NCBI RefSeq assembly: GCF_020520425.1
Contig: NC_079490.1
Coordinates: 3,100,001-3,164,000 of the forward strand
DNA: 64,000 nt
Reading direction: 5' to 3'
Source: Spinacia oleracea
Lineage: Eukaryota; Streptophyta; Magnoliopsida; Caryophyllales; Amaranthaceae
The notes beneath the pieces are model-generated. The model did not search any database, was not told the DNA's origin, and worked only from the letters and a program-made list of their open reading frames with translations. Position 1 is the stretch's first letter, and every line of letters begins with the position of its first letter. Position numbers and translations under genes: made by a program. This document shows positions 1-64,000 of this stretch, one piece after another.

Positions 1-181
1 TTTTTGGTGTGATAATAGTGGTGTAACAAGTCTTCACTTATAACCTAATGGGTTGTTATAATAGTGTTTTTTAATCCAAACTAGTTTGAAGTAAGATTGT
101 GATTGTTGTGGAGCACAAATTAGAAGGTGCACCCAATTGTGTGTATTTCTACATACAATTGGGGTAAAAAGCGCATTTTTC

Positions 182-573
182 AAGGATTTTTTGTCATTTA
201 ACACCTTAAAAAAACTAGTTTTTGTAATTTAACACCTTACTTATTTTTTATTGTTTTTAAACACCTTAAAAAACAAAAAAAAATTTAGAAATCAACACCA
301 CTTGACAATTTTTATTAGAAAAAATATTAGTTTTTAACTATGCTAAAGGTTCCAAGGCATGATATGGTGGTAAACAACTCCTTCTACTATCAAATTATGC
401 TTTGGAAGTTATAGCATGATAAAAAATCAACGTTTTTTTCTTATGAAAATCGTTAAGCGGTGTTGATTTATAAATTTTTAGATTTTTAAGGTGTTTAAAT
501 ATAATAAAAAATAAGTAAGGTGTTTAATTACAAAAATTAATTTTGTTAAGGTGTTAAATGATAAAAAATCCTT
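182..573. mobile_element. Fold-back MITE with long terminal inverted repeats
   Basis: The two ends are inverted copies of each other over roughly 110 bases. The left arm runs from about 182 to 285 and the right arm from about 470 to 573; both carry repeated AACACCTTA / TAAGGTGTT words. The central part is AT-rich and has no coding potential. A 9-bp target duplication is not clear because both flanks are T-rich. The structure suggests a non-autonomous Mutator-like or similar fold-back element; the superfamily is inferred from shape only. Confidence 0.7.
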
Positions 574-714
574 TTTTCAATTTATAAGCACATTTTCGTG
601 GTTTAAAAGCACATTTTTACCATTTAAAAAAGTACACTATTTTTGTAGAAAAAAATCTTTTTATTTTAACAATTATATATTTATATTGCATTCAACAATA
701 TGTTGTTTTCACTT

Positions 715-1204
715 AGGAGCTGTGCGACATGCAAGTCTCATGCATGGTTTTTAATGAGAGTGTAGAAGTGAGGAATCCTCTTTTCGACTCAGACTCTTCC
801 ACTCCAATCGTTGCTTTTCTTTCTGTTACTTCGAAAGTAGCTGCTTCAGCTTCACCCACTCGAATTTTTGACATTCCCTTTTATTTCTCATCAAAAGAAT
901 GGCATATTCTTCTGGAAATTCTAGCTATTCTTAGCATGATGTTGGGGAATCTCATTGCTATTACTCAAACAAGCATGAAACGTATGCTTGCATATTCGTC
1001 CACATGTCAAATCGGATATGTAATTATTGGAATAATTGTTGGAGACTCAAATGATGGATATGCAAGCATGATAACTTATATGTTGTTTTATATCTCCATG
1101 AATCTAGGAACTTTTGCTTGCATTTTATTATTTGGTTTACGTAGTGGAACTGATTACATTCGAGATTATGCAGGATTATACACGAAAGATCCTTACAAGC
1201 CATA
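715..1204 (+). pseudogene. ndhB: Plastid-derived ndhB fragment (NUPT)
   Basis: The translation from about 769 to 1195 matches plastid NAD(P)H-quinone oxidoreductase subunit 2, including the stretches [28 protein letters not shown] and [19 protein letters not shown]. Immediately upstream, 715-748 resembles domain V of the ndhB group II intron (GAGCTGTGCG...GCATGGTTTT). The copy therefore contains the intron 3' end joined to exon 2 and arose from DNA transfer, not from spliced RNA. It stops within exon 2 after the [10 protein letters not shown] segment, where the similarity breaks off and a TAA follows. It lacks exon 1 and the C-terminal third, so it cannot make a working subunit. It differs from the usual plastid protein at several residues, for example SSTCQ where SSIGQ is usual, which indicates drift after transfer. 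Confidence 0.93.
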
Positions 1205-3097
1205 ATAGTGTGGATTTGAGAGATTTTGTTTATTTGTCAAAAATGAAGATATGACACTATACCCGTCAAAATTTAAAAATAAAAATAAAAAATGATACTA
1301 TACAAGGTAAATATAACTTGCTAATTGCAACCATAAATCACCTTAGACTAGTAAAGTTATCAAATCACACTAGGTTATCAAAAGTGACTCTGCTAGTTGT
1401 TAAAATATTAATCTAGAAAAACCTAAAAATATATGAAGGTATGCTATAATCTAGAATAATTTTAGGAAATATCTAGGAGTTAGCCTAGAAAAATCTAGTA
1501 ACTAAAATGTCAAGAATTCCTACAAAATATCTAGTAGCTAAAGATATTTAGTAGTAAGAAAATATGTTAGAAAATATATGTCACCTTCTACTACTATTAT
1601 ATATATACACCTCTTGTATACATGATTGTGATGAAAAACTAAGAAAATATATCAGATCCCCACAAATTAACTGTGAAATTAATCTTAATTTTAAGATCTA
1701 GCACGAGCAAAAACATGAATTTCACTTGTAACTGAAATTTCAAAAACAAAAGGCAATTTAAATATGATCCTAAACAACAATCCAAATTCCTAATATGGTA
1801 CAAAGTAAGTTATCAAAATGGTAGCAAAACCTAAAATAAAAAGATATGAGAGATACCTTGAGATAGAAAAATAAAAAACACCCAGATTTTTTGTTTTCAC
1901 TTACGTGCGGTCAGTGGACATGGGAAGAATATCATGTTCTTGATATTCTTAATGCACATATTTTTCATTGCTATCTCTCACATGGTAGGAGTTCCCAAAC
2001 ATCGAAAGAGAGTACCGGTCAAACACAGTGCGTGGTATCTTGACTATCTTCCATCATATTGTGAGTTCGAACTCGTTAAAATCCAATATGGCGCAATCAA
2101 CATATGTATAGTCTCTTTGTAATGCTTAGTTATAAGAGTAAACGAGAGGCAATAGGATGGTTGCGAAGAACTTGAATTATTTCCTTCTTTTTATTGCCTA
2201 TAACCTCTGCTACATCACCGATAAAAGCTACACGTACATTGAAAGACCTTGGTTTGGGCACTTTTTGTTTTGCAATCCATTTGTTGGATAGTCGTTGTCT
2301 AAGCAAGGCAGTATAGAGCTTCTATAGTATCCGTCGAGATATAAACTCAACATAAGTCTATAATTGAAGCACAAAATAGTAGTTAATAATAAGTGAAATT
2401 CCATCAATTCTAAGGAATGATTAGCTAGAATTTATTTATATTTACTATATTCCTGTTTTTTAATAGGCTCATAAAGTTCACATTTCAATTCGAAGGTCTA
2501 TGAATATACATATCCAACAACCATTCTACAAAAGAAAAATAAAATAAAAATCAACATGCATATATATGAGTCATATTCAGATTAACTATTTCTTCTTGTT
2601 CAACATACGAATGTATGAAATTGCAACAACATGCAAGTTTGTTATCCACTTTATTCTCTTGGTTTTGTTATTCATTTTGTTCTTAAGGATTAAAGTAACT
2701 TTCTTCCCTTCTATTGCAAGTACTCGTATTAATTCTTTCTCTTTTCTCTTCTAATTCGTTATTGAAAATTATACAACATCTCTCTTACAGAAATTACAAC
2801 AGATGAGCAAATAACATTACGTCTGACCCATTTGAAAACTTCAATAATAGGGTAAGTGTAGAAGTTTTTTGCACCTAGACATGATTATGATTTTGCCTCA
2901 AATGTTCTTCCTGGTTTGACATTTTTCTCATACAAAAATATGATTACTCATTTATTTACTAGAAAATAATCAGATCAAAGCAATTACATATAACATTCAG
3001 ACGAGATCAGAATAGATAAGACTATACAAATTCTGATAGACCCGACCAAAAACAAAAATTATCAAACCACATGATGAAGAGAATAGAACCTGGTTGT
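1205..3097. other. AT-rich intergenic DNA
   Basis: No gene is recognised here. The only stretch with a protein-like look is a minus-strand open segment at 2130-2330 with no ATG. It reads through about 65 codons and contains KPRSFNVRVAFIGD and EIIQVLRNHPIASRLLL before a stop. I do not recognise the family; it may be the tail of a decayed gene or transposon protein. Confidence 0.5.
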
Positions 3098-3420
3098 AAT
3101 GAAGGAAACATGCCCTTCAGTAAAGTCTGTATTAGTCTAATAAGTACATTTTAAATTAATTACAAAGATAATTATTTTGGTGAAATCACATGACCGGAAT
3201 GCCTAACTGGAGGTCGATTTCTCACAAGTAGAATCAATCTCCGATTAAATCTAAAACTAAGTCTTGACTAAACTCAGAGTCACACAAATGATATGTTAAC
3301 GGATTAAATGTTTCGACGAATAAATAAATATTCGGTAAATATTGTAAGTAACGTTAAAGTTCAGAAATGATGGATGTTGAGCTTAGTGGTAGCGAAAAAT
3401 CGTTTAAGCCAATCAACAGA
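3098..3420 (+). mobile_element. Decayed Copia LTR fragment related to the element at 48132
   Basis: The order of short matches follows the first 300 bases of the LTR at 48132: GAAGGAAA..ATGCCCTT, AGTCTAATAA, GAATGCCTA, GAGGTCG against GAGGCCG, TCTTGACT, GTCACACAAAT, AACGGAT and AATATTCGG. Many substitutions and small indels separate the two. No second LTR or internal region is visible, so this is a solo or truncated old LTR just downstream of the CPN10 gene. Confidence 0.7.
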
Positions 3421-3936
3421 ATTATTTTAGTGGACCAGATAGTCCAACGAAACAAATCGGTGATCCGATCACCCGATTTGACAGCCCTACTCAACACGAT
3501 TCAATGTGTAAGGAACAACAAGTACTAATTAAAGCTGTAACATTCTCCGTACACATTTATTTGGGTGACGGCCGCTACTAGAACCAACGACAGTCGATAG
3601 AAGATGGAACTACAGAAGCCATTACCTTCACAAAACTCTGTGACATCTCAATTCTCACACATAATGCAACGATCAACAAACAAAGGAGAAAACGAAACCA
3701 TATATGCTAATTTCATAACAAAGTGATTGAAAAACAATAACAACATGAACAAAATCCTCAATTCTGCAATTCAAAGACTCGTTTTTGGTTCAAATATTGT
3801 TCAAGGAGAGCTTTTCAACTTTGTCAATTGAGCTCATGAACTCCTTTTTTTGTAACTTTTTTTTTTATTGTTTGGGAGAGAGGGGAACTCCTACAAATCG
3901 GATTAAGCGTGCCACAAAACCGCTACTGAATCAGAA
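3421..3936. other. CPN10 3' flank, no gene seen
   Basis: AT-rich sequence between the decayed LTR and the CPN10 stop codon. It should include the CPN10 3' UTR on the minus strand. No poly(A) signal could be assigned with confidence. Confidence 0.4.
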
Positions 3937-6496
3937 TCAGTCATGTAGAGTTCCAAGAATGTCGTCTTCCCGGTACAGATGATACCTGCAAGAGGGGAGT
4001 GAAGCTAACAAAAGTTACAAACATGAAAAATGAGACTTAATATTCACGCGCATGATACTCAACCATGGAATAAGAAATTCAGAAGTATTATTGAATTAGT
4101 GATTGAGGCAACCAAAATCAGGTAATGATGAACAAAGCTCGAGGAATGCATTCATCAAATAAACCAGAACAATTATACCCACAAACAGTGGTAGATAATG
4201 AGGCTCGACAATCCAGGTCAAAATAAAGCAATGAAATAACAATCCCCGGGAATTGTATATCCCAACCACTACAATCATTTGGTATACTACTCCCTCAGTT
4301 CCTAAACAAGTGTCCTATTTGGATAAATGTGCGAGGATGAAGAAAAATAAGAGACGTGTAAGAAGAACAATGGTTGAGAGTGTTTTTGGGGAAAGAATAA
4401 AGTACATAATTGTTTATTGATAAAGTACAAATAAAAGTGGATGTGGGGATGAAAAGTGAGAAAACTGTAGAATGTGTAATAGCAATCATGATTTATGGAA
4501 AAGTGGGAAAATGTATGGAAACTTGGGAAAAGTGTATGTCCAAAAGTAGAAATAAAACACTTATTAGGGAATGCTATTTATAGAAATAAGGCACTTATTT
4601 AGGAACGGAGGGAATAATATTATATGGATTTGAATGGCTATGGTCAAGATTCAAAGTTAACCTCATTGTTCGAGTTTGAAAAGTTACATAATGGCAGAAA
4701 CTTGACGTACAAGGAGTCTGCTAGGCTTAATCCTAGTCATATCACCACAATACCACATCAGATTCATATCATAATACCAATGCATCCATTGAAGCATTAC
4801 AAAAGGATAACTACCACCACAATCATCCATATACCTCCATAACCATATGAAATACCGCCAAAGCTCTTTTATCTACCTAGATTGGAAGGTTTAGCAATAT
4901 CAAAAGAAATTTCACTACGTATCCTCAAACTAATGCAAATAGACCTAGGGAGGAAGAAAATGGAAGAAAGCTACACGATCATGTATAGTTCATACACCCA
5001 TATACTATGTATTGTAAAGATAGGAAGCCTTTTGACTCGCAGAAAGGGAAATTGAATAACACAAACATCCATACAGCTACCAAATAGACACCACAAACAT
5101 AAAAATGCAAAAATCACTTCTAATCTTCTAGCACACTTCCCTAGCAAAGGTGTGATTAATTTGTATAGAACTCCATCATAAACGATATCCTTGAACCACG
5201 GGACACCATACTACTCCCTCCGCCCCTCTTTGATTGGCAGATATTCCACTTTGGGGTATTCTATTGAGATTGCTCTCTCTTAATGACTTGCTCTATATCT
5301 CTATATCTCTCTCTTAATCAGTCCACCTTATCAATCAATGTGCACATTTTACATCAATGCCTAATATATTGAATTTTGGCTATGGAGCAATAAAAAGGGG
5401 GACAGAGGGAGTAATATTAGTAAATAGTAATACTACTACACGTATGGTGTCAGCTCAAACGAAGCAGCAGCAAACTGCTAGTAAATGTTTCTGCAGTTAG
5501 GTTTATATAAGCATCAACAACTATCAATCATGTCAACGATCACGCAATGACAAATCAATATCTACACGTATGGTGTCAGCTCAAACAAAGAAGCAGCAAA
5601 TTGCTAGTAAATGTTTCTGCATTTAGGTTTTTCTATAAGCCTCAACGACCATCAATCTTGTCAATAATCAAGCAATGATAAATCAATACTCTGTATGAAT
5701 TTCCCAAGCCTCAGCCATAATATACAGTTTAACCACCATTCAAAAGCAGATTTCAAGAATCTAAAGCTCGTAGTAGATTCGAGGACAAAATTTACGACAA
5801 ACTAACACAAAATTACTCATAATCTAGCTTCAACAATGCACAAATAATGCACTAAAAGTAGAGCTCATATAACAAAGCATAAAACAGAACTCACGTTTTA
5901 TCTTCAAGCTTATACTCAGAGCCACCATATTCAGGCAAAAGAACAGTATCTCCCTCCTTCACACAAACAGGGATTAGTTTCCCTTCATTGGAACGACTTC
6001 CGGGACCAACAGCAACCACTTTCCCAGAGTTCAGCTGCATCAAATTAACCATTTTTAGGCAAAACTTATCTTTTTAATTTTCAATTAACACTAAAGATTA
6101 ATCAAAACAATTTGGGCATTCACAACCAAAATATAAACAGCATTAATTTCAGACAGATTAGAACAAAGATGTACCCAAAATGCAATTAACCTAGCTATAT
6201 CAAAAGGAATTAGATCAAAAGCAACAAAATTTATGCAAAAATGTAATAACCCCAGATTAGATTTACTCTAATATCGCTGAAACAAGATGTGGGTATTTGC
6301 AATAGAGTTAAAAGAATCAATTTACAAACAAAAATCAACGAAAAAGCAGCTAAATTCGATTAAAAAGAAAAGAATGGGGGTTTAATTGGACCTTGTTTGA
6401 AGATTCTGGAAGCAAGATTCCAGCATTTGTTTTGGTGGGAGCAGTGATTTTCTCAATCAAAATGCGATTGAATGTGGGAATTAGCCTCTTTGCCAT
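3937..6496 (-). CDS. CPN10: Mitochondrial 10 kDa chaperonin (CPN10 / HSP10)
   Basis: Three exons give a 97-residue protein: 6496-6392, 6034-5895 and 3985-3937, all with GT/AG borders and matching phases. It begins MAKRLIPTFNRILIEK. The GroES-type mobile loop follows (about residues 18-31, APTKTNAGILLPES), then the beta-barrel core with GKVVAVGPG (residues 39-47), the LLPEYGGSEYKLED hairpin, and the C-terminus YREDDILGTLHD. Length and sequence fit plant mitochondrial co-chaperonins (about 98 aa), which form a heptameric lid on CPN60 and help fold matrix proteins. There is no separate presequence, as is normal for this family because the N-terminus itself targets. Intron 2 is 1.9 kb and contains two Stowaway MITEs and a tandem duplication. 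A heat-shock-element-like site lies upstream at 6649-6658. Confidence 0.96.
4290..4614. mobile_element. Stowaway-type MITE in CPN10 intron 2
   Basis: The ends are inverted (CTCCCTCAGTTCCTAAACAA against the reverse complement of TTATTTAGGAACGGAGGGAA) and flanked by TA. There is no coding content. The fold-back with TA target duplication and the CTCCCTCYGT terminus is the Stowaway (Tc1/mariner MITE) signature common in plants. Confidence 0.85.
5214..5411. mobile_element. Stowaway-type MITE in CPN10 intron 2
   Basis: It starts CTCCCTCCGCCCCTC and ends GGGGGACAGAGGGAG, flanked by TA on both sides. At about 198 bp it has no open reading frame of interest. Confidence 0.85.
5436..5692. repeat. Tandem duplication (about 126-130 bp unit) in CPN10 intron 2
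   Basis: Two adjacent copies begin CTACACGTATGGTGTCAGCT at about 5436 and 5562 and share the words TGCTAGTAAATGTTTCTGCA and CAATCA throughout. They differ by a number of substitutions and small indels, so the duplication is not recent. No TE termini are seen. Confidence 0.85.
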
Positions 6497-6648
6497 CTCT
6501 TTTCAAACTCTGCGAAATACCCAGAAAAAATTGAGGAGAGAGAAATGAGGGGTTTTTGACGATTTGTAGAAGTTGTAATCAAGGGTTTTAGTTGTGGTGG
6601 CTAAATACTTGGGTAACTAGTGTTCGCTGGAATCGAAGTAAAGCAACT

Positions 6649-6658
6649 AGAACCTTCC
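6649..6658. promoter_or_regulatory. Heat-shock-element-like site upstream of CPN10
   Basis: The sequence AGAACCTTCC contains the inverted pentamer pair GAAnnTTC recognised by plant heat-shock factors. It lies about 155 bp upstream of the CPN10 ATG. Only two clean pentamers are visible, while strong elements usually have three. That CPN10 genes are heat-inducible is established knowledge; this site's use is inference. Confidence 0.4.
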
Positions 6659-6781
6659 AAAATATCATTTGCTCAATTAGGGTTTATCTGAGATTTATGG
6701 CTCTTGGTTACTACTTTTACTAAACTACCCTACTATAAATCACTTTCCTTTTACTTTGGGTTTGTTTATAAAATGTTACTA

Positions 6782-7316
6782 CTCCCTCCGTCCTGGAATA
6801 CTAACCATTTTGATCAACATAAAGTTTAATAGTCCCTCTGTTTTTTTAATATTCGCACCGGTTTGATCGGTGCGGAGTTTAATACATGTGAATTGACTTA
6901 TTAATTTAATAGATATTAGTTGATAGTGAGTTATTCTTTTAATATAGTTAGTGGGAAATGTGTAAGGGGTGGGGAGTGGTGGGTGGGGGTGTGAATTTTA
7001 AATGATTTTTTTGTAGAGAGTAGGGGTGTAGGTGAGTTAGTAGCTAAGTGTGAAAAATAATATTATATTGGACAAATTTCCTTTTATAAAAGCGGTGCAA
7101 GTATTAAGGGACGACCCGAAAGGAAAGCGGTGCGAATATTAAGGGACGGAGGGAGTACAAAGTAATTGACTTATTATTTAATTAGATGGTAGTAGTTGAT
7201 AGTGTAGTATTTTTTAATATAGATAGGGATATGTGTCAATTTTTTAAAGGGGTAAGAGGTAGGGTGCATGGGACCACAAAGTGACAAAATAACTTAGTAT
7301 TTCGGGACGGAGGGAG
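6782..7316. mobile_element. Stowaway MITE (outer, interrupted by a second MITE)
   Basis: It starts CTCCCTCCGTCCTGGAATAC and ends TATTTCGGGACGGAGGGAG, each next to a TA. The body is split by the inner MITE at 6832-7155. Removing that leaves an element of about 210 bp. Confidence 0.9.
6832..7155. mobile_element. Stowaway MITE nested inside another Stowaway MITE
   Basis: It starts GTCCCTCTGTTTTTTTAATA and ends ATTAAGGGACGGAGGGAG, and is flanked by TA on both sides. Excising it with one TA rejoins the outer element cleanly (AAAGTTTAA-TA-CAAAGTAATT), so it inserted second. Confidence 0.9.
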
Positions 7317-7355
7317 TATAACTTATTCAACCTAAAGAGAAAAAATAACAATAAG

Positions 7356-7513
7356 ACTCTGTTCTATTTGACTTATTTTGACTAAACTTGTTTTAATAAA
7401 CTCATTTGTTTGTGAAAATGTCTGAGATAAAATTATTTTTGCAAACCTATATTACCAGAACTTAACTGAACTTATTTTGTCCGAAATAAATCAAAATAAG
7501 TTGAACAAAACAG
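7356..7513. mobile_element. Small MITE with ACTTATTTTGA inverted ends
   Basis: The left end (CTGTTCTATTTGACTTATTT) is the inverted match of the right end (AAAATAAGTTGAACAAAACA). The interior is AT-rich with repeated TGAACTTA words. A similar element lies at 61795-62010 and fragments at about 43940-44000. Superfamily not determined. Confidence 0.55.
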
Positions 7514-7978
7514 AATTGAAGTTGCTGAGAATTCTGAATTCAATTTGTATAAATATCAATGTTTTAAATTCCATTTCTACACATGTAAAAAATTCGGAGT
7601 ACATACCTTAATATTAATTTTTTGAACTACTAGTTAATTATTCTAAATAATACAAGTCAAACAGTAAGCGAAAACAAATATGATGACATTATAAAGGTTA
7701 AAACTACACGATTCAATCAAATTTCCAAAAGAATATGATACTCGTGTGTTTGGAAACCATCATTTCATCACCCCAAATAGCCAATTTGGAGAAAACAGAA
7801 GGATCTACATTGAATTTGGCCCAAATTTTAGACTTGGAAAGATAAGTCAGTTGAATTTGAAATCCTTCTAAGCATGCCACACCCATCATCATCATCCTCT
7901 CTCCACTAAAAATCCGACACCAGCTTATCCACCACCACCGCCACTGCCACCGCCACGGAATTTGGCACAATAATCTTC

Positions 7979-10900
7979 TTAGTGACGCTTTTTCCCACCA
8001 CGTCCACCACCGCCGCCGCCACCACCACCGCCCTTCTTGCCACCCTTCTTTTTACCACCCTTCTTTTTTCTCCCTTTGCTGGCCTTAGGAGGACCCCTAT
8101 CATCATCGTTCCTTGGAGGTGGAGCAGATTTTAGTAAATGTTTAACATCAAGAATTCCATTTCGGAAACGCCCTTCGCTTGATTTCAGCACTCCGTCTTC
8201 AGGCCTGCGCTTCTCTTCGGGTTTTTTGGTCCTTTTGATGAGATTTTCCCCACAATGTCCGATAAGTAACTCCTGCAGAAAGTTACTGTCAGCAAGTTTC
8301 CACTTTAAATTAACTACTCCCTCCATCCCAATTTATAGTCCCGTTTGACTAAAAACACGAGTTTTAAGAAAAGTGGAATATAGTACTTCGTATATGGGAA
8401 AGTGTATGGGAAAGTGGGAAGAATAATGTCCAAATAAGGAAACAGAACTATAAATTTGGGACGCCTGAAATAGAAAACAAGACTATAATTTTGGGACGGA
8501 GGGGGTAATAACAAAATCTAGCAAATTCATAACAGATTAAAGTTCATATCTGAAATCACAACCTGTTGCAACAACTTCTCTTCCTTCTTCTTTTGATTCT
8601 TCATCATTGGCCGTGCTACACTAAGTGGTAGTCTCTGTTTCTTAGGAGCCTTTTAACAGATAAACATAACATAATCGTTGTCAGCAAATGGTTCACTCAA
8701 AGAGTTCAGATTAGCATTAAAACACAAGGGATAAGTCAACATCCCTTACCTTTCCGCCCAATGAAACGACTTTCTGATTCTGCAAATTCTTCCTCTCTTT
8801 CCATGTCATATCAGAGGAGCCTGCAGTGTAACATAATGTTTAGTTACCAGCAATACATTTGAAAACCCGAAGATCTCAGTTTAGGAAGAATGTGAAAGCG
8901 TTACGGGAGCAAAAGGTGGTTACAGTGGGACTCTTTTGTGAAGAGTACTTAAGGAATCAAGGTATGATTATTAGGCTTAGAGTCAAGAGTATTATGAGTA
9001 AGAAAGTGTCACAATCTGATCAGGTTTGGTTTGCCGCTCTTTAGTTGTCAGTCAAATAGTTGTATTTTGGTTTTTGCCGGTTTGACTTGTACTATGTACG
9101 TTTCTTGGTTCTAGAGGGAATAGAGATCATCCTAGATGGTTTGTTTCCCCTTTAGTTCCCTGTTGTATGAAGTTGATCTTTTGAGAAATAAAATTGCTTG
9201 CTTACCGGAAAAAAAGAAAAAGAAAAACATTAGAACAACTCGCTAGTCTCAAGTTTAATTTAAGGTATAGTGTCCTTGGGATTCAGGAGTGAGGAGTATA
9301 GTCTAAGGCACACACGTTTCCGCAATATATAGATTTCAATTCATTAAAATTAATTTTAAGTTATGATTTGTCCTTGAATTCATTTTAGTGCACTATTTGT
9401 CGTATTTGTTTGTTGTCACTGATTTCCTATCAGTGGAAGATACGAATAAAACACAGCATCTTTACTATTTAGGGGTAACAATACATTCTTGTCGTACATT
9501 TTTTAGGCTTACATCTCTCACAATAAAACTTATTCACAGTGCTTTTGTAAAAGATATGTACCACATATGCCGCATCCTGCATCCCCCACCCCCTAAAATT
9601 CTAGTTGGATACTGAGAAACTAGAGAAAAAGGTACTTCATTACTCTGGCAGAATAGTTTCTATCATCAAAAGGCAAGCACTCAATTTCAACTTCCAAGGA
9701 CGGTAAAAAAACTAAAGTTCTTGCTCTTTGATTAGTCGGTTGCACTACCATTGTTCCCTTCGACAATTTCTATTATACAACCGGTCGGTATTGGTACTTC
9801 ATTACCCTAGCAGAACAGTTTCAATCATCGAATGTAAGCCAAGGCAGGCACTCACATTCAACTTCCAAGAATGTCAAAAACTTAGGCTCTGTTTGGCAAC
9901 TCATTTAAGGTGACTTAAATGATAAGATGCTGAAATTTTAAGCGAGCTTAAATGATTAGTTGTGTTTGATAACTACGTGAAATTAGATTTAAGGTGCAAA
10001 AAGTAGCTGAAATTGGAACGTTAATCAAACTAACGTTTGAAAAATAGGACTTGGAATTTCTTTGTTTTTAACTTTTTTTTATCCTTTCTACAATTTCATA
10101 TCTTCTGGTTCAAATCCCCTGGTGGACCGTAGTGCCCCAAGAACTATGCGGCGGTCAAGTAGGAAGTTGTATTCTATGGGAATGCAAGAGGAACTAAGCG
10201 TTGTGGTCGATTGTTAGGAACGTAACGGCGGTGCAGTGCTATGAGATGGCAAAAACTGAACCATCGGAAACCATATGCCGCCTGTGCCGGGGAAGGGTGG
10301 AAATAATTATTTTTAAACTGAGTAGAAATCCATTTAAAATTCAACTCTAACGAAACTAGATTAAGTTTTCCATTAGATCAATCGCATGGCGGATAGGCGT
10401 CAAAAGAAATGGAGGATTGGCTTCCATTTCTTGGTGAAGGTTGAAGAACCAGTATAACGGTATGTCCATCAACACACTTTACTCTTCCTTTTTCTTTTAT
10501 TTTTGTAAAACAAACTTTACTCTTCTGTTTGTAATACCACAAGTAATCACTCATGAATTACTCCGTGTATAATTATACACGTATACTGTAATTTTATTTG
10601 ATAAATATATATACTACTGTAATATACAATTCTCAAAAGTATTTTAAAATTTTCAGCTACTTAAAAAATAAGTTTTACCAAACAATGTACCTAATTAGTT
10701 ACCTTCTCGGTTCAGCTATTTATCAGCTTCAGTTCCTATCTTATCGATTTCAATTAACTTATCAGTTTCAGCTCTATTTCAGCTAGTTAGGTTCTTGCTC
10801 TTTGGTTAGTTGGTTGCACTACCACTGTTCCCTTCGACAATTTATATAAAACAACCGGTTGTATCATATGAAAAAAGCTAAAATAACAATCCCAATAGTC

Positions 10901-11638
10901 TTATTTAGGCCATACACTGTCATAACCTAATCCCAATTCCTAAATTCTGCAAATTTACACCAAACATTGTATTCAAGTCCAGCTCCCTTCGATGATTTGT
11001 ATTGTACAACCGGTTATATCTTACGACAAAAGCTAAAATCAAAATCCCAATAGTCTCATTCAGGTTGTCATAACCTAAGCCCAATTCCTAAATTCTGCAA
11101 ATTTACACCAAACATTGTATTCCTATCCAGTTCCCTTCGATAATTTGTATCGTACAACCGGTTATATCGTATGACAAAAGCTAAAATCACAATCCCAATA
11201 GTCTCATTCAGGTTATACACTATGTCATAACCTAAGCCCAATTCCTAAATTCTGCAAATTTACACCGAACATCGCATTCCAGAAGGAAAAAGAAAATCGA
11301 AGATTCAATCATATCAAACCCAAATTACAAATTTAATCAAGCAAATTTTAACACATTACAGAAATCTTCTAATTCAATACTTAAGATTATAGTTCAGTAC
11401 TCGTAACTAGCAATAAAAATCATTAAAAAAAACAAAAGTAGCAGAAATTGAAAGATGAAAAGGGGGGAAATTTACCAAGAAGTTCAACCTCCTTCATAAT
11501 AGAGCGAAAATCCAATGGTATGCCATTTAATTCCAAACCACTTCTGGAAGAACTTCCTCCTCCTCCTTGAACTGCTGCTTTCGCACCTCCCTTATTTTCC
11601 CGCATTTTCATCTTGCAATTGGAACTTTTCACGCACAA
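7979..11638 (-). CDS. Conserved plant basic protein with Gly/Lys-rich tail (function unknown)
   Basis: Four exons join in frame: 11638-11476, 8820-8750, 8649-8563 and 8272-7979, giving up to 204 residues from the first ATG. Later in-frame methionines at residues 10 and 12 are equally plausible starts. Exon 1 encodes a Gly/Ser linker followed by GIPLDFRSIMKEVELL. The middle exons encode a highly basic conserved-looking block (TWKERKNLQNQKVVSLGGK, then PMMKNQKKKEEKLLQQ). The last exon has RPEDGVLKSSEGRFRNGILD followed by a Lys/Gly tail with ten glycines in a row. There is no signal peptide or membrane segment. The composition suggests a nuclear or nucleolar RNA-binding protein; that is inference. 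Intron 1 is 2.66 kb and contains a retroelement 3' end, a probable TE insertion and tandem repeats. Confidence 0.8.
8318..8505. mobile_element. Stowaway MITE in intron 3 of the basic-protein gene
   Basis: It starts CTCCCTCCATCCCAATTTAT and ends AATTTTGGGACGGAGGGGG, each flanked by TA. It lies between exons 3 and 4, only 45 bp from exon 4 and about 57 bp from exon 3, so it fills most of a short intron. Confidence 0.9.
8850..9230 (+). mobile_element. Probable 3' end of a LINE or processed retrocopy
   Basis: An open stretch with no known match (8859-9041) ends in TAG. About 150 bases of 3'-UTR-like sequence follow, with an AATAAA signal at about 9187, then an A-rich tail (about 9209-9230). This is the usual look of a truncated non-LTR retroelement or retrocopy inserted into the intron. 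A clean target duplication is not visible. The parent is not identified. Confidence 0.45.
9620..9890. repeat. Diverged tandem copies of a GGTACTTCATTAC...ACAACCGGT unit
   Basis: Two copies of a unit of about 160 bp start with GGTACTTCATTACYCTRGCA at about 9631 and 9795. Each contains AACTTCCAA, and the unit includes GTTCCCTTCGACAATTT and ACAACCGGT. The second copy is cut by the insertion at about 9893 and the series resumes at about 10786. Confidence 0.7.
9893..10783. mobile_element. Probable non-autonomous DNA element interrupting a tandem repeat
   Basis: The repeat unit ending AAAACTTAGG breaks at CTCTGTTTGGCAACTCATTT and resumes after CAGCTAG with TTAGGTTCTTGCTCTTTGG, so TTAGG occurs at both junctions. 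Subterminal TAAGCTGAAA-like and AGCTGAAA words occur in opposite orientation near the two ends. No transposase is visible. The size (about 0.9 kb) and TGTTTGGYAA start suggest a hAT-like element, though the expected 8-bp target duplication is not clean. Confidence 0.5.
10786..11290. repeat. Three tandem copies of a 145-155 bp unit in intron 1
   Basis: The words TTCCCTTCGA-AATTT, ACAACCGGTT, AAGCTAAAAT, CAATCCCAATAGTCT and CCTAAATTCTGCAAATTTAC recur in the same order at about 10828, 10984 and 11130. The copies are diverged by scattered substitutions. The same family begins at 9620 on the other side of the inserted element. Confidence 0.9.
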
Positions 11639-12152
11639 ATCAATTTGAGTATGAACCCTAGAAAGAATGTTTTAGCTTACGAAGGGAAGAGGAAAGGTTT
11701 GTTTTTTGGGGGGAGGTTTTCGAAGGGACGACGGTGTTTTTTTCAATTGCTTGGGAATTGTTAGGGTAGTCTTAACTCTTAAGCCCGTTCTTTTTCGCTT
11801 CAAAAGGTCTTGTGCGCACAAGGTGTACAATAAATTTATTGTACACCAAGATAACTTTAACCATTTTTTTTGTAACTTTAATCTAGTTTTGATTAACTTT
11901 TATATTAGTAAAAAAAATTGATAGATAAATATTTTAAAGGGTTAAATGATTAATTTTATACATTATTAGTTATTTTGAAGAAATAAGTTTTACTAAAATG
12001 AAAAAAATTTATCACTGAAAAATAAATAACTTTTACATATATATGCTTAACTTTTAAGAATTTTGAGTTAACTTTTACTCCGGTGTACAATATTTATTGT
12101 ACACCCATTGTAAATAAGAATTTGTGTTTTCGCTTTATTTCAGTTTCTCTTA
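11639..12152. other. Upstream flank of the basic-protein gene with two palindromes
   Basis: This is the promoter side of the minus-strand gene. A perfect 26-bp palindrome (GGTGTACAATAAA and its reverse complement) sits at 11822-11847. A near copy (GGTGTACAAT-ATTT-ATTGTACACC) is at 12082-12105. The 234 bp between them is AT-rich with no coding potential. The pair may be the ends of an unclassified small element. Confidence 0.6.
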
Positions 12153-12458
12153 AAGCATCTCCAATAGTCGTAGCTAGGGACTAACTTGTAATTTTTAGAA
12201 ATTTCAAGCTACTAGCTTAACCATTGGAGTTCAAATGATAAATTAGTTTGGCCAAGCAAAATCTCATTTGCTTGAAAAAAATTGGCCAATGAAATAATAT
12301 AATATTATATTTAAAATATTGGTTGATAAATATCACTACATTAATATCAAGCTAGTAGCTAACCATTGAGGTGCCAACTAGCTAAAAGAGAAAGTAGATT
12401 GATATATTATGTGACATGGTAAGCTAATTTAGCAATTGGCTTACTGTTGAAGATGCTC
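12153..12458. mobile_element. Tourist-like MITE (PIF/Harbinger type)
   Basis: The ends AAGCATCTCCAATAG and CTGTTGAAGATGCTC are imperfect inverted repeats, flanked on both sides by the trinucleotide TTA. A 3-bp TTA/TAA target duplication with GAGCATCT-type ends is the Tourist signature. About 306 bp, non-coding. Confidence 0.75.
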
Positions 12459-12492
12459 TTATATTTTTCAGTTCGGTTCAGTTTAGTTCAAC

Positions 12493-12563
<71 letters not shown>
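12493..12563. repeat. (TTA)n microsatellite
   Basis: An uninterrupted run of about 23-24 TTA units. No gene overlaps it. Confidence 0.97.
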
Positions 12564-12590
12564 TTGTTTAATTAGTGGAATAGTTGAACA

Positions 12591-12904
12591 CTCCCACCGT
12601 TCTAGTTTATTAATTTCTTATGTAATATTGAATAATTCGCTAAAAGAACACCTTGCATGTGAATCTCTAAATAATCACTTATATGGGTAGTAGACAAAAA
12701 AAAAATTGTAATGTTTACTGTTGTTAAATTAGAAAATAAAGGGACCAATTGCATATTTAATTGGGAAGAAAAGAAAATTACAATTGTAATATAAGGGTAA
12801 AAGGAGAATAATTGTTGGAACAAATAAGGAAATGTTATAAAAAAGAATAATAAAAAAATATATCTCAATACAGAAAAAAGACTAATAAACAAGAACGGAG
12901 AGAG
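12591..12904. mobile_element. Stowaway-type MITE
   Basis: It starts CTCCCACCGTTCTAGTTTAT and ends ATAAACAAGAACGGAGAGAG followed by TA. The 5' TA has mutated to CA. The ends are inverted over at least 25 bp with a few mismatches. Confidence 0.75.
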
Positions 12905-13570
12905 TATAAAATATATTTTTTGTCCACACCAATATTAAATAAGTGATATATATTGACATATTGCTATATTGCCTCCTATGATTAGTTTGAAAGACTAAAA
13001 TTGACAATACGTTATGTTTGATGAATAATAGTTGGTTGTGTAAAGAAAATGTAACTTTTTTTTTTTCCGGATAATGAAAGTCAATAAGTCAATTACAAAG
13101 CATAGATGTCAATTGTGTAAAACCAATTACAATCGGTTTCCTCTTGATACAAATACGGTTTCGGGAAGAAAGGAAAGAATAAATGTAACTTGTATCATAC
13201 TCGGGGTACATTTTGAAACTAAATTAAAAAATATATACCTCGCAGAACTTTTTAGATTGATATCGGGTTAGAAATGCATAAAAAAACCCATGCGTTGATT
13301 GCAATCTTTAAAATGAAGCATTAACGAACTATTTTGGAATGGGACATTTTGTTCCCAAGGTGATTTTTTTTTAGCCATTGGCGTTAAAGATTAAATCTAT
13401 CATTAGAAGAAGAATTGGGCCAAAATTTAGGATATGTTTTGAGATAAACCAAACTTCAATAAAGAGAAGCAAAAGAAAAGCCATCGCTTAAAACACTTGA
13501 AAATATATGTGACAATTAATTTCGAATAAGATTAATTTGCCTCTCGCTAGACAAAGCCAAGCTCAAAGCG
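12905..13570. other. AT-rich intergenic DNA
   Basis: No gene or complete element is recognised. The segment 13044-13280 starts with a T-run and may be a retroelement relic, but nothing diagnostic is visible. Confidence 0.4.
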
Positions 13571-13578
13571 CCTTGAAG

Positions 13579-13936
13579 TAAAGATGGTTGTGGGTCGGCC
13601 TGAGCCCACGGGCCGTGGGCCTAACCGGGTCAGGCCCACAGTAGGCCCACATTGTATCGTGCCGTGTCAGGCTGGGCCAAAAAGTTCAAAATAGGGACAT
13701 GCTCACGGGCTTTCGTGCCGGACTGGGCCGACCCGTCGTGCCTAAAGCTAATTTTACTAAATTTAGCGTGTTTTGTCGTGCCGGATCGTGCCTTTTCTAA
13801 ACAATTAAGGCCCAGACCCGACTTACGACTTCGTTCCCGTGTCAGGCCGGGCTTTTTTCGTGCTCGTGCCGGGCGGGGCTTTTTTTGTGCCGGGTCGGGT
13901 CAGGCTTTGGATCGGCCCGGCCCACAGCCATCTTTA
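13579..13936. mobile_element. GC-rich hAT-type MITE with perfect 8-bp target duplication
   Basis: The 358-bp element begins TAAAGATGGTTGTGGG and ends CCCACAGCCATCTTTA, inverted with one mismatch in the outer 16 bp. It is bounded by the exact 8-bp duplication CCTTGAAG at 13571-13578 and 13937-13944. The interior is unusually GC-rich, with repeated CGGGCC, GTCGGGCC and GGCCCA words, in strong contrast to the AT-rich surroundings. The 8-bp duplication places it with hAT elements. It has no transposase. Confidence 0.9.
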
Positions 13937-14330
13937 CCTTGAAGCTCACATTAGTACCTACAATAATCTCTATAGTCACTATTATTAGCTCACAAAATCA
14001 CAAATGCTCATGCCCTCAAATCAGGCAATAATTGTTTGTATGCTCATGCTAAATAATTGATACAACTATACAGTACATACTACATACCCATTTCATTGTC
14101 AACTATTTCCTTCATTCAATTGAAACAAAGTCCCTTAAAATTGCTTTGTTTTCAATCAAAATTCAGGAAAAAAAATGGAATTTAGTGTCAAATACAACCA
14201 AACTGTCTCTCCTAGTAGTCTCCTCTTTCAGTTTGGAAATTTACAGTCCTTTTTTCTTTTATGCTACATGCTCCTTTGCTCATGCAACCGATCTCTAACA
14301 CAAGAGTTAGCTTAATGTTGAAGCTGAAAA

Positions 14331-14984
14331 TTAAGCCGACATTGAGCCTTTTCCCATGGAAGCTTCGCGTTCTAAACGTAGCCTTTCTCGCTGCAAAAAA
14401 TCCAAATTCAGCAACCAAAGTAGAAGAAAAAAACATGTCGAATACCATGTTCAATGTTAACCAGTATAATTGAGGTTAACAATAATAAAAATAGAATGAA
14501 GTGATGTTTATTACAGTTCTTGGGGCTTGGAGACACATTCACCTATAATGGTCAAGAAATATGCTAGTGCAAAATCAAAATTATTGCAAGAAATATGCTG
14601 TGAATTAGTCACCTCTTTACTTTATTTGATTTACAAAGAAAATTAGAGAAATCAATGAGGTTGTATAGTAAACATTCCATAAGAATAGAGAAATTAATGA
14701 GGATAAATAAGATTTTCTCAAAAGCTGTTATTCCAAGTGAAAAATATAGTTTATGATGATGTGAGTTCTGCAGAAATGATTCCATTGAAATAAAAGCAAG
14801 ACATGAAAATTAAAAATAAGGTAAGAATCTAAAGATAATAGCTTATGATGCAAGATCATACCCTTCTTTCCCAATAAGGATGAAAGCACACATAATCATA
14901 GACAGGTGAAATTGTCGACACCAAAACCGCATTCAGGCCAAAAAACAAAAGAATCCCTGTCATAGGCCGCGCTCTATGAGGCAT
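14331..14984 (-). CDS. Small single-pass membrane protein, 60 aa (function unknown)
   Basis: Two coding exons, 14984-14862 and 14390-14331, join in phase with GT/AG borders. The product starts MPHRARPMTG, has one hydrophobic span (about residues 10-26, GILLFFGLNAVLVSTIS), then PVYDYVCFHPYWERR, and ends with a charged Arg/Glu tail (RERLRLEREAS) and a short MGKGSMSA end. I recall small plant proteins with this same TM-PVYDFVCF-PYWERRRER layout but cannot name the gene. A membrane location is read from the sequence; a mitochondrial site would be guesswork. The acceptor at 15005/15006 implies an upstream 5' UTR exon. GC-richer sequence at about 16680-16890 is a likely site, but its donor was not resolved. 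Confidence 0.75.
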
Positions 14985-15119
14985 TGTCAAGATTAAGCTT
15001 CTATTCTGCAAGTATAGATATAATCACGATCAGAAGATTAAAAAACAGTTGTAGCAATCACAAATAAAGAAAAGGGTCCTTATCAAAAAACAAAAAAACA
15101 AAATGCACTGAAAATGTAA

Positions 15120-15430
15120 CAACACTTGGACTAGCTAAGCGCGCCTTGCTCAAGGAAGGTTCTAATTTTCATATTTCCAGCTTGTAATTACCATGGAAGG
15201 TTCTAATTCAGTCACTCCATCAACGGGATCACGCGATGCTTATGAACCGGCAAGAAAATATGACACTCCAATAGTATTATGTAGTTTTGAGTATAGATTG
15301 TGTTAATTTTGTTCTATATCAAATTTTAAGGTTTATTAGGAAATTATGTGCGCCTCGTATCCAAAAGGCGCGCGCCTGAGCCTTGCGCCTAGGCTCCATG
15401 ACCCTTGTGCGCCTTTTTAAACTAAGCTTG
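15120..15430. mobile_element. Possible degraded element with GCGCGCC-rich ends
   Basis: The words CTAAGCGCGCCTTGC (about 15138) and GGCGCGCGCCTGAGCCTTGCG with GTGCGCCTTTTTAA (15366-15418) are GC-rich islands of a type I associate with dispersed plant repeats. They lie in an AT-rich intron. The borders are not defined. Confidence 0.35.
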
Positions 15431-16347
15431 TCCGGCTCAAAAGCCTAAGTGACAAAAAAAACCAATAAATACATAGATGGAGTAGCCACTGCAGTAAGTT
15501 ATGATCCTATTGACTATTTGACGAACCCAAAGAATCGTTTTTGTCAAGTAAGAGTGAAAAATGTAAGGTAACAAAGCCTCAAATATTATTTGAATGTATA
15601 ATTGTGAGGCACCCTCTCTAAACCTGGATTCAGATTAAAACATGCTGTATTTTGGAATACTCAGCAGTAACAGTAGAATAAACAAAACCAAGAGCCATGA
15701 TAGACAATGAGACCTACATTCTAAAACCAGAACGTCACCAAAGATTTGGTATCTTAGGTGATAATATACTCACTTATTCCTTTCAATTGACGATGAATCT
15801 TGTAATATTAACAACCAATTTTTCTTCGTCAACCCAAGAAATGCACAAAACAAACCCAGAAATATCCAAAGTTCCAACAAATTAGCCAAAGAACATACAC
15901 AAAAGGCCCAGATTCCATCCAAGGTAGGATCATATCAATACAAAATGATCCTAATAATGTGTTACCTCGTTGAAATAGACCACTATTACCTGATTCGCTA
16001 GTATGAGACTTGGTACGGGTACAAAATTCGCTACTTAATTTGCTAAATTAGACCAAAATTGTACCATTGTCATGCTATAATTCGTTTATTTGGTTCGCGG
16101 TTCGTGGGGTGATTAGAGAATTAGGTAACACTGAAATAGACAATATTAGCATTGGTAAGACTTCCATGAAAAATTTATGGTTAAATCCAAGTCTGAAGAA
16201 GCATAAACTTGAGCATTGGTCAGTATCATATTGTTTAGTAAAACCCAGAAATGCAATTGAAGATTAAGTGCCTAGAGAAATCATTTCCTATAAATGGATT
16301 GCTATGACCGAATTGTTCTGCAATCAAGGCTTTTCTTATTCAATTAG

Positions 16348-16533
16348 CTCATCATTCTTCATTTCCTAACTAAACTAATGATAAATCTATAAATACTTCA
16401 AGATCAACACAAAAATCCAACAAAATCCCTCAATATAATCCCTCATCATTCTTCATTTCCTAACTAAATTAATGATAAAATCTATAAATACTTCAAGAAC
16501 AACACAAAAATCCAACAAAATCCCTCAATATAT
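16348..16533. repeat. Tandem duplication of a 94-bp unit
   Basis: The two copies start CTCATCATTCTTCATTTCCT at 16348 and 16442 and remain more than 90 percent alike (AACACAAAAATCCAACAAAA in both). They lie in the presumed first intron of the 60-aa protein gene. Confidence 0.93.
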
Positions 16534-16974
16534 AATATATTTAACAATTTTAAACATCATATGAGGCAAAATCTATAATCCCCAGACGAGATTGAACACT
16601 TGTTGGGTCTTTAACTACAAATAAAAGCAATACAAAAATCCAAAAAACATTGATATGAAAATAGATAAGCGAAGAAAGTGCATGAGGAAAAGAAGCTATA
16701 CAGTGTGGTGAAAACGGAGAATAGTAGCGGCAAAGAGGTAGAGGTGGTTGGAATTGGAAGTTCCCCAAATTGAAATTCGCGGTGGAAGAAGCGCCGCCGA
16801 CTAGAGGTGGTGATACAACTTCAAAATTGTGGTTTTGATAGAGGATTTTACGAGGAAGCAGGAGTTTGGAGTTTGAAGAAAGAGAATTTTATTTCGTTGG
16901 ATTGTTTTTTTTTATCTAATATAATTTGAATTTTATAAATTTTTATAACTTTGATGTTATATAAGTTAAACAAC

Positions 16975-17264
16975 GAAATCAATTAGTTAAGCGTTGAAAC
17001 TAATTATTTTTGCACTGAAATCAATTAGTTAAGCACTACAACTACTAATGAAACCAATTAGTTCAGCAATCAAAGTAGTATTTTCGGTTAAATGGTCTTA
17101 CACAAAAGTTGGCATTAATGAAATCAATTAGTTAAGCATTGAAACTAATTAGTTTTGCATTGAAATCAATTAGTTAAGCACTAGAACTACTAATGAAACC
17201 AATTAGTTCAGCAATCAAAGTAGTATTTTTGGTTAAATGGTCTTACACAAAAGTTGACATTTGA
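16975..17264. repeat. Tandem repeat of about 145 bp with internal AATTAGTTAAGC sub-repeats
   Basis: Units start GAAATCAATTAGTTAAGC at 16975 and 17120 and are nearly identical. Each contains three diverged copies of a (C/A)AATTAGTT(A/C)AGC word. The block sits just upstream of the likely 5' end of the 60-aa protein gene and about 0.6 kb below the ECM29 stop. Confidence 0.93.
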
Positions 17265-17843
17265 ATTTTTATTTTCCGATCTAATCTAGTTATTTCTGAT
17301 CCGATCTTATCTAATTCTTAAGGATTAAGGATATACGATTTATAATCAAAATTTTAAACAGATGAAGATTAAAAAATAAAAGTCAGAAATAAATAATCCC
17401 TGCGTTCTTGTTTATTTCTCACTTATAGGGAGTATCTATTTGCCCGTCCTTTGGGGATTCTTCAAGCTTTAGCGGAAGGAACCAAACTGCTTTTTAAAGA
17501 AAACTTTTTTCCATCTAGGGGGAATGAAAATGAATGGCAATGCATTCTGTCAATGATGGAATGAAAAGAGATGACAAAACAATGAAAAGAGGGTAGTTTA
17601 TATTGTAATAATTCATCCAAATAGTTGAACCAAAATTGTAACTCGTACAATTAGTGTCCCAAAATGTCGAACTTTTACATAAAATGAGTAGACAGTGTAA
17701 CTGTGTAAGTAAACATATTTTGGCACTAGTTCTTCCGCTTTCCTTTTGTACAAAATTCAATTACCATCTCGATAAATCTTCGTTTTACAGCGGTTCACTT
17801 CATGCCTTCATGGTTTAGTGCCAATCCAAAATTTCAAGATGTC
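17265..17843. other. ECM29 3' flank
   Basis: Non-coding. It should include the minus-strand ECM29 3' UTR. A piece at about 17400-17442 looks like one end of a Stowaway MITE, but no matching second end is visible. Confidence 0.45.
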
Positions 17844-18104
17844 TCAACATGGGGACATTGGGACTATTTGCAAGTTCTCGAGGAAGATGACGCAGTTTTT
17901 CAATAACGATTTTGCCAGTTCGTTTTTTTCAGTTTCGCACAACTGAACTACATTTTCCTTAAACCCGATGTCTACGGCAGTTGTAGGTTGAATAGCTCCA
18001 TAGAGTTCAATCACTTGCAGCAAACACTCTGCGGCAGCAACATGGACCTAGAGTTGAATAAGAATAGAATAGAGGCACCTTGTAAGTTGTAAGATCACGT
18101 TTAT

Positions 18105-18135
<31 letters not shown>

Positions 18136-21100
18136 GCCTTAATCCCAAAATGATTTGGGATCGGCTAACATGATCGTCAATGTGACATGAATCGACGTTT
18201 ATGAATTTAAACCTAACAAAAAAAAAAGCATACAACTACCAAAAAAGACATAGTCACAATAAGCTAGAAAATTAAAACTCCCACCACTCTTCATGAGAAA
18301 ACAAGAGGAATTATCCAGTGTCGTTAATGAATGCATCATATCTTAGTAATTGTAAATTTTCTACAGAATTAGAGTAGATCATTCCTTGGAGTGATGCATT
18401 TATTCTTAGACGGTTTAATTTCTCAGGCAAAAGAATAACACCCATGGAAAACTAATTAAACATATAAACAATAACGCATACTCTGTACGAGAGTAGCTTC
18501 CCTATTACTCCCTCCGTTCCTAAATAAGTGTCACATTTCCTTTTTTGGCGTTCCCTTATAAGTGTCACATTTCTATTTTTGAACCTATACTTTTCCCACT
18601 TTTTCATACACTTTTCACATTTTTCCATACACTTTTCCCACTTTTCTATAAATCATGATTACTTTTACTTACACATTCTACACTTTTCTACTTTTCAATC
18701 CCCACATCAACTTTTATTTGTACTTTATTCAATTAAACAATTATCTACTTTATCATTTCCCCAAAAAAACATTCACAATCATTAACTCTTACACACTTTA
18801 CAATTTTATTAATTACCGCGCCAGAGCCCAAATGTGACACTTATTTAGGAACGGAGGGAGTACTATTTAAGGTACAATTGGGTTGGGTGGAATATCAAAT
18901 TGCACTTGGCAATACAGAGAGTAGTCAGTAGCTAGTTTCTTGTACTTCCTCCGTCCCTTTTTATTTTTTACAACACTTGGAATATTTCCTTTTATATTAT
19001 AGCATAAAGTTCCTAACGTTCTGTCAAAGATCGTGCCAAGTAATTATTTAAGCCAATCAAATTCATTAGGCAATTAAATCTCTAACACTTTCCTATTGGA
19101 ACATTAAATCTTTATTAGATAAAAGTGGAAATATTAGTATTAAGTTATTAACAAATATAATTTGCATTTTAAGTAAAAAAAATAAAAAAGGAATCTTTGT
19201 TCATATTAATTATTTGTTAAATCGCGTGCATGATACCAAACGTAAAGAATAAAATGGGACGGAGGGAGTAACAGTCACAGAATTGGAGGTGGATGGTAAT
19301 TGAGGCAGGTCAAATGACAAAAAAAAACCGAGACACACACGAATTCAACAGGTTTTCTGATTGCAGAAGCATAATACACCAGAAAGTAAACCACATACCT
19401 GTGCGATCTTCACGGTGCTAATACAATCCACAATTTTGCCAGATACAGTGATGAATAACTGAAAAAGATACGAAGAGGGTTACAATAATACAATACAACA
19501 AAAAAGGGAGAATAACTGTAACCAATGTGAAATAATCAAATTTGGCCGAACCTCGTGGATAAATGCCATTACACCAGCAAGCAAAGGGTCTTCTTGGGAG
19601 CCACATACATCAGCTTTTAACTTTGAACAGAGCTTCTTAATGGTAAGAAATGCCGATACTTTAACTGTTCATAACAAGAGCGTAAGCAAAAATTGCTAAT
19701 AATAATTTTTAGATCGGTAATCAAATCATACTATCATAGTCGAATTACCTGTCCAGGGCAATGCAGGTGACAAGGCGTGTGACAACAACAACATCAAGTT
19801 TTTCTTTTGTTGAAGAACGTCCTTCATGGGAGCAACATTTATGCAAGATGTAGTGCAGTCTAAAATGTTACTACGTGGCACATAATTATCTTCTTCCTTA
19901 TCCGAACCTGCCGTTGTCAGACCATACATGCAACAGTTATCAAGACCATTCAAATACCATAATACCATACATAAGGCATGGAGTTCAAATTTAAAGACGT
20001 GAAGCAGGCAACAGATCCAGACAACATAGCATGATAAGCTCTTTACAGTTCCAATTGAGCTTCAGAAGTATAATTATATTAATTTTCCTTAATTAAGATT
20101 AAAGTCATAATTCATCAAGCCTCCTGCATGGTTTTTCGGAAGGGAAGGTAAAAACTCAATCAATTTGCGATGAACCTGGTTTCAGGTAGAAACTACCGGA
20201 AGGATTTCAGTTCAGTCAACTAGATCTAGTTATCAAGCAAGGGAATACAAAACTCATAAATGTAAGGAAACAGGATGGATTTCCTAAAGTAACTTCATAG
20301 ATAATCTAAAGATTAACAAGATAAGATCAGGCATAAAAGGTGCCTCCTAAGATTTTAGGCATCTCAATGATGTGAAAGAATCAAAGAAAACATGCATCTG
20401 TATAAGAAACACGTAAAGTTGATGAAACCAAGAAATGTTGGTTTAGCAAGTCAATCTCCTGCGATCTGTATAAGAACACGCTGGTCAATATGCAAGCTAT
20501 TGAACTGTTTTCCCCTGTGAATGTGCTTGAAATATCAAAAGTTAAAAAAGTATCTGTTACAGGAAAGGCTAAAGTTGCTGGAAGGATCAGTGCACCATGA
20601 TTATTATCAATGCCAATCAAAAGCCAAACAACACTGCGTCAATTTTTGTGGTACTTGCAACCAGAGACAAAAGAAGAAGAAAAAAACATTTTCTAACAAA
20701 TTGATGCTCATGAATTCATGATTCTACATTGTCCCAGAAGAAAACTGATTATGTGAAACTTCAGTGAACAGAATGGACAAGCTAGCATGAAAATATTTAC
20801 GGGATCTCCGAGGAAACAAAGTTGAGTAGTTTGTGGGTGAGACTGTGGGAGTAATTAACTACTCAAGACAAGAAGATGATGCTCTGTGGGTACTGGGTAC
20901 AACCGTACAAGTACAACAATAAACCTCTGTAATATGGGAAAATTGTCCCGCAACAATGAGTATAATGATGCCCAAATGATCCATGTAATATGTACAAAGG
21001 CAGACCTAAAATTATTTTTGCCCAATTGGCACCCCAATGAAACATAAAAACCTCTGAACAACACCTTTGATTTTAGGTCTTTAAAATAAATTAACTGAAA

Positions 21101-24100
21101 CCCAATTTCTTTTGGCACCCCAACTCAACTCCCCAAGTATTTTAAAATTCTGAATCCACCCGGATTACTTAGATGTCTGGCTATGAACTGATGGTGTTGG
21201 ACTTAAAAAGTGAAAAAAGAGCAGCATCAGTAGAACGAAATTGCGACAGAAACACCTAAATAATCACCTAGATGGAATAGGACTAATATATGATGATATT
21301 GACACAGTGATTCTGCGACAGAAACACCTAAATAATCAAAATTCCTTTTAAATAAATTGAACATGGCGTAACATGATAAAAGACAAAACAACCACTCAAT
21401 GCATCAGATTCCAGCACAGTGAACATATCATGACTAAACAAGGGTTTGGGTTTATGGTCTTTAATTAGGGCCTAGGTTTATATTATGTTGAAGTAGTATC
21501 TACACAGCCCATACTTTGAAAAGTTATATATAAATATCATTTCACATGCTACCTAATTTCAGAGAAGCGCTTCCTGATGATTCTTGCGTAGATTTACCAC
21601 CGGCAGCTGGATCAAACATCTCACATAGCAACGGGAACACTGCATTAAAGAACTCAGGTGAATCGAAAGACTTGATAACCTACAAATGAAGAGGGAAAAT
21701 GTTAATATTGTATCTCAACGGCTAACCAATGTTAATGGTCCTCTTGCACAGACCAACGTACTGTCGGTCCTTAAAAATTACAGTATAAATTTCCTCGTAG
21801 AAAGATTCATCTAGTCTTCTTTTTCTTTTCAGATCAACACTTTCTAATTGGTTAAGAGCAGGTTTTCTTGTATGGATAAAACTAAGTTAGAAGCTGTTGT
21901 AATGTTAACAGCTATTGAAGCAGATGAGGGTAGTTTCTGGTATAGGAACCGGTCCATAGACAACGCAAAATTGAACTGTCTTTTCTGAATGCAAGTGTAG
22001 TCAACAAAGAAAGAAGAACTCCAGTCACACAAGCTAGACAGTAATCAGTTGTCATGTCATGCTGTAGAAAAACATACTGATTACTTTCCTATGGAGTATT
22101 GAAGAAAGAGAGATAAAATGATACCGATTTTATTTATTTATAATCGGATCAGTTGGGACATAGAGGGCTAGAGTGCAGAGCCCGCGGCATCTGCCTTGAC
22201 AAAGTGGTGTACAGCTTCTGCCTTGACAAAGTGGTGTAATTACCATTAAACTACTATACTTGGCAACTAAGATACTCCGTCTGTTCAAAACATATGGCGC
22301 CAACCCTTTACAAGGTTGAAATTTGACCTTTTCTCGAAGTAAATTGATAAACAATACTACAAAATGACAGTATAAAAGTACTTTTCATTATCGGTAACAA
22401 CATATTTTTCACAACTTATGGCTATAAGATTTTGGGAAAGATTAAGGGTCAAAACTCATCCTCGAAAACTGGAATTACTTCTAAAACAAAGGGAGTATAC
22501 AAATATATAGTATTCATCCTTTTAATTATTTGACTCCAAGATTTCTACTTGATGTTGCAGTTCTGTAACAGAGACGCAAGTTATTTATTAATCTCCGCTT
22601 AAATATGCGTTTTATAAATTTTGTAAGAACAACATATTCCTAGTAAAGTTTCCTCATTCTAAAAGTAAATAAGAAATAATCTTACAATAAAGAATAGTTC
22701 TCTCCTTGTTGACACTTCTTTTTAGTGCATAACATAAATCTCCAGCAGCAAACTCAAGTTTACATGTGACATCTAGTGATGATTGTTTACCAGAACTTTG
22801 AATTAGCGTATTGACAGAGGAAAGCAGGAACGAGGCATACATTAGAGGAAAGCAGGAGCGAGGCATACATAAGAGTAGTGAAGATGAAGAAGACATGGCA
22901 TGAAACTAGTTTTTTTTTCGTTCAAGCAAGAGTCCAGTTACTCCAGTACTTATGTCATTCTGTGCAACACATTAGCACTATAGGGCAACAAAAAAAATGG
23001 AACATTATCAGACTGAAACAGGGACATAAGGACTGAAAAAATAGCTATATAGCTAGAGAAAGAAATTCTGAGCCAAGTCTAAAAGTCACAGAAGATCGAG
23101 AGAAGGATGTGCTCAGCGTTTAACTATGCTAGGGCCAGAGGAGGGCAAGAAACTATGTATTCAAGGAAGTGCACCAAGGATGGAAGATAGTTTTTTAAGA
23201 ATGAGTCCTTTGATTTTAATCAACACGAAGTGGCAGAATCAGTATTGGAAGTCAACCCAAAAAGATTAGAGAAAGCAAGTAAGAACATTTATTAGGGACA
23301 ACCTTAGGATGAGAGCCTGAACTAGGATTCTGTCAATCTCAGTGCCGAATAGTACCTTCAAAAAATGTCACGACTACATATTGATCTGGATGCCTCGACT
23401 TACAGGTGAACACACCACTCATCCTAAACAGTCCCCCATTCATCAGATACCAGTATACCACTCCTGCGGCATTCTGCCCCAGCTTCTACCACCCAGCCTA
23501 TACAGCTATACTCTATACATTGAAAAACATGTACTCTCTCCCTTGCAAAGTAACCCTGCTCTATTTTCAGAATACTTCAAAGTTGCTGTCCTTATTACCA
23601 ATTGGTTCAATTTTATTTCTCTCAATTTGTGGAATGCACTAGGATGAAAACTGTAAAAGAAGGTGATTTCATTCACTACGGAGTATTTCATAACTAAGAA
23701 GCTGAATATAAGTACCTGATCTAAAGCACATAGAGCTGCTTCTTGAAATTTCTTCTGCTTCTTTGTGCATGCAGTGGTAACCACACTTAAGACATCATTA
23801 GCAGCTGATGGATCAGCAGAAGAAATTGCACCGTGGCAAGATGTGCAAAGGGAAGCTAATGCATTTAGAAGAGCCTCCTTTCCCTGTTGCAAAATCAAGT
23901 TCGAACAAACATCAGTTAAAGTTGGAACAGAACATAGACATGAATGAGTGGTCAGTTCTTCTCAAAATTCACAAAAGTAGACTCTAGGAAAGAAGTTATA
24001 AGCAGAAAACTACACACCTCCCACAGTCGGCCAGGAATCTCCTTCAGTAACGAACTCAGCAGAACTTGACAGTAAGTGGAAAGCGATTCATGCAATGTCT

Positions 24101-24800
24101 CACTAAGTTTAGTAATTGCCTGTGCCGCCTTTTGTCACCCAAAGTAGTTCATATAAAGGAAAAAGATGTCAATAACATAATCTACAAATATATCCAGAGA
24201 TTTGAGCCACATGAGCTCATTGATGACAAAAGGCAGAGTTTTGACCTTTCGTTTGGAACTCCAAGACGATGAAGAGATGCTATCTGTAATAAGTGATACC
24301 ATCTCTCCCAAATACAATTGAAGAGTGACGTTATCGCCACTAGTATTTTCTTCCCACACCTCTTCAAATAAACCAGAAACGTGCTTGTCGTCCTCAAATC
24401 TGCAAATCCAAGGGAAAGTTAAATTCAATCATACTCTGTCAACTCAAATTAAAAATAAAAATATAATAACAACAATAACAATAATATGCAGTAGTAATAA
24501 TAACAATAATAATAAGTAATAATATCATAATAATACTGAGATAAGATGCAAAGCTCCCAAAATGGATTACTAGTTAGCTGAAATACAAATTCTTTGTCAT
24601 ATTTTGATGACCCCGACTCCCCGAGAATGGATCAAAGAAACACACCTCATATGGCATGTACTTCGTTACCAATTTACATTCTCGGGATGATATCTTCACA
24701 GCTATCATTCATTTCCATAGTTCACAAAATATGACATTACATCAGCCCACCTATGGCCAGTCAGGCTCAAGCTTGATCTGCTCCAACACACAACTAAATA

Positions 24801-24845
<45 letters not shown>

Positions 24846-27800
24846 AAAAACAACAACAACGTAATCAGTAACACGGCTAAAAAGCCCCACCATCGCCTCC
24901 TTTACCACTTTCTTTCTTTCCTGTAGATTAATTTCTCTCTTCCTCCCTCTCTCCCCTGATTTCAAATGTTAAATCAGGTAGTTAACCAAGAATGCAAGAA
25001 ACATTTGTGTTGGAAGGACAAGCTCAAGGAAGTGAGGGTTGCCGGTTGCATTACAGATAGAAAGAAACAGAGAACAGAGACTACACAGCAACAGGTTTAT
25101 CTGGAAGCCAACACTAAGTTTCTAACACTGACGAACTTGTAAGTTGTAACAAGTAAAAGATGCATTATTAAGCATAGAATGATAAATATTCATCCGAAGA
25201 AATGTGTAAATGCCTAATATCCTGATCCAGACCTTGACATGAAAATGACGGGTAATATTGTCACATGATAACCACTCAAAACATCAGCAGCTAAGGACGC
25301 GCAGCTTTTTAACAGAAGTGCACAGGACACCTGAGCATTCCTATCACCTGCATGTAATGCAGCCACTTCATCAATAAACTGCTGAGCCTGGGTAGGAGTT
25401 GAATACTTCAGGGCCATCGCAAAAGCACTGGCAAAGGCACGCTTAGCAGAACCGCTTCTTTCCTCAATGACAGCAGGGAACAAAAGCCTCAACAAAGATC
25501 CTGTGAAGGGTTTAATCTCGAGATTGACTCTTTGTACTAGTAAAGTAATAAAAGATGCTACACCAACCCTGGAAGTCACAAAAAGAAAAGAGTGAACTAT
25601 GAGGAAAAAATTGTCTAAATCAGCAACTAAGACATTTGAGTATTTGACCATAAGATTATCTTTACTAACTTGCATATTAAACATGTTACAAAATTTTGTA
25701 AGCTGTGGTACAGTTCAAATCATAAACAGAATGACTCTGACCTAACTATGAAAAGGGAGGAAAAAGAGGTTATGTATGCACCCGAGACCCCTAGTTTAAT
25801 TTCATACCTAGTGTTCAGGCCAACCCCGGATCTGACCAACTGAGCAAGCCGAGGAACCAAGAGATCTAATGACGGCTGATCTACTACATCAATGCATAGC
25901 TCGAGAGTTTCCCACATTGCAGAACCTTTTGCAATTGAAATCCGTAAATTTTCGAGCTTATCTTTCTGTACACCGATGTTTGCCGCATGCAACTACGATA
26001 GAGAAAAAATTGAATAGGTCAAGCTGGCTTCAGAATAAAGCACATGTCAGTTGAAATATTATATTTACGATACCTCAACATAATTGAGTCCTTGGTCTTC
26101 CAGGCTTGACAAACTCTCAAGCATGCAAGTCACTAAATCTGCCAAATGCGGACGGATAGAGACTCCTGCACCCTGAAATTTACAGCACTATATTATATAA
26201 AGCCAGATATATCTACCATGATATGGAAAAATCAAATCTTAAACATTTACAATATCAAATTTTAAATACAATAGAAAGTACTTCAGTTTAGTAGTTTACA
26301 AATCACATACAATCTTTCCATATTATTCAATCAACTGTCTTATTACACTTATTCATTAAAATTTTGTTTAGTGAAGATCTTTTCTCATAAAAGAAATGCG
26401 TAGTATACAACTTCTACAACAAAAATAGCCTTGTGCACAGCACAGATCACCAAACTAGAAAAAGCTTTAATGCTCATTCTATCACACATTACCGTTGCAA
26501 CAAACTAGCAGATATAATTTTACACTACAGCGTTAGAATTTAACTATTATTGTCAACTGAAAGTCGATAGTTTGAGACACAAACCCATCACAGTCTTCAG
26601 CAGCAAAACGAAGTAAAGATTCATAGTAAAATGCATAGCATAAATCATTCAAGAGTAATCAAGACACATAAGGAATACAGCTGGACAGAAGAAAACTTTG
26701 ACCGTCACATTCTTTTCTTTCCCAAATATAATTTAATCTGATAGACAAATGACAGCCACGAGAAAATTAATATTCAGTCCTGCTAGAAGTTACAGGCATA
26801 TGACAAGTAGACTATAACAATTGACGCGTAGTTGCTAACCTTTGCAAGCTTCATAACCACTCCAATAGATGCCTTGCGTACGCTATCAACTTTACTCATA
26901 ATCCCTTCTGCCAACAGTAGAGGCAGCACAATATCCATAGCTTGGCTAGTTATAGATTTATCAGTGAGTGAAACATCACAGAGCCTAATAGTGAGAGAAC
27001 TGACAGCACGACATAACTTATCACCGGAACTCCTAACAGTTTCCTTTATATCATCCATTGCACGGAATGCAGCCATCCAGAGTCTTTTAAGATGCATCCC
27101 AATCTGAAAAAAAAATGTGGCGTTTCTTATTAATATGGGCAAACTAATGAAAACATAAAGATAGGACACATATAAGTGCAACTTTAGACTCAACAACTAA
27201 ACCCTGAATGTGATAATGTCATAATCTGATAAAAAGTCAAAGATTAAATACCTGAGCACATCTGTTGCGGATCAAGATTAAAAACATTCCTCATGTAGTC
27301 ACACTTTGATGACAATAAAGATGGTTATCTAATGAGTTACAAGCCTTACACAGTTACACCGATCACAAACTGAGTTGGCAAATTAGAAATACATCGTATG
27401 AGATTTCATTAAAGTAACTCCAGTCATTTCTAAATGAAATTTATAATTTATACTCCCTGCCTTCCTAACTATTCTAGTACAAGTTTCACTATTAATATCT
27501 ATATTATATATATTAGTAAAAAAAAATTAAAATTATATTTGAAATATATACATTGAAACTAATCAATCAAAATATTAAACTATAACATTTGATTTTTATT
27601 AGTAAGAATATGTGGTCTAAGTTAGTATATGAATATTGTAAAATGCAAATTGTTGCGAGTATGTAGGAAAGGAGGGAGTGCTTGAGAATATACCTCCAGG
27701 ACCCTGTTATTTAATGAAGCAAAGAGCATCTACAAATTTGAAAAGTTCGGAATGTATGAGTCAAATGTTTTCCTCCATGTGATACTCCCTCCGTCCCAGA

Positions 27801-30800
27801 ATACTCGTTACACTTTCCTTTTTCATCCATCCCAAATTACTCGTTACACTTTTTTTCTAACCCATGTGATGTCCCTTTCTCACTTTGGCCCACCACACAA
27901 ATATTTTAATTTCAACTCTCCTATCCTTCAATATAAAAATATCATACATTCTCTTTCCTCTAATATTAAAATACCCCACTAACTTCCATCAGGGGCGGAT
28001 CCAGGAATTTATAAATGGGGTCCAAATTTTTTTTTTTTATTTGCTTTCTAATTTCTCATATTTGCTCTTTTTATAGGGTTAATGTTGAGAAGTAAGTAGA
28101 CGAAATATTAAAAACGTTATAATAAAATACGTGGATGATTTATGATCTTTAATTTTGGTTTTTCATAACAATAAAACTCAACACTTAGTTCAAATTACAA
28201 CAATAATTTGGCGCAATTTCAATTTAAAATGAAAAAACGAGTTTATCATAATCTGAAAGAGATTTACTTTATTACAATAATTGTTACTGAACAAATAGTA
28301 CACAAAAACCCTAATAAGAAAAAGGAACATCATTCTTAACGCTTATGGGGCATTATGCTATTATATACGAAGGAATTAATTAAGCCTCTAAGTCTAAGAA
28401 ACATGCAACTATAAGTCTATAAAAGTGGAGTATTAAAATACATTATTAGAAGTATATGTTATGGAAATTGCAAAACCTTTTTGAAGAAAAAATAACAATC
28501 CTTTTTTTTTTTTGTAAAAGCAAAATCATGAACCATTATAGGGGAAACAAAAAAAAAAGGGATGACGGAAAAACGACTTGTAAAAGGAGATAAAAAAATC
28601 ATATTTAGCCTCCGTTTAAGAGGATTCGAACCCAGGTCCCATGTGTGACATAGTATTCAAGCAACCATTCTGCTACAAGTATATTTCCTTGTCACTAATA
28701 TAAGTTAATTAGACATAACTTAAATATTTCAAGTGCAATTAATTACCCAATATCAATTTTACAGTTTTTTTCCAAAAATAATGGGGGTCCCTTTGGACCC
28801 CTCGGGGTCTATATAGGTCGCCCCTGACTTCCATCACATCTACTTTCTAATAAAATAATATTGATAACCATACAACTACTTATCACATTAAATTGTGTGC
28901 CCAGGGGAGTGTAATGACTATTCTGTGACGGAGGGAGTAGTAAAGAGTACAATCCGTGTAACAGATTTAGTGATGGATGGATTGCAATGATGCAGAAGGC
29001 AACAGATCATCACATAAAGCTTATGGATCATGTAGCAGCTTTTCTTTAAATTCATAATGCAAATCCTCTAATTTGAATACAGGGAAGAGAGCTTATCAGA
29101 AGACCACGAGGTATGCACTATCACACTATGCACACTATGTCCCAAGGTAATACTAGTCATTTTTGTTATATGATTGTCTGCAACTGCATTACACATAATA
29201 CCTTCCTCTTTTCTCATTTTCTACGGAAACTGAGATAACTGGCACATCCATTCTAAAAACATACACACAAACACACACACACACACAGCAACAAAGACCC
29301 TACTTTATGAAGCCTTACCACTAACTAGTCTAGACTACTAGAGAGATTATTTCCAAAACAGCTGCAGAAGAAGTTCCGTTAAAGCAAAGCATATTTTGAA
29401 TAAGTGTAAGTCACTATTTTAGAGAACCCATTCGGGGAATCATCACACATGCATAGCGCACAAACACATGTATGTCTTTATGAATATAAATATATACACA
29501 TGCATATTTTACACACCTCACAAGCCCCAACACACCTCACATGCACATGACACAAGAGATACACATGTGCGTGCAAGCACACTCATGACACAAACATGAG
29601 AACAAGCGCGCACACACACGTACACATGGCTGCACACACAAACACAGGAAACACATGCACTATCACACATGTTCAAACACGGGTGTCCTCACATGCATAA
29701 GCTTACGTGAGATATCATACACTAAGAGAGACATCTACTATTCTACTTAACCGTGAAAAGACTGTCATCTTTCACACAGGCCGCAAATTTGAGTGAAACT
29801 GTGGAACATTCACGTTGTAAATTTTTAATTTACTCAAAAAAAAAAACTATAGCAGACAAAAAAACTAATCAATACAGATGATCCTCCCAAGTGGTAAGAT
29901 GTAGCAAAAAGGCATGCAACTAACTCACGGAGCCATCCACCATCAAATTATATACGAAATCTATTTCCACTTTAGCCCTCGGAATAAGGTAATTACACAC
30001 AAAATATCATGTTTCCTCCATGCTTGGCCTTTATTAGGGGACTCATCATTACCAATTATCATCCCAAGCAGCTGGAAATGGAAGTTGCATTGCAATACTT
30101 GCAGGCTAAGAAGTTAAATTTAGATCTTTTTCTCTATAATAAAGGTAAGATGGTCCACTAAGAAGAGGAGAAGAGGAAAACCACCTCCCAGAAGATTGTC
30201 CTCAAAAACAGAAGTTGGCTACTCAGTCCAAGTGTGGAATACAAGAAAAAGGCACAAAATCAAAGCAGGAATTTTCATCAATATATTTTGACTTTTTTCT
30301 TACATGTTCAAACCTGCGTCCCTGAATAATATCTGCTAGTGCAAGACACGAAGACTCGCGGGAACGCCAAAGCCTAGATCCACACTGCATCAATAAATCA
30401 TCTAGAATAAGATCTAAGTGTTCATCGATTGTTTTCTTCGAATCAGCGACAAGTGACTTCCATATGTGTGCCATAGCATCCTGACATTAAGAACAGTAAA
30501 TGTCAGGCCGTGAATTAGAATTATGATAATCAATGTGGAGAGAAATGTTGGCAATGATTTTTAAAATATAAATAAGAATAGAACAGAAGAATTCTTATAA
30601 AAGCATGTAGAAGGTAAGCACCAAAAGAACTCAAGACATGACTCAGGACTCCTTACCTGAACATTCTTATCAGGATCATATTGATAACGAACCAGCCTTG
30701 GAATCAACAAACGGAGATGGGGTTGAAGAGCATCCCCAGCATGTTTTGCTATCCTGGAAAATCCAAAGGCAGCTCCCCTCTTAGAATTTAGAGCCGCCTG

Positions 30801-33800
30801 ATAATTAGCGAGGTCCATAAACTTATATATTAGGTCTGGCTGGCCCATCTCGTTCGCCATGTTGCACAGCTCCTTATATGTGCTCAGTTTTCCCCCACTG
30901 GGACTATCACCGATAGTTCCCTCTTGAAAGACTTCTGAATCTTCTACCAGCTAGAGGTTGCGACCGGGAGAATAAATATAAAAATTAATTTTTGTCCAAC
31001 ATCTACACCTAAAATCCTGATGAAACAAAAATATACAAAGCATATTTACCTTGACAGCTCTCTTTCTCTTCCCTGAACCCGTCAAAGTGCCAACAAGTGC
31101 ATTCACTAAGCTCTTCTTCATTAAATCATCACCAAGTTCATAAACAAGACTCATTCCTTGTGATGCTAACTCCTGAACAAGTTCATTTTGCTCGCCCAAT
31201 AGATGCGAGAAGGCTTCCTGTGATCGAAAAGCAACACAACCCCCACCCCCAAATAAAAAAGAAAAGGATAAATGAATGTTAATTATCTCCACAACCAGGT
31301 AGGCAAAAAGTATGATAGTACCCTATCAACCTTGAGAAATATACTCTATACAGATATACTGAGTTGCAGTTGTACATAAACATCCAAAAAAAGATAATAT
31401 TGCAGCATAGGGAAATTCGAAGTAACAGGATAGGTGAAGCAAACCAATCCGCAAAACCTTGTTAGATCAGACAAGAGTCACATAATTACAAAAAGCAAAA
31501 AACAGAAGGGATGAACACAATTAAATCTACTTTCATGCTTATTACTATCATTTTAAAAAAAGTTACACGCAACCCGATGTGCTACACTTGTTTTGGCACA
31601 GAAACCATATTACTAACCCGGTTTCAAAATGATCTTAACACTTTCCGTTTTAGTCTGTTTCATTCACTGCATCAGAAATAAAGAGCACAGAGCAGAAGGA
31701 CAAGCTATCCACTAGCAAAGCTAACATACATGGTTTCATACTTTCAATTTCGAACTTGGATTTTTAGGTTAAGATGCATTTGCAAACCTGGATGTCAGGA
31801 AGCAATTTCTGAATTGTATGATGACGGCCACAAAACATGGTCAATGACAGCAACCAGACAGTCCCAGCACAACGCTCCTCTTTCCTGCTGCTGTATAAAA
31901 GATTTTCAAATATTTTTTTGGTGATCGAATCCCTAACCATATCTCGAGCATCTTTATTGGATTCATTCTCTTCATTATAATTTTTTTTCAACCACGAAGA
32001 AGAAACATCTTCCAGAAGAAAGTTTGAAGTCATAGAAAGTGAGGTATAGTTGGTCTTCAATATAACATCAGCATTCACAGGAACAGCGCCCCAAAAAAAC
32101 GCAAGAGCCTCCCCAGCAGCAAATAGAACATCCTCAACCTGTGCAACCCAAGATTTTCAAATAGCAGATCATTTTTCTTTGGTAACTAGTGCACTGGAAA
32201 AACGTAATGTTAGAATGAATTAAGTTAATAACACATACCTTTGACCGGCAAAGACCAAAAATAAGTTCTAGAGCAACATTATGACAAGGTGAGACTTCCT
32301 TCATACATATATGCCCCAGAGAAATAGCAATTTTTTTAATTGCTTTTGTATCATCTCCAGCAAGAAGTTTGCTCAGCTTCTCCCGCAGAACGGTCAGCAC
32401 AGAGGCTACAAATTTTTACATTAGCAACAACTTTGTAAAACGATATACTATATATGGTTCACGAGGATACATCAAAACCAACAATAGAATTCATCAGGTT
32501 GTACTTTACCTGGACCAGAATCATAAACAATTGATGGCAATGCCACACGTAATCCAATATGACCAAGTGCTTGCATTGCAATGGAAGCCACTGCTGCAGT
32601 TTCAAGGTTAACAATATTGACCAGGCTTTTTAGAGTATCCTGAAGTACCGCCTCTGGCACCTACCACATTTTCAGAATATAAGTGCTTCCAGTCATAGTA
32701 AAAGAATTAACGTTTTATTTTAAATTTATTGAAATTCTTAAGCTGAGAACAAAATCAGTTTTGTTACAGCAAGAAAACAGAAAGAACCTCACAATTCATA
32801 AATTCAATAAAGCAAGAGTGCTGAAAGCAACTTCCCCAAGAATCCCAACTACCCCATAATTGCCCTCGGGGGAAACAAAATGAACTACACCATAATCTTA
32901 GGCCACTGGAATTCAGCACTTTGAAGATGGCAAAGCTTCTGGTGACAAGAGAAAGGCAATTGCTGGACAATAGAAGGTTGTAAAAAGGTGAAATGCCAAA
33001 ATGAGTCCCTGGTGACCTGATACTTTATGGGTGGGATTCTTGGGAGGAAGGGTTGGGTCAGGATGACAGCAGTGAGTCTAGTTATTCAATCAATAAGTGT
33101 TTTTTCCCTTACATTTTTTTAGTTATTCAATCTAAAACCACAGCCCACCAGCCTAATCACACAGTACCAAATTCAAAATTTTCAAAAATAATGATTATTA
33201 AAGAAAAAAATAGTGTACTGTAAAAATTAGGAAAGACCAAGCAAGCAGCAAGAAGGTAAAAATAAAAAAAACGCATTTGACTTTGTTCAGTTCATTGTTT
33301 CCCAGGTATCAAACTCCAATTGTCATCATTTTTCACTTCATACACATTATATGGCCCATTCACCCATTGGCACCTGTTGTACTACCAAATCTAATGCCTC
33401 GATCTTTATTCTATAAGCCGAATCTTGAGGAGTTTGGTGTCCACTTAAAATGAACTCGTTTTTTTATACACTCTTATAAATTTTAGTTTCAAATATTATG
33501 AGTTATCGTCTTATCATACATGATTTTGGAATTGAAGCACGAATCTCGTGTATTAAAGAATGTAATCTCACAAACCTCAGGTATTCTTGATACACAATCA
33601 GCAGTGACAAACCCTATTGCACACAATGCCCCATGCTGCAGTTCGAATCTGAAACCAAATCAACCCAACAATCAGTACATAATTACTAAACCACAACTTA
33701 ATCACAGTATAACTGAGCGAACCTTATTTTCTGTGGTCCACTAATAGTAGTGATTAATTCACTTATCAGAGAAGATGAAGTGGCCACAGGACACGCTGAA

Positions 33801-36800
33801 GAAGCTACACCAAGCAAACGTGCTGCAGATTCACGCGTATCATAGTCTACATGTCCCAGTAATTTCTTTAACCAGATAAGTTTTGAGGCATAGCGCGATG
33901 CCACCATCTAGTTCACAAGGAAGAACATATCAGCAGAGAGGGAGTAAATGCGCAGGGAAGAAGGGCAGGGAGAGGTAGATTCACCAATGATAGGTACCTC
34001 TGGAAAGTGAGCTGCAATGTCAATCAAAGCCTTGGAAGCATTAGCATGCAACTCAGCAGAACCTTCAACAGCCATAGCATGTTCAATAAGCGAGCACAAA
34101 GCTTCCACAGTCGGCAGGAATTCAGCTTTCTTAGGGTCATCTTGCAACATATCAGACTCAAAGCACTTCAAAAGAAATTTGATCATGGCATCATATGTCT
34201 TGGAGGGAAAAAGGAGATGTTCCCTCGTTTCTATTTCTGCAAACTCTAACACTTTTGGTTGGTGCTTGATTATACATTCCAACATGTCTCTAACCCTGGG
34301 ATATTTAAGATCTATCTTTTGGCTAATAGATCTTCCTTCATCAGGGAACAACCCCTGGGTTGCCATTTCCCTAAAAGGAAGAAACATGAAATTAAAGAGA
34401 CTTAAACAAATGACAAGCAGCAGGGGAGAAAGAGCAGAAATAATTAAACTAATAACATTCACCACTTTTTCTACTGACAACAACCCGAAAATTAAGTGCC
34501 AGTCACAACATTCCGCAGTTTTTCTCTATCCAAAGTATCTCAACCAGTAGCCTAGATTGGCCATAACTGCACCAGGTACCTGGCCTCAGAAAAATTTAGT
34601 GCACTCTCAATGGGAGGTACGAGTAAGTTAGATGTCACTGACTCACTCATGTAGTAACGTCAGATTAATGTTTCATATAATGAGATAGATTCATCCCTCT
34701 GAAAAAGAAATTATGGAGCCATTTGCATTTCCTAACAGCCATCTAAGACCTGGTTCAAAATATTTCCCTAGAACAGGAGCGAAACTAATTTTCTCTGACA
34801 CTTTTCATGGTACATAATATGAATCAACACTTGGACGATTACAGAAAACAAAGAGAAAGTAAATAAATATAATAAAAAAAATTATGCAGCCTATAGGACC
34901 CATTATTAGGCCTTAAAATACATAATAGTAAATCAATCTACCACGGGAAATTTAGAGTGAACGTTCGCCAGCCGAGGCTGATAGGTTGTATGCTACCAAG
35001 GATGTTCTTCATTTTTGTTGTTGGACAACTAGTTTAATTATACAATAATATTTCACTTTCAGAGTTTCAGAACAATTTTAGGCTCCGTTTATGTGCAGCT
35101 AAATATCAGTTAGTCCTTTTTTAGAGCTTGTTTCATCCTCCATCTTAAACTATCAATTCCATACACAAAATACAGTACAATAGTAAATAGATAGGTGAGA
35201 GCTCATTTATGAACGTGGCATTTATTGTGGAAACAATAATTGAAAAGAATTCATTAATTAAATGACTTACGGGATATATTAAAGCATATACATGAGCATT
35301 TACTTAATGAACCATATATGAAGAAAATCTAGGTTGTGAGCTCATCTCAATAATAAACGTGAACCTATATTGAACTCAGTCACTACTAAATGATCTGATT
35401 CAAGCTAGGATCTGAGTCAAGCTTTAGCCAGAGCTCTATCAATTTAAACAAGATAGAACATATATGCTATGTTACCCGGACTCGGATACAAGTATTGGCA
35501 GATTGACTACATGGAAATATCTAACCACAGTAATTTATAATTGATCATTAGTTTCCTCTTTGGCAAATGCAAATGCAAAGGCAAAGTTCATCCAACTTCT
35601 GACCCAGCACATGTTCCTATTTTCCAGTTTCTAAGTTCATAGCTGAAAATAATTGAATGAAAAAAATCCGAAAAAAGAAAAATAGCTTCCTCATTCACAG
35701 ATTTTTCCGCTTCATCTCTAATATATATCTTTTTTCATCCTCTGCATCATATTTAGCTACTTGAGAGTTTCCATTTGAAATTTTCTTAGCTTTGAAATGT
35801 AAACCACTTTGTCATACAGTATCAACACAATCAATAAGAAGCAATGCAACTACATAGCCATTGGGTTATCCAAGGAGGAAATTTCTTCAAGAAAATAAAT
35901 AGTTTTTACTATCTTAGTAACGCGCCAAATTCAGAGGTGGTGCCATGAGAAATTTTTCTCGAAACTGTAACTGGAGTTTTTAGAAAAAGGTTAAGGCTTG
36001 TCAATATATGTGCAAATATACAATAAAAAGACAAGTGCTATGTGCATTGAATATGTATCACCACACCAAGAGCCCAAAAACTAGTGAGAGTGATTTGACC
36101 ATAAAGCAGTCATGACCAGATGCTTCATCTGAATATCATATGCGCTAAAGAGATTTCACATCCAGAAGATTTTTAATAATTCAAAAAGAAGTTGACAAGC
36201 AATAAAAATACTCACAAATAAAAGATGATTTGGACAGTTACTACAATTGAAAGCTACTAGTACCGTATATCCAACTTTGGGTCAGCAGCTGCAACCATAC
36301 ATAGAAACCGGCTAGGACAGTGCTGCAAATCAAACAATGATGTCGCCCACCTCACAGCACAAAATCGCACCTCGCTTTTGTCCTTCAGAACATTTTTGAA
36401 AAGAAATTTTATCAGAAAACGGGATTCATAAACGACTGAACCTATGTTACTCAGACACGAGTGTCGGTGTCGTGTCCGACAAGGTGTCGGAGTATCCGAC
36501 ACCCCGATCTAAATATTTGCAGACACTCCGACACAGTCAAAGGAGTGTCTTGACTTGTGTTTTAGACACGGCTCTTAGACAAAGTGTCGATAAAAAATAG
36601 CGACACTTTTTGTAAAAGTTTTAAAATAACTATTAAATTAATAATAAAATAAAGATTAAAATATTAATAAATAATAAAATAAAAATAACAAAATAAGATA
36701 AAAGGTCGTGAAAGAGTTGAAAAGTCATTATATAATCCCTCAAAAAGTAAACATATAATAAATAAATAAATAAATAAATATAAAAAAGCTGAAATGAATA

Positions 36801-39800
36801 AATGATATCACGTGGGTTTGTTCCCTCTTCCCACATACTCCTGACAGACCCACACCTTAGGTCTTTATTTTTAATAAAGGTCAAAAAGAAAAGAAAAAGG
36901 AGCAAAGCCCAATAAATCAGTAAACCACGCCCACCACTCCACCAACGCTAAACAGAAAACTCCTTCAACGCAAAACAGAGGATGAAGACCGCCGGAAATC
37001 ATGGATGATTCTGAAACATGAGTGAAATCAAAGATTGAAGAGTACAGTACGCACGATTTTTTATCTACAATAAAAGCCCCAATGTGTTTTTTCTTCTCTC
37101 GTCTTCCCCGGCCTTCAATTTCTAGATCTAGGGTTTCGAATTTGAATTTTTTTACTCAATTTTTTTTTTTGCTTCCGATTTCGACACTGCATTTCGGACT
37201 CTTTTCCGACACCGGTGTCGACACCTCCCCGGACACGTGTCGTGTGTCGTGTCGCGGGTCGGGTCGTGTCGACACCGACACCAGCCGTCCGATGAAGTGT
37301 CGGAGTAACGTAGGACTGAACAAACAATAGAATAATAGATAGAAGCACAAACAAAATAAAATGTATTACCACTTGGGAATTATCAAGCAAGAGTTGCTCC
37401 AAATCTTTTAATATGCTTGCTGATGCTCCCTGATGTTCACAACCAGAATTCAGAGGTAAGAGCAAGAGAAAGGAATACTGAGCCCAGAAACAAGTGTTCT
37501 GGGAAATCCTATTTCCATGGAGTTCCAGTGAACAAAGCTAAAGCAATGGAGTTTACCAGCACACTTGAAAAAATCCAACAGACATACTAGTCGTTATCAA
37601 TCACAAATGACGCATACTGACAAGAAAGCATACCCCCACACCTCCCTCTCAAAAATGAAAGTATCTACAACCAGGATACCTAAGAATTAAGAGAAATGTA
37701 CGGCAGGCACATGTGGAAGAGTAATAAAACAGCAAATTGACATTAATGTAATGTTGATAATGATATCCTTAGAGGTTAGAGCTAGGAATACAGGCAGAAC
37801 AAAGATTACCTTATAAGCAGTGGCCAGGGAACTTGTAGCCTCTTGAATAACTAATCGGAGAAACTGAGACTCGGACTTCAAAGCATCAAAAAGACGAACA
37901 GCCATGTCTATCTTATCCCTGAAAGAAGCAGTTATGATCAGAACACTTTCCACGAGAGAATTAAGAAGGGGCAAAGGGAATTGGACAATGGAGGAATGTC
38001 CTCAGAGATTACCTGAAAAGCGTAGGCATACGCTGAGCAAGCATTCCAATTGCTTGATAAGCAAATGTCCTGGTCTCCCGAGATATAGTATCTGCACAAA
38101 CACATCTTACATTCAGTACGGAAAGACTATGCCTCCGTTAAACAAAGGTTAAGCATTACAAAGTTAACAAACTATAAAAATATTAAAAACCTAGCAAAGT
38201 ACAGCACAAAAAGAAACTTTTTTTGGATATACCTGCTTCCCGATTGTTATTCCCATCAAGAGACTTCAGAATTCCAGTCAAAATGAGTGGGCCCATAAGC
38301 TTAAGTTGATCCATTCTTGCCTGAAAAATTGACAGGAGCATGAAAGAATAAATAAGTGCAATAAATAAACCACTCATAAATGAACTGTGTTATAGTCATT
38401 CGGCTATTAGACGGTATGCAGAAAATAAAAAAGTTACAACTCAAAATCCCTTTACTATTAGTTTTTTAACATTCAGAGATATCAGCTAATTTGGGAGTAA
38501 ATGAGTAAAGAGTGCACGTTATCTAATAAACAAACTCAAAACCAGGACAGAAATTACTCTCACAAACAAATTGATAAAAGAGCCACCAAGAGAAAAATAC
38601 GCGAGTCGAACGAGACCACTATTATCTCTATAGAATAAGAGCCAAAGTCGAACGAGACCACTATTATCTCTATAGAATAAGAGCCAATCACTTTCTATAC
38701 GGCAATGAGTCCTGACATCTGAAAGTTGTACCAAACTAACAAGTTAATGTATAACAAAACAAATATATTAAGAACTTAGGTTAGTTGTCAGACACCAAAT
38801 AATCACCTACAATCTCATGTACATGTGCAATCATCAAGACTCAAAGTCCACTCTCTCTGCATTGGCTCTCAAAAACACCATGGACATGGGATGCTCAGTC
38901 ATCCAACTCCTTAATGGAATCCAGATATCTCACTGTGGATTTTGAATTTCCAGGTGTCTTATCACCAACCACTTTCAAAATCTATGATTGTCACCCAATG
39001 TCGAATCTATAATTATCATTCAGTTTTGCGATTCTTGTAACTAAGGAATAGCATCACCCTGAATCAAAATCTATTATTGCTATTAATCTCCATTCTTCGA
39101 CTGTAGCTTCATGGCTTACTCAAAAGAGGTGTAAACAAAACATATTCCCTTTTGATGAGGAAACGCAACAAAAACTAAGTTTCGTGTTACTCAACACTAT
39201 TAATATTATTACAAATTTATTATAGCATGCTGTTACGAAATACGGAGGAAGTATTTGATAACTCAACTGAAAAAACTTATACCAACACAATAACCCTTAC
39301 ATGTTTAAGAACCCAGAACGCAAATTCCATTCCTGACTGCTTTAGTCTTGGTGTAGTGTCATTTCCTGTCATAAACATTTTTCAAAGAGCATATCAGGTA
39401 CATGATCTAATTCCACAAGGAGGAATCAACACACAGCCTAATGTAAAAATGGACTGTGTATGTAACAAAAAGTTTGAGATTAAAAAAAAAAAGTCACTCT
39501 GGATTTACTGCAATTTCCCGTCAGCTAGTAACATTAGCTATTAAGATTTTTTTTGTAAAATCAGATGTTGGTTTAAGTATTAAAATGGCTACTTTCTGAA
39601 AGAGGCAGCTATGTAACCTATACCAACAGCAAAAGCCAAAAAGCAGCTCCAAATCTTTTCATTTTGGACCGGAAGTCTAGCTCCTCAGCCAATAAAAAGG
39701 CCAAATATTTACCAAACATATAGTACTATAGTAGTATTTATGTAATGTGACCACATTTGCAAGCTAAAAGCCATTTTCACAAACACGCACAAGCCCCGCA

Positions 39801-42800
39801 AGCCGCAAATCAGGGATATATAAATCTCCGTACACATCAAAAATAATACGACAGAAACCACAAATACACATCTACAACGATGTATATTCTTCCAAGAATC
39901 AAAGAGAACCCTGCAGTATCCTGGAAAAGCACGATGAGGTCCACGACTGCTTTCCAGAAGATTTATGTTTCAGGAATCAAAGTGAGTGCAACAAACATAC
40001 CATAAATACAGGCAAAAATGCACTGCAAAGTCGAAGGAAAACTATTTGCAGCAGAAATGGACCGACAGAACACAGACATCAGCCTAGCCTTCAAAGGATA
40101 AAATGCAGGTACGACTTTGTTCTCTGGAGCAATAGTTTCCGCAGCAGCATTACCTGATAAACAAAGGGTGTCATAGAGATGAGAATGGAATAGACTATTT
40201 ACTAAAACTAATATTCTCAGAAATTTCTTAGACTGGATAGCTTTAAGGTGATGCACTACACCACTAACAATAAGTGTTCACACTGCAGCAACATTCTAAA
40301 ACCACAAAATAGTGTATTTGGCATGACTATTGTACGAAAGTAAATGCATCCAAAACTATACAATTTCCTTACAGGGTCTGTATTGGGTATTACTCAGTAA
40401 ATTACAATTTGGGTGGAGTTTAGAAGACAGTCACAGATTTTCGAATAGAGAGTTGATATTTTCTCATTAACACTAACAATAGCTTCTACCAAAAAAATGA
40501 ACCTTTATTCATAATATCTTAGGGTCTTGAACCAAAGTTCAATGGCCCTTTCATCTGTTGTATTTATTTTCAATATCAATGAGATGTCATAGTAAGTCGT
40601 GATGAAAGTAATTTGGTACTCAGGAGAGGGGGGGGGGGTTAAACGGGCAAAACGGGAAGATAAGGAGCGTTAAATTCAGTAAATTAGAATTGGAGACGCA
40701 TGTGCACAGCTAACTAACCAAATATCTTACCATTGAATAGTAAAAACAACTTTCTGACAAGAGTTGGATTATCTAAATCAGCAACCGAACCCTTCTTCTT
40801 CAAGAGTCCCTCCCCTATCTTGGCAACAGGCTCTTGACTTGCATACATATATTACAGAAACATATCAGGATCCACATCTCTCGTGAAAGCTTCAATATTG
40901 TAATATATTAGCTCCCAAGATACATACACCTTGAGTATGTAAGTTTACCTATCTGCAGCGGCAGCTAGATATATCGGGTAAACAATATCTGCCGGAAGGT
41001 CCATGGATTCAATGACATTCAATATCCCCAACTGCCAGAGGAAGAGACGGTAAAAATACGGGGGGAAATAAATAAATAAAATCAGCACTTGCACACAATG
41101 CAAAAAATTAATTAAAAAAGATGAAGAGAAAACCATCAACCAGAGAAAGAAAAATAAAAGAGTGGATAAAGCATTGAACTGATGTTACCTTCCTACTCAA
41201 AAGAATCTCATTCTTTAGTGGTTGCTTCGCAGTGACGCGTTCTGCCTGAGATATAGAAAGACCAGCTGGACATCCGCCACTGAAAAAACACCATATCAAT
41301 TCACAGTACAAGAGGCCGAAAAGGAACACTAAAACCCCAAAATTACATAACCTTGAAGGCTAGCTAGATTAGACCTTGCGGATGAAGGTTGGTACAAGAC
41401 AGTATGGAAGCAAAATTCAACAAACATTTCAGAGTCCTGAGAACCCCTCATCATCTTATATTTTGCAGCAAAGTCTTCATCAATTTTAGCAGAATGGGCT
41501 TCACCAATGACCTGAAGCCAGCAATAGTAGATAAGGTTAGATGTTGAGAGATTGAGACTTGAGAAAGCTCCATACTAAAAAATGCAGGGGGAAGAGAACA
41601 GGGCATCCTCATGCGCCTGACTTACAACAGAATAAATCACAACAATTTGCCATCAAGGAGACAGATTTTTTAGTTTTTATTGAAGTATACCTTTACAGCT
41701 ATTCTCAATATTATTGCTTGATGTTGAGGAGGAAGCTTTGAGATGTTCACCAAAAGACTGGGAGCCATACTTTTCTGAACCTGTGAAGAAGTACAAGGAA
41801 ACAATTTTTTGAAGAGGTTGCTTGAAACAAAAATAGAGTGTCATTTGATCTTGAAAGATTGGAATTCAGGCAAAGTAAAGAAATCAACTCAAACCTCTAT
41901 CTCTGAGCGATCAAATGCCATCTCAATGTAGATGATGCAAAAGTTCCGGACCATTGGAGCAGTGCTTGCTTCTGTATACATACTCCACAATTCGGACAAT
42001 GGCAATCCAATTCCTGCCTCATGTTTTACTCGCTTATTTACATGACTCAGTATTTCAAGTACCTACTTCATACAGCAACAACATAGAAACCAATAAGAAT
42101 GAAAATCCGCCATTCTCTTGCCAACCAAGCAAGTTTATGAATTCTTGAATTATTCAAGAGCACTTAATAATAAAAGAAATTAAAGTTGTGCGGTGAAGCC
42201 AGTGTTTAGAATGCAACCACACTGTATTACAATAGAATCACATGGAAAAAATAAACCAAAGGTCAAACCGTCAAATAACAACTCCTTTTAAGCTTCTTAT
42301 ATTTGAGTATGGTTAAACACACTTTCTAATCGTCCCTCCACCACATATGACATATGGAACAACCTTATGCACCATAGATGAAGCATAGAAATTACTTAGA
42401 CTTTTATGCCAAAGAGCTATCTTGTAGAAAGAATGTCTATCCTAAAAACACGCTTTGCAACAATTGCAAATGGATCCATTAGCAATTCTAGCAAAAGAAA
42501 AACATTGTCTTGTACGGTCAATTGCACAAATTTCTTGTAGACATTCGTATTGTTATTACCAACTTACCAATGACCTAAAAGTCACCTAACCTCGCAAAAT
42601 GCTCAACATTATTTCCTCTTTTCGTACATTATAAGTTGTTCGTTTCTCAATTCAGGAGAGCAAACAGCACTTACATTATAAGTTGCTATCCAAAACACAC
42701 ACACTATTAAATGGCTATTGGACCCTAAACACACACACACTATTGGTTTAATCCATGAGATCCTCAATGTGTAGCAAATGATTGATGATCTTCATCTTTT

Positions 42801-43609
42801 ACATATTTACCGAAAACGAATTCTGCTAGTACGATCAATCACCGTTAACCTCCAACTACAATCCGTTCACTAAAAGTCTAAAACCATGCTTAACCATCAA
42901 GTAACTAAAGATAACAAATAAAATCACTCAAAGTTCAACCAAACTTCAATTACTTTCATCCTCAATCATCAAAAACCCTAACCATCAAATTCAAAACACA
43001 TAATGCAGTAAACAAGTCGAAATTTAAAGAAATTCAATCCGCAACACACAAAATGGAGAGATCCTCAAGGCTTAGCAAATGATCGATGCTGTTCCTCTTT
43101 TACATATTTACCGAAACCGAATTCTGCTAGTACGATCAATCACCGTTAACCTCCAACTACAATCCGTTCACTAAAACCATGCTTAACCATCAAGTAACTA
43201 AAGATAACTAATAAAATCACTCAAAATTCAACCAAACTTCAATTACTTTCATCCTTAATTATCGTAAACAAATTCAAAACACATAATGCAATAATCAAGT
43301 CGAAATTTAAACAAATTGAATCCGCAAAACACAAAATGCGAAAACAATACCAAAATTCAATAGAAAAGGAGAGATGAAAAAGAGTGATTAGAGGACCTTG
43401 TTTCGAATTGCAGTGGATTGAGAGGTAAGACAAGCGAGAGCGCAAGGAAGAAGCCTGGCGAGTAAGCTTTCGAGCTTGGAATCGTCGCAGAAAGCTAAGT
43501 TAGTAAGCATTCTCTCCAACCTTTCTTCTCTTTCCTTGTCGGAGATAGCCGCCATAGCTGATAACAACGTCGACGGTGCCAGCGACGGCGACGGCGAGGA
43601 TTCCGCCAT
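17844..43609 (-). CDS. ECM29: Proteasome adaptor and scaffold protein ECM29 homolog
   Basis: Thirty-five exons with GT/AG borders join without a frame break into 1826 codons plus stop, about the length I expect for plant ECM29. The N-terminus (residues 27-71) carries ERLERMLTNLAFCDDSKLES and RLLPCALACLTSQSTAIRNK, and the protein then runs as HEAT/ARM-type helical repeats. Recognisable blocks include EVRFCAVRWATSLF and DPKLDIREMATQGLF, LGHVDYDTRESAARLLG, KIRFELQHGALCAIGF, AFGFSRIAKHAGD and LVRYQYDPDKNVQ. It is expected to be cytosolic/nuclear. In yeast and animals ECM29 binds the 26S proteasome, tethers core to regulatory particle and checks assembly and stress states; the plant role is assumed equivalent. 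The ATG at 43609 was chosen because it opens exon 1 and continues in frame to the conserved block. The gene spans 25.8 kb and many introns carry transposable elements. No truncation or in-frame stop was found. Confidence 0.96.
18108..18200 (-). mobile_element. LINE 3'-end fragment with (CAA)n/(TTG)n tail in the last ECM29 intron
   Basis: Read on the minus strand, GATCCCAAATCATTTTGGGA followed by TTAAGGCTTTG and then a (TTG)n tail is a pattern I recognise from the 3' end of common plant non-LTR retrotransposons. Only about 90 bp remain. Confidence 0.6.
18508..18860. mobile_element. Stowaway MITE in the last ECM29 intron
   Basis: It starts CTCCCTCCGTTCCTAAATAA and ends TTATTTAGGAACGGAGGGAG, a perfect 20-bp inverted pair, flanked by TA. 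The same subfamily is present at 4290-4614. Confidence 0.95.
18945..19268. mobile_element. Stowaway MITE in the last ECM29 intron
   Basis: It starts CTTCCTCCGTCCCTTTTTAT and ends AATAAAATGGGACGGAGGGAG, flanked by TA. It lies 84 bp from the MITE at 18508-18860. Confidence 0.9.
22275..22495. mobile_element. Degraded Stowaway-type MITE in an ECM29 intron
   Basis: It starts CTCCGTCTGTTCAAAACATA and ends TTCTAAAACAAAGGGAG, flanked by TA. The ends are inverted but diverged. Confidence 0.6.
24803..24850. repeat. C33-A15 homopolymer tract in an ECM29 intron
   Basis: Thirty-three consecutive C are followed by fifteen A, then (CAA) units. The exact lengths are prone to sequencing and polymerase error. 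Confidence 0.9.
27453..27678. mobile_element. Stowaway-type MITE in an ECM29 intron
   Basis: It starts CTCCCTGCCTTCCTAACTAT and ends GTATGTAGGAAAGGAGGGAG. The 5' side has TA, and the 3' TA has changed to TG. Very AT-rich interior. Confidence 0.7.
27990..28826. mobile_element. Non-autonomous hAT-type element with CAGGGGCG ends
   Basis: The termini CAGGGGCGGATCC and the reverse complement of GGTCGCCCCTG are inverted over the first 8 bp, then similar (both continue to GGGGTCC). The 8-bp duplication ACTTCCAT lies at 27982-27989 and 28827-28834. The CAGGG-type end and 8-bp duplication indicate hAT. At 837 bp it has no transposase frame, but contains a tRNA-like segment at about 28618-28680. Confidence 0.85.
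28618..28680 (-). other. tRNA-like segment with A-box and B-box words
   Basis: On the minus strand, TAGCAGAATGGTTG (28675-28662) resembles a tRNA A-box region. GGTTCGAATCC (28632-28622) is a perfect B-box. The spacing of about 30 bases is normal for an internal RNA polymerase III promoter. It does not fold as a complete tRNA by eye, and it sits inside a DNA element in an intron. Confidence 0.45.
29240..29720. repeat. CA-rich low-complexity tract in an ECM29 intron
   Basis: Imperfect (CA)n runs, including ACACACAAACACACACACAC at about 29265, continue through 29450-29700 as ACACAT/GCACAC words. No coding potential. Confidence 0.8.
36442..37313. mobile_element. hAT-type element in an ECM29 intron, GTGTCGG-rich ends
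   Basis: The ends CTATGTTACTCAGACAC and GTGTCGGAGTAACGTAG are inverted with two mismatches. The 8-bp duplication GACTGAAC lies at 36434-36441 and 37314-37321. The subterminal regions are packed with GTGTCG/CGACAC words in both orientations, as is typical of transposase-binding subterminal repeats in hAT elements. The 872-bp interior has no long frame, so it is non-autonomous. Confidence 0.9.
38604..38687. repeat. Perfect tandem duplication of a 42-bp unit in an ECM29 intron
   Basis: Two copies of AGTCGAACGAGACCACTATT... lie in direct tandem with no visible mismatch, so the duplication is recent. Confidence 0.95.
42757..43372. repeat. Tandem duplication (about 301 bp) in ECM29 intron 1
   Basis: The words GAGATCCTCAA, CTTTTACATATTTACCGAAA, CGAATTCTGCTAGTACGATC and CATGCTTAACCATCAAGTAA recur in order about 301 bp apart. 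A few indels separate the copies (one lacks AGTCTAA, another lacks CCCTAACCATC). The duplication lies immediately downstream of exon 1. Confidence 0.92.
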
Positions 43610-45024
43610 TGATTTTCGCTTCAGCTTTGTACTTCTTTGTTGCTTTGGTGTATGTTTTGCAGTGAAGTTTTGAGAATGTAGAAACTTGAGAGTTCGGGCT
43701 TAGTCCGAATTTGGTCGGTCTTTTATTTATTTTTACCATTCGGTTCACCTTTAGGGCTATTTCGGGGCGAGTTCTAAATGGATAGGTTTCAGTCCTCTCC
43801 CGATTATTGTTGCGGAGGATCGAACACGGAGTCCTCCCTAACCATTTCTTTGTTTGTTAATGGTTGTATCACCAAGGATACATGTAGAATGTAATCAACT
43901 ATGCTTAGAATAGATAGAGCAAATACCTTCTTTTTTGCTCTGTTTGGTTAATTGAATTTGACTGAAATTAACTTATCTAAATTTAACTGAACTTATTTGA
44001 ACGTAATTTTGCTGCAAAAAACCTTGGTTCTTGCCTTATTGGTGTATGTTTAAATAGATTAGCAATATCAAACAGATACCCACTATTTGATCCACTCGTA
44101 GTATATGAAATGAGCGGAACCTGAATCAAATTATTTTTTAGGTAGTGAGAGTCGTAAAGGGAAAGGCAATAAACATAAATTTTAATTCTTGTTGCAACCA
44201 TTATATTCGCTCACTTTAACTAAAAACCTCTCACGAAAATTTTGAACCAATTAAATTGAGACGAAAAGTATTATTTTTCATTTTTTATATGTTAGAGTTG
44301 TTGTAAAAAAAATGTAATACTAAGCTTTTGTCCTATGTGCTTGTATCTTGTGAACACGTGGACAACAAATATTTGAGCATACCTTGCAAAGTTGCAATTT
44401 ACAATAATCAATTAGATGGAGAACATTCTCGTCCTTCATTAGTAAATTGATATTGTCATGCGAATTTTAAATTTCTACACCCAACTAAACAAATTAGCTT
44501 TGGCATTACGTGTGTTATAAGTTTTTATGAAAATTGGAGTTTTATGTAACCAAACGGCCCTTACTGCGATTGATATTGGACTACTTTGATCAACATCAAT
44601 TTCTCAACATCCACTTCCACTTAAATAGGCAATTTTTCAGAAAAATGTTGTTGTTATGGAGACTGATTTCGGTTAAACGTTAGAAGAGCTCAAAATTTCT
44701 AACATACTCATTTCATGAAGTTATCAACAATATCCACACAAGTTTGTGAAAAACTTATTTTTCTCCCGGTTCTGCAACAAAACTCGCCAATTGAATTGTC
44801 GATTTTAGTTTAAGTAAAATCTCCAATTGTTATGAAAATGGACACGTCTTTATAAGCTGGAGAATTGAGTTTTGATAAATTTGATATAATGGGAAATGAT
44901 TTTGCGCAACCTACTACTGAGAGGAGAGTATGATGCATTTATAAGCCAGTGACAGATGTTCCTTATGGCTTGGGTGGGCATGGCCCTACAAGCAGAATTT
45001 TGATACTGTATATTTAGTTACTCT
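43610..45024. other. ECM29 promoter side and intergenic DNA
   Basis: The first 150 bp should contain the ECM29 5' UTR and core promoter; no clear TATA box was assigned. At 43790-43860 a minus-strand SINE-like fragment carries a B-box-like GTGTTCGATCC and flanking words shared with 62296-62400. At about 43940-44000 there are TTGACTGAAATTAACTTATC-type words related to the small MITE at 7356. The rest is unassigned. Confidence 0.5.
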
Positions 45025-45045
45025 CCCCCCCCCCCCCCCCCCCCC
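45025..45045. repeat. C21 homopolymer tract
   Basis: Twenty-one consecutive C, followed by ACAAAAAAAAG. The length is uncertain for technical reasons. Confidence 0.85.
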
Positions 45046-45611
45046 ACAAAAAAAAGTGTGTATAATTGTATAGATAACATAATATATTGCTTAATTTTTC
45101 TATTGGCCCCTCGTAAAACTGTTCAAGGTCCGCCACTCTAACAGCCCAAAGGACAATCCACACTAAAAACTTTGGAAATAGTGAGAATAACTCCTGATCA
45201 AGCTTATCCAAAAATCAAACTTCCATCACTTTATGCTATTGGATTCATAGTCCTTTGACATGAGATTTTTGTTTGATTTGGATAGATCTGTTTTAGTTGT
45301 TATTAAATATCTATTGTAAATGTATGTGATATTAATCAATCACATCTAGTATTTAGTATCCCCTAGAACTTCCATCGCCTTTTTTTTATTCAACTGAGAA
45401 AAAGAATTCCAAATAAAAAAAAGAACACACACAACCCAAACGAAAACTTCCGTAACAAAAATAGTAGCATAAATACTACGTATGAGAGTAATATTATAGA
45501 TATATAATCCCGTACAAATAAATATTTATACCCTTGTCCGAAGGGACTCCTAAATTTATTCTTAATATCTTCATTAAAAAATACACAAATACTTCGTAAG
45601 AGAGTAGAACG

Positions 45612-47482
45612 TTAATTGGGATAGCAGCAACATATTGCGTCATCAGGCATAGTCGTATTGTAACATCTTCCGCCTTTAGGGAAACCTTTCTCGTTGCAAA
45701 AGTCAAAACAGCTCTCGCTGCCTAAATTTTCGCATTGGGCAACGCAAAAGTGACTCGGCACATCAGATGCGAGAGATGAACTTGCAAATAAGGGCATAAT
45801 ACTTCCTTCAACTGAAAAATAAATAAAAAAAATTAACAAAGGAGATTGATTAGTTAATTTATAGTGATTGATTGACCCAAAGTGTTAAAAGTTCTCAAAT
45901 GATGAACAATTGTAAGAAAAGATGATGATAATGGAATCAATATTATCAAATGCTTAAGGTTATGGGTTCAAGACTGAATTGAGAAAATATCTTTTAACAT
46001 AATAGGAAAAATTCGTCAAAATCAATCAATCAATCATCATCAATCAATCAATACTATATACTAAAAGACACACCAGGAATGACACGTGTCATCTCCTGGT
46101 GTGTCCTTACATTTTTTTTAAATAAAACTTTAATTAAATAATCTTCTAAAATATCTAAATTTCTGATTTTTTATTACTCCGTATTTTTTTTTTCAAAATT
46201 ACGATTTCATGTGTATTATGGCAAGAATTTAACATAATATATTAATACTAATTTGAAAAATATATGTCAGGAAACAGTTACCTGATAAAGGTATGATAAG
46301 TTCTTTTCCCCAATTTAAGTATTTTTGTCGAAACCCTAAACACCTAATATTTCACTAATCAATTCATAATTCGAATAAATAATATTTTTCTCTAATTTTC
46401 CAACAACCCATTATAAAATTTTATATGATTTTGTTTTATTAAAAAATTAGTCAGAATAGAGAAAAAAATTATTTAGTCTCATCTGTGCGTTGCACGGGAC
46501 CTAGCCTAGTTATCTTATAAAATCGTGTTTTTTTTGTGAGAAAAGTACCTTATAAAAAGAATATTGTAATTAACTACTTTCTCCGATTCTTTTTAGTTGT
46601 AACACTTTGCTTTTCACGCTTGCAATATCTTGAACAATTGATGTATTTAATTACCGATAAGTAAAATATAAAAAAATTATTTTCGCAAAATATAAATTAA
46701 GAAGAATCTAACAAGATCCCACATGAATATTTTTTTTCCTAGAGTATAGATCATCAAAAATAAATAAAGTAGATTATGTTAATAGTGCAAAAACAAAGTG
46801 TTGCAACTATTTTTAAACGGAGGAAGTACCTTATAATAAATAAAAAATTATGTTGTAATATACTCCATTTGACCGAATTATGAACGTTGACTCGTAGTTT
46901 CGGGATTGAAATTACGATGTGCATCTCAAGTGCTATTTAATTAACCCCTTTCTGTGATATGCAACGTGAGATACACATAGTAAGTCACAACCCCAAAATT
47001 TTGATTTTACCTTCATAATCAACCAAAGATAACATCTTACAACATAAAATTTTATAAGTAGTTAATTACAACTTATTGCATTAACATAGCTTCTCGCAAA
47101 AATTTGGTTTTATAAGGTACGTTTTTGACAATTTTACCAACGTAAAAAATAGTTTCAATAGCTCCCCTATAAAGGGATTACTTCAAATAAATCAATAAAG
47201 CTAGTACGTATACTTTGTAATCAAACTATTATACTTTGTAACTATACTTTTTTTGGGTCAAAACTGTACATTAAAAATCGCGTGAAACAAATTATAACCA
47301 ACAAAAATACTCGGGGATTATAAATTTTTATCGTATTACGAACACGAGCAAGAAAATAGAATTAAAAAAAACAATCAATACCATATGAAAATATTAGAGA
47401 AATAGAATTAAACAAAACAATCATTACCATTGTTCGTGACAAGAAAAGCCAATAGGCAAACGAGCACAATTTCTTTCATCAT
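45612..47482 (-). CDS. Secreted defensin-like cysteine-rich peptide, 84 aa
   Basis: Two exons, 47482-47428 and 45811-45612, join in phase. The intron position, just after the signal-peptide region, is the usual one for plant defensin-like genes. Residues 1-18 are a signal peptide (MMKEIVLVCLLAFLVTNN). The mature part carries eight cysteines in the order C-x3-C-x7-C-x3-C-x10-C-x10-C-C-C, compatible with four disulfides. It lacks the GxC arrangement of classic antifungal defensins, so it belongs to the broad defensin-like (DEFL/LCR) class. Likely roles are defence or reproductive signalling, but none can be assigned. A TATA box lies at 47589-47582. A retrotransposon nest begins 47 bp upstream of that box. 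The 1.6-kb intron holds a Helitron-like piece and a Stowaway MITE. Confidence 0.87.
46050..46510 (+). mobile_element. Possible non-autonomous Helitron in the defensin-like gene intron
   Basis: The 3' end shows a GTGC-GTT-GCAC hairpin followed by GGGACCTAGCCTAGT, like plant Helitron termini (hairpin then CTAGT). The 5' end has TATACTAAAAGACACACC. Next to it is a perfect GACACACCAGGA inverted pair around ATGACACGTGTCAT. The canonical 5' TC is not evident. Confidence 0.4.
46577..46826. mobile_element. Stowaway-type MITE in the defensin-like gene intron
   Basis: It starts CTTTCTCCGATTCTTTTTAG and ends CTATTTTTAAACGGAGGAAG, with subterminal TTGTAACACTTTG/AAAGTGTTGCAA inverted. Flanked by TA. Confidence 0.8.
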
Positions 47483-47581
47483 TTTTGTAGAATGTAGAGT
47501 GGTGTGGATAATATTTTTCTTAATATTTGTGCTCAAATGTAATTTAACATAAGATGATGAACATGAAGAACATATTGCAGC

Positions 47582-47589
47582 TATTTATA
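47582..47589 (-). promoter_or_regulatory. TATA box of the defensin-like gene
   Basis: TATAAATA on the minus strand, 100 bp upstream of the ATG. Only 42 bp of native sequence separate it from the outer retrotransposon's target duplication. Confidence 0.6.
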
Positions 47590-47636
47590 CTCCAACAAAT
47601 TCTATTCACAATAAATGTAATTCATAAAACCTTATG

Positions 47637-47970
47637 TGTTGGGGTGTTAAAATGGGCCCACCATTTTAACCTAAAAGCCAATAAAATCCACTCAAGCCCA
47701 ATATCCCTTACAAGGCCTCAAAGGCCCAACAAAGGCACTATATATACCCCTCAAAGGGCAAGGTAAAGGGGTCATTCTCTAACCCTAGAGAAGCCACCCT
47801 ACTCTCTCTCCCCTAAACACCTCATTTTATACATCAATTGTACTGACTTGAGCGTCGGAGGCTCCGCCTCGGGGACCCCCCCTTGGCCCGGAGTTCATCT
47901 TGCAGGCACCGTACGTGATCGGAACTCAAGACATCAAGGACGCTCCTTCCATCGTTTCAACCCCGGAACA
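47637..47970 (+). repeat. 5' LTR of the outer element
   Basis: It begins TGTTGGGGTGTTAAAATGGG and ends CAACCCCGGAACA. A TATATATAC box occurs at about 47739. I count two differences from the 3' LTR (GGCCCAAC against GGTCCAAC, and CCGGAACA against CCGTAACA). Confidence 0.93.
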
Positions 47971-48131
47971 ATTTGGCGCCGTCTGTGGGGATCGAGAGCA
48001 ATAACCCATGAAAATCCACATTTTCATACTATTATGTTCATCCGCAAAAATGGCCGGAAATTTGAAATAGCCGACCAAAAATTACTGTTTGTCAACAAAT
48101 TACGTTATAATGGGTAGTGTGGTGACAAATA

Positions 48132-49543
48132 TGAAGGAAATAATGCCCTTGGTCCAAGTATGCATTCTATGTTAAGTCTAATAAATGCGGTTCAGTATTA
48201 ATTAACAAGTTAATAATTCAGTGAGATCAAGTGAGCTGAATGCCTAGCTAGAGGCCGCTTCAGTTCAAGTGGAATTAATTATATTAATCCACAGCTTACT
48301 CTTGACTGAACCCGTAGGGTCACACAAATAGTACGTAAACGGATCAAGTATTTAATGGCATTAAATACTCTATCTATGAATATTCGGAACCGACGGATCT
48401 TGGTTTCAGTGGGAGCTAAGATCGTCACAGGCAAGAAATGAATACTCCGGAAACGATGATATTGCCGGAAACGGAAATATGGATCGTATCGGAAATATAA
48501 ATATTATCCAAGTCGTAGATGTTGCCGGAAACGGAAACATGGTACGTATCGGAAAATATTATCGGAAATGGAAATATTGCCAGAATCGGAAATATTGCCG
48601 GAAACGGAAATATTGTCAGAATCGGAAATATTACCGGAATCGGAAAATAATTCCGGAAACGGAAATATTAAATATTTGTTCGAAACGGAAATTAATTCCG
48701 GAATCGGAAATATTAAATACTGTTCGTATCGGAAATGAATTCCGGAATCGGAAAATTTAATCGGAAGCGCATCGTACGAATAAGCATCGGACGAGGCCTG
48801 CCGGACGAGGCCCAGCACGAAGCCAGGCCATCGCCCAGCAAGCCAAGCGCGCCGCACAAACAGCCACGCCAGGCCCAGCGCAAGGCCAGGCCCAGCAGGC
48901 TGCGCAGCGCGCACAGCGCGCACAGCACGCGCAGCGCGCAGCGCGCGCGGGCGCTGCGTGGGCTGCTGCTCGCGCGCACGCATGGGGGCCCATCGTGGCT
49001 GCCGTGCGTGTGTGTGCAAGTGTTTGTGTTCGTGCACGTTTCCTAAAACATGCAGAGTTCGGTTAATGATTAAATTCCTAATTCTATTTGATAAATTAAT
49101 TAAATTAGAGTTCTTGTAGGATTCTAGGTTTAATTAATTTGTATCTGAATAGGATTTCGATTCCCTTTCCATACCCCTATAAATATGAGGCTAGGGCTCA
49201 CAATTTATAACAAGTTTCAAAGTATTCAAAAGTGAGTTTTTTGAGAGAAAATTAAAACACACATCTTGCTCATAAAGTGCCGAAATTTTCTAGTACCTTA
49301 AGGGCGATTCTAGTTGGTCAATCTTAAGGCGGATCCGGACGTGCTGTGGACTATCTACGGAGGGACGACACTTGGAGTCCTAAAGACTTGTTCTTGTTCG
49401 GTTCGGGCGCAGCTAGGGAGGGCACGCAACAAAGAGTATGCATCTAAATTATGCTATATGATTATGTGTAAATAATATGTTGTCCTGGGTTAATGGTTGT
49501 TTCCGCATGATCTATGTAATGTCATATGTATCATAACCTAACA
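48132..49543 (+). repeat. 5' LTR of the Copia element
   Basis: It starts TGAAGGAAATAATGCCCTTG and ends CATAACCTAACA. A region of repeated GGAAACGGAAATATTGCC-like words spans 48450-48760. A GC-rich CAGCGCGCACAGCGC tract spans about 48790-49000. A TATAAATA box lies at 49178-49185. Confidence 0.95.
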
Positions 49544-50279
49544 GTGGTATCACGAGCCCCTTATTATTTTCATAATCTAAATTGCATGAACATGGTTAAA
49601 TATTACAAATTTGCAAGAATTAAAAGGGGTGATTAATTTTCGTAATTGTTAATTAATTGCAAATTGCGTTTATTTAATTATACGTACGCAGTTTTTCGGC
49701 AGTTTCTTCGTTACTCATCCGAATTGAGTGATTTTTGTGTCAATTCCGCATGTAAAAGGCATTCTAAAATTTTGACAAAAGTAGTATTTTTCTGCCGAAC
49801 CCAGAATTCTCAAATTCGAAGCCTAACTATGACTTTTCGAAGGTTTTAGTTTTTCGAATGCAAAATTTCGTAAATTTAAGATGTTAAATTAAATATTTGC
49901 GATTCTTGTTGATAAATCTTGAATTTTTGATTGACCTACTGCATATGTTTAACAAGTTTGAATGCCTAGTCTTGTTAATTATGCAATCTAATTTGTAATT
50001 ATGATTAATTTGTTGAAAATTAGAATAATTTAGAATTAATTTGATTTTCATAATTAATTGTAATTTAATTAGAAACCTATGATTAAAAACCACCATAAAA
50101 ATTGTAAATTTATGATAAATTTAAAATTTTTATGACCTAGACTTGAAATCCATAACAATCGGAAATCAATTGGATAATAAATTTTCGATTTTTCGCCCTA
50201 AAATTATGAAATTAATATTATTTATTAATTTGTCATTAATTTTAAATATAAATTTTAAATTTTTTATGCGATTCGTTCA

Positions 50280-50920
50280 TAAAACTTGCACGCACGAAGC
50301 AATGGACGCTTCGTGTTACCCTTAAGGGGTGTTGTATAATGCGGGCATGCGACGACGAGCAAGGGAGCTCGTCGCCCGTGCGGCACGAATGCAATGAGCA
50401 AGGGCGTAGTGCACGAGCACAAGGCAGCAGCCCTGCCTTGTGTCGTGTGCCACGAGCAATGGACGAATGGGCATGGGCGAAGGGCGAGCCAAGGCAGTCG
50501 CGTGTGGGCAGCAAGCGAGCTGCGCCACAACGCGCGCTGCCTCGCACAAGAGCGCGCAGCCTCGCGCGCAGCGAGCGCAAGCTCGCGTGCCACGAGCGCT
50601 GCGCCCAGCATTGCTCGCGCGCACAACGAGCGAGGACTCGCGCGCACAGCCAGCATTGCTCGCGCGCACAGCGAGCGATGTCGCGCGCCCAGCGAGCGAT
50701 GTCGCGCGCCCAGCGAGCGGTGTCGCGCGCGCACTGCGAGCGATAGCTCGCGTGCGATGAGCGCTGGCGCGCGCAGCGAGCACCAATGCGTGCGGAGGCT
50801 TGCGATGGGGATGCAGCAGCTATGCGACGAGCGCATGGGCTGCGCGCACATGGCCAGCAATGGCTGTGTGCGTGCGGCCCATGGGCGTGCAACGCGTAGG
50901 GTGTTTGCGTTACGATTAAA
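50280..50920 (+). repeat. GC-rich CGAGCG/GCGCGC low-complexity island in the Copia leader
   Basis: About 640 bp of very GC-rich sequence built from imperfect GCGAGCGATGTCGCGCGCCC-type words sits inside an otherwise AT-rich interior. It lies between the 5' LTR and the first pol traces, in the position of leader or gag. Every frame on both strands is open over long stretches because of composition, not coding. Confidence 0.85.
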
Positions 50921-53900
50921 GATCGTTTTGAATGTTTAATTTGAAAATTTCAGTTCACGTAATTTTAATTAATTTTAAAATTAATAATTTAAATTATTTT
51001 CTTGGATTTTAATTTTGAATATTGTAATTATAATAAATTTTATTTATTCTAATTATTTTACTAAAATTAAAATCATGAATTAATTTAAATAACGACTGAA
51101 ATTAAATTAAACTTTTTGGATTCAATTATAAATTTATATGAGCTTTAAATTTTAATTAAATTTGTATGTTTCCGGTTAGACTAGAAATACATTTTTATGT
51201 TTAAAATTGGTAAAGCATATGAATTTATTGGTTTAAGTGGGAGCGCTTTTTAGTCATAAACTCTTGATTAGGTCTACAAATCCTTAAGGTTAAAACAACT
51301 TGATTAGAATTAATAAGGACTGAATAATTGGTAGATTATTGGTGCCCTTGATTAATTGCTGCAAATATTTACGTGATGCATAATGTGTTTTACTAACCAG
51401 CTATGTGGGCCATTCATGATAATGAATGGGTGAATGGTATATATTGTATATGTACTGTTTTGCAGGTTATGAAGTGACTAGTATGGCCCAAATAGGATAG
51501 AAAATATGGTCTGCGTACCATTAATTTGAATGTAATTGGTCTGAAGTACCAAAGTTATTTTTCAATTCAAATATGGTCTGCGTACCATCAAATAGTTGTA
51601 ATTAGTTATAGCTTATCCTATTTGAAGAAAATGGTGCCTCCCACGGAGATTTTCAAGACGGACTTTGAAGTTAAAGCTTCAAGATGAAGTCGGGCCATAC
51701 TAGATCACAAATATCTTATGCATGTTTTAAGTTATTTATTGCTTTTAAATATGTCTTAAAATGCATGAGATCAAAAGCTTGATTATGTTGCATGATTAAG
51801 GATTTTAGTTCACTTAAAATCTAACCAACATAGTAAGAGCTTTAAGTTCCAAACTTAAAAATTGAGTTAAAAGGTGCCATGCCAAAATATACACTTGCTT
51901 GGATATCCTTTACATCAATCTAGTAATAGTTTTCGCTCAGCGAGGTGTTACTTATTGGTCCTAAAGGGGCAAGGTACACAAATAATTGTGAGTACATGTT
52001 AGTTTTGGTGAAACTCAACGATATAAGTAAGGAGTCCTTTTATGTCGTGGCAAAATCGATAGGTTTACCTAACAAGTTCTTAGACGTACCTATCAACCAA
52101 GAGTAGTTTCTAGACTATTAGCAAAAGGCTTTTGCTTACCTAAGATGTTTTAGGATTAAGTCGACAAACTGTGCTTAGTTCTTCAATGATTTTAGGGTCT
52201 TGGAATCATTTTATTCACACCTGCCGGAACAATAAAATCGAATAAAATGCTAATAACTTGTTTGAATTGCATGGTTGCTTTAATTTCAAGTTATTATTCA
52301 TGATAAATGTTTAGACTTTGCATGCTTCAATGTATGTTTTAATTATTGTTTATAATTAAATATCTTGCACTGCAATAAATCCTTTTAGAAAGGTAACAGT
52401 AAATTTCCTCGATTGGTAGTGAATCCAAGAACGATTCACGGAAATGAGAGAAAATGAGCAATTTAAAATGTACGTTTCTTATATCGACTTTTATGGTTGT
52501 TTTCGAGAATCAAAATCGAATGGCAAACCGATTGGTGATTGTGAATTCAAAATACACTGTAGTTTTGAGATCATAAAGCATTGAGTTTAATACGCTCAGC
52601 TTTACCAATGGTTAACAACCTAATATCTTTGTCCATTTAATTCTCGAATGAGTCTAGTCCCTAGACATTCGAATAGATCGATGCTTAGAGAACTTTAGAA
52701 GCTTCTGGTAAGATCATCTAGTTGAAACAGAATATTCAACATAAAATGGTAAAGAACCTTGTTGGTGACATTGGACATGTCTAACAAAGTCAACACTAAA
52801 GAATTCAATTCTTAAGACTATAAGAAAGGGTACAAGAAATAGGAAAACAAAGGAACACATGAAAGGAATTTACGATTCCGTTTCTACCTATAAGTTAATG
52901 TTTAAAGAGAAGTAACCTAGCAATCAAACTTCCTTGGTATCATATACCGCTTGAGGTTCTTACTTCGATAATAACTCAAACAATGGAAGCTAGGATACAC
53001 TAATGACCTACAAGTGGGAAATGAAGCATGGCAATGCTACATTAGTTGTAGGGTCATCTAGTTTGTTTTAAGTCCTTTCAAAGGCTGGAACTTAATGGCT
53101 ATTTTGTTCCATAATCAGCATACCTAAATTTCTGCTTCAAACACAGAAAGACTCACATTCAAAGAAAAACAAAAACAATGTTTGTTTGTTTATTTGAATG
53201 AAATGGTCAATTACAGGTCGAGTCAATATGCTTGATTAAAACAAGCAACTCTTTAAAGAACTTTACTAGGTTCAAATCAACCCCTTGATTTGAGTTCCAC
53301 AAATCTTTGGCATTGTTGCTTAGACCATATCAACAAGTTAACATTCATAAGCTCTATTTTGATGGACTTCTGAAAGTTGATTGATTTCTAGATCATTTTA
53401 AGACAACTAGTCTTACTTGTTGAAAGTAACAAAAGATATGAACTATTGTTAGAACGCCTAGACAATGGAGTTCAAAGCTAAAGAAAGATTTTATGACTTT
53501 ATTATTTCACATGGATTTGAGTGAATATAGGTTTATTTACTCAAATGTGATATAAGTTGAATCTGTTTGGCTAGTTCAAAGATTCAGAAGTATAAAATCC
53601 ACTTGGTAAGAAATCATAAAGATCTAGGTTAGATCATGTTAATGATTACTTGAGACCAAATATGATCATCAATGATTGTGTGTTGTAATTTCACAATCTA
53701 GCTCCATAAGATATGGCATATCTACGTTGGAATGATCGAAGTCAATTAGTACTTGATTCGATCAATGATGAATCATAAAGACTTTTCCTATAATTTCTAA
53801 AACAAAATGCTCAACTACCACCAAACTAAACCAAATTCGTCAAAGCTATTGAAAAGTAATTTCAGAATATCTTTTCATAATATATCTAAAGAGTTCCTAA

Positions 53901-54589
53901 ACTCAGTGGGAGCTTAGTGTTTGTTATTCAACAAACTAAGGCCCAAGTATAGATATATGTATCATTGTGATTTATTCAAATGAGACACAGGGTATTGTTT
54001 CTACCACGAATTTTTGAGAACATAATGTTTGTTTGCTCGAAATAATGTCCTTTTGAAGATTCGTTTCCAAAATGACAAGTGGGAGAAAATAAACCTCGAA
54101 AGTTTTCGAGGCGAACAACAAACATAAACGGACATTCCGGAGGCTTTTCGAAGTGCTTCAGAAAATCCGAACTAATTCTTTAAGGACTTTAGAAGTGGCT
54201 TTAAATAATAGACTTCTCTTAGAAGACTTTACAAGTGCTTCAAAGAGAACAGAATATTCAAAGGACTTTCAAGTGGCTATTGATATTCTGTTGTTTGATG
54301 TTCTATACCCAAGTAGGCATAGAGTTCAAGTCACTGAAACTATGAGATTCTTCTATAGTGAAGAAACATGGAGTTCAGGTCCCTGAAACTATGCAATTCT
54401 TCTATTAGATAGTGAAGAAACCTACAACTTGCAGTCAAACTATTATCATGTAGATTAATGAGTTTGTGACTTGTAAGAAAGCTATGACGAAATATAGATT
54501 CCCTAAAATGGTTAGAGGCCATATATAGACTATATGTTTAAATGGTTAGAGGCCATAAAACATACTCAATGTTTTGATGACAAAATTGA

Positions 54590-55250
54590 AATTTTGTTGA
54601 TTTGCAAGAATAGTTTCACACCTATTGGTTGCAAGTTTGTTTTAAGGATAAAAACCATCAAACATGGAATTGTGTCCACACACAAAGCTAGATTAGTTGT
54701 TAAAGGTTAAAAGAAAATTCATGGCATGGATTGTGTTGAAACCTCATGCAAAATCGTAATGCTTAAGTCTATAATTCAAGCAATGATTGCATATTGGTAC
54801 ATATGGCAATTGGATGACAAAACGTATTCCTCAATCAAATGTTGGAATATAATATGTACATGGTATGTCATAGAATTTGTGCATCCAAATAAATGCTTGA
54901 AAAGGAAAGCTAGCTTATAAAATCTAAGTACAGATTTAAGCAAGCAATTGGGAATTGGAACTGTATTTTAAGTGAAGCTAATAAGCATTTTAGTTTCATA
55001 AAATATACATGATTCTTATAGATATATAAGAAGTTTAGTGGGAGTACATAAAAACTTAATTGGTCCTATGTGTATCACACACATATCTCTCTATTGTAAA
55101 ATAACATTCAAATGCTAATGACTTAGATTTGAGATTATTCATCAATGATGGACCATGGCGAAACTTAGTACATACTGGGTATTAAGATCTATTTACAAAG
55201 ATCTTATGATATTGTTTTGGATTAAGTAATGGCATTTACTAAATCAAACA
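54590..55250 (+). pseudogene. Copia reverse transcriptase remnant
   Basis: Ordered Copia RT landmarks are readable across frame shifts: a degenerate GCKFV (for GCKWV), HKARLVVKG, HGMDCVET, VMLKSI, WQLDDKTYSS (for WQMDVKTAFL) and FVHPNKC. A degenerate YILGIKIY (about 55165-55195) follows. Numerous stops and deletions make it non-functional. Confidence 0.8.
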
Positions 55251-57142
55251 CGAAAGACTCCATTGGAGATATTCGAACCATATGAATAAATCTAAGTAAA
55301 GGATGTTTGAACTATGTATAAGCATTTACTAAGTTAAACATCAAAGAGTCTAAATGAGATTCTTAACCTATATTATATGTCAAAGAATTTAGCTGAATTT
55401 AGTATCTACTGAAACTAGATAAGCTAAGGTTACATGAATAGAATTCAATTGGGAAATATTCTGCAAAAGAATTTATCATGTATGATATAATATGAGGATC
55501 GCCAAAAACGTATCGTATGACTTTAGGCATGACGAACATATACCAATCTCTATTGATCTAAGTAAAGATCAACTAGATTGAGATCAAGAATACTTATGGT
55601 ACTTGAAAAGGTACATAGGAATAGTTCTTGATTCAAGGAAATAAAGATATGCTAAATATTGATGCTACACGCATAAACACTGGCAAAGGATCAAGCAAGA
55701 CCCTTTGGAGTTAACCATTGACAAGGACGAGCTAAAGAGCATCGTGTTTCGAAATGGCAACATGGGTTGGAGACCATGAGTTGTTGCGTGGGAAATTAAA
55801 ATAATAATTTCTATGTTCTAAGATATAGTTGGAGAGTCTTCCACATATCTATGAACTGCTTGGATAGGTAAATCCAAACAAAGCATCACTAGCAACCTAT
55901 ACAGTTGAAGTAAAAGTAATTATTGCCTAAGAAGCAATAAAACAGGGTTGTTTAAAGTTCTTCACTGAACTTGGGTAGATCACCTATCTGCTGGCTTGAT
56001 GGTTCTTCATTGAAAAATGCGTAGAACCACACTTGAAGCAAGAAAAACGTCTGCTAACTTGATGGTTCTTCATTGCAAAATGAGTAAAACCACAATCGAA
56101 GTAAGAAAGACTAGATCACATAATAAACAAACTCGAAAATATCTTATCATCATATCTCAAAGAACATTCGATGAAAAGGATGTTAAGATTGGCAAAGCAT
56201 GATAACTAAACCTATGCAACAAGTGAGAAACAACACTCACATTGTAGCACTGGAAATCAAGCATAGCTTTGAATTCCATGAATTGTTTTAGAAGATGGGT
56301 TTGAGGCCCATGGTTATAAAACATTGGGGTTGAACATTTATCATATATGAAATGTATTTTTCATATTCCATTTAATCTTGGTTTAGTATTAAATGATGAG
56401 TCCCTTCAAATTTGACGAAATATTCAAGATAGACTGTCAGGACCAGTCCTGTGACTAAGAAATGTCTATCAAGTGAACTTGAATGTCAAAGGTTGAAAAT
56501 GGTCCCTAGTCGGAGTTTTCAATAAAATTGGACGCATAGAAAACGTTAGACGACTAGAATGCAAGATGACTAGTAGTTCTGTTTCTTGAACTATGTGGAC
56601 ATGGCAATGTCATAATCATTTGCATAGATACTTACTTTGGGAAGACTAGTATCGGACAAGACCTATGAAACTTTACTGTAAGAGATGAAAATCTGTCATA
56701 AGTAAATTTCATTAAAATTATTAGACACTAAATCCTCAATACCTGAGTGATTTGAGATTACTTGTTTGAGAACTGGTTGCTTTGACGTTGACCAACCGTC
56801 GCACCGTAAAAGGAGGCTATAAAGGCAACGCTCAGGTAATCACCTATCAAACGAAGTCTAATCTCAAGATCGCAAGATTGGGATTGTCCTCCCATAAATC
56901 GGGATGAGATGCTTAAAAGTTGTACAAGGCCACTCGGAGAGCTAGAAACTGTGAAATGCATGGCCGTGCTCGGATGAATCATAGGCTATGATTATCTGTT
57001 TATTTGATCAGTTGAACTCTGAAACCGAGGAACACCTCTGGACGTAATAAGGATGACAACTCTTACCTTATGTTCAAGAGCAAGCATCGAGCGACAAAGG
57101 AATTAGGAAATGCACACTTGTCCCTAAGGACAAGTGGGAGAC

Positions 57143-58554
57143 TGAAGGAAATAATGCCCTTGGTCCAAGTATGCATTCTATGTTAAGTCTAATAAATGCG
57201 GTTCAGTATTAATTAACAAGTTAATAATTCAGTGAGATCAAGTGAGCTGAATGCCTAGCTAGAGGCCGCTTCAGTTCAAGTGGAATTAATTATATTAATC
57301 CACAGCTTACTCTTGACTGAACCCGTAGGGTCACACAAATAGTACGTAAACGGATCAAGTATTTAATGGCATTAAATACTCTATCTATGAATATTCGGAA
57401 CCGACGGATCTTGGTTTCAGTGGGAGCTAAGATCGTCACAGGCAAGAAATGAATACTCCGGAAACGATGATATTGCCGGAAACGGAAATATGGATCGTAT
57501 CGGAAATATAAATATTATCCAAGTCGTAGATGTTGCCGGAAACGGAAACATGGTACGTATCGGAAAATATTATCGGAAATGGAAATATTGCCAGAATCGG
57601 AAATATTGCCGGAAACGGAAATATTGTCAGAATCGGAAATATTACCGGAATCGGAAAATAATTCCGGAAACGGAAATATTAAATATTTGTTCGAAACGGA
57701 AATTAATTCCGGAATCGGAAATATTAAATATTGTTCGTATCGGAAATGAATTCCGGAATCGGAAAATTTAATCGGAAGCGCATCGTACGAATAAGCATCG
57801 GACGAGGCCTGCCGGACGAGGCCCAGCACGAAGCCAGGCCATCGCCCAGCAAGCCAAGCGCGCCGCACAAACAGCCACGCCAGGCCCAGCGCAAGGCCAG
57901 GCCCAGCAGGCTGCGCAGCGCGCACAGCGCGCACAGCACGCGCAGCGCGCAGCGCGCGCGGGCGCTGCGTGGGCTGCTGCTCGCGCGCACGCATGGGGGC
58001 CCATCGTGGCTGCCGTGCGTGTGTGTGCAAGTGTTTGTGTTCGTGCACGTTTCCTAAAACATGCAGAGTTCGGTTAATGATTAAATTCCTAATTCTATTT
58101 GATAAATTAATTAAATTAGAGTTCTTGTAGGATTCTAGGTTTAATTAATTTGTATCTGAATAGGATTTCGATTCCCTTTCCATACCCCTATAAATATGAG
58201 GCTAGGGCTCACAATTTATAACAAGTTTCAAAGTATTCAAAAGTGAGTTTTTTGAGAGAAAATTAAAACACACATCTTGCTCATAAAGTGCCGAAATTTT
58301 CTAGTACCTTAAGGGCGATTCTAGTTGGTCAATCTTAAGGCGGATCCGGACGTGCTGTGGACTATCTACGGAGGGACGACACTTGGAGTCCTAAAGACTT
58401 GTTCTTGTTCGGTTCGGGCGCAGCTAGGGAGGGCACGCAACAAAGAGTATGCATCTAAATTATGCTATATGATTATGTGTAAATAATATGTTGTCCTGGG
58501 TTAATGGTTGTTTCCGCATGATCTATGTAATGTCATATGTATCATAACATAACA
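57143..58554 (+). repeat. 3' LTR of the Copia element
   Basis: Same length as the 5' LTR (1412 bp). The visible changes are ATATTG for ATACTG at about 57730 and CATAACA for CCTAACA at the very end. A TATAAATA box lies at 58189-58196. Confidence 0.95.
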
Positions 58555-58849
58555 AAATAATGTTGCTACAAATTGTTGCTACAGATCGTTACTACATTTT
58601 GGTGGCCCAGTAGCCTCAAGGCCAAGTAAAGATGCTTTCCCACTCTCCCAGATCTGCAAACTCATTTTCAGAATAAAGAGGATTCATTTTGCTTGAGTAC
58701 AGATTTTTGGAGCCAGTAACAGCTCACGCGTGAAAGTTATGAATTTGGAAATAAAGCAAGTTTCCACAACTCAGACTCAACTGAGCCCACAATCACCTTG
58801 CACGATTGGTAACAACAGCATACATTGGCATGATGGCACTACATCACTT

Positions 58850-60252
58850 CCGAAGTATAAATCCGAGCCGATTTTAGAAGCACGTTCTTGAACAGATCTT
58901 CGGATTTGAAGACCGAGGTTAAAAATCGCTCCGAGATTACAACTCGAACAGATGTTACAATCCGAGCCGATTTTAGAAGCACGTTCTTGAACAGATCTTC
59001 GGATTTGAAGAGCGAGGTTAAAAATCGCTCCGAGATTACAACTCGAATCGACGTTACAATCCGAGCCGAAGTAAAGAAATCGCTCCGAGATTACAACTCG
59101 AACCGATGTTACAATCCGAGCCGATTTTAGAAGCACGTTCTTGAACAGATCTCCGGATTTGAAGAACGAGGTTAAAAATCGCTCCGAGATTACAACTCGA
59201 ATCGACGTTACAATCCGAGCCGAGGTAAAGAAACCGCTCCGAGATTACAACTCGAACAGATGTTACAATCCGAGCCGATTTTAGAAGCACGTTCTTAAAC
59301 AGATCTCCGGATTTGAAGAACGAGGTTAAAAATCGCTCAAAGATTACAACTCGAATCGATGTTACAATCCGAGCCGAAGGAAAAAAGCCGCTCCGAGATT
59401 ACAACTCGAACCGATGTTACAATCCGAGCCGATTTTAGAAGCACGTTCTTGAACAGATCTTCGGATTTGAAGAGCGAGGTTAAAAATCGCTCCGAGATTA
59501 CAACTCGAATCGACGTTACAATCCGAGCCGAAGTAAAGAAATCGCTCCGAGATTACAACTCGAATCGACGTTACAATCCGAGCCGAGGTAAAGAAACCGC
59601 TCCGAGATTACAACTCGAACAGATGTTACAATCCGAGCCGATTTTAGAAGCACGTTCTTAAACAGATCTCCGGATTTGAAGAACGAGGTTAAAAATCGCT
59701 CAAAGATTACAACTCGAATCGATGTTACAATCCGAGCCGAAGGAAAAAAGCCGCTCCGAGATTACAACTCGAACCGATGTTACAATCCGAGCCGATTTTA
59801 GAAGCACGTTCTTGAACAGATCTTCGGATTTGAAGAGCGAGGTTAAAAATCGCTCCGAGTTTACAACTCGAATCGACGTTACAATCCGAGCCGAAGTAAA
59901 GAAATCGCTCCGAGATTACAACTCGAACCGATGTTACAATCCGAGCCGATTTTAGAAGCACGTTCTTGAACAGATCTCCGGATTTGAAGAACGAGGTTAA
60001 AAATCGCTCCGAGATTACAACTCGAATCGACGTTACAATCCGAGCCGAGGTAAAGAAACCGCTCCGAGATTACAACTCGAACCGATGTTACAATCCGAGC
60101 CGATTTTAGAAGCACGTTCTTGAACAGATCTCCGGATTTGAAGAACGAGGTTAAAAATCGCTCCGAGATTACAACTCGAATCGACGTTACAATCCGAGCC
60201 GAGGTAAAGAAACCGCTCCGAGATTACAACTCGAATCGATGTTACAGTCCGA
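58850..60252 (+). repeat. Complex tandem repeat family A in the outer element
   Basis: Alternating long (about 104 bp) and short (about 55 bp) units all end with CTCCGAGATTACAACTCGAA and GTTACAATCCGAG. Long units carry CCGATTTTAGAAGCACGTTC and ACAGATCTYCGGATTTGAAG; short ones carry CCGARGTAAAGAAAYCGCTC. Higher-order blocks of several units repeat (for example 59360-59640 and 59730-59960). Confidence 0.93.
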
Positions 60253-61040
60253 GCTGAAGGTAAAATCCGAAGGTAAAAATCCGAAGGACAAAACCGAGCC
60301 GAAGGTAAAAATCCGAAGGATAAAACCGAGCCGAAGGTAAAAATCCGAAGGATAAAACCGAGCCGAAGGTAAAAATCCGAAGGATAAAACCGAGCCGAAG
60401 GTAAAAATCCGAAGGATAAAACCGAGCCGAAGGTAAAAATCCGATGTTACAAAACCGAGCCGAAGGTAAAAATCCGAAGGATAAAACCGAGCCGAAGGTA
60501 AAAATCCGAAGGATAAAACCGATCCGAAGGTAAAAATCCGAAGGACAAAACCGAGCCGAAGGTAAAAATCCGATGGACAAAACCGAGCCGAAGGTAAAAA
60601 TCCGAAGGATAAAACCGATCCGAAGGTAAAAATCCGAAGGACAAAACCGAGCCGAAGGTAAAAATCCGAAGGATAAAACCGAGCCGAAGGTAAAAATCCG
60701 AAGGATAAAACCGATCCGAAGGTAAAAATCCGAAGGACAAAACCGAGCCGAAGGTAAAAAATCTGAAGGACAAAACCGAGCCGAAGGTAAAAATCCGAAG
60801 GACAAAACCGAGCCGAAGGTAAAAATCCGAAGGATAAAACCGATCCGAAGGTAAAAATCCGAAGGACAAAACCGAGTCGAAGGTAAAAATCCAAAGGATA
60901 AAACCGAGCCGAAGGTAAAAATCCGAAGGATAAAACCGATCCGAAGGTAAAAATCCGAAGGACAAAACCGAGCCGAAGGTAAAAATCCGAAGGACAAAAC
61001 CGAGCCGAAGGTAAAAATCCGAAGGACAAAAATCCGAAGG
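60253..61040 (+). repeat. Tandem repeat family B, 32-bp unit, about 24 copies
   Basis: The unit is CCGAAGGTAAAAATCCGAAG plus GAYAAAACCGAG, 32 bp, with scattered variants (GATCC for GAGCC, CAAAGG, and one unit with an extra A at about 60757). Its start CCGAGCCGAAGGTAAA resembles the family A junction CCGAGCCGAAGTAAAG, so B probably arose by local amplification of that junction. Confidence 0.95.
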
Positions 61041-61186
61041 TAAAACCCGAGCCGAGATTACAACTCGAACCGATGTTACAATCCGAGCCGAGGTTAAAAT
61101 TCTGAGCTGAAATCGACTTTCACTTGGAAGTGATCAAAATCAAAACCCAACCCATTTTTCAAATAGAATTGGGTCTGGGGGGCATT

Positions 61187-61520
61187 TGTTGGGGTGTTAA
61201 AATGGGCCCACCATTTTAACCTAAAAGCCAATAAAATCCACTCAAGCCCAATATCCCTTACAAGGCCTCAAAGGTCCAACAAAGGCACTATATATACCCC
61301 TCAAAGGGCAAGGTAAAGGGGTCATTCTCTAACCCTAGAGAAGCCACCCTACTCTCTCTCCCCTAAACACCTCATTTTATACATCAATTGTACTGACTTG
61401 AGCGTCGGAGGCTCCGCCTCGGGGACCCCCCCTTGGCCCGGAGTTCATCTTGCAGGCACCGTACGTGATCGGAACTCAAGACATCAAGGACGCTCCTTCC
61501 ATCGTTTCAACCCCGTAACA
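61187..61520 (+). repeat. 3' LTR of the outer element
   Basis: It matches 47637-47970 over 334 bp with two visible differences and is followed directly by TTATG. Confidence 0.93.
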
Positions 61521-61525
61521 TTATG

Positions 61526-62809
61526 TATTTACCATTCATCGATTTTATAATTATGGTATTTATTGATTATTATATACGTAGTACATAATTATTTTAATTC
61601 TATGCTAATTTATTTCTTTTTTAGAGATCTCTACATAATAAGTGTGTATCTTACTATAGTTGTTTTGATTTTATGCTGATTTTTTCCATAGTAGGTTAAT
61701 TTACAAACATATGGAATAAGTAAGAAACTCTACAAAAAAGGTAAAATGTCAATAATTACTTCGGGAATTATACAAAATATGGAGTACGTATTAAGGTGCG
61801 TTTTATTCACCCGATTTTCACTTATTTTTTTCTGAATTATATGAACTTATCCAAATTTATTAGAACTTACTTATTTTGGTTATAAAGTTATATTTGCTCA
61901 ACCCTTGTTTTTTCTGAACTTATCTTATCTGAATTTATCTGAACTTAACTAAACTTGTCTGAACTAATTTTTCCTGAAATAAGTGAAAATAAGATGAACA
62001 TAACATAGCCTAATTTGAAAAATCTTATGTGTACCCATATTGGCCAGATACAAGGATTGTGGGATAACTTGTTAGTTAGAGCTTTCCTCCCGATTTCAGG
62101 CGATTTTGTGATCGATTTTCATCCCCACCATTATAGCTCATTTGCATCAAAAATAAAATATGGGCCAGGTACACCCAATCAAAGTTAAAACATTTTTAGT
62201 AACTTGGTTCTCTTTAAATGAACAACCATTAAGTCGAAAATACGTACACCACATCACAATAATAAGGTTCAGAAAACCAATTGTTTGTTGGATCAGTGGT
62301 GATTGAGGCTGAACTTGGTAGGGAGAACTCCGTATTCGATCTCCCACAACCACAATTGGGAGGGGACTGTAACCTATCCACTCAGAACTCGTTCCAAATC
62401 CGTATTAGCTCTAAGGGTGAATCGATGGTACATCCCCCCCAGAAAAAAGATAGAGTTCAGAAACGTACGTTATGTTAGCCTTTATTTTCACTTTTTCGGG
62501 AATAATAAATTCAAATAGGTTCAAATTAAATAAGTTCGAGAAAATAAGAGTTACTTACATATATTTTATAACAAAATAAATTTTGATAAGTTTTAAGCTA
62601 AGTTTAATTATATTCAGAACGCACCAATGCTTCATACACAATATTACAATAATAATAATAATCAAGCTTTACAAGAAGAATTACAAGTAAACTAGTACAC
62701 TACTATATTACATGTGAATCATGAACGTATGTGTACAAAAGATCCAAATACATATGAAGAGCTTTAAATAGTGTATGAGAATGTAGTAAAAGAAGGAAAA
62801 AAAAAAGTA
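61526..62809. other. Intergenic DNA with small MITE and SINE-like pieces
   Basis: A MITE-like fold-back at 61795-62010 has ends GCGTTTTATTCACC / AACATAACATAGCC and repeated CTGAACTTATC words; it is related to 7356-7513. A SINE-like fragment at about 62296-62400 carries a tRNA-style stretch (GTGGTGATTGAGGCTGAACT, then B-box-like GTATTCGATC). No gene is seen. Confidence 0.5.
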
Positions 62810-63162
62810 GGAAAATTTGGTAATATTAATCCAACCTTTTGCCGATTTTCTTTTATTAAGCCCAGCTATGACATATTTTTTAATAATCCCACCTTTACCA
62901 CCCAGCGTCTTTTATTGGGCCCAACACGTCATAAACCTATTGTCGGCGGTAATATATCCCTACGTGGAAGTACTCTCTCTAGATGTATTCAGTCATCATC
63001 ATCAATTCATCACCATCTCGATGATTTTTTCACCAGTTATCGGTCACTTAAGCCCAATAAAAGTCGTTGGGTAGTAAAGGTGGGATTATTAAAAAATATG
63101 TCGTAGGTGGGATTAATAAAAGAAAACCGGCCAAAGGTTGGATTAATATTACCAAATTTTCC
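62810..63162. mobile_element. Mutator-type fold-back MITE with perfect 9-bp target duplication
   Basis: It starts GGAAAATTTGGTAATATTAA and ends with the reverse complement. The arms pair over about 110 bp and carry AATCCAACCTTT and AATCCCACCTTTA words. The 9-bp duplication AAAAAAGTA lies at 62801-62809 and 63163-63171. The 9-bp duplication and long arms are the MULE signature. It ends 42 bp from the stop codon of the phytocyanin gene, so it probably lies within or beside its 3' UTR. Confidence 0.93.
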
Positions 63163-63204
63163 AAAAAAGTATGGCCAACACTAAACTAGCAATCTCCTTA
63201 ATAA

Positions 63205-63800
63205 CTAAAGAATTAGCAAAAGTACACCAATCAAACTAACAAAGAACATAGGCATAAATATAGCACCATTATTGGACTTTTTAGTATCATCATCCTCCTC
63301 ATCACTACCACTAGTACTATCCTCGGGAATGTTCTTGGGGTGGTTAAAATCGGAAGATATGTTGGTATCTGGCACTGATTGATCATCCCCTGAGTCGGGA
63401 TTTGCATCTGGGCCGGGAGCAGAGTCTTCCGCTGAGGTGGGAGTAGACCTGGTTATCGGGCGGGTCGGGTCAGGGTCGGGGCGGGTCAAAAGAGGGTCGG
63501 GAGTGGAGCCCACGGCGAAATCAGGGTTGTCTCTAAGGCTTGGGGGCAACCCTTGACCGTGAGTCACATTGATAGAAAACTTTTGACCATTCATACATTG
63601 CTCTCCATCATAATCCCCTGAGAAAAAGTATGAAACCCCTTCTTTCATTAGGGGAACGTGTACCGTTATAGGGCGTATAACGGTAGAGTTGGGGTCGATG
63701 CTCGACCATTGCACATTGTCGTCGCCTTGAGAGTCGCAGGAATTGTATGTAGTTGAGTTGAATGTTTGGATTACTGTATGGTTGCTATCGGTGTTGAAAA
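63205..63800 (-). CDS. Early nodulin-like GPI-anchored phytocyanin, 3' exon (partial)
   Basis: One exon of 197 full codons follows a TGCAG acceptor at 63801. Exon 1 (signal peptide and first half of the cupredoxin fold) lies outside the window. The visible half has HTVIQTFNSTTYNSC, then GVSYFFSGDYDGEQCMNGQKF, the second cysteine loop of the phytocyanin fold. A Pro/Ser/Asp-rich, probably O-glycosylated spacer of about 80 residues follows, then a C-terminal hydrophobic tail (AIFMPMFFVSLIGVLLLIL) typical of GPI-anchor signals. The usual copper ligand His in the GHC motif is absent (GEQC here), so it should not bind type-1 copper, as in early nodulin-like proteins. Likely site: plasma membrane or cell wall. 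The 63801-64000 stretch is intron. Confidence 0.87.
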
Positions 63801-64000
63801 CTGCATGGAAATAATAGTGTTATACAATATGATGAGTAAGTTATTGTGTAGCACCGCCTTATGCTCATAAGACTGCTAATGTAATAATGTCAACATAACT
63901 TAACTATTAACAAGAAAATCATAACTATTAACACAAAAAATTCATAATTGTTAATACGAAACCTTGAAATATCAAGGCGAAATTTAACTATAAATCCAAA

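Follow-up and report, generated by a model that had tools for sequence, protein, structure and literature searches.

A long-lived class of spinach Copia elements with a dead middle appears to exchange its ends with an intact class and most likely uses its proteins

Introduction

Non-autonomous Copia elements of the kind described here are already known from wheat. According to the passages on the RLC_Angela family, its non-autonomous elements are about the same size as the autonomous ones but their coding sequences are full of stops and frameshifts, the LTRs are common to both kinds, the LTR tree conflicts with the interior tree, and a change of autonomous partner has been proposed. The same passages mention no pair of strongly different gags in the autonomous class. 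The rice elements Dasheng and RIRE2 are likewise described as a non-autonomous LTR element and its putative autonomous partner. In soybean, Du et al. (2010) reportedly found an autonomous/nonautonomous partnership through LTR swapping. The account of barley BARE1/BARE2 concerns a Copia element that is unable to make Gag and is packaged in the particles of its relative (PMC3735527), while in Arabidopsis the Onsen report describes an LTR family in which bursts are accompanied by recombination among members, both in the LTR and in the coding segment, as template switching would produce (PMC5668417).

The current study concerns an LTR element of spinach (Spinacia oleracea), a plant in which Angela is described as the commonest Copia lineage (PMC6337768). 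It lies in a window of 64,000 nucleotides (NC_079490.1, nt 3100001 – 3164000) and is referred to below as the window copy. Related copies fall into a dead-middle class (class N), to which the window copy belongs, and an intact class (class A).

Results and Discussion

Structure of the window copy

Features of the window copy are collected in Table 1. The element is 10.4 kb in length and has the structure of a Ty1/Copia retrotransposon, with two TG...CA LTRs, a short target duplication, a primer binding site (PBS) and a polypurine tract (PPT). It is nested in the interior of another young LTR element, the LTRs of which (nt 47637 – 47970 and 61187 – 61520) show 2 mismatches in 334. A preliminary description of this DNA had proposed a young insertion, and the near-identical LTRs (2 mismatches in 1412, no gaps) and perfect AAATA duplication bear this out. 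A search of nt 44000 – 64000 against Rfam gave nothing at gathering scores.

Table 1. Coordinates of the window copy and the surrounding element (positions within the window)
Feature	Position (nt)	Strand	Remarks
Host LTR element enclosing the window copy	47637–61520	+	duplication TTATG
Target-site duplication AAATA, left	48127–48131	+	directly flanks 5' LTR
5' LTR, 1412 bp, TG...CA	48132–49543	+	2 mismatches to 3' LTR, no gaps
5' leader, common to class A	49544–52296	+	95.0–97.5% alike (gaps counted) over 2.75 kb
Primer binding site TGGTATCACGAGCC	49545–49558	+	PBS-like; resembles the initiator-Met tRNA site with one extra base; identical letters in 14/17 copies read (A and N)
Dead middle, class N-specific	52297–56380, ends approximate	+	largely unalignable with class A
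Relic: end of integrase and beginning of reverse transcriptase	53943–54824	+	26% aa identity to class A pol
Relic: later part of reverse transcriptase, another frame	54974–55216	+	42% aa identity, 7 in-frame stops
62/63-bp tandem duplication inside dead middle	55987–56108	+	
3' interior end, common to class A	56380–57142	+	about 0–2% divergence per 100-base step
Polypurine tract ACAAGTGGGAGAC	57130–57142	+	same in A and N
3' LTR, 1412 bp	57143–58554	+	1412/1412 aligned to 5' LTR, 2 mismatches
Target-site duplication AAATA, right	58555–58559	+	directly flanks 3' LTR

No open frame of at least 150 aa starts in the middle of the window copy, and the stop-free pieces listed on its + strand span 62–97 aa. 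Its pol is present as fragments only, which match pieces of an intact Copia pol found elsewhere in this genome, and the order of integrase before a Copia-type reverse transcriptase is seen in this copy only through the similarity of these relics to class A pol. Besides the two longer relics, 25 residues near nt 56202 – 56276 match the end of the intact Copia pol (44% aa identity), and weak similarity to class A resumes from nt 56203, close to where the final 75 bp of the A frame lie. Six ORF pieces compared with Pfam at E ≤ 1 matched no Copia family and gave two weak, irrelevant matches. A gag had been called unrecognisable, and neither of two gag queries found one at E ≤ 0.1. The interior has no usable gag-pol frame. 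The claim that pol is broken by many stops and deletions needs correction in one respect, as there is no overall loss of length (spacing from LTR to LTR is 9011 in the window copy versus 9056–9187 in six class A copies). LARDs have an interior that is non-coding from the start and TRIMs a very short one; a 10.4 kb element that retains pol relics is neither.

Class N: sister copies with the same lesions

The window copy was compared with ten other copies with paired LTRs, picked by similarity to its LTR or its middle, of which four share the dead middle and six carry gag-pol instead. Nine in-frame stops in and beside its reverse transcriptase relic were scanned against 23 other N copies. Eight of these positions are stops in at least 19 of the 23, and the ninth in 3/23, so that sister copies share the lesions. 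None of five whole N copies has a frame of at least 150 aa starting in the middle. The middles of these five are mostly 95.5–97.4% alike (93.5–98.7% in single blocks), with an average difference of 3.0–3.7% in two parts; over the 14 steps leading up to the boundary, their LTRs and leaders differ by 0.3–2.7%. Substitutions private to the window copy number 39 in 3.47 kb of middle, versus 2 differences in its LTR pair, indicating that divergence of the middle is older than the last jump, which is all that LTR identity can date.

The LTR pairs of the five whole N copies differ at 1–7 sites, and all five have perfect target-site duplications. In a further set, eight N copies near the window copy in the middle, a perfect 5-bp duplication and TG...CA ends were found in 6/6 whole copies. 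Of 11 copies from both classes, 10 are each flanked by an individual perfect 5-bp duplication, and the eleventh was not resolved.

LTR conversion is known in plants, and a copy intact at insertion could in principle have decayed later while conversion kept its LTRs looking young. This has next to no chance of being correct, since the stops recur among 23 other N copies and the middles remain so similar in copies whose target duplications differ. These shared lesions refute decay after insertion, and the interior was defective beforehand, as had been proposed. Conversion is also unneeded, given the individual duplications of 10/11 copies and a host element that is itself young. Multiplication of N copies at the DNA level, through duplication or ectopic conversion rather than retrotransposition, would fit the 2 of 18 single-hit places at which N and A elements adjoin, but is contradicted by the individual duplications and TG...CA ends of all whole N copies in both sets (5/5 and 6/6) and can be regarded as hardly credible.

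Class N is a large, long-lived, non-autonomous class of an LTR/Copia family. Equal-length probes from the reverse transcriptase part gave 3740 first-look candidates for class N and 816 for class A, only 40 of each being scored.

Class A: an intact partner with two gags

An uninterrupted gag-pol frame of 1342–1360 codons is present in 4 of the 6 sampled class A copies. Pieces of one such frame match, in Copia order, gag_pre-integrs, rve (below the curated cut-off), SH3_retrovirus and RVT_2; integrase precedes a Copia-type reverse transcriptase, which identifies class A as Copia. The class has young copies as well as open frames, and its LTR, PBS, leader and PPT are the same as those of class N. 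A partner with the same LTR and PBS and an intact pol, which the preliminary description had proposed to look for, therefore exists. Its idea of a non-autonomous lineage with a related intact element is supported by this partner and by the shared lesions, and use of the partner's proteins by class N is probable on the same grounds.

Class A carries two capsid (gag) genes that are only 34% identical over 242 aligned residues, on elements that are otherwise near-identical: a gag-1 and a gag-2 copy show 3 differences in 2298 bp of pol. Among intact A copies, 10/14 and 5/6 of the differences in the later pol piece fall at third codon positions. For the piece before it, which covers gag, protease and part of integrase, the counts are 4/6 and only 7/15, and selection there is not clear. 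A limited search of the literature on gag exchange and on spinach chimeric elements gave no title or abstract opening describing such an exchange, which does not prove its absence.

Exchange of ends between the classes

The middles of N and A barely align (66–78% identity in short stretches), in contrast to the almost identical LTR and leader. This differs from wheat RLC_Angela, where the passages on the family give more than 85% identity between non-autonomous and autonomous elements at the DNA level. In the LTR and leader, 0 of 70 informative sites separate N from A. LTR haplotype a was found in 4 N and 2 A copies, and haplotype b in 1 N and 4 A copies. When class labels were permuted, the observed value was reached by 56/462 label sets for the LTR and 96/462 for the leader, versus 1/462 for the class-specific part; the last 0.76 kb of the interior has a weak class signal (7/462, a difference of 0.15%).

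A third LTR type, c, at first appeared to be a separate family, 11–12% diverged throughout. Most of the divergence is confined to 600 bp at the centre of the LTR, so that type c is a variable LTR segment instead. Thirteen places with type c were drawn, of which 7 were N, 2 A, 3 neither class and 1 undecided. Among the eight N copies near the window copy in the middle, three have type a (one partial), four have type c, and in one no LTR was found. One interior class is thus carried on several LTR types that the other class also bears, the pattern of LTR swapping. A sequence considered as a third pol relative (L062) was discarded, as none of the pol pieces matched it and it lies against the interior's 3' part.

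The exchange of ends between a dead and an intact class, and the two kinds of intact partner, were outside the view of the preliminary description.

Taken with the shared stops and the intact partner, the lack of separating sites indicates that class N is an old lineage that appears to swap its ends with class A and most likely uses class A proteins. The N pol relics are just 26–42% identical to A pol, so that class N may at first have been helped by another family. That a different Copia family mobilises class N is nevertheless very unlikely, as the LTR, leader, PBS and PPT are common to A and N, and class A has open frames and young copies. The common ends and the LTR haplotypes mixed across classes suggest that A and N have been co-packaged.

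Proposed mechanism

We consider class N to be a non-autonomous class run by class A proteins, with its ends renewed from class A (probability about 0.87). Transcription of N and A probably starts from one and the same LTR. The N transcript would be packaged through the common leader into particles of class A Gag and primed at the common PBS; reverse transcriptase and integrase of class A would then copy and insert it. Where a particle holds both transcripts, the enzyme may switch templates, by which N would obtain current LTRs and leaders from A, while its useless middle presumably drifts. Such an element would be a parasite of a parasite, its ends kept current through exchange and its middle rotting for far longer than any single copy exists.

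According to the barley report (PMC3735527), packaging was shown for BARE1/BARE2, and we infer it for spinach N and A; BARE2 lacks Gag but the rest is possibly translatable, whereas the whole coding region of the window element is dead. Recombination in Onsen was described among members of one family (PMC5668417), while here dead and intact classes, and two gags, have been joined.

Since class A combines one set of ends and one pol with either of two different capsid genes, the effect of packaging choice on the contest between intact and dead elements becomes testable in this family. A wider reading, which we hold to be unlikely, is that the family consists of freely reassorting modules (three LTR types, two gags, and two middles, either intact pol or dead filler) joined via template switching, and that by exchanging gag class A could be evading the dead class. 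If so, a new capsid that packages the parasite RNA less well would amount to an arms race within a single genome.

Origin of the dead middle

The middle has an even chance of being the former gag-pol of class N itself, drifted without constraint while class A renewed the ends. The pol relics are collinear, the total length is similar, and several gaps are not divisible by three. Somewhat less probable is that template switching joined the ends to a gag-pol from another Copia family, of which the middle is the relic. This would suit the N/A boundary, which lies just upstream of the likely class A start codon and near the class A stop, and the two exchanged gags in the same family. Codon positions, counted on short aligned stretches, point both ways. 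When every stretch of the window copy that aligns to A is counted, there is no third-position excess (23/101, 20/102 and 23/102), as expected for a middle that drifted within class N. In the reverse transcriptase stretch alone, however, differences in the window copy rise with codon position (8, 12 and 16 of 47), and in the four remaining N copies they amount to 25–29% at third versus 18–25% at first and second positions. This rise hints that some of the divergence dates from a time when the genes still worked.

Ends and setting of the window copy

The preliminary description took the Copia element of the window (hereafter the window copy) for a young insertion, and this holds: its two LTRs align without gaps along their whole length (1412 of 1412 bases) and show two mismatches, and the target duplication AAATA is present at both flanks. 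A PBS-like TGGTATCACGAGCC lies 3' of the 5' LTR, and a polypurine stretch, ACAAGTGGGAGAC, 5' of the 3' LTR. The copy sits within another LTR element, which is also young, measures about 3.5 kb without the nested copy and has a PBS-like site, TGGCGCC. Longer open frames in this host element were found only within its tandem repeat sequence, and it is possibly a second non-autonomous element. Dense tandem arrays (18-, 55-, 154- and 363-bp units together with 32-bp units; nt 58860–61045) occupy much of its interior. The leader of the window copy contains a GC-rich segment (nt 50242–50949) with 21-bp and 45-bp repeats that is open on both strands; comparable frames occur in both classes of related copies (described below), and they are likely to be non-coding.

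Coordinates of the window copy LTRs and of the surrounding element (window positions)
Feature	Position	Strand	Remarks
5' LTR of window copy	48132–49543	+	aligned to 3' LTR
3' LTR of window copy	57143–58554	+	aligned to 5' LTR
Host LTR element around window copy	47637–61520		LTRs ~334 bp with 2 mismatches; duplication TTATG

Two classes of copies with the same ends

Searches covered the 894.2-Mb genome (242 contigs), in which the window is C4:3100001–3164000. With a 600-base LTR probe, 925 first-look candidates came up. The 40 that were scored, all full-length, represent 29 places, made up of the window copy, 10 more LTR pairs and 18 single hits; this sample is skewed toward LTRs resembling those of the window copy. 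Four of the 10 further pairs match the interior of the window copy from end to end, indels aside, and with the window copy form class N. The other six (class A) match it only in the first 2.75 kb and the last part of the interior, the middle being a different sequence of about the same length. No frame of at least 150 aa starts in the middle of any of the five class N copies, window copy included. An uninterrupted frame of 1342–1360 codons is present in four of the six class A copies, which supplies a partner of the kind that the preliminary description had asked for (same LTR and PBS, intact pol); pieces of one such frame matched the Pfam families Retrotran_gag_2, zf-CCHC, gag_pre-integrs, rve (under its cut-off), SH3_retrovirus and RVT_2. 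With 601-base probes, the 18 single hits were classed as seven N, 10 A and one neither, giving totals for the 29 places of 12, 16 and 1. Elements of class N and class A adjoin in the same orientation at two places, with the other class just upstream: C6 ~9.28 Mb (LTR matches L033, L034) and C1 ~75.27 Mb (L059, L060). These elements are perhaps nested or recombined.

When each class was probed with 1201 bases, class N had 3740 first-look candidates and class A 816, both unscored and rough counts. All 40 scored A hits round to 100% identity, while the 40 scored N hits, each at least 97% identical across the full 1201 bases, round to 97–100%, the 100 being the window copy itself. This suggests that class N is commoner, and that class A was amplified more recently and more uniformly.

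Age and origin of the dead middle

Stops were scanned in two frames of the window copy, one running from nt 54516, inside the relic that starts at nt 53943, to nt 54920 (~95 bases past the pol match), the other covering nt 54974–55216. The nine in-frame stops found were compared with 23 other N copies: the four whole ones and the 19 that scored best with the 1201-base N probe, the window copy aside. At eight of the nine positions 19 or more of the 23 have a stop (at six of these, all 23 do), and at the ninth three do; most of the scanned lesions therefore predate the jumps of these copies. This bears out the earlier proposal that the interior was defective before insertion, for which a search for the same stops in other copies had been suggested as the check.

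Mean divergence among the N middles is 3.0% and 3.7% (two parts). In these copies the LTR and leader diverge by 0.3–2.7%, measured over the 14 steps (300 columns each) that precede the boundary. Substitutions private to the window copy number 39 over 3.47 kb of middle, versus two LTR–LTR differences. Judged from these divergences, the dead middle predates the individual N copies, and the values fit a lineage with many jumps, the ends having been renewed meanwhile.

The gag of the window copy, previously called unrecognisable, is indeed so by this search: neither class A gag as query found a match in the dead middle at E≤0.1. Similarity to class A pol is limited to two stretches at 26% and 42% amino acid identity and 25 far-end residues at 44%; at the DNA level the relic is 66–78% identical, in short stretches only. 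It may be class N's own pol, decayed, a reading to which we give a probability of about 0.5; capture of pol from another Copia family is a somewhat less probable origin. Over all stretches, differences between the window copy and class A are even over codon positions (23/101, 20/102, 23/102); within the RT stretch they climb by position (8, 12 and 16 of 47). A slight excess at third positions is seen in the remaining four N copies.

Exchange of LTRs and leader

Among the 11 whole copies, none of 70 informative sites in the LTR and 5' leader splits N from A, and neither does any of five in the final 0.76 kb of the interior. The sites define two haplotypes instead: a comprises the window copy, three N and two A copies, and b one N and four A copies. 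When labels were permuted, 56 (LTR) and 96 (leader) of 462 label sets explained the distances as well as the N/A labels did, versus 1 of 462 for the class-specific stretch; for the final 0.76 kb the figure was 7 of 462, a weak signal of class. On these site patterns, the two classes exchange ends. A further LTR type, c, diverges from type a mainly within the central 600 bp. Among eight N copies, drawn from the ten closest to the window copy in the middle, three have LTR a (one partial) and four LTR c, while the search around the eighth turned up no LTR. A type-c probe taken from an N copy gave 6287 first-look candidates; 13 places, from 20 of the 40 full-length rows, were classed as seven N, two A, one undecided and three neither.

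Most likely, class N RNA would be packaged into class A particles via the common leader and primed at the common PBS, and class A enzymes, presumably supplied in trans, would copy and insert it. Template switching in mixed particles would then move LTR and leader between the classes. Even the primer site is variable: TGGTATCACGAGCC is present in 14 of the 17 copies read, while of the exceptions (L015, L011, L072) one A copy and one N copy carry TGGTATCAGAGCC and another N copy TGGTATCAAAGCC.

The family is of an already known kind. LTR swapping has reportedly been seen in soybean. The same arrangement is described for wheat RLC_Angela, with dead elements of similar size, paired LTRs and discordant trees (PMC9744471), and BARE2 RNA is packaged inside BARE1 particles (PMC3735527).

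Two gag kinds in class A

The six class A copies carry two very different kinds of gag module (capsid plus zinc knuckle), three each (L009–L010 and L017–L020 versus L015–L016 and L025–L028). Comparing one frame of each, the first 37 residues are identical, through MANNN, the first five codons of the likely start; in the next region 34% are (82 of the 242 residues aligned, over 287 columns including gaps), and from just upstream of the protease 90 of 92 are shared. The non-gag DNA of the two kinds is 97–100% identical, with three differences in 2298 bases of the later pol piece (one copy each). At 1e-3 Pfam gave no gag family for the second gag, though a CCHC-like motif is readable in it. By probe, gag 1 was placed at five further sites and gag 2 at two, gag 1 also occurring at one type-c LTR place. 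Between intact copies of the same kind, 10 of 14 and 5 of 6 differences in the later pol piece fall at third positions, which fits purifying selection there; in the earlier piece, which includes gag, the values are 4 of 6 and 7 of 15, with no clear sign of selection. Gag exchange within an autonomous class is the feature of this family for which the literature searched (gag exchange; chimeric elements in spinach) yielded no description.

Age of insertions

Both classes are young. Indels excluded, the five N copies show 2, 3, 7, 1 and 7 differences between their two LTRs. Five A copies show 6, 0, 0, 5 and 0, the 3' LTR of the sixth being broken. Perfect 5-bp duplications flank 10 of the 11 copies (that of one A copy presumes an LTR end two bases past the aligned part), the eleventh being the A copy with the broken LTR. 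At 1.3e-8 substitutions per site per year, the rate given in a spinach survey (PMC6337768), the two differences in 1412 bases place the window copy at ~54,000 years, as a scale only. In class A, the 3' LTR L026 (C3 ~14.300 Mb) stops after ~1009 bases and is followed directly by the start of another LTR. Indels in the LTRs may arise during insertion or soon afterwards, since the LTRs of single copies, at 0–7 mismatches, can differ in length by 34–202 bases (e2, L011/L012; e3, L013/L014; e5, L017/L018; e6, L019/L020; e10, L027/L028).
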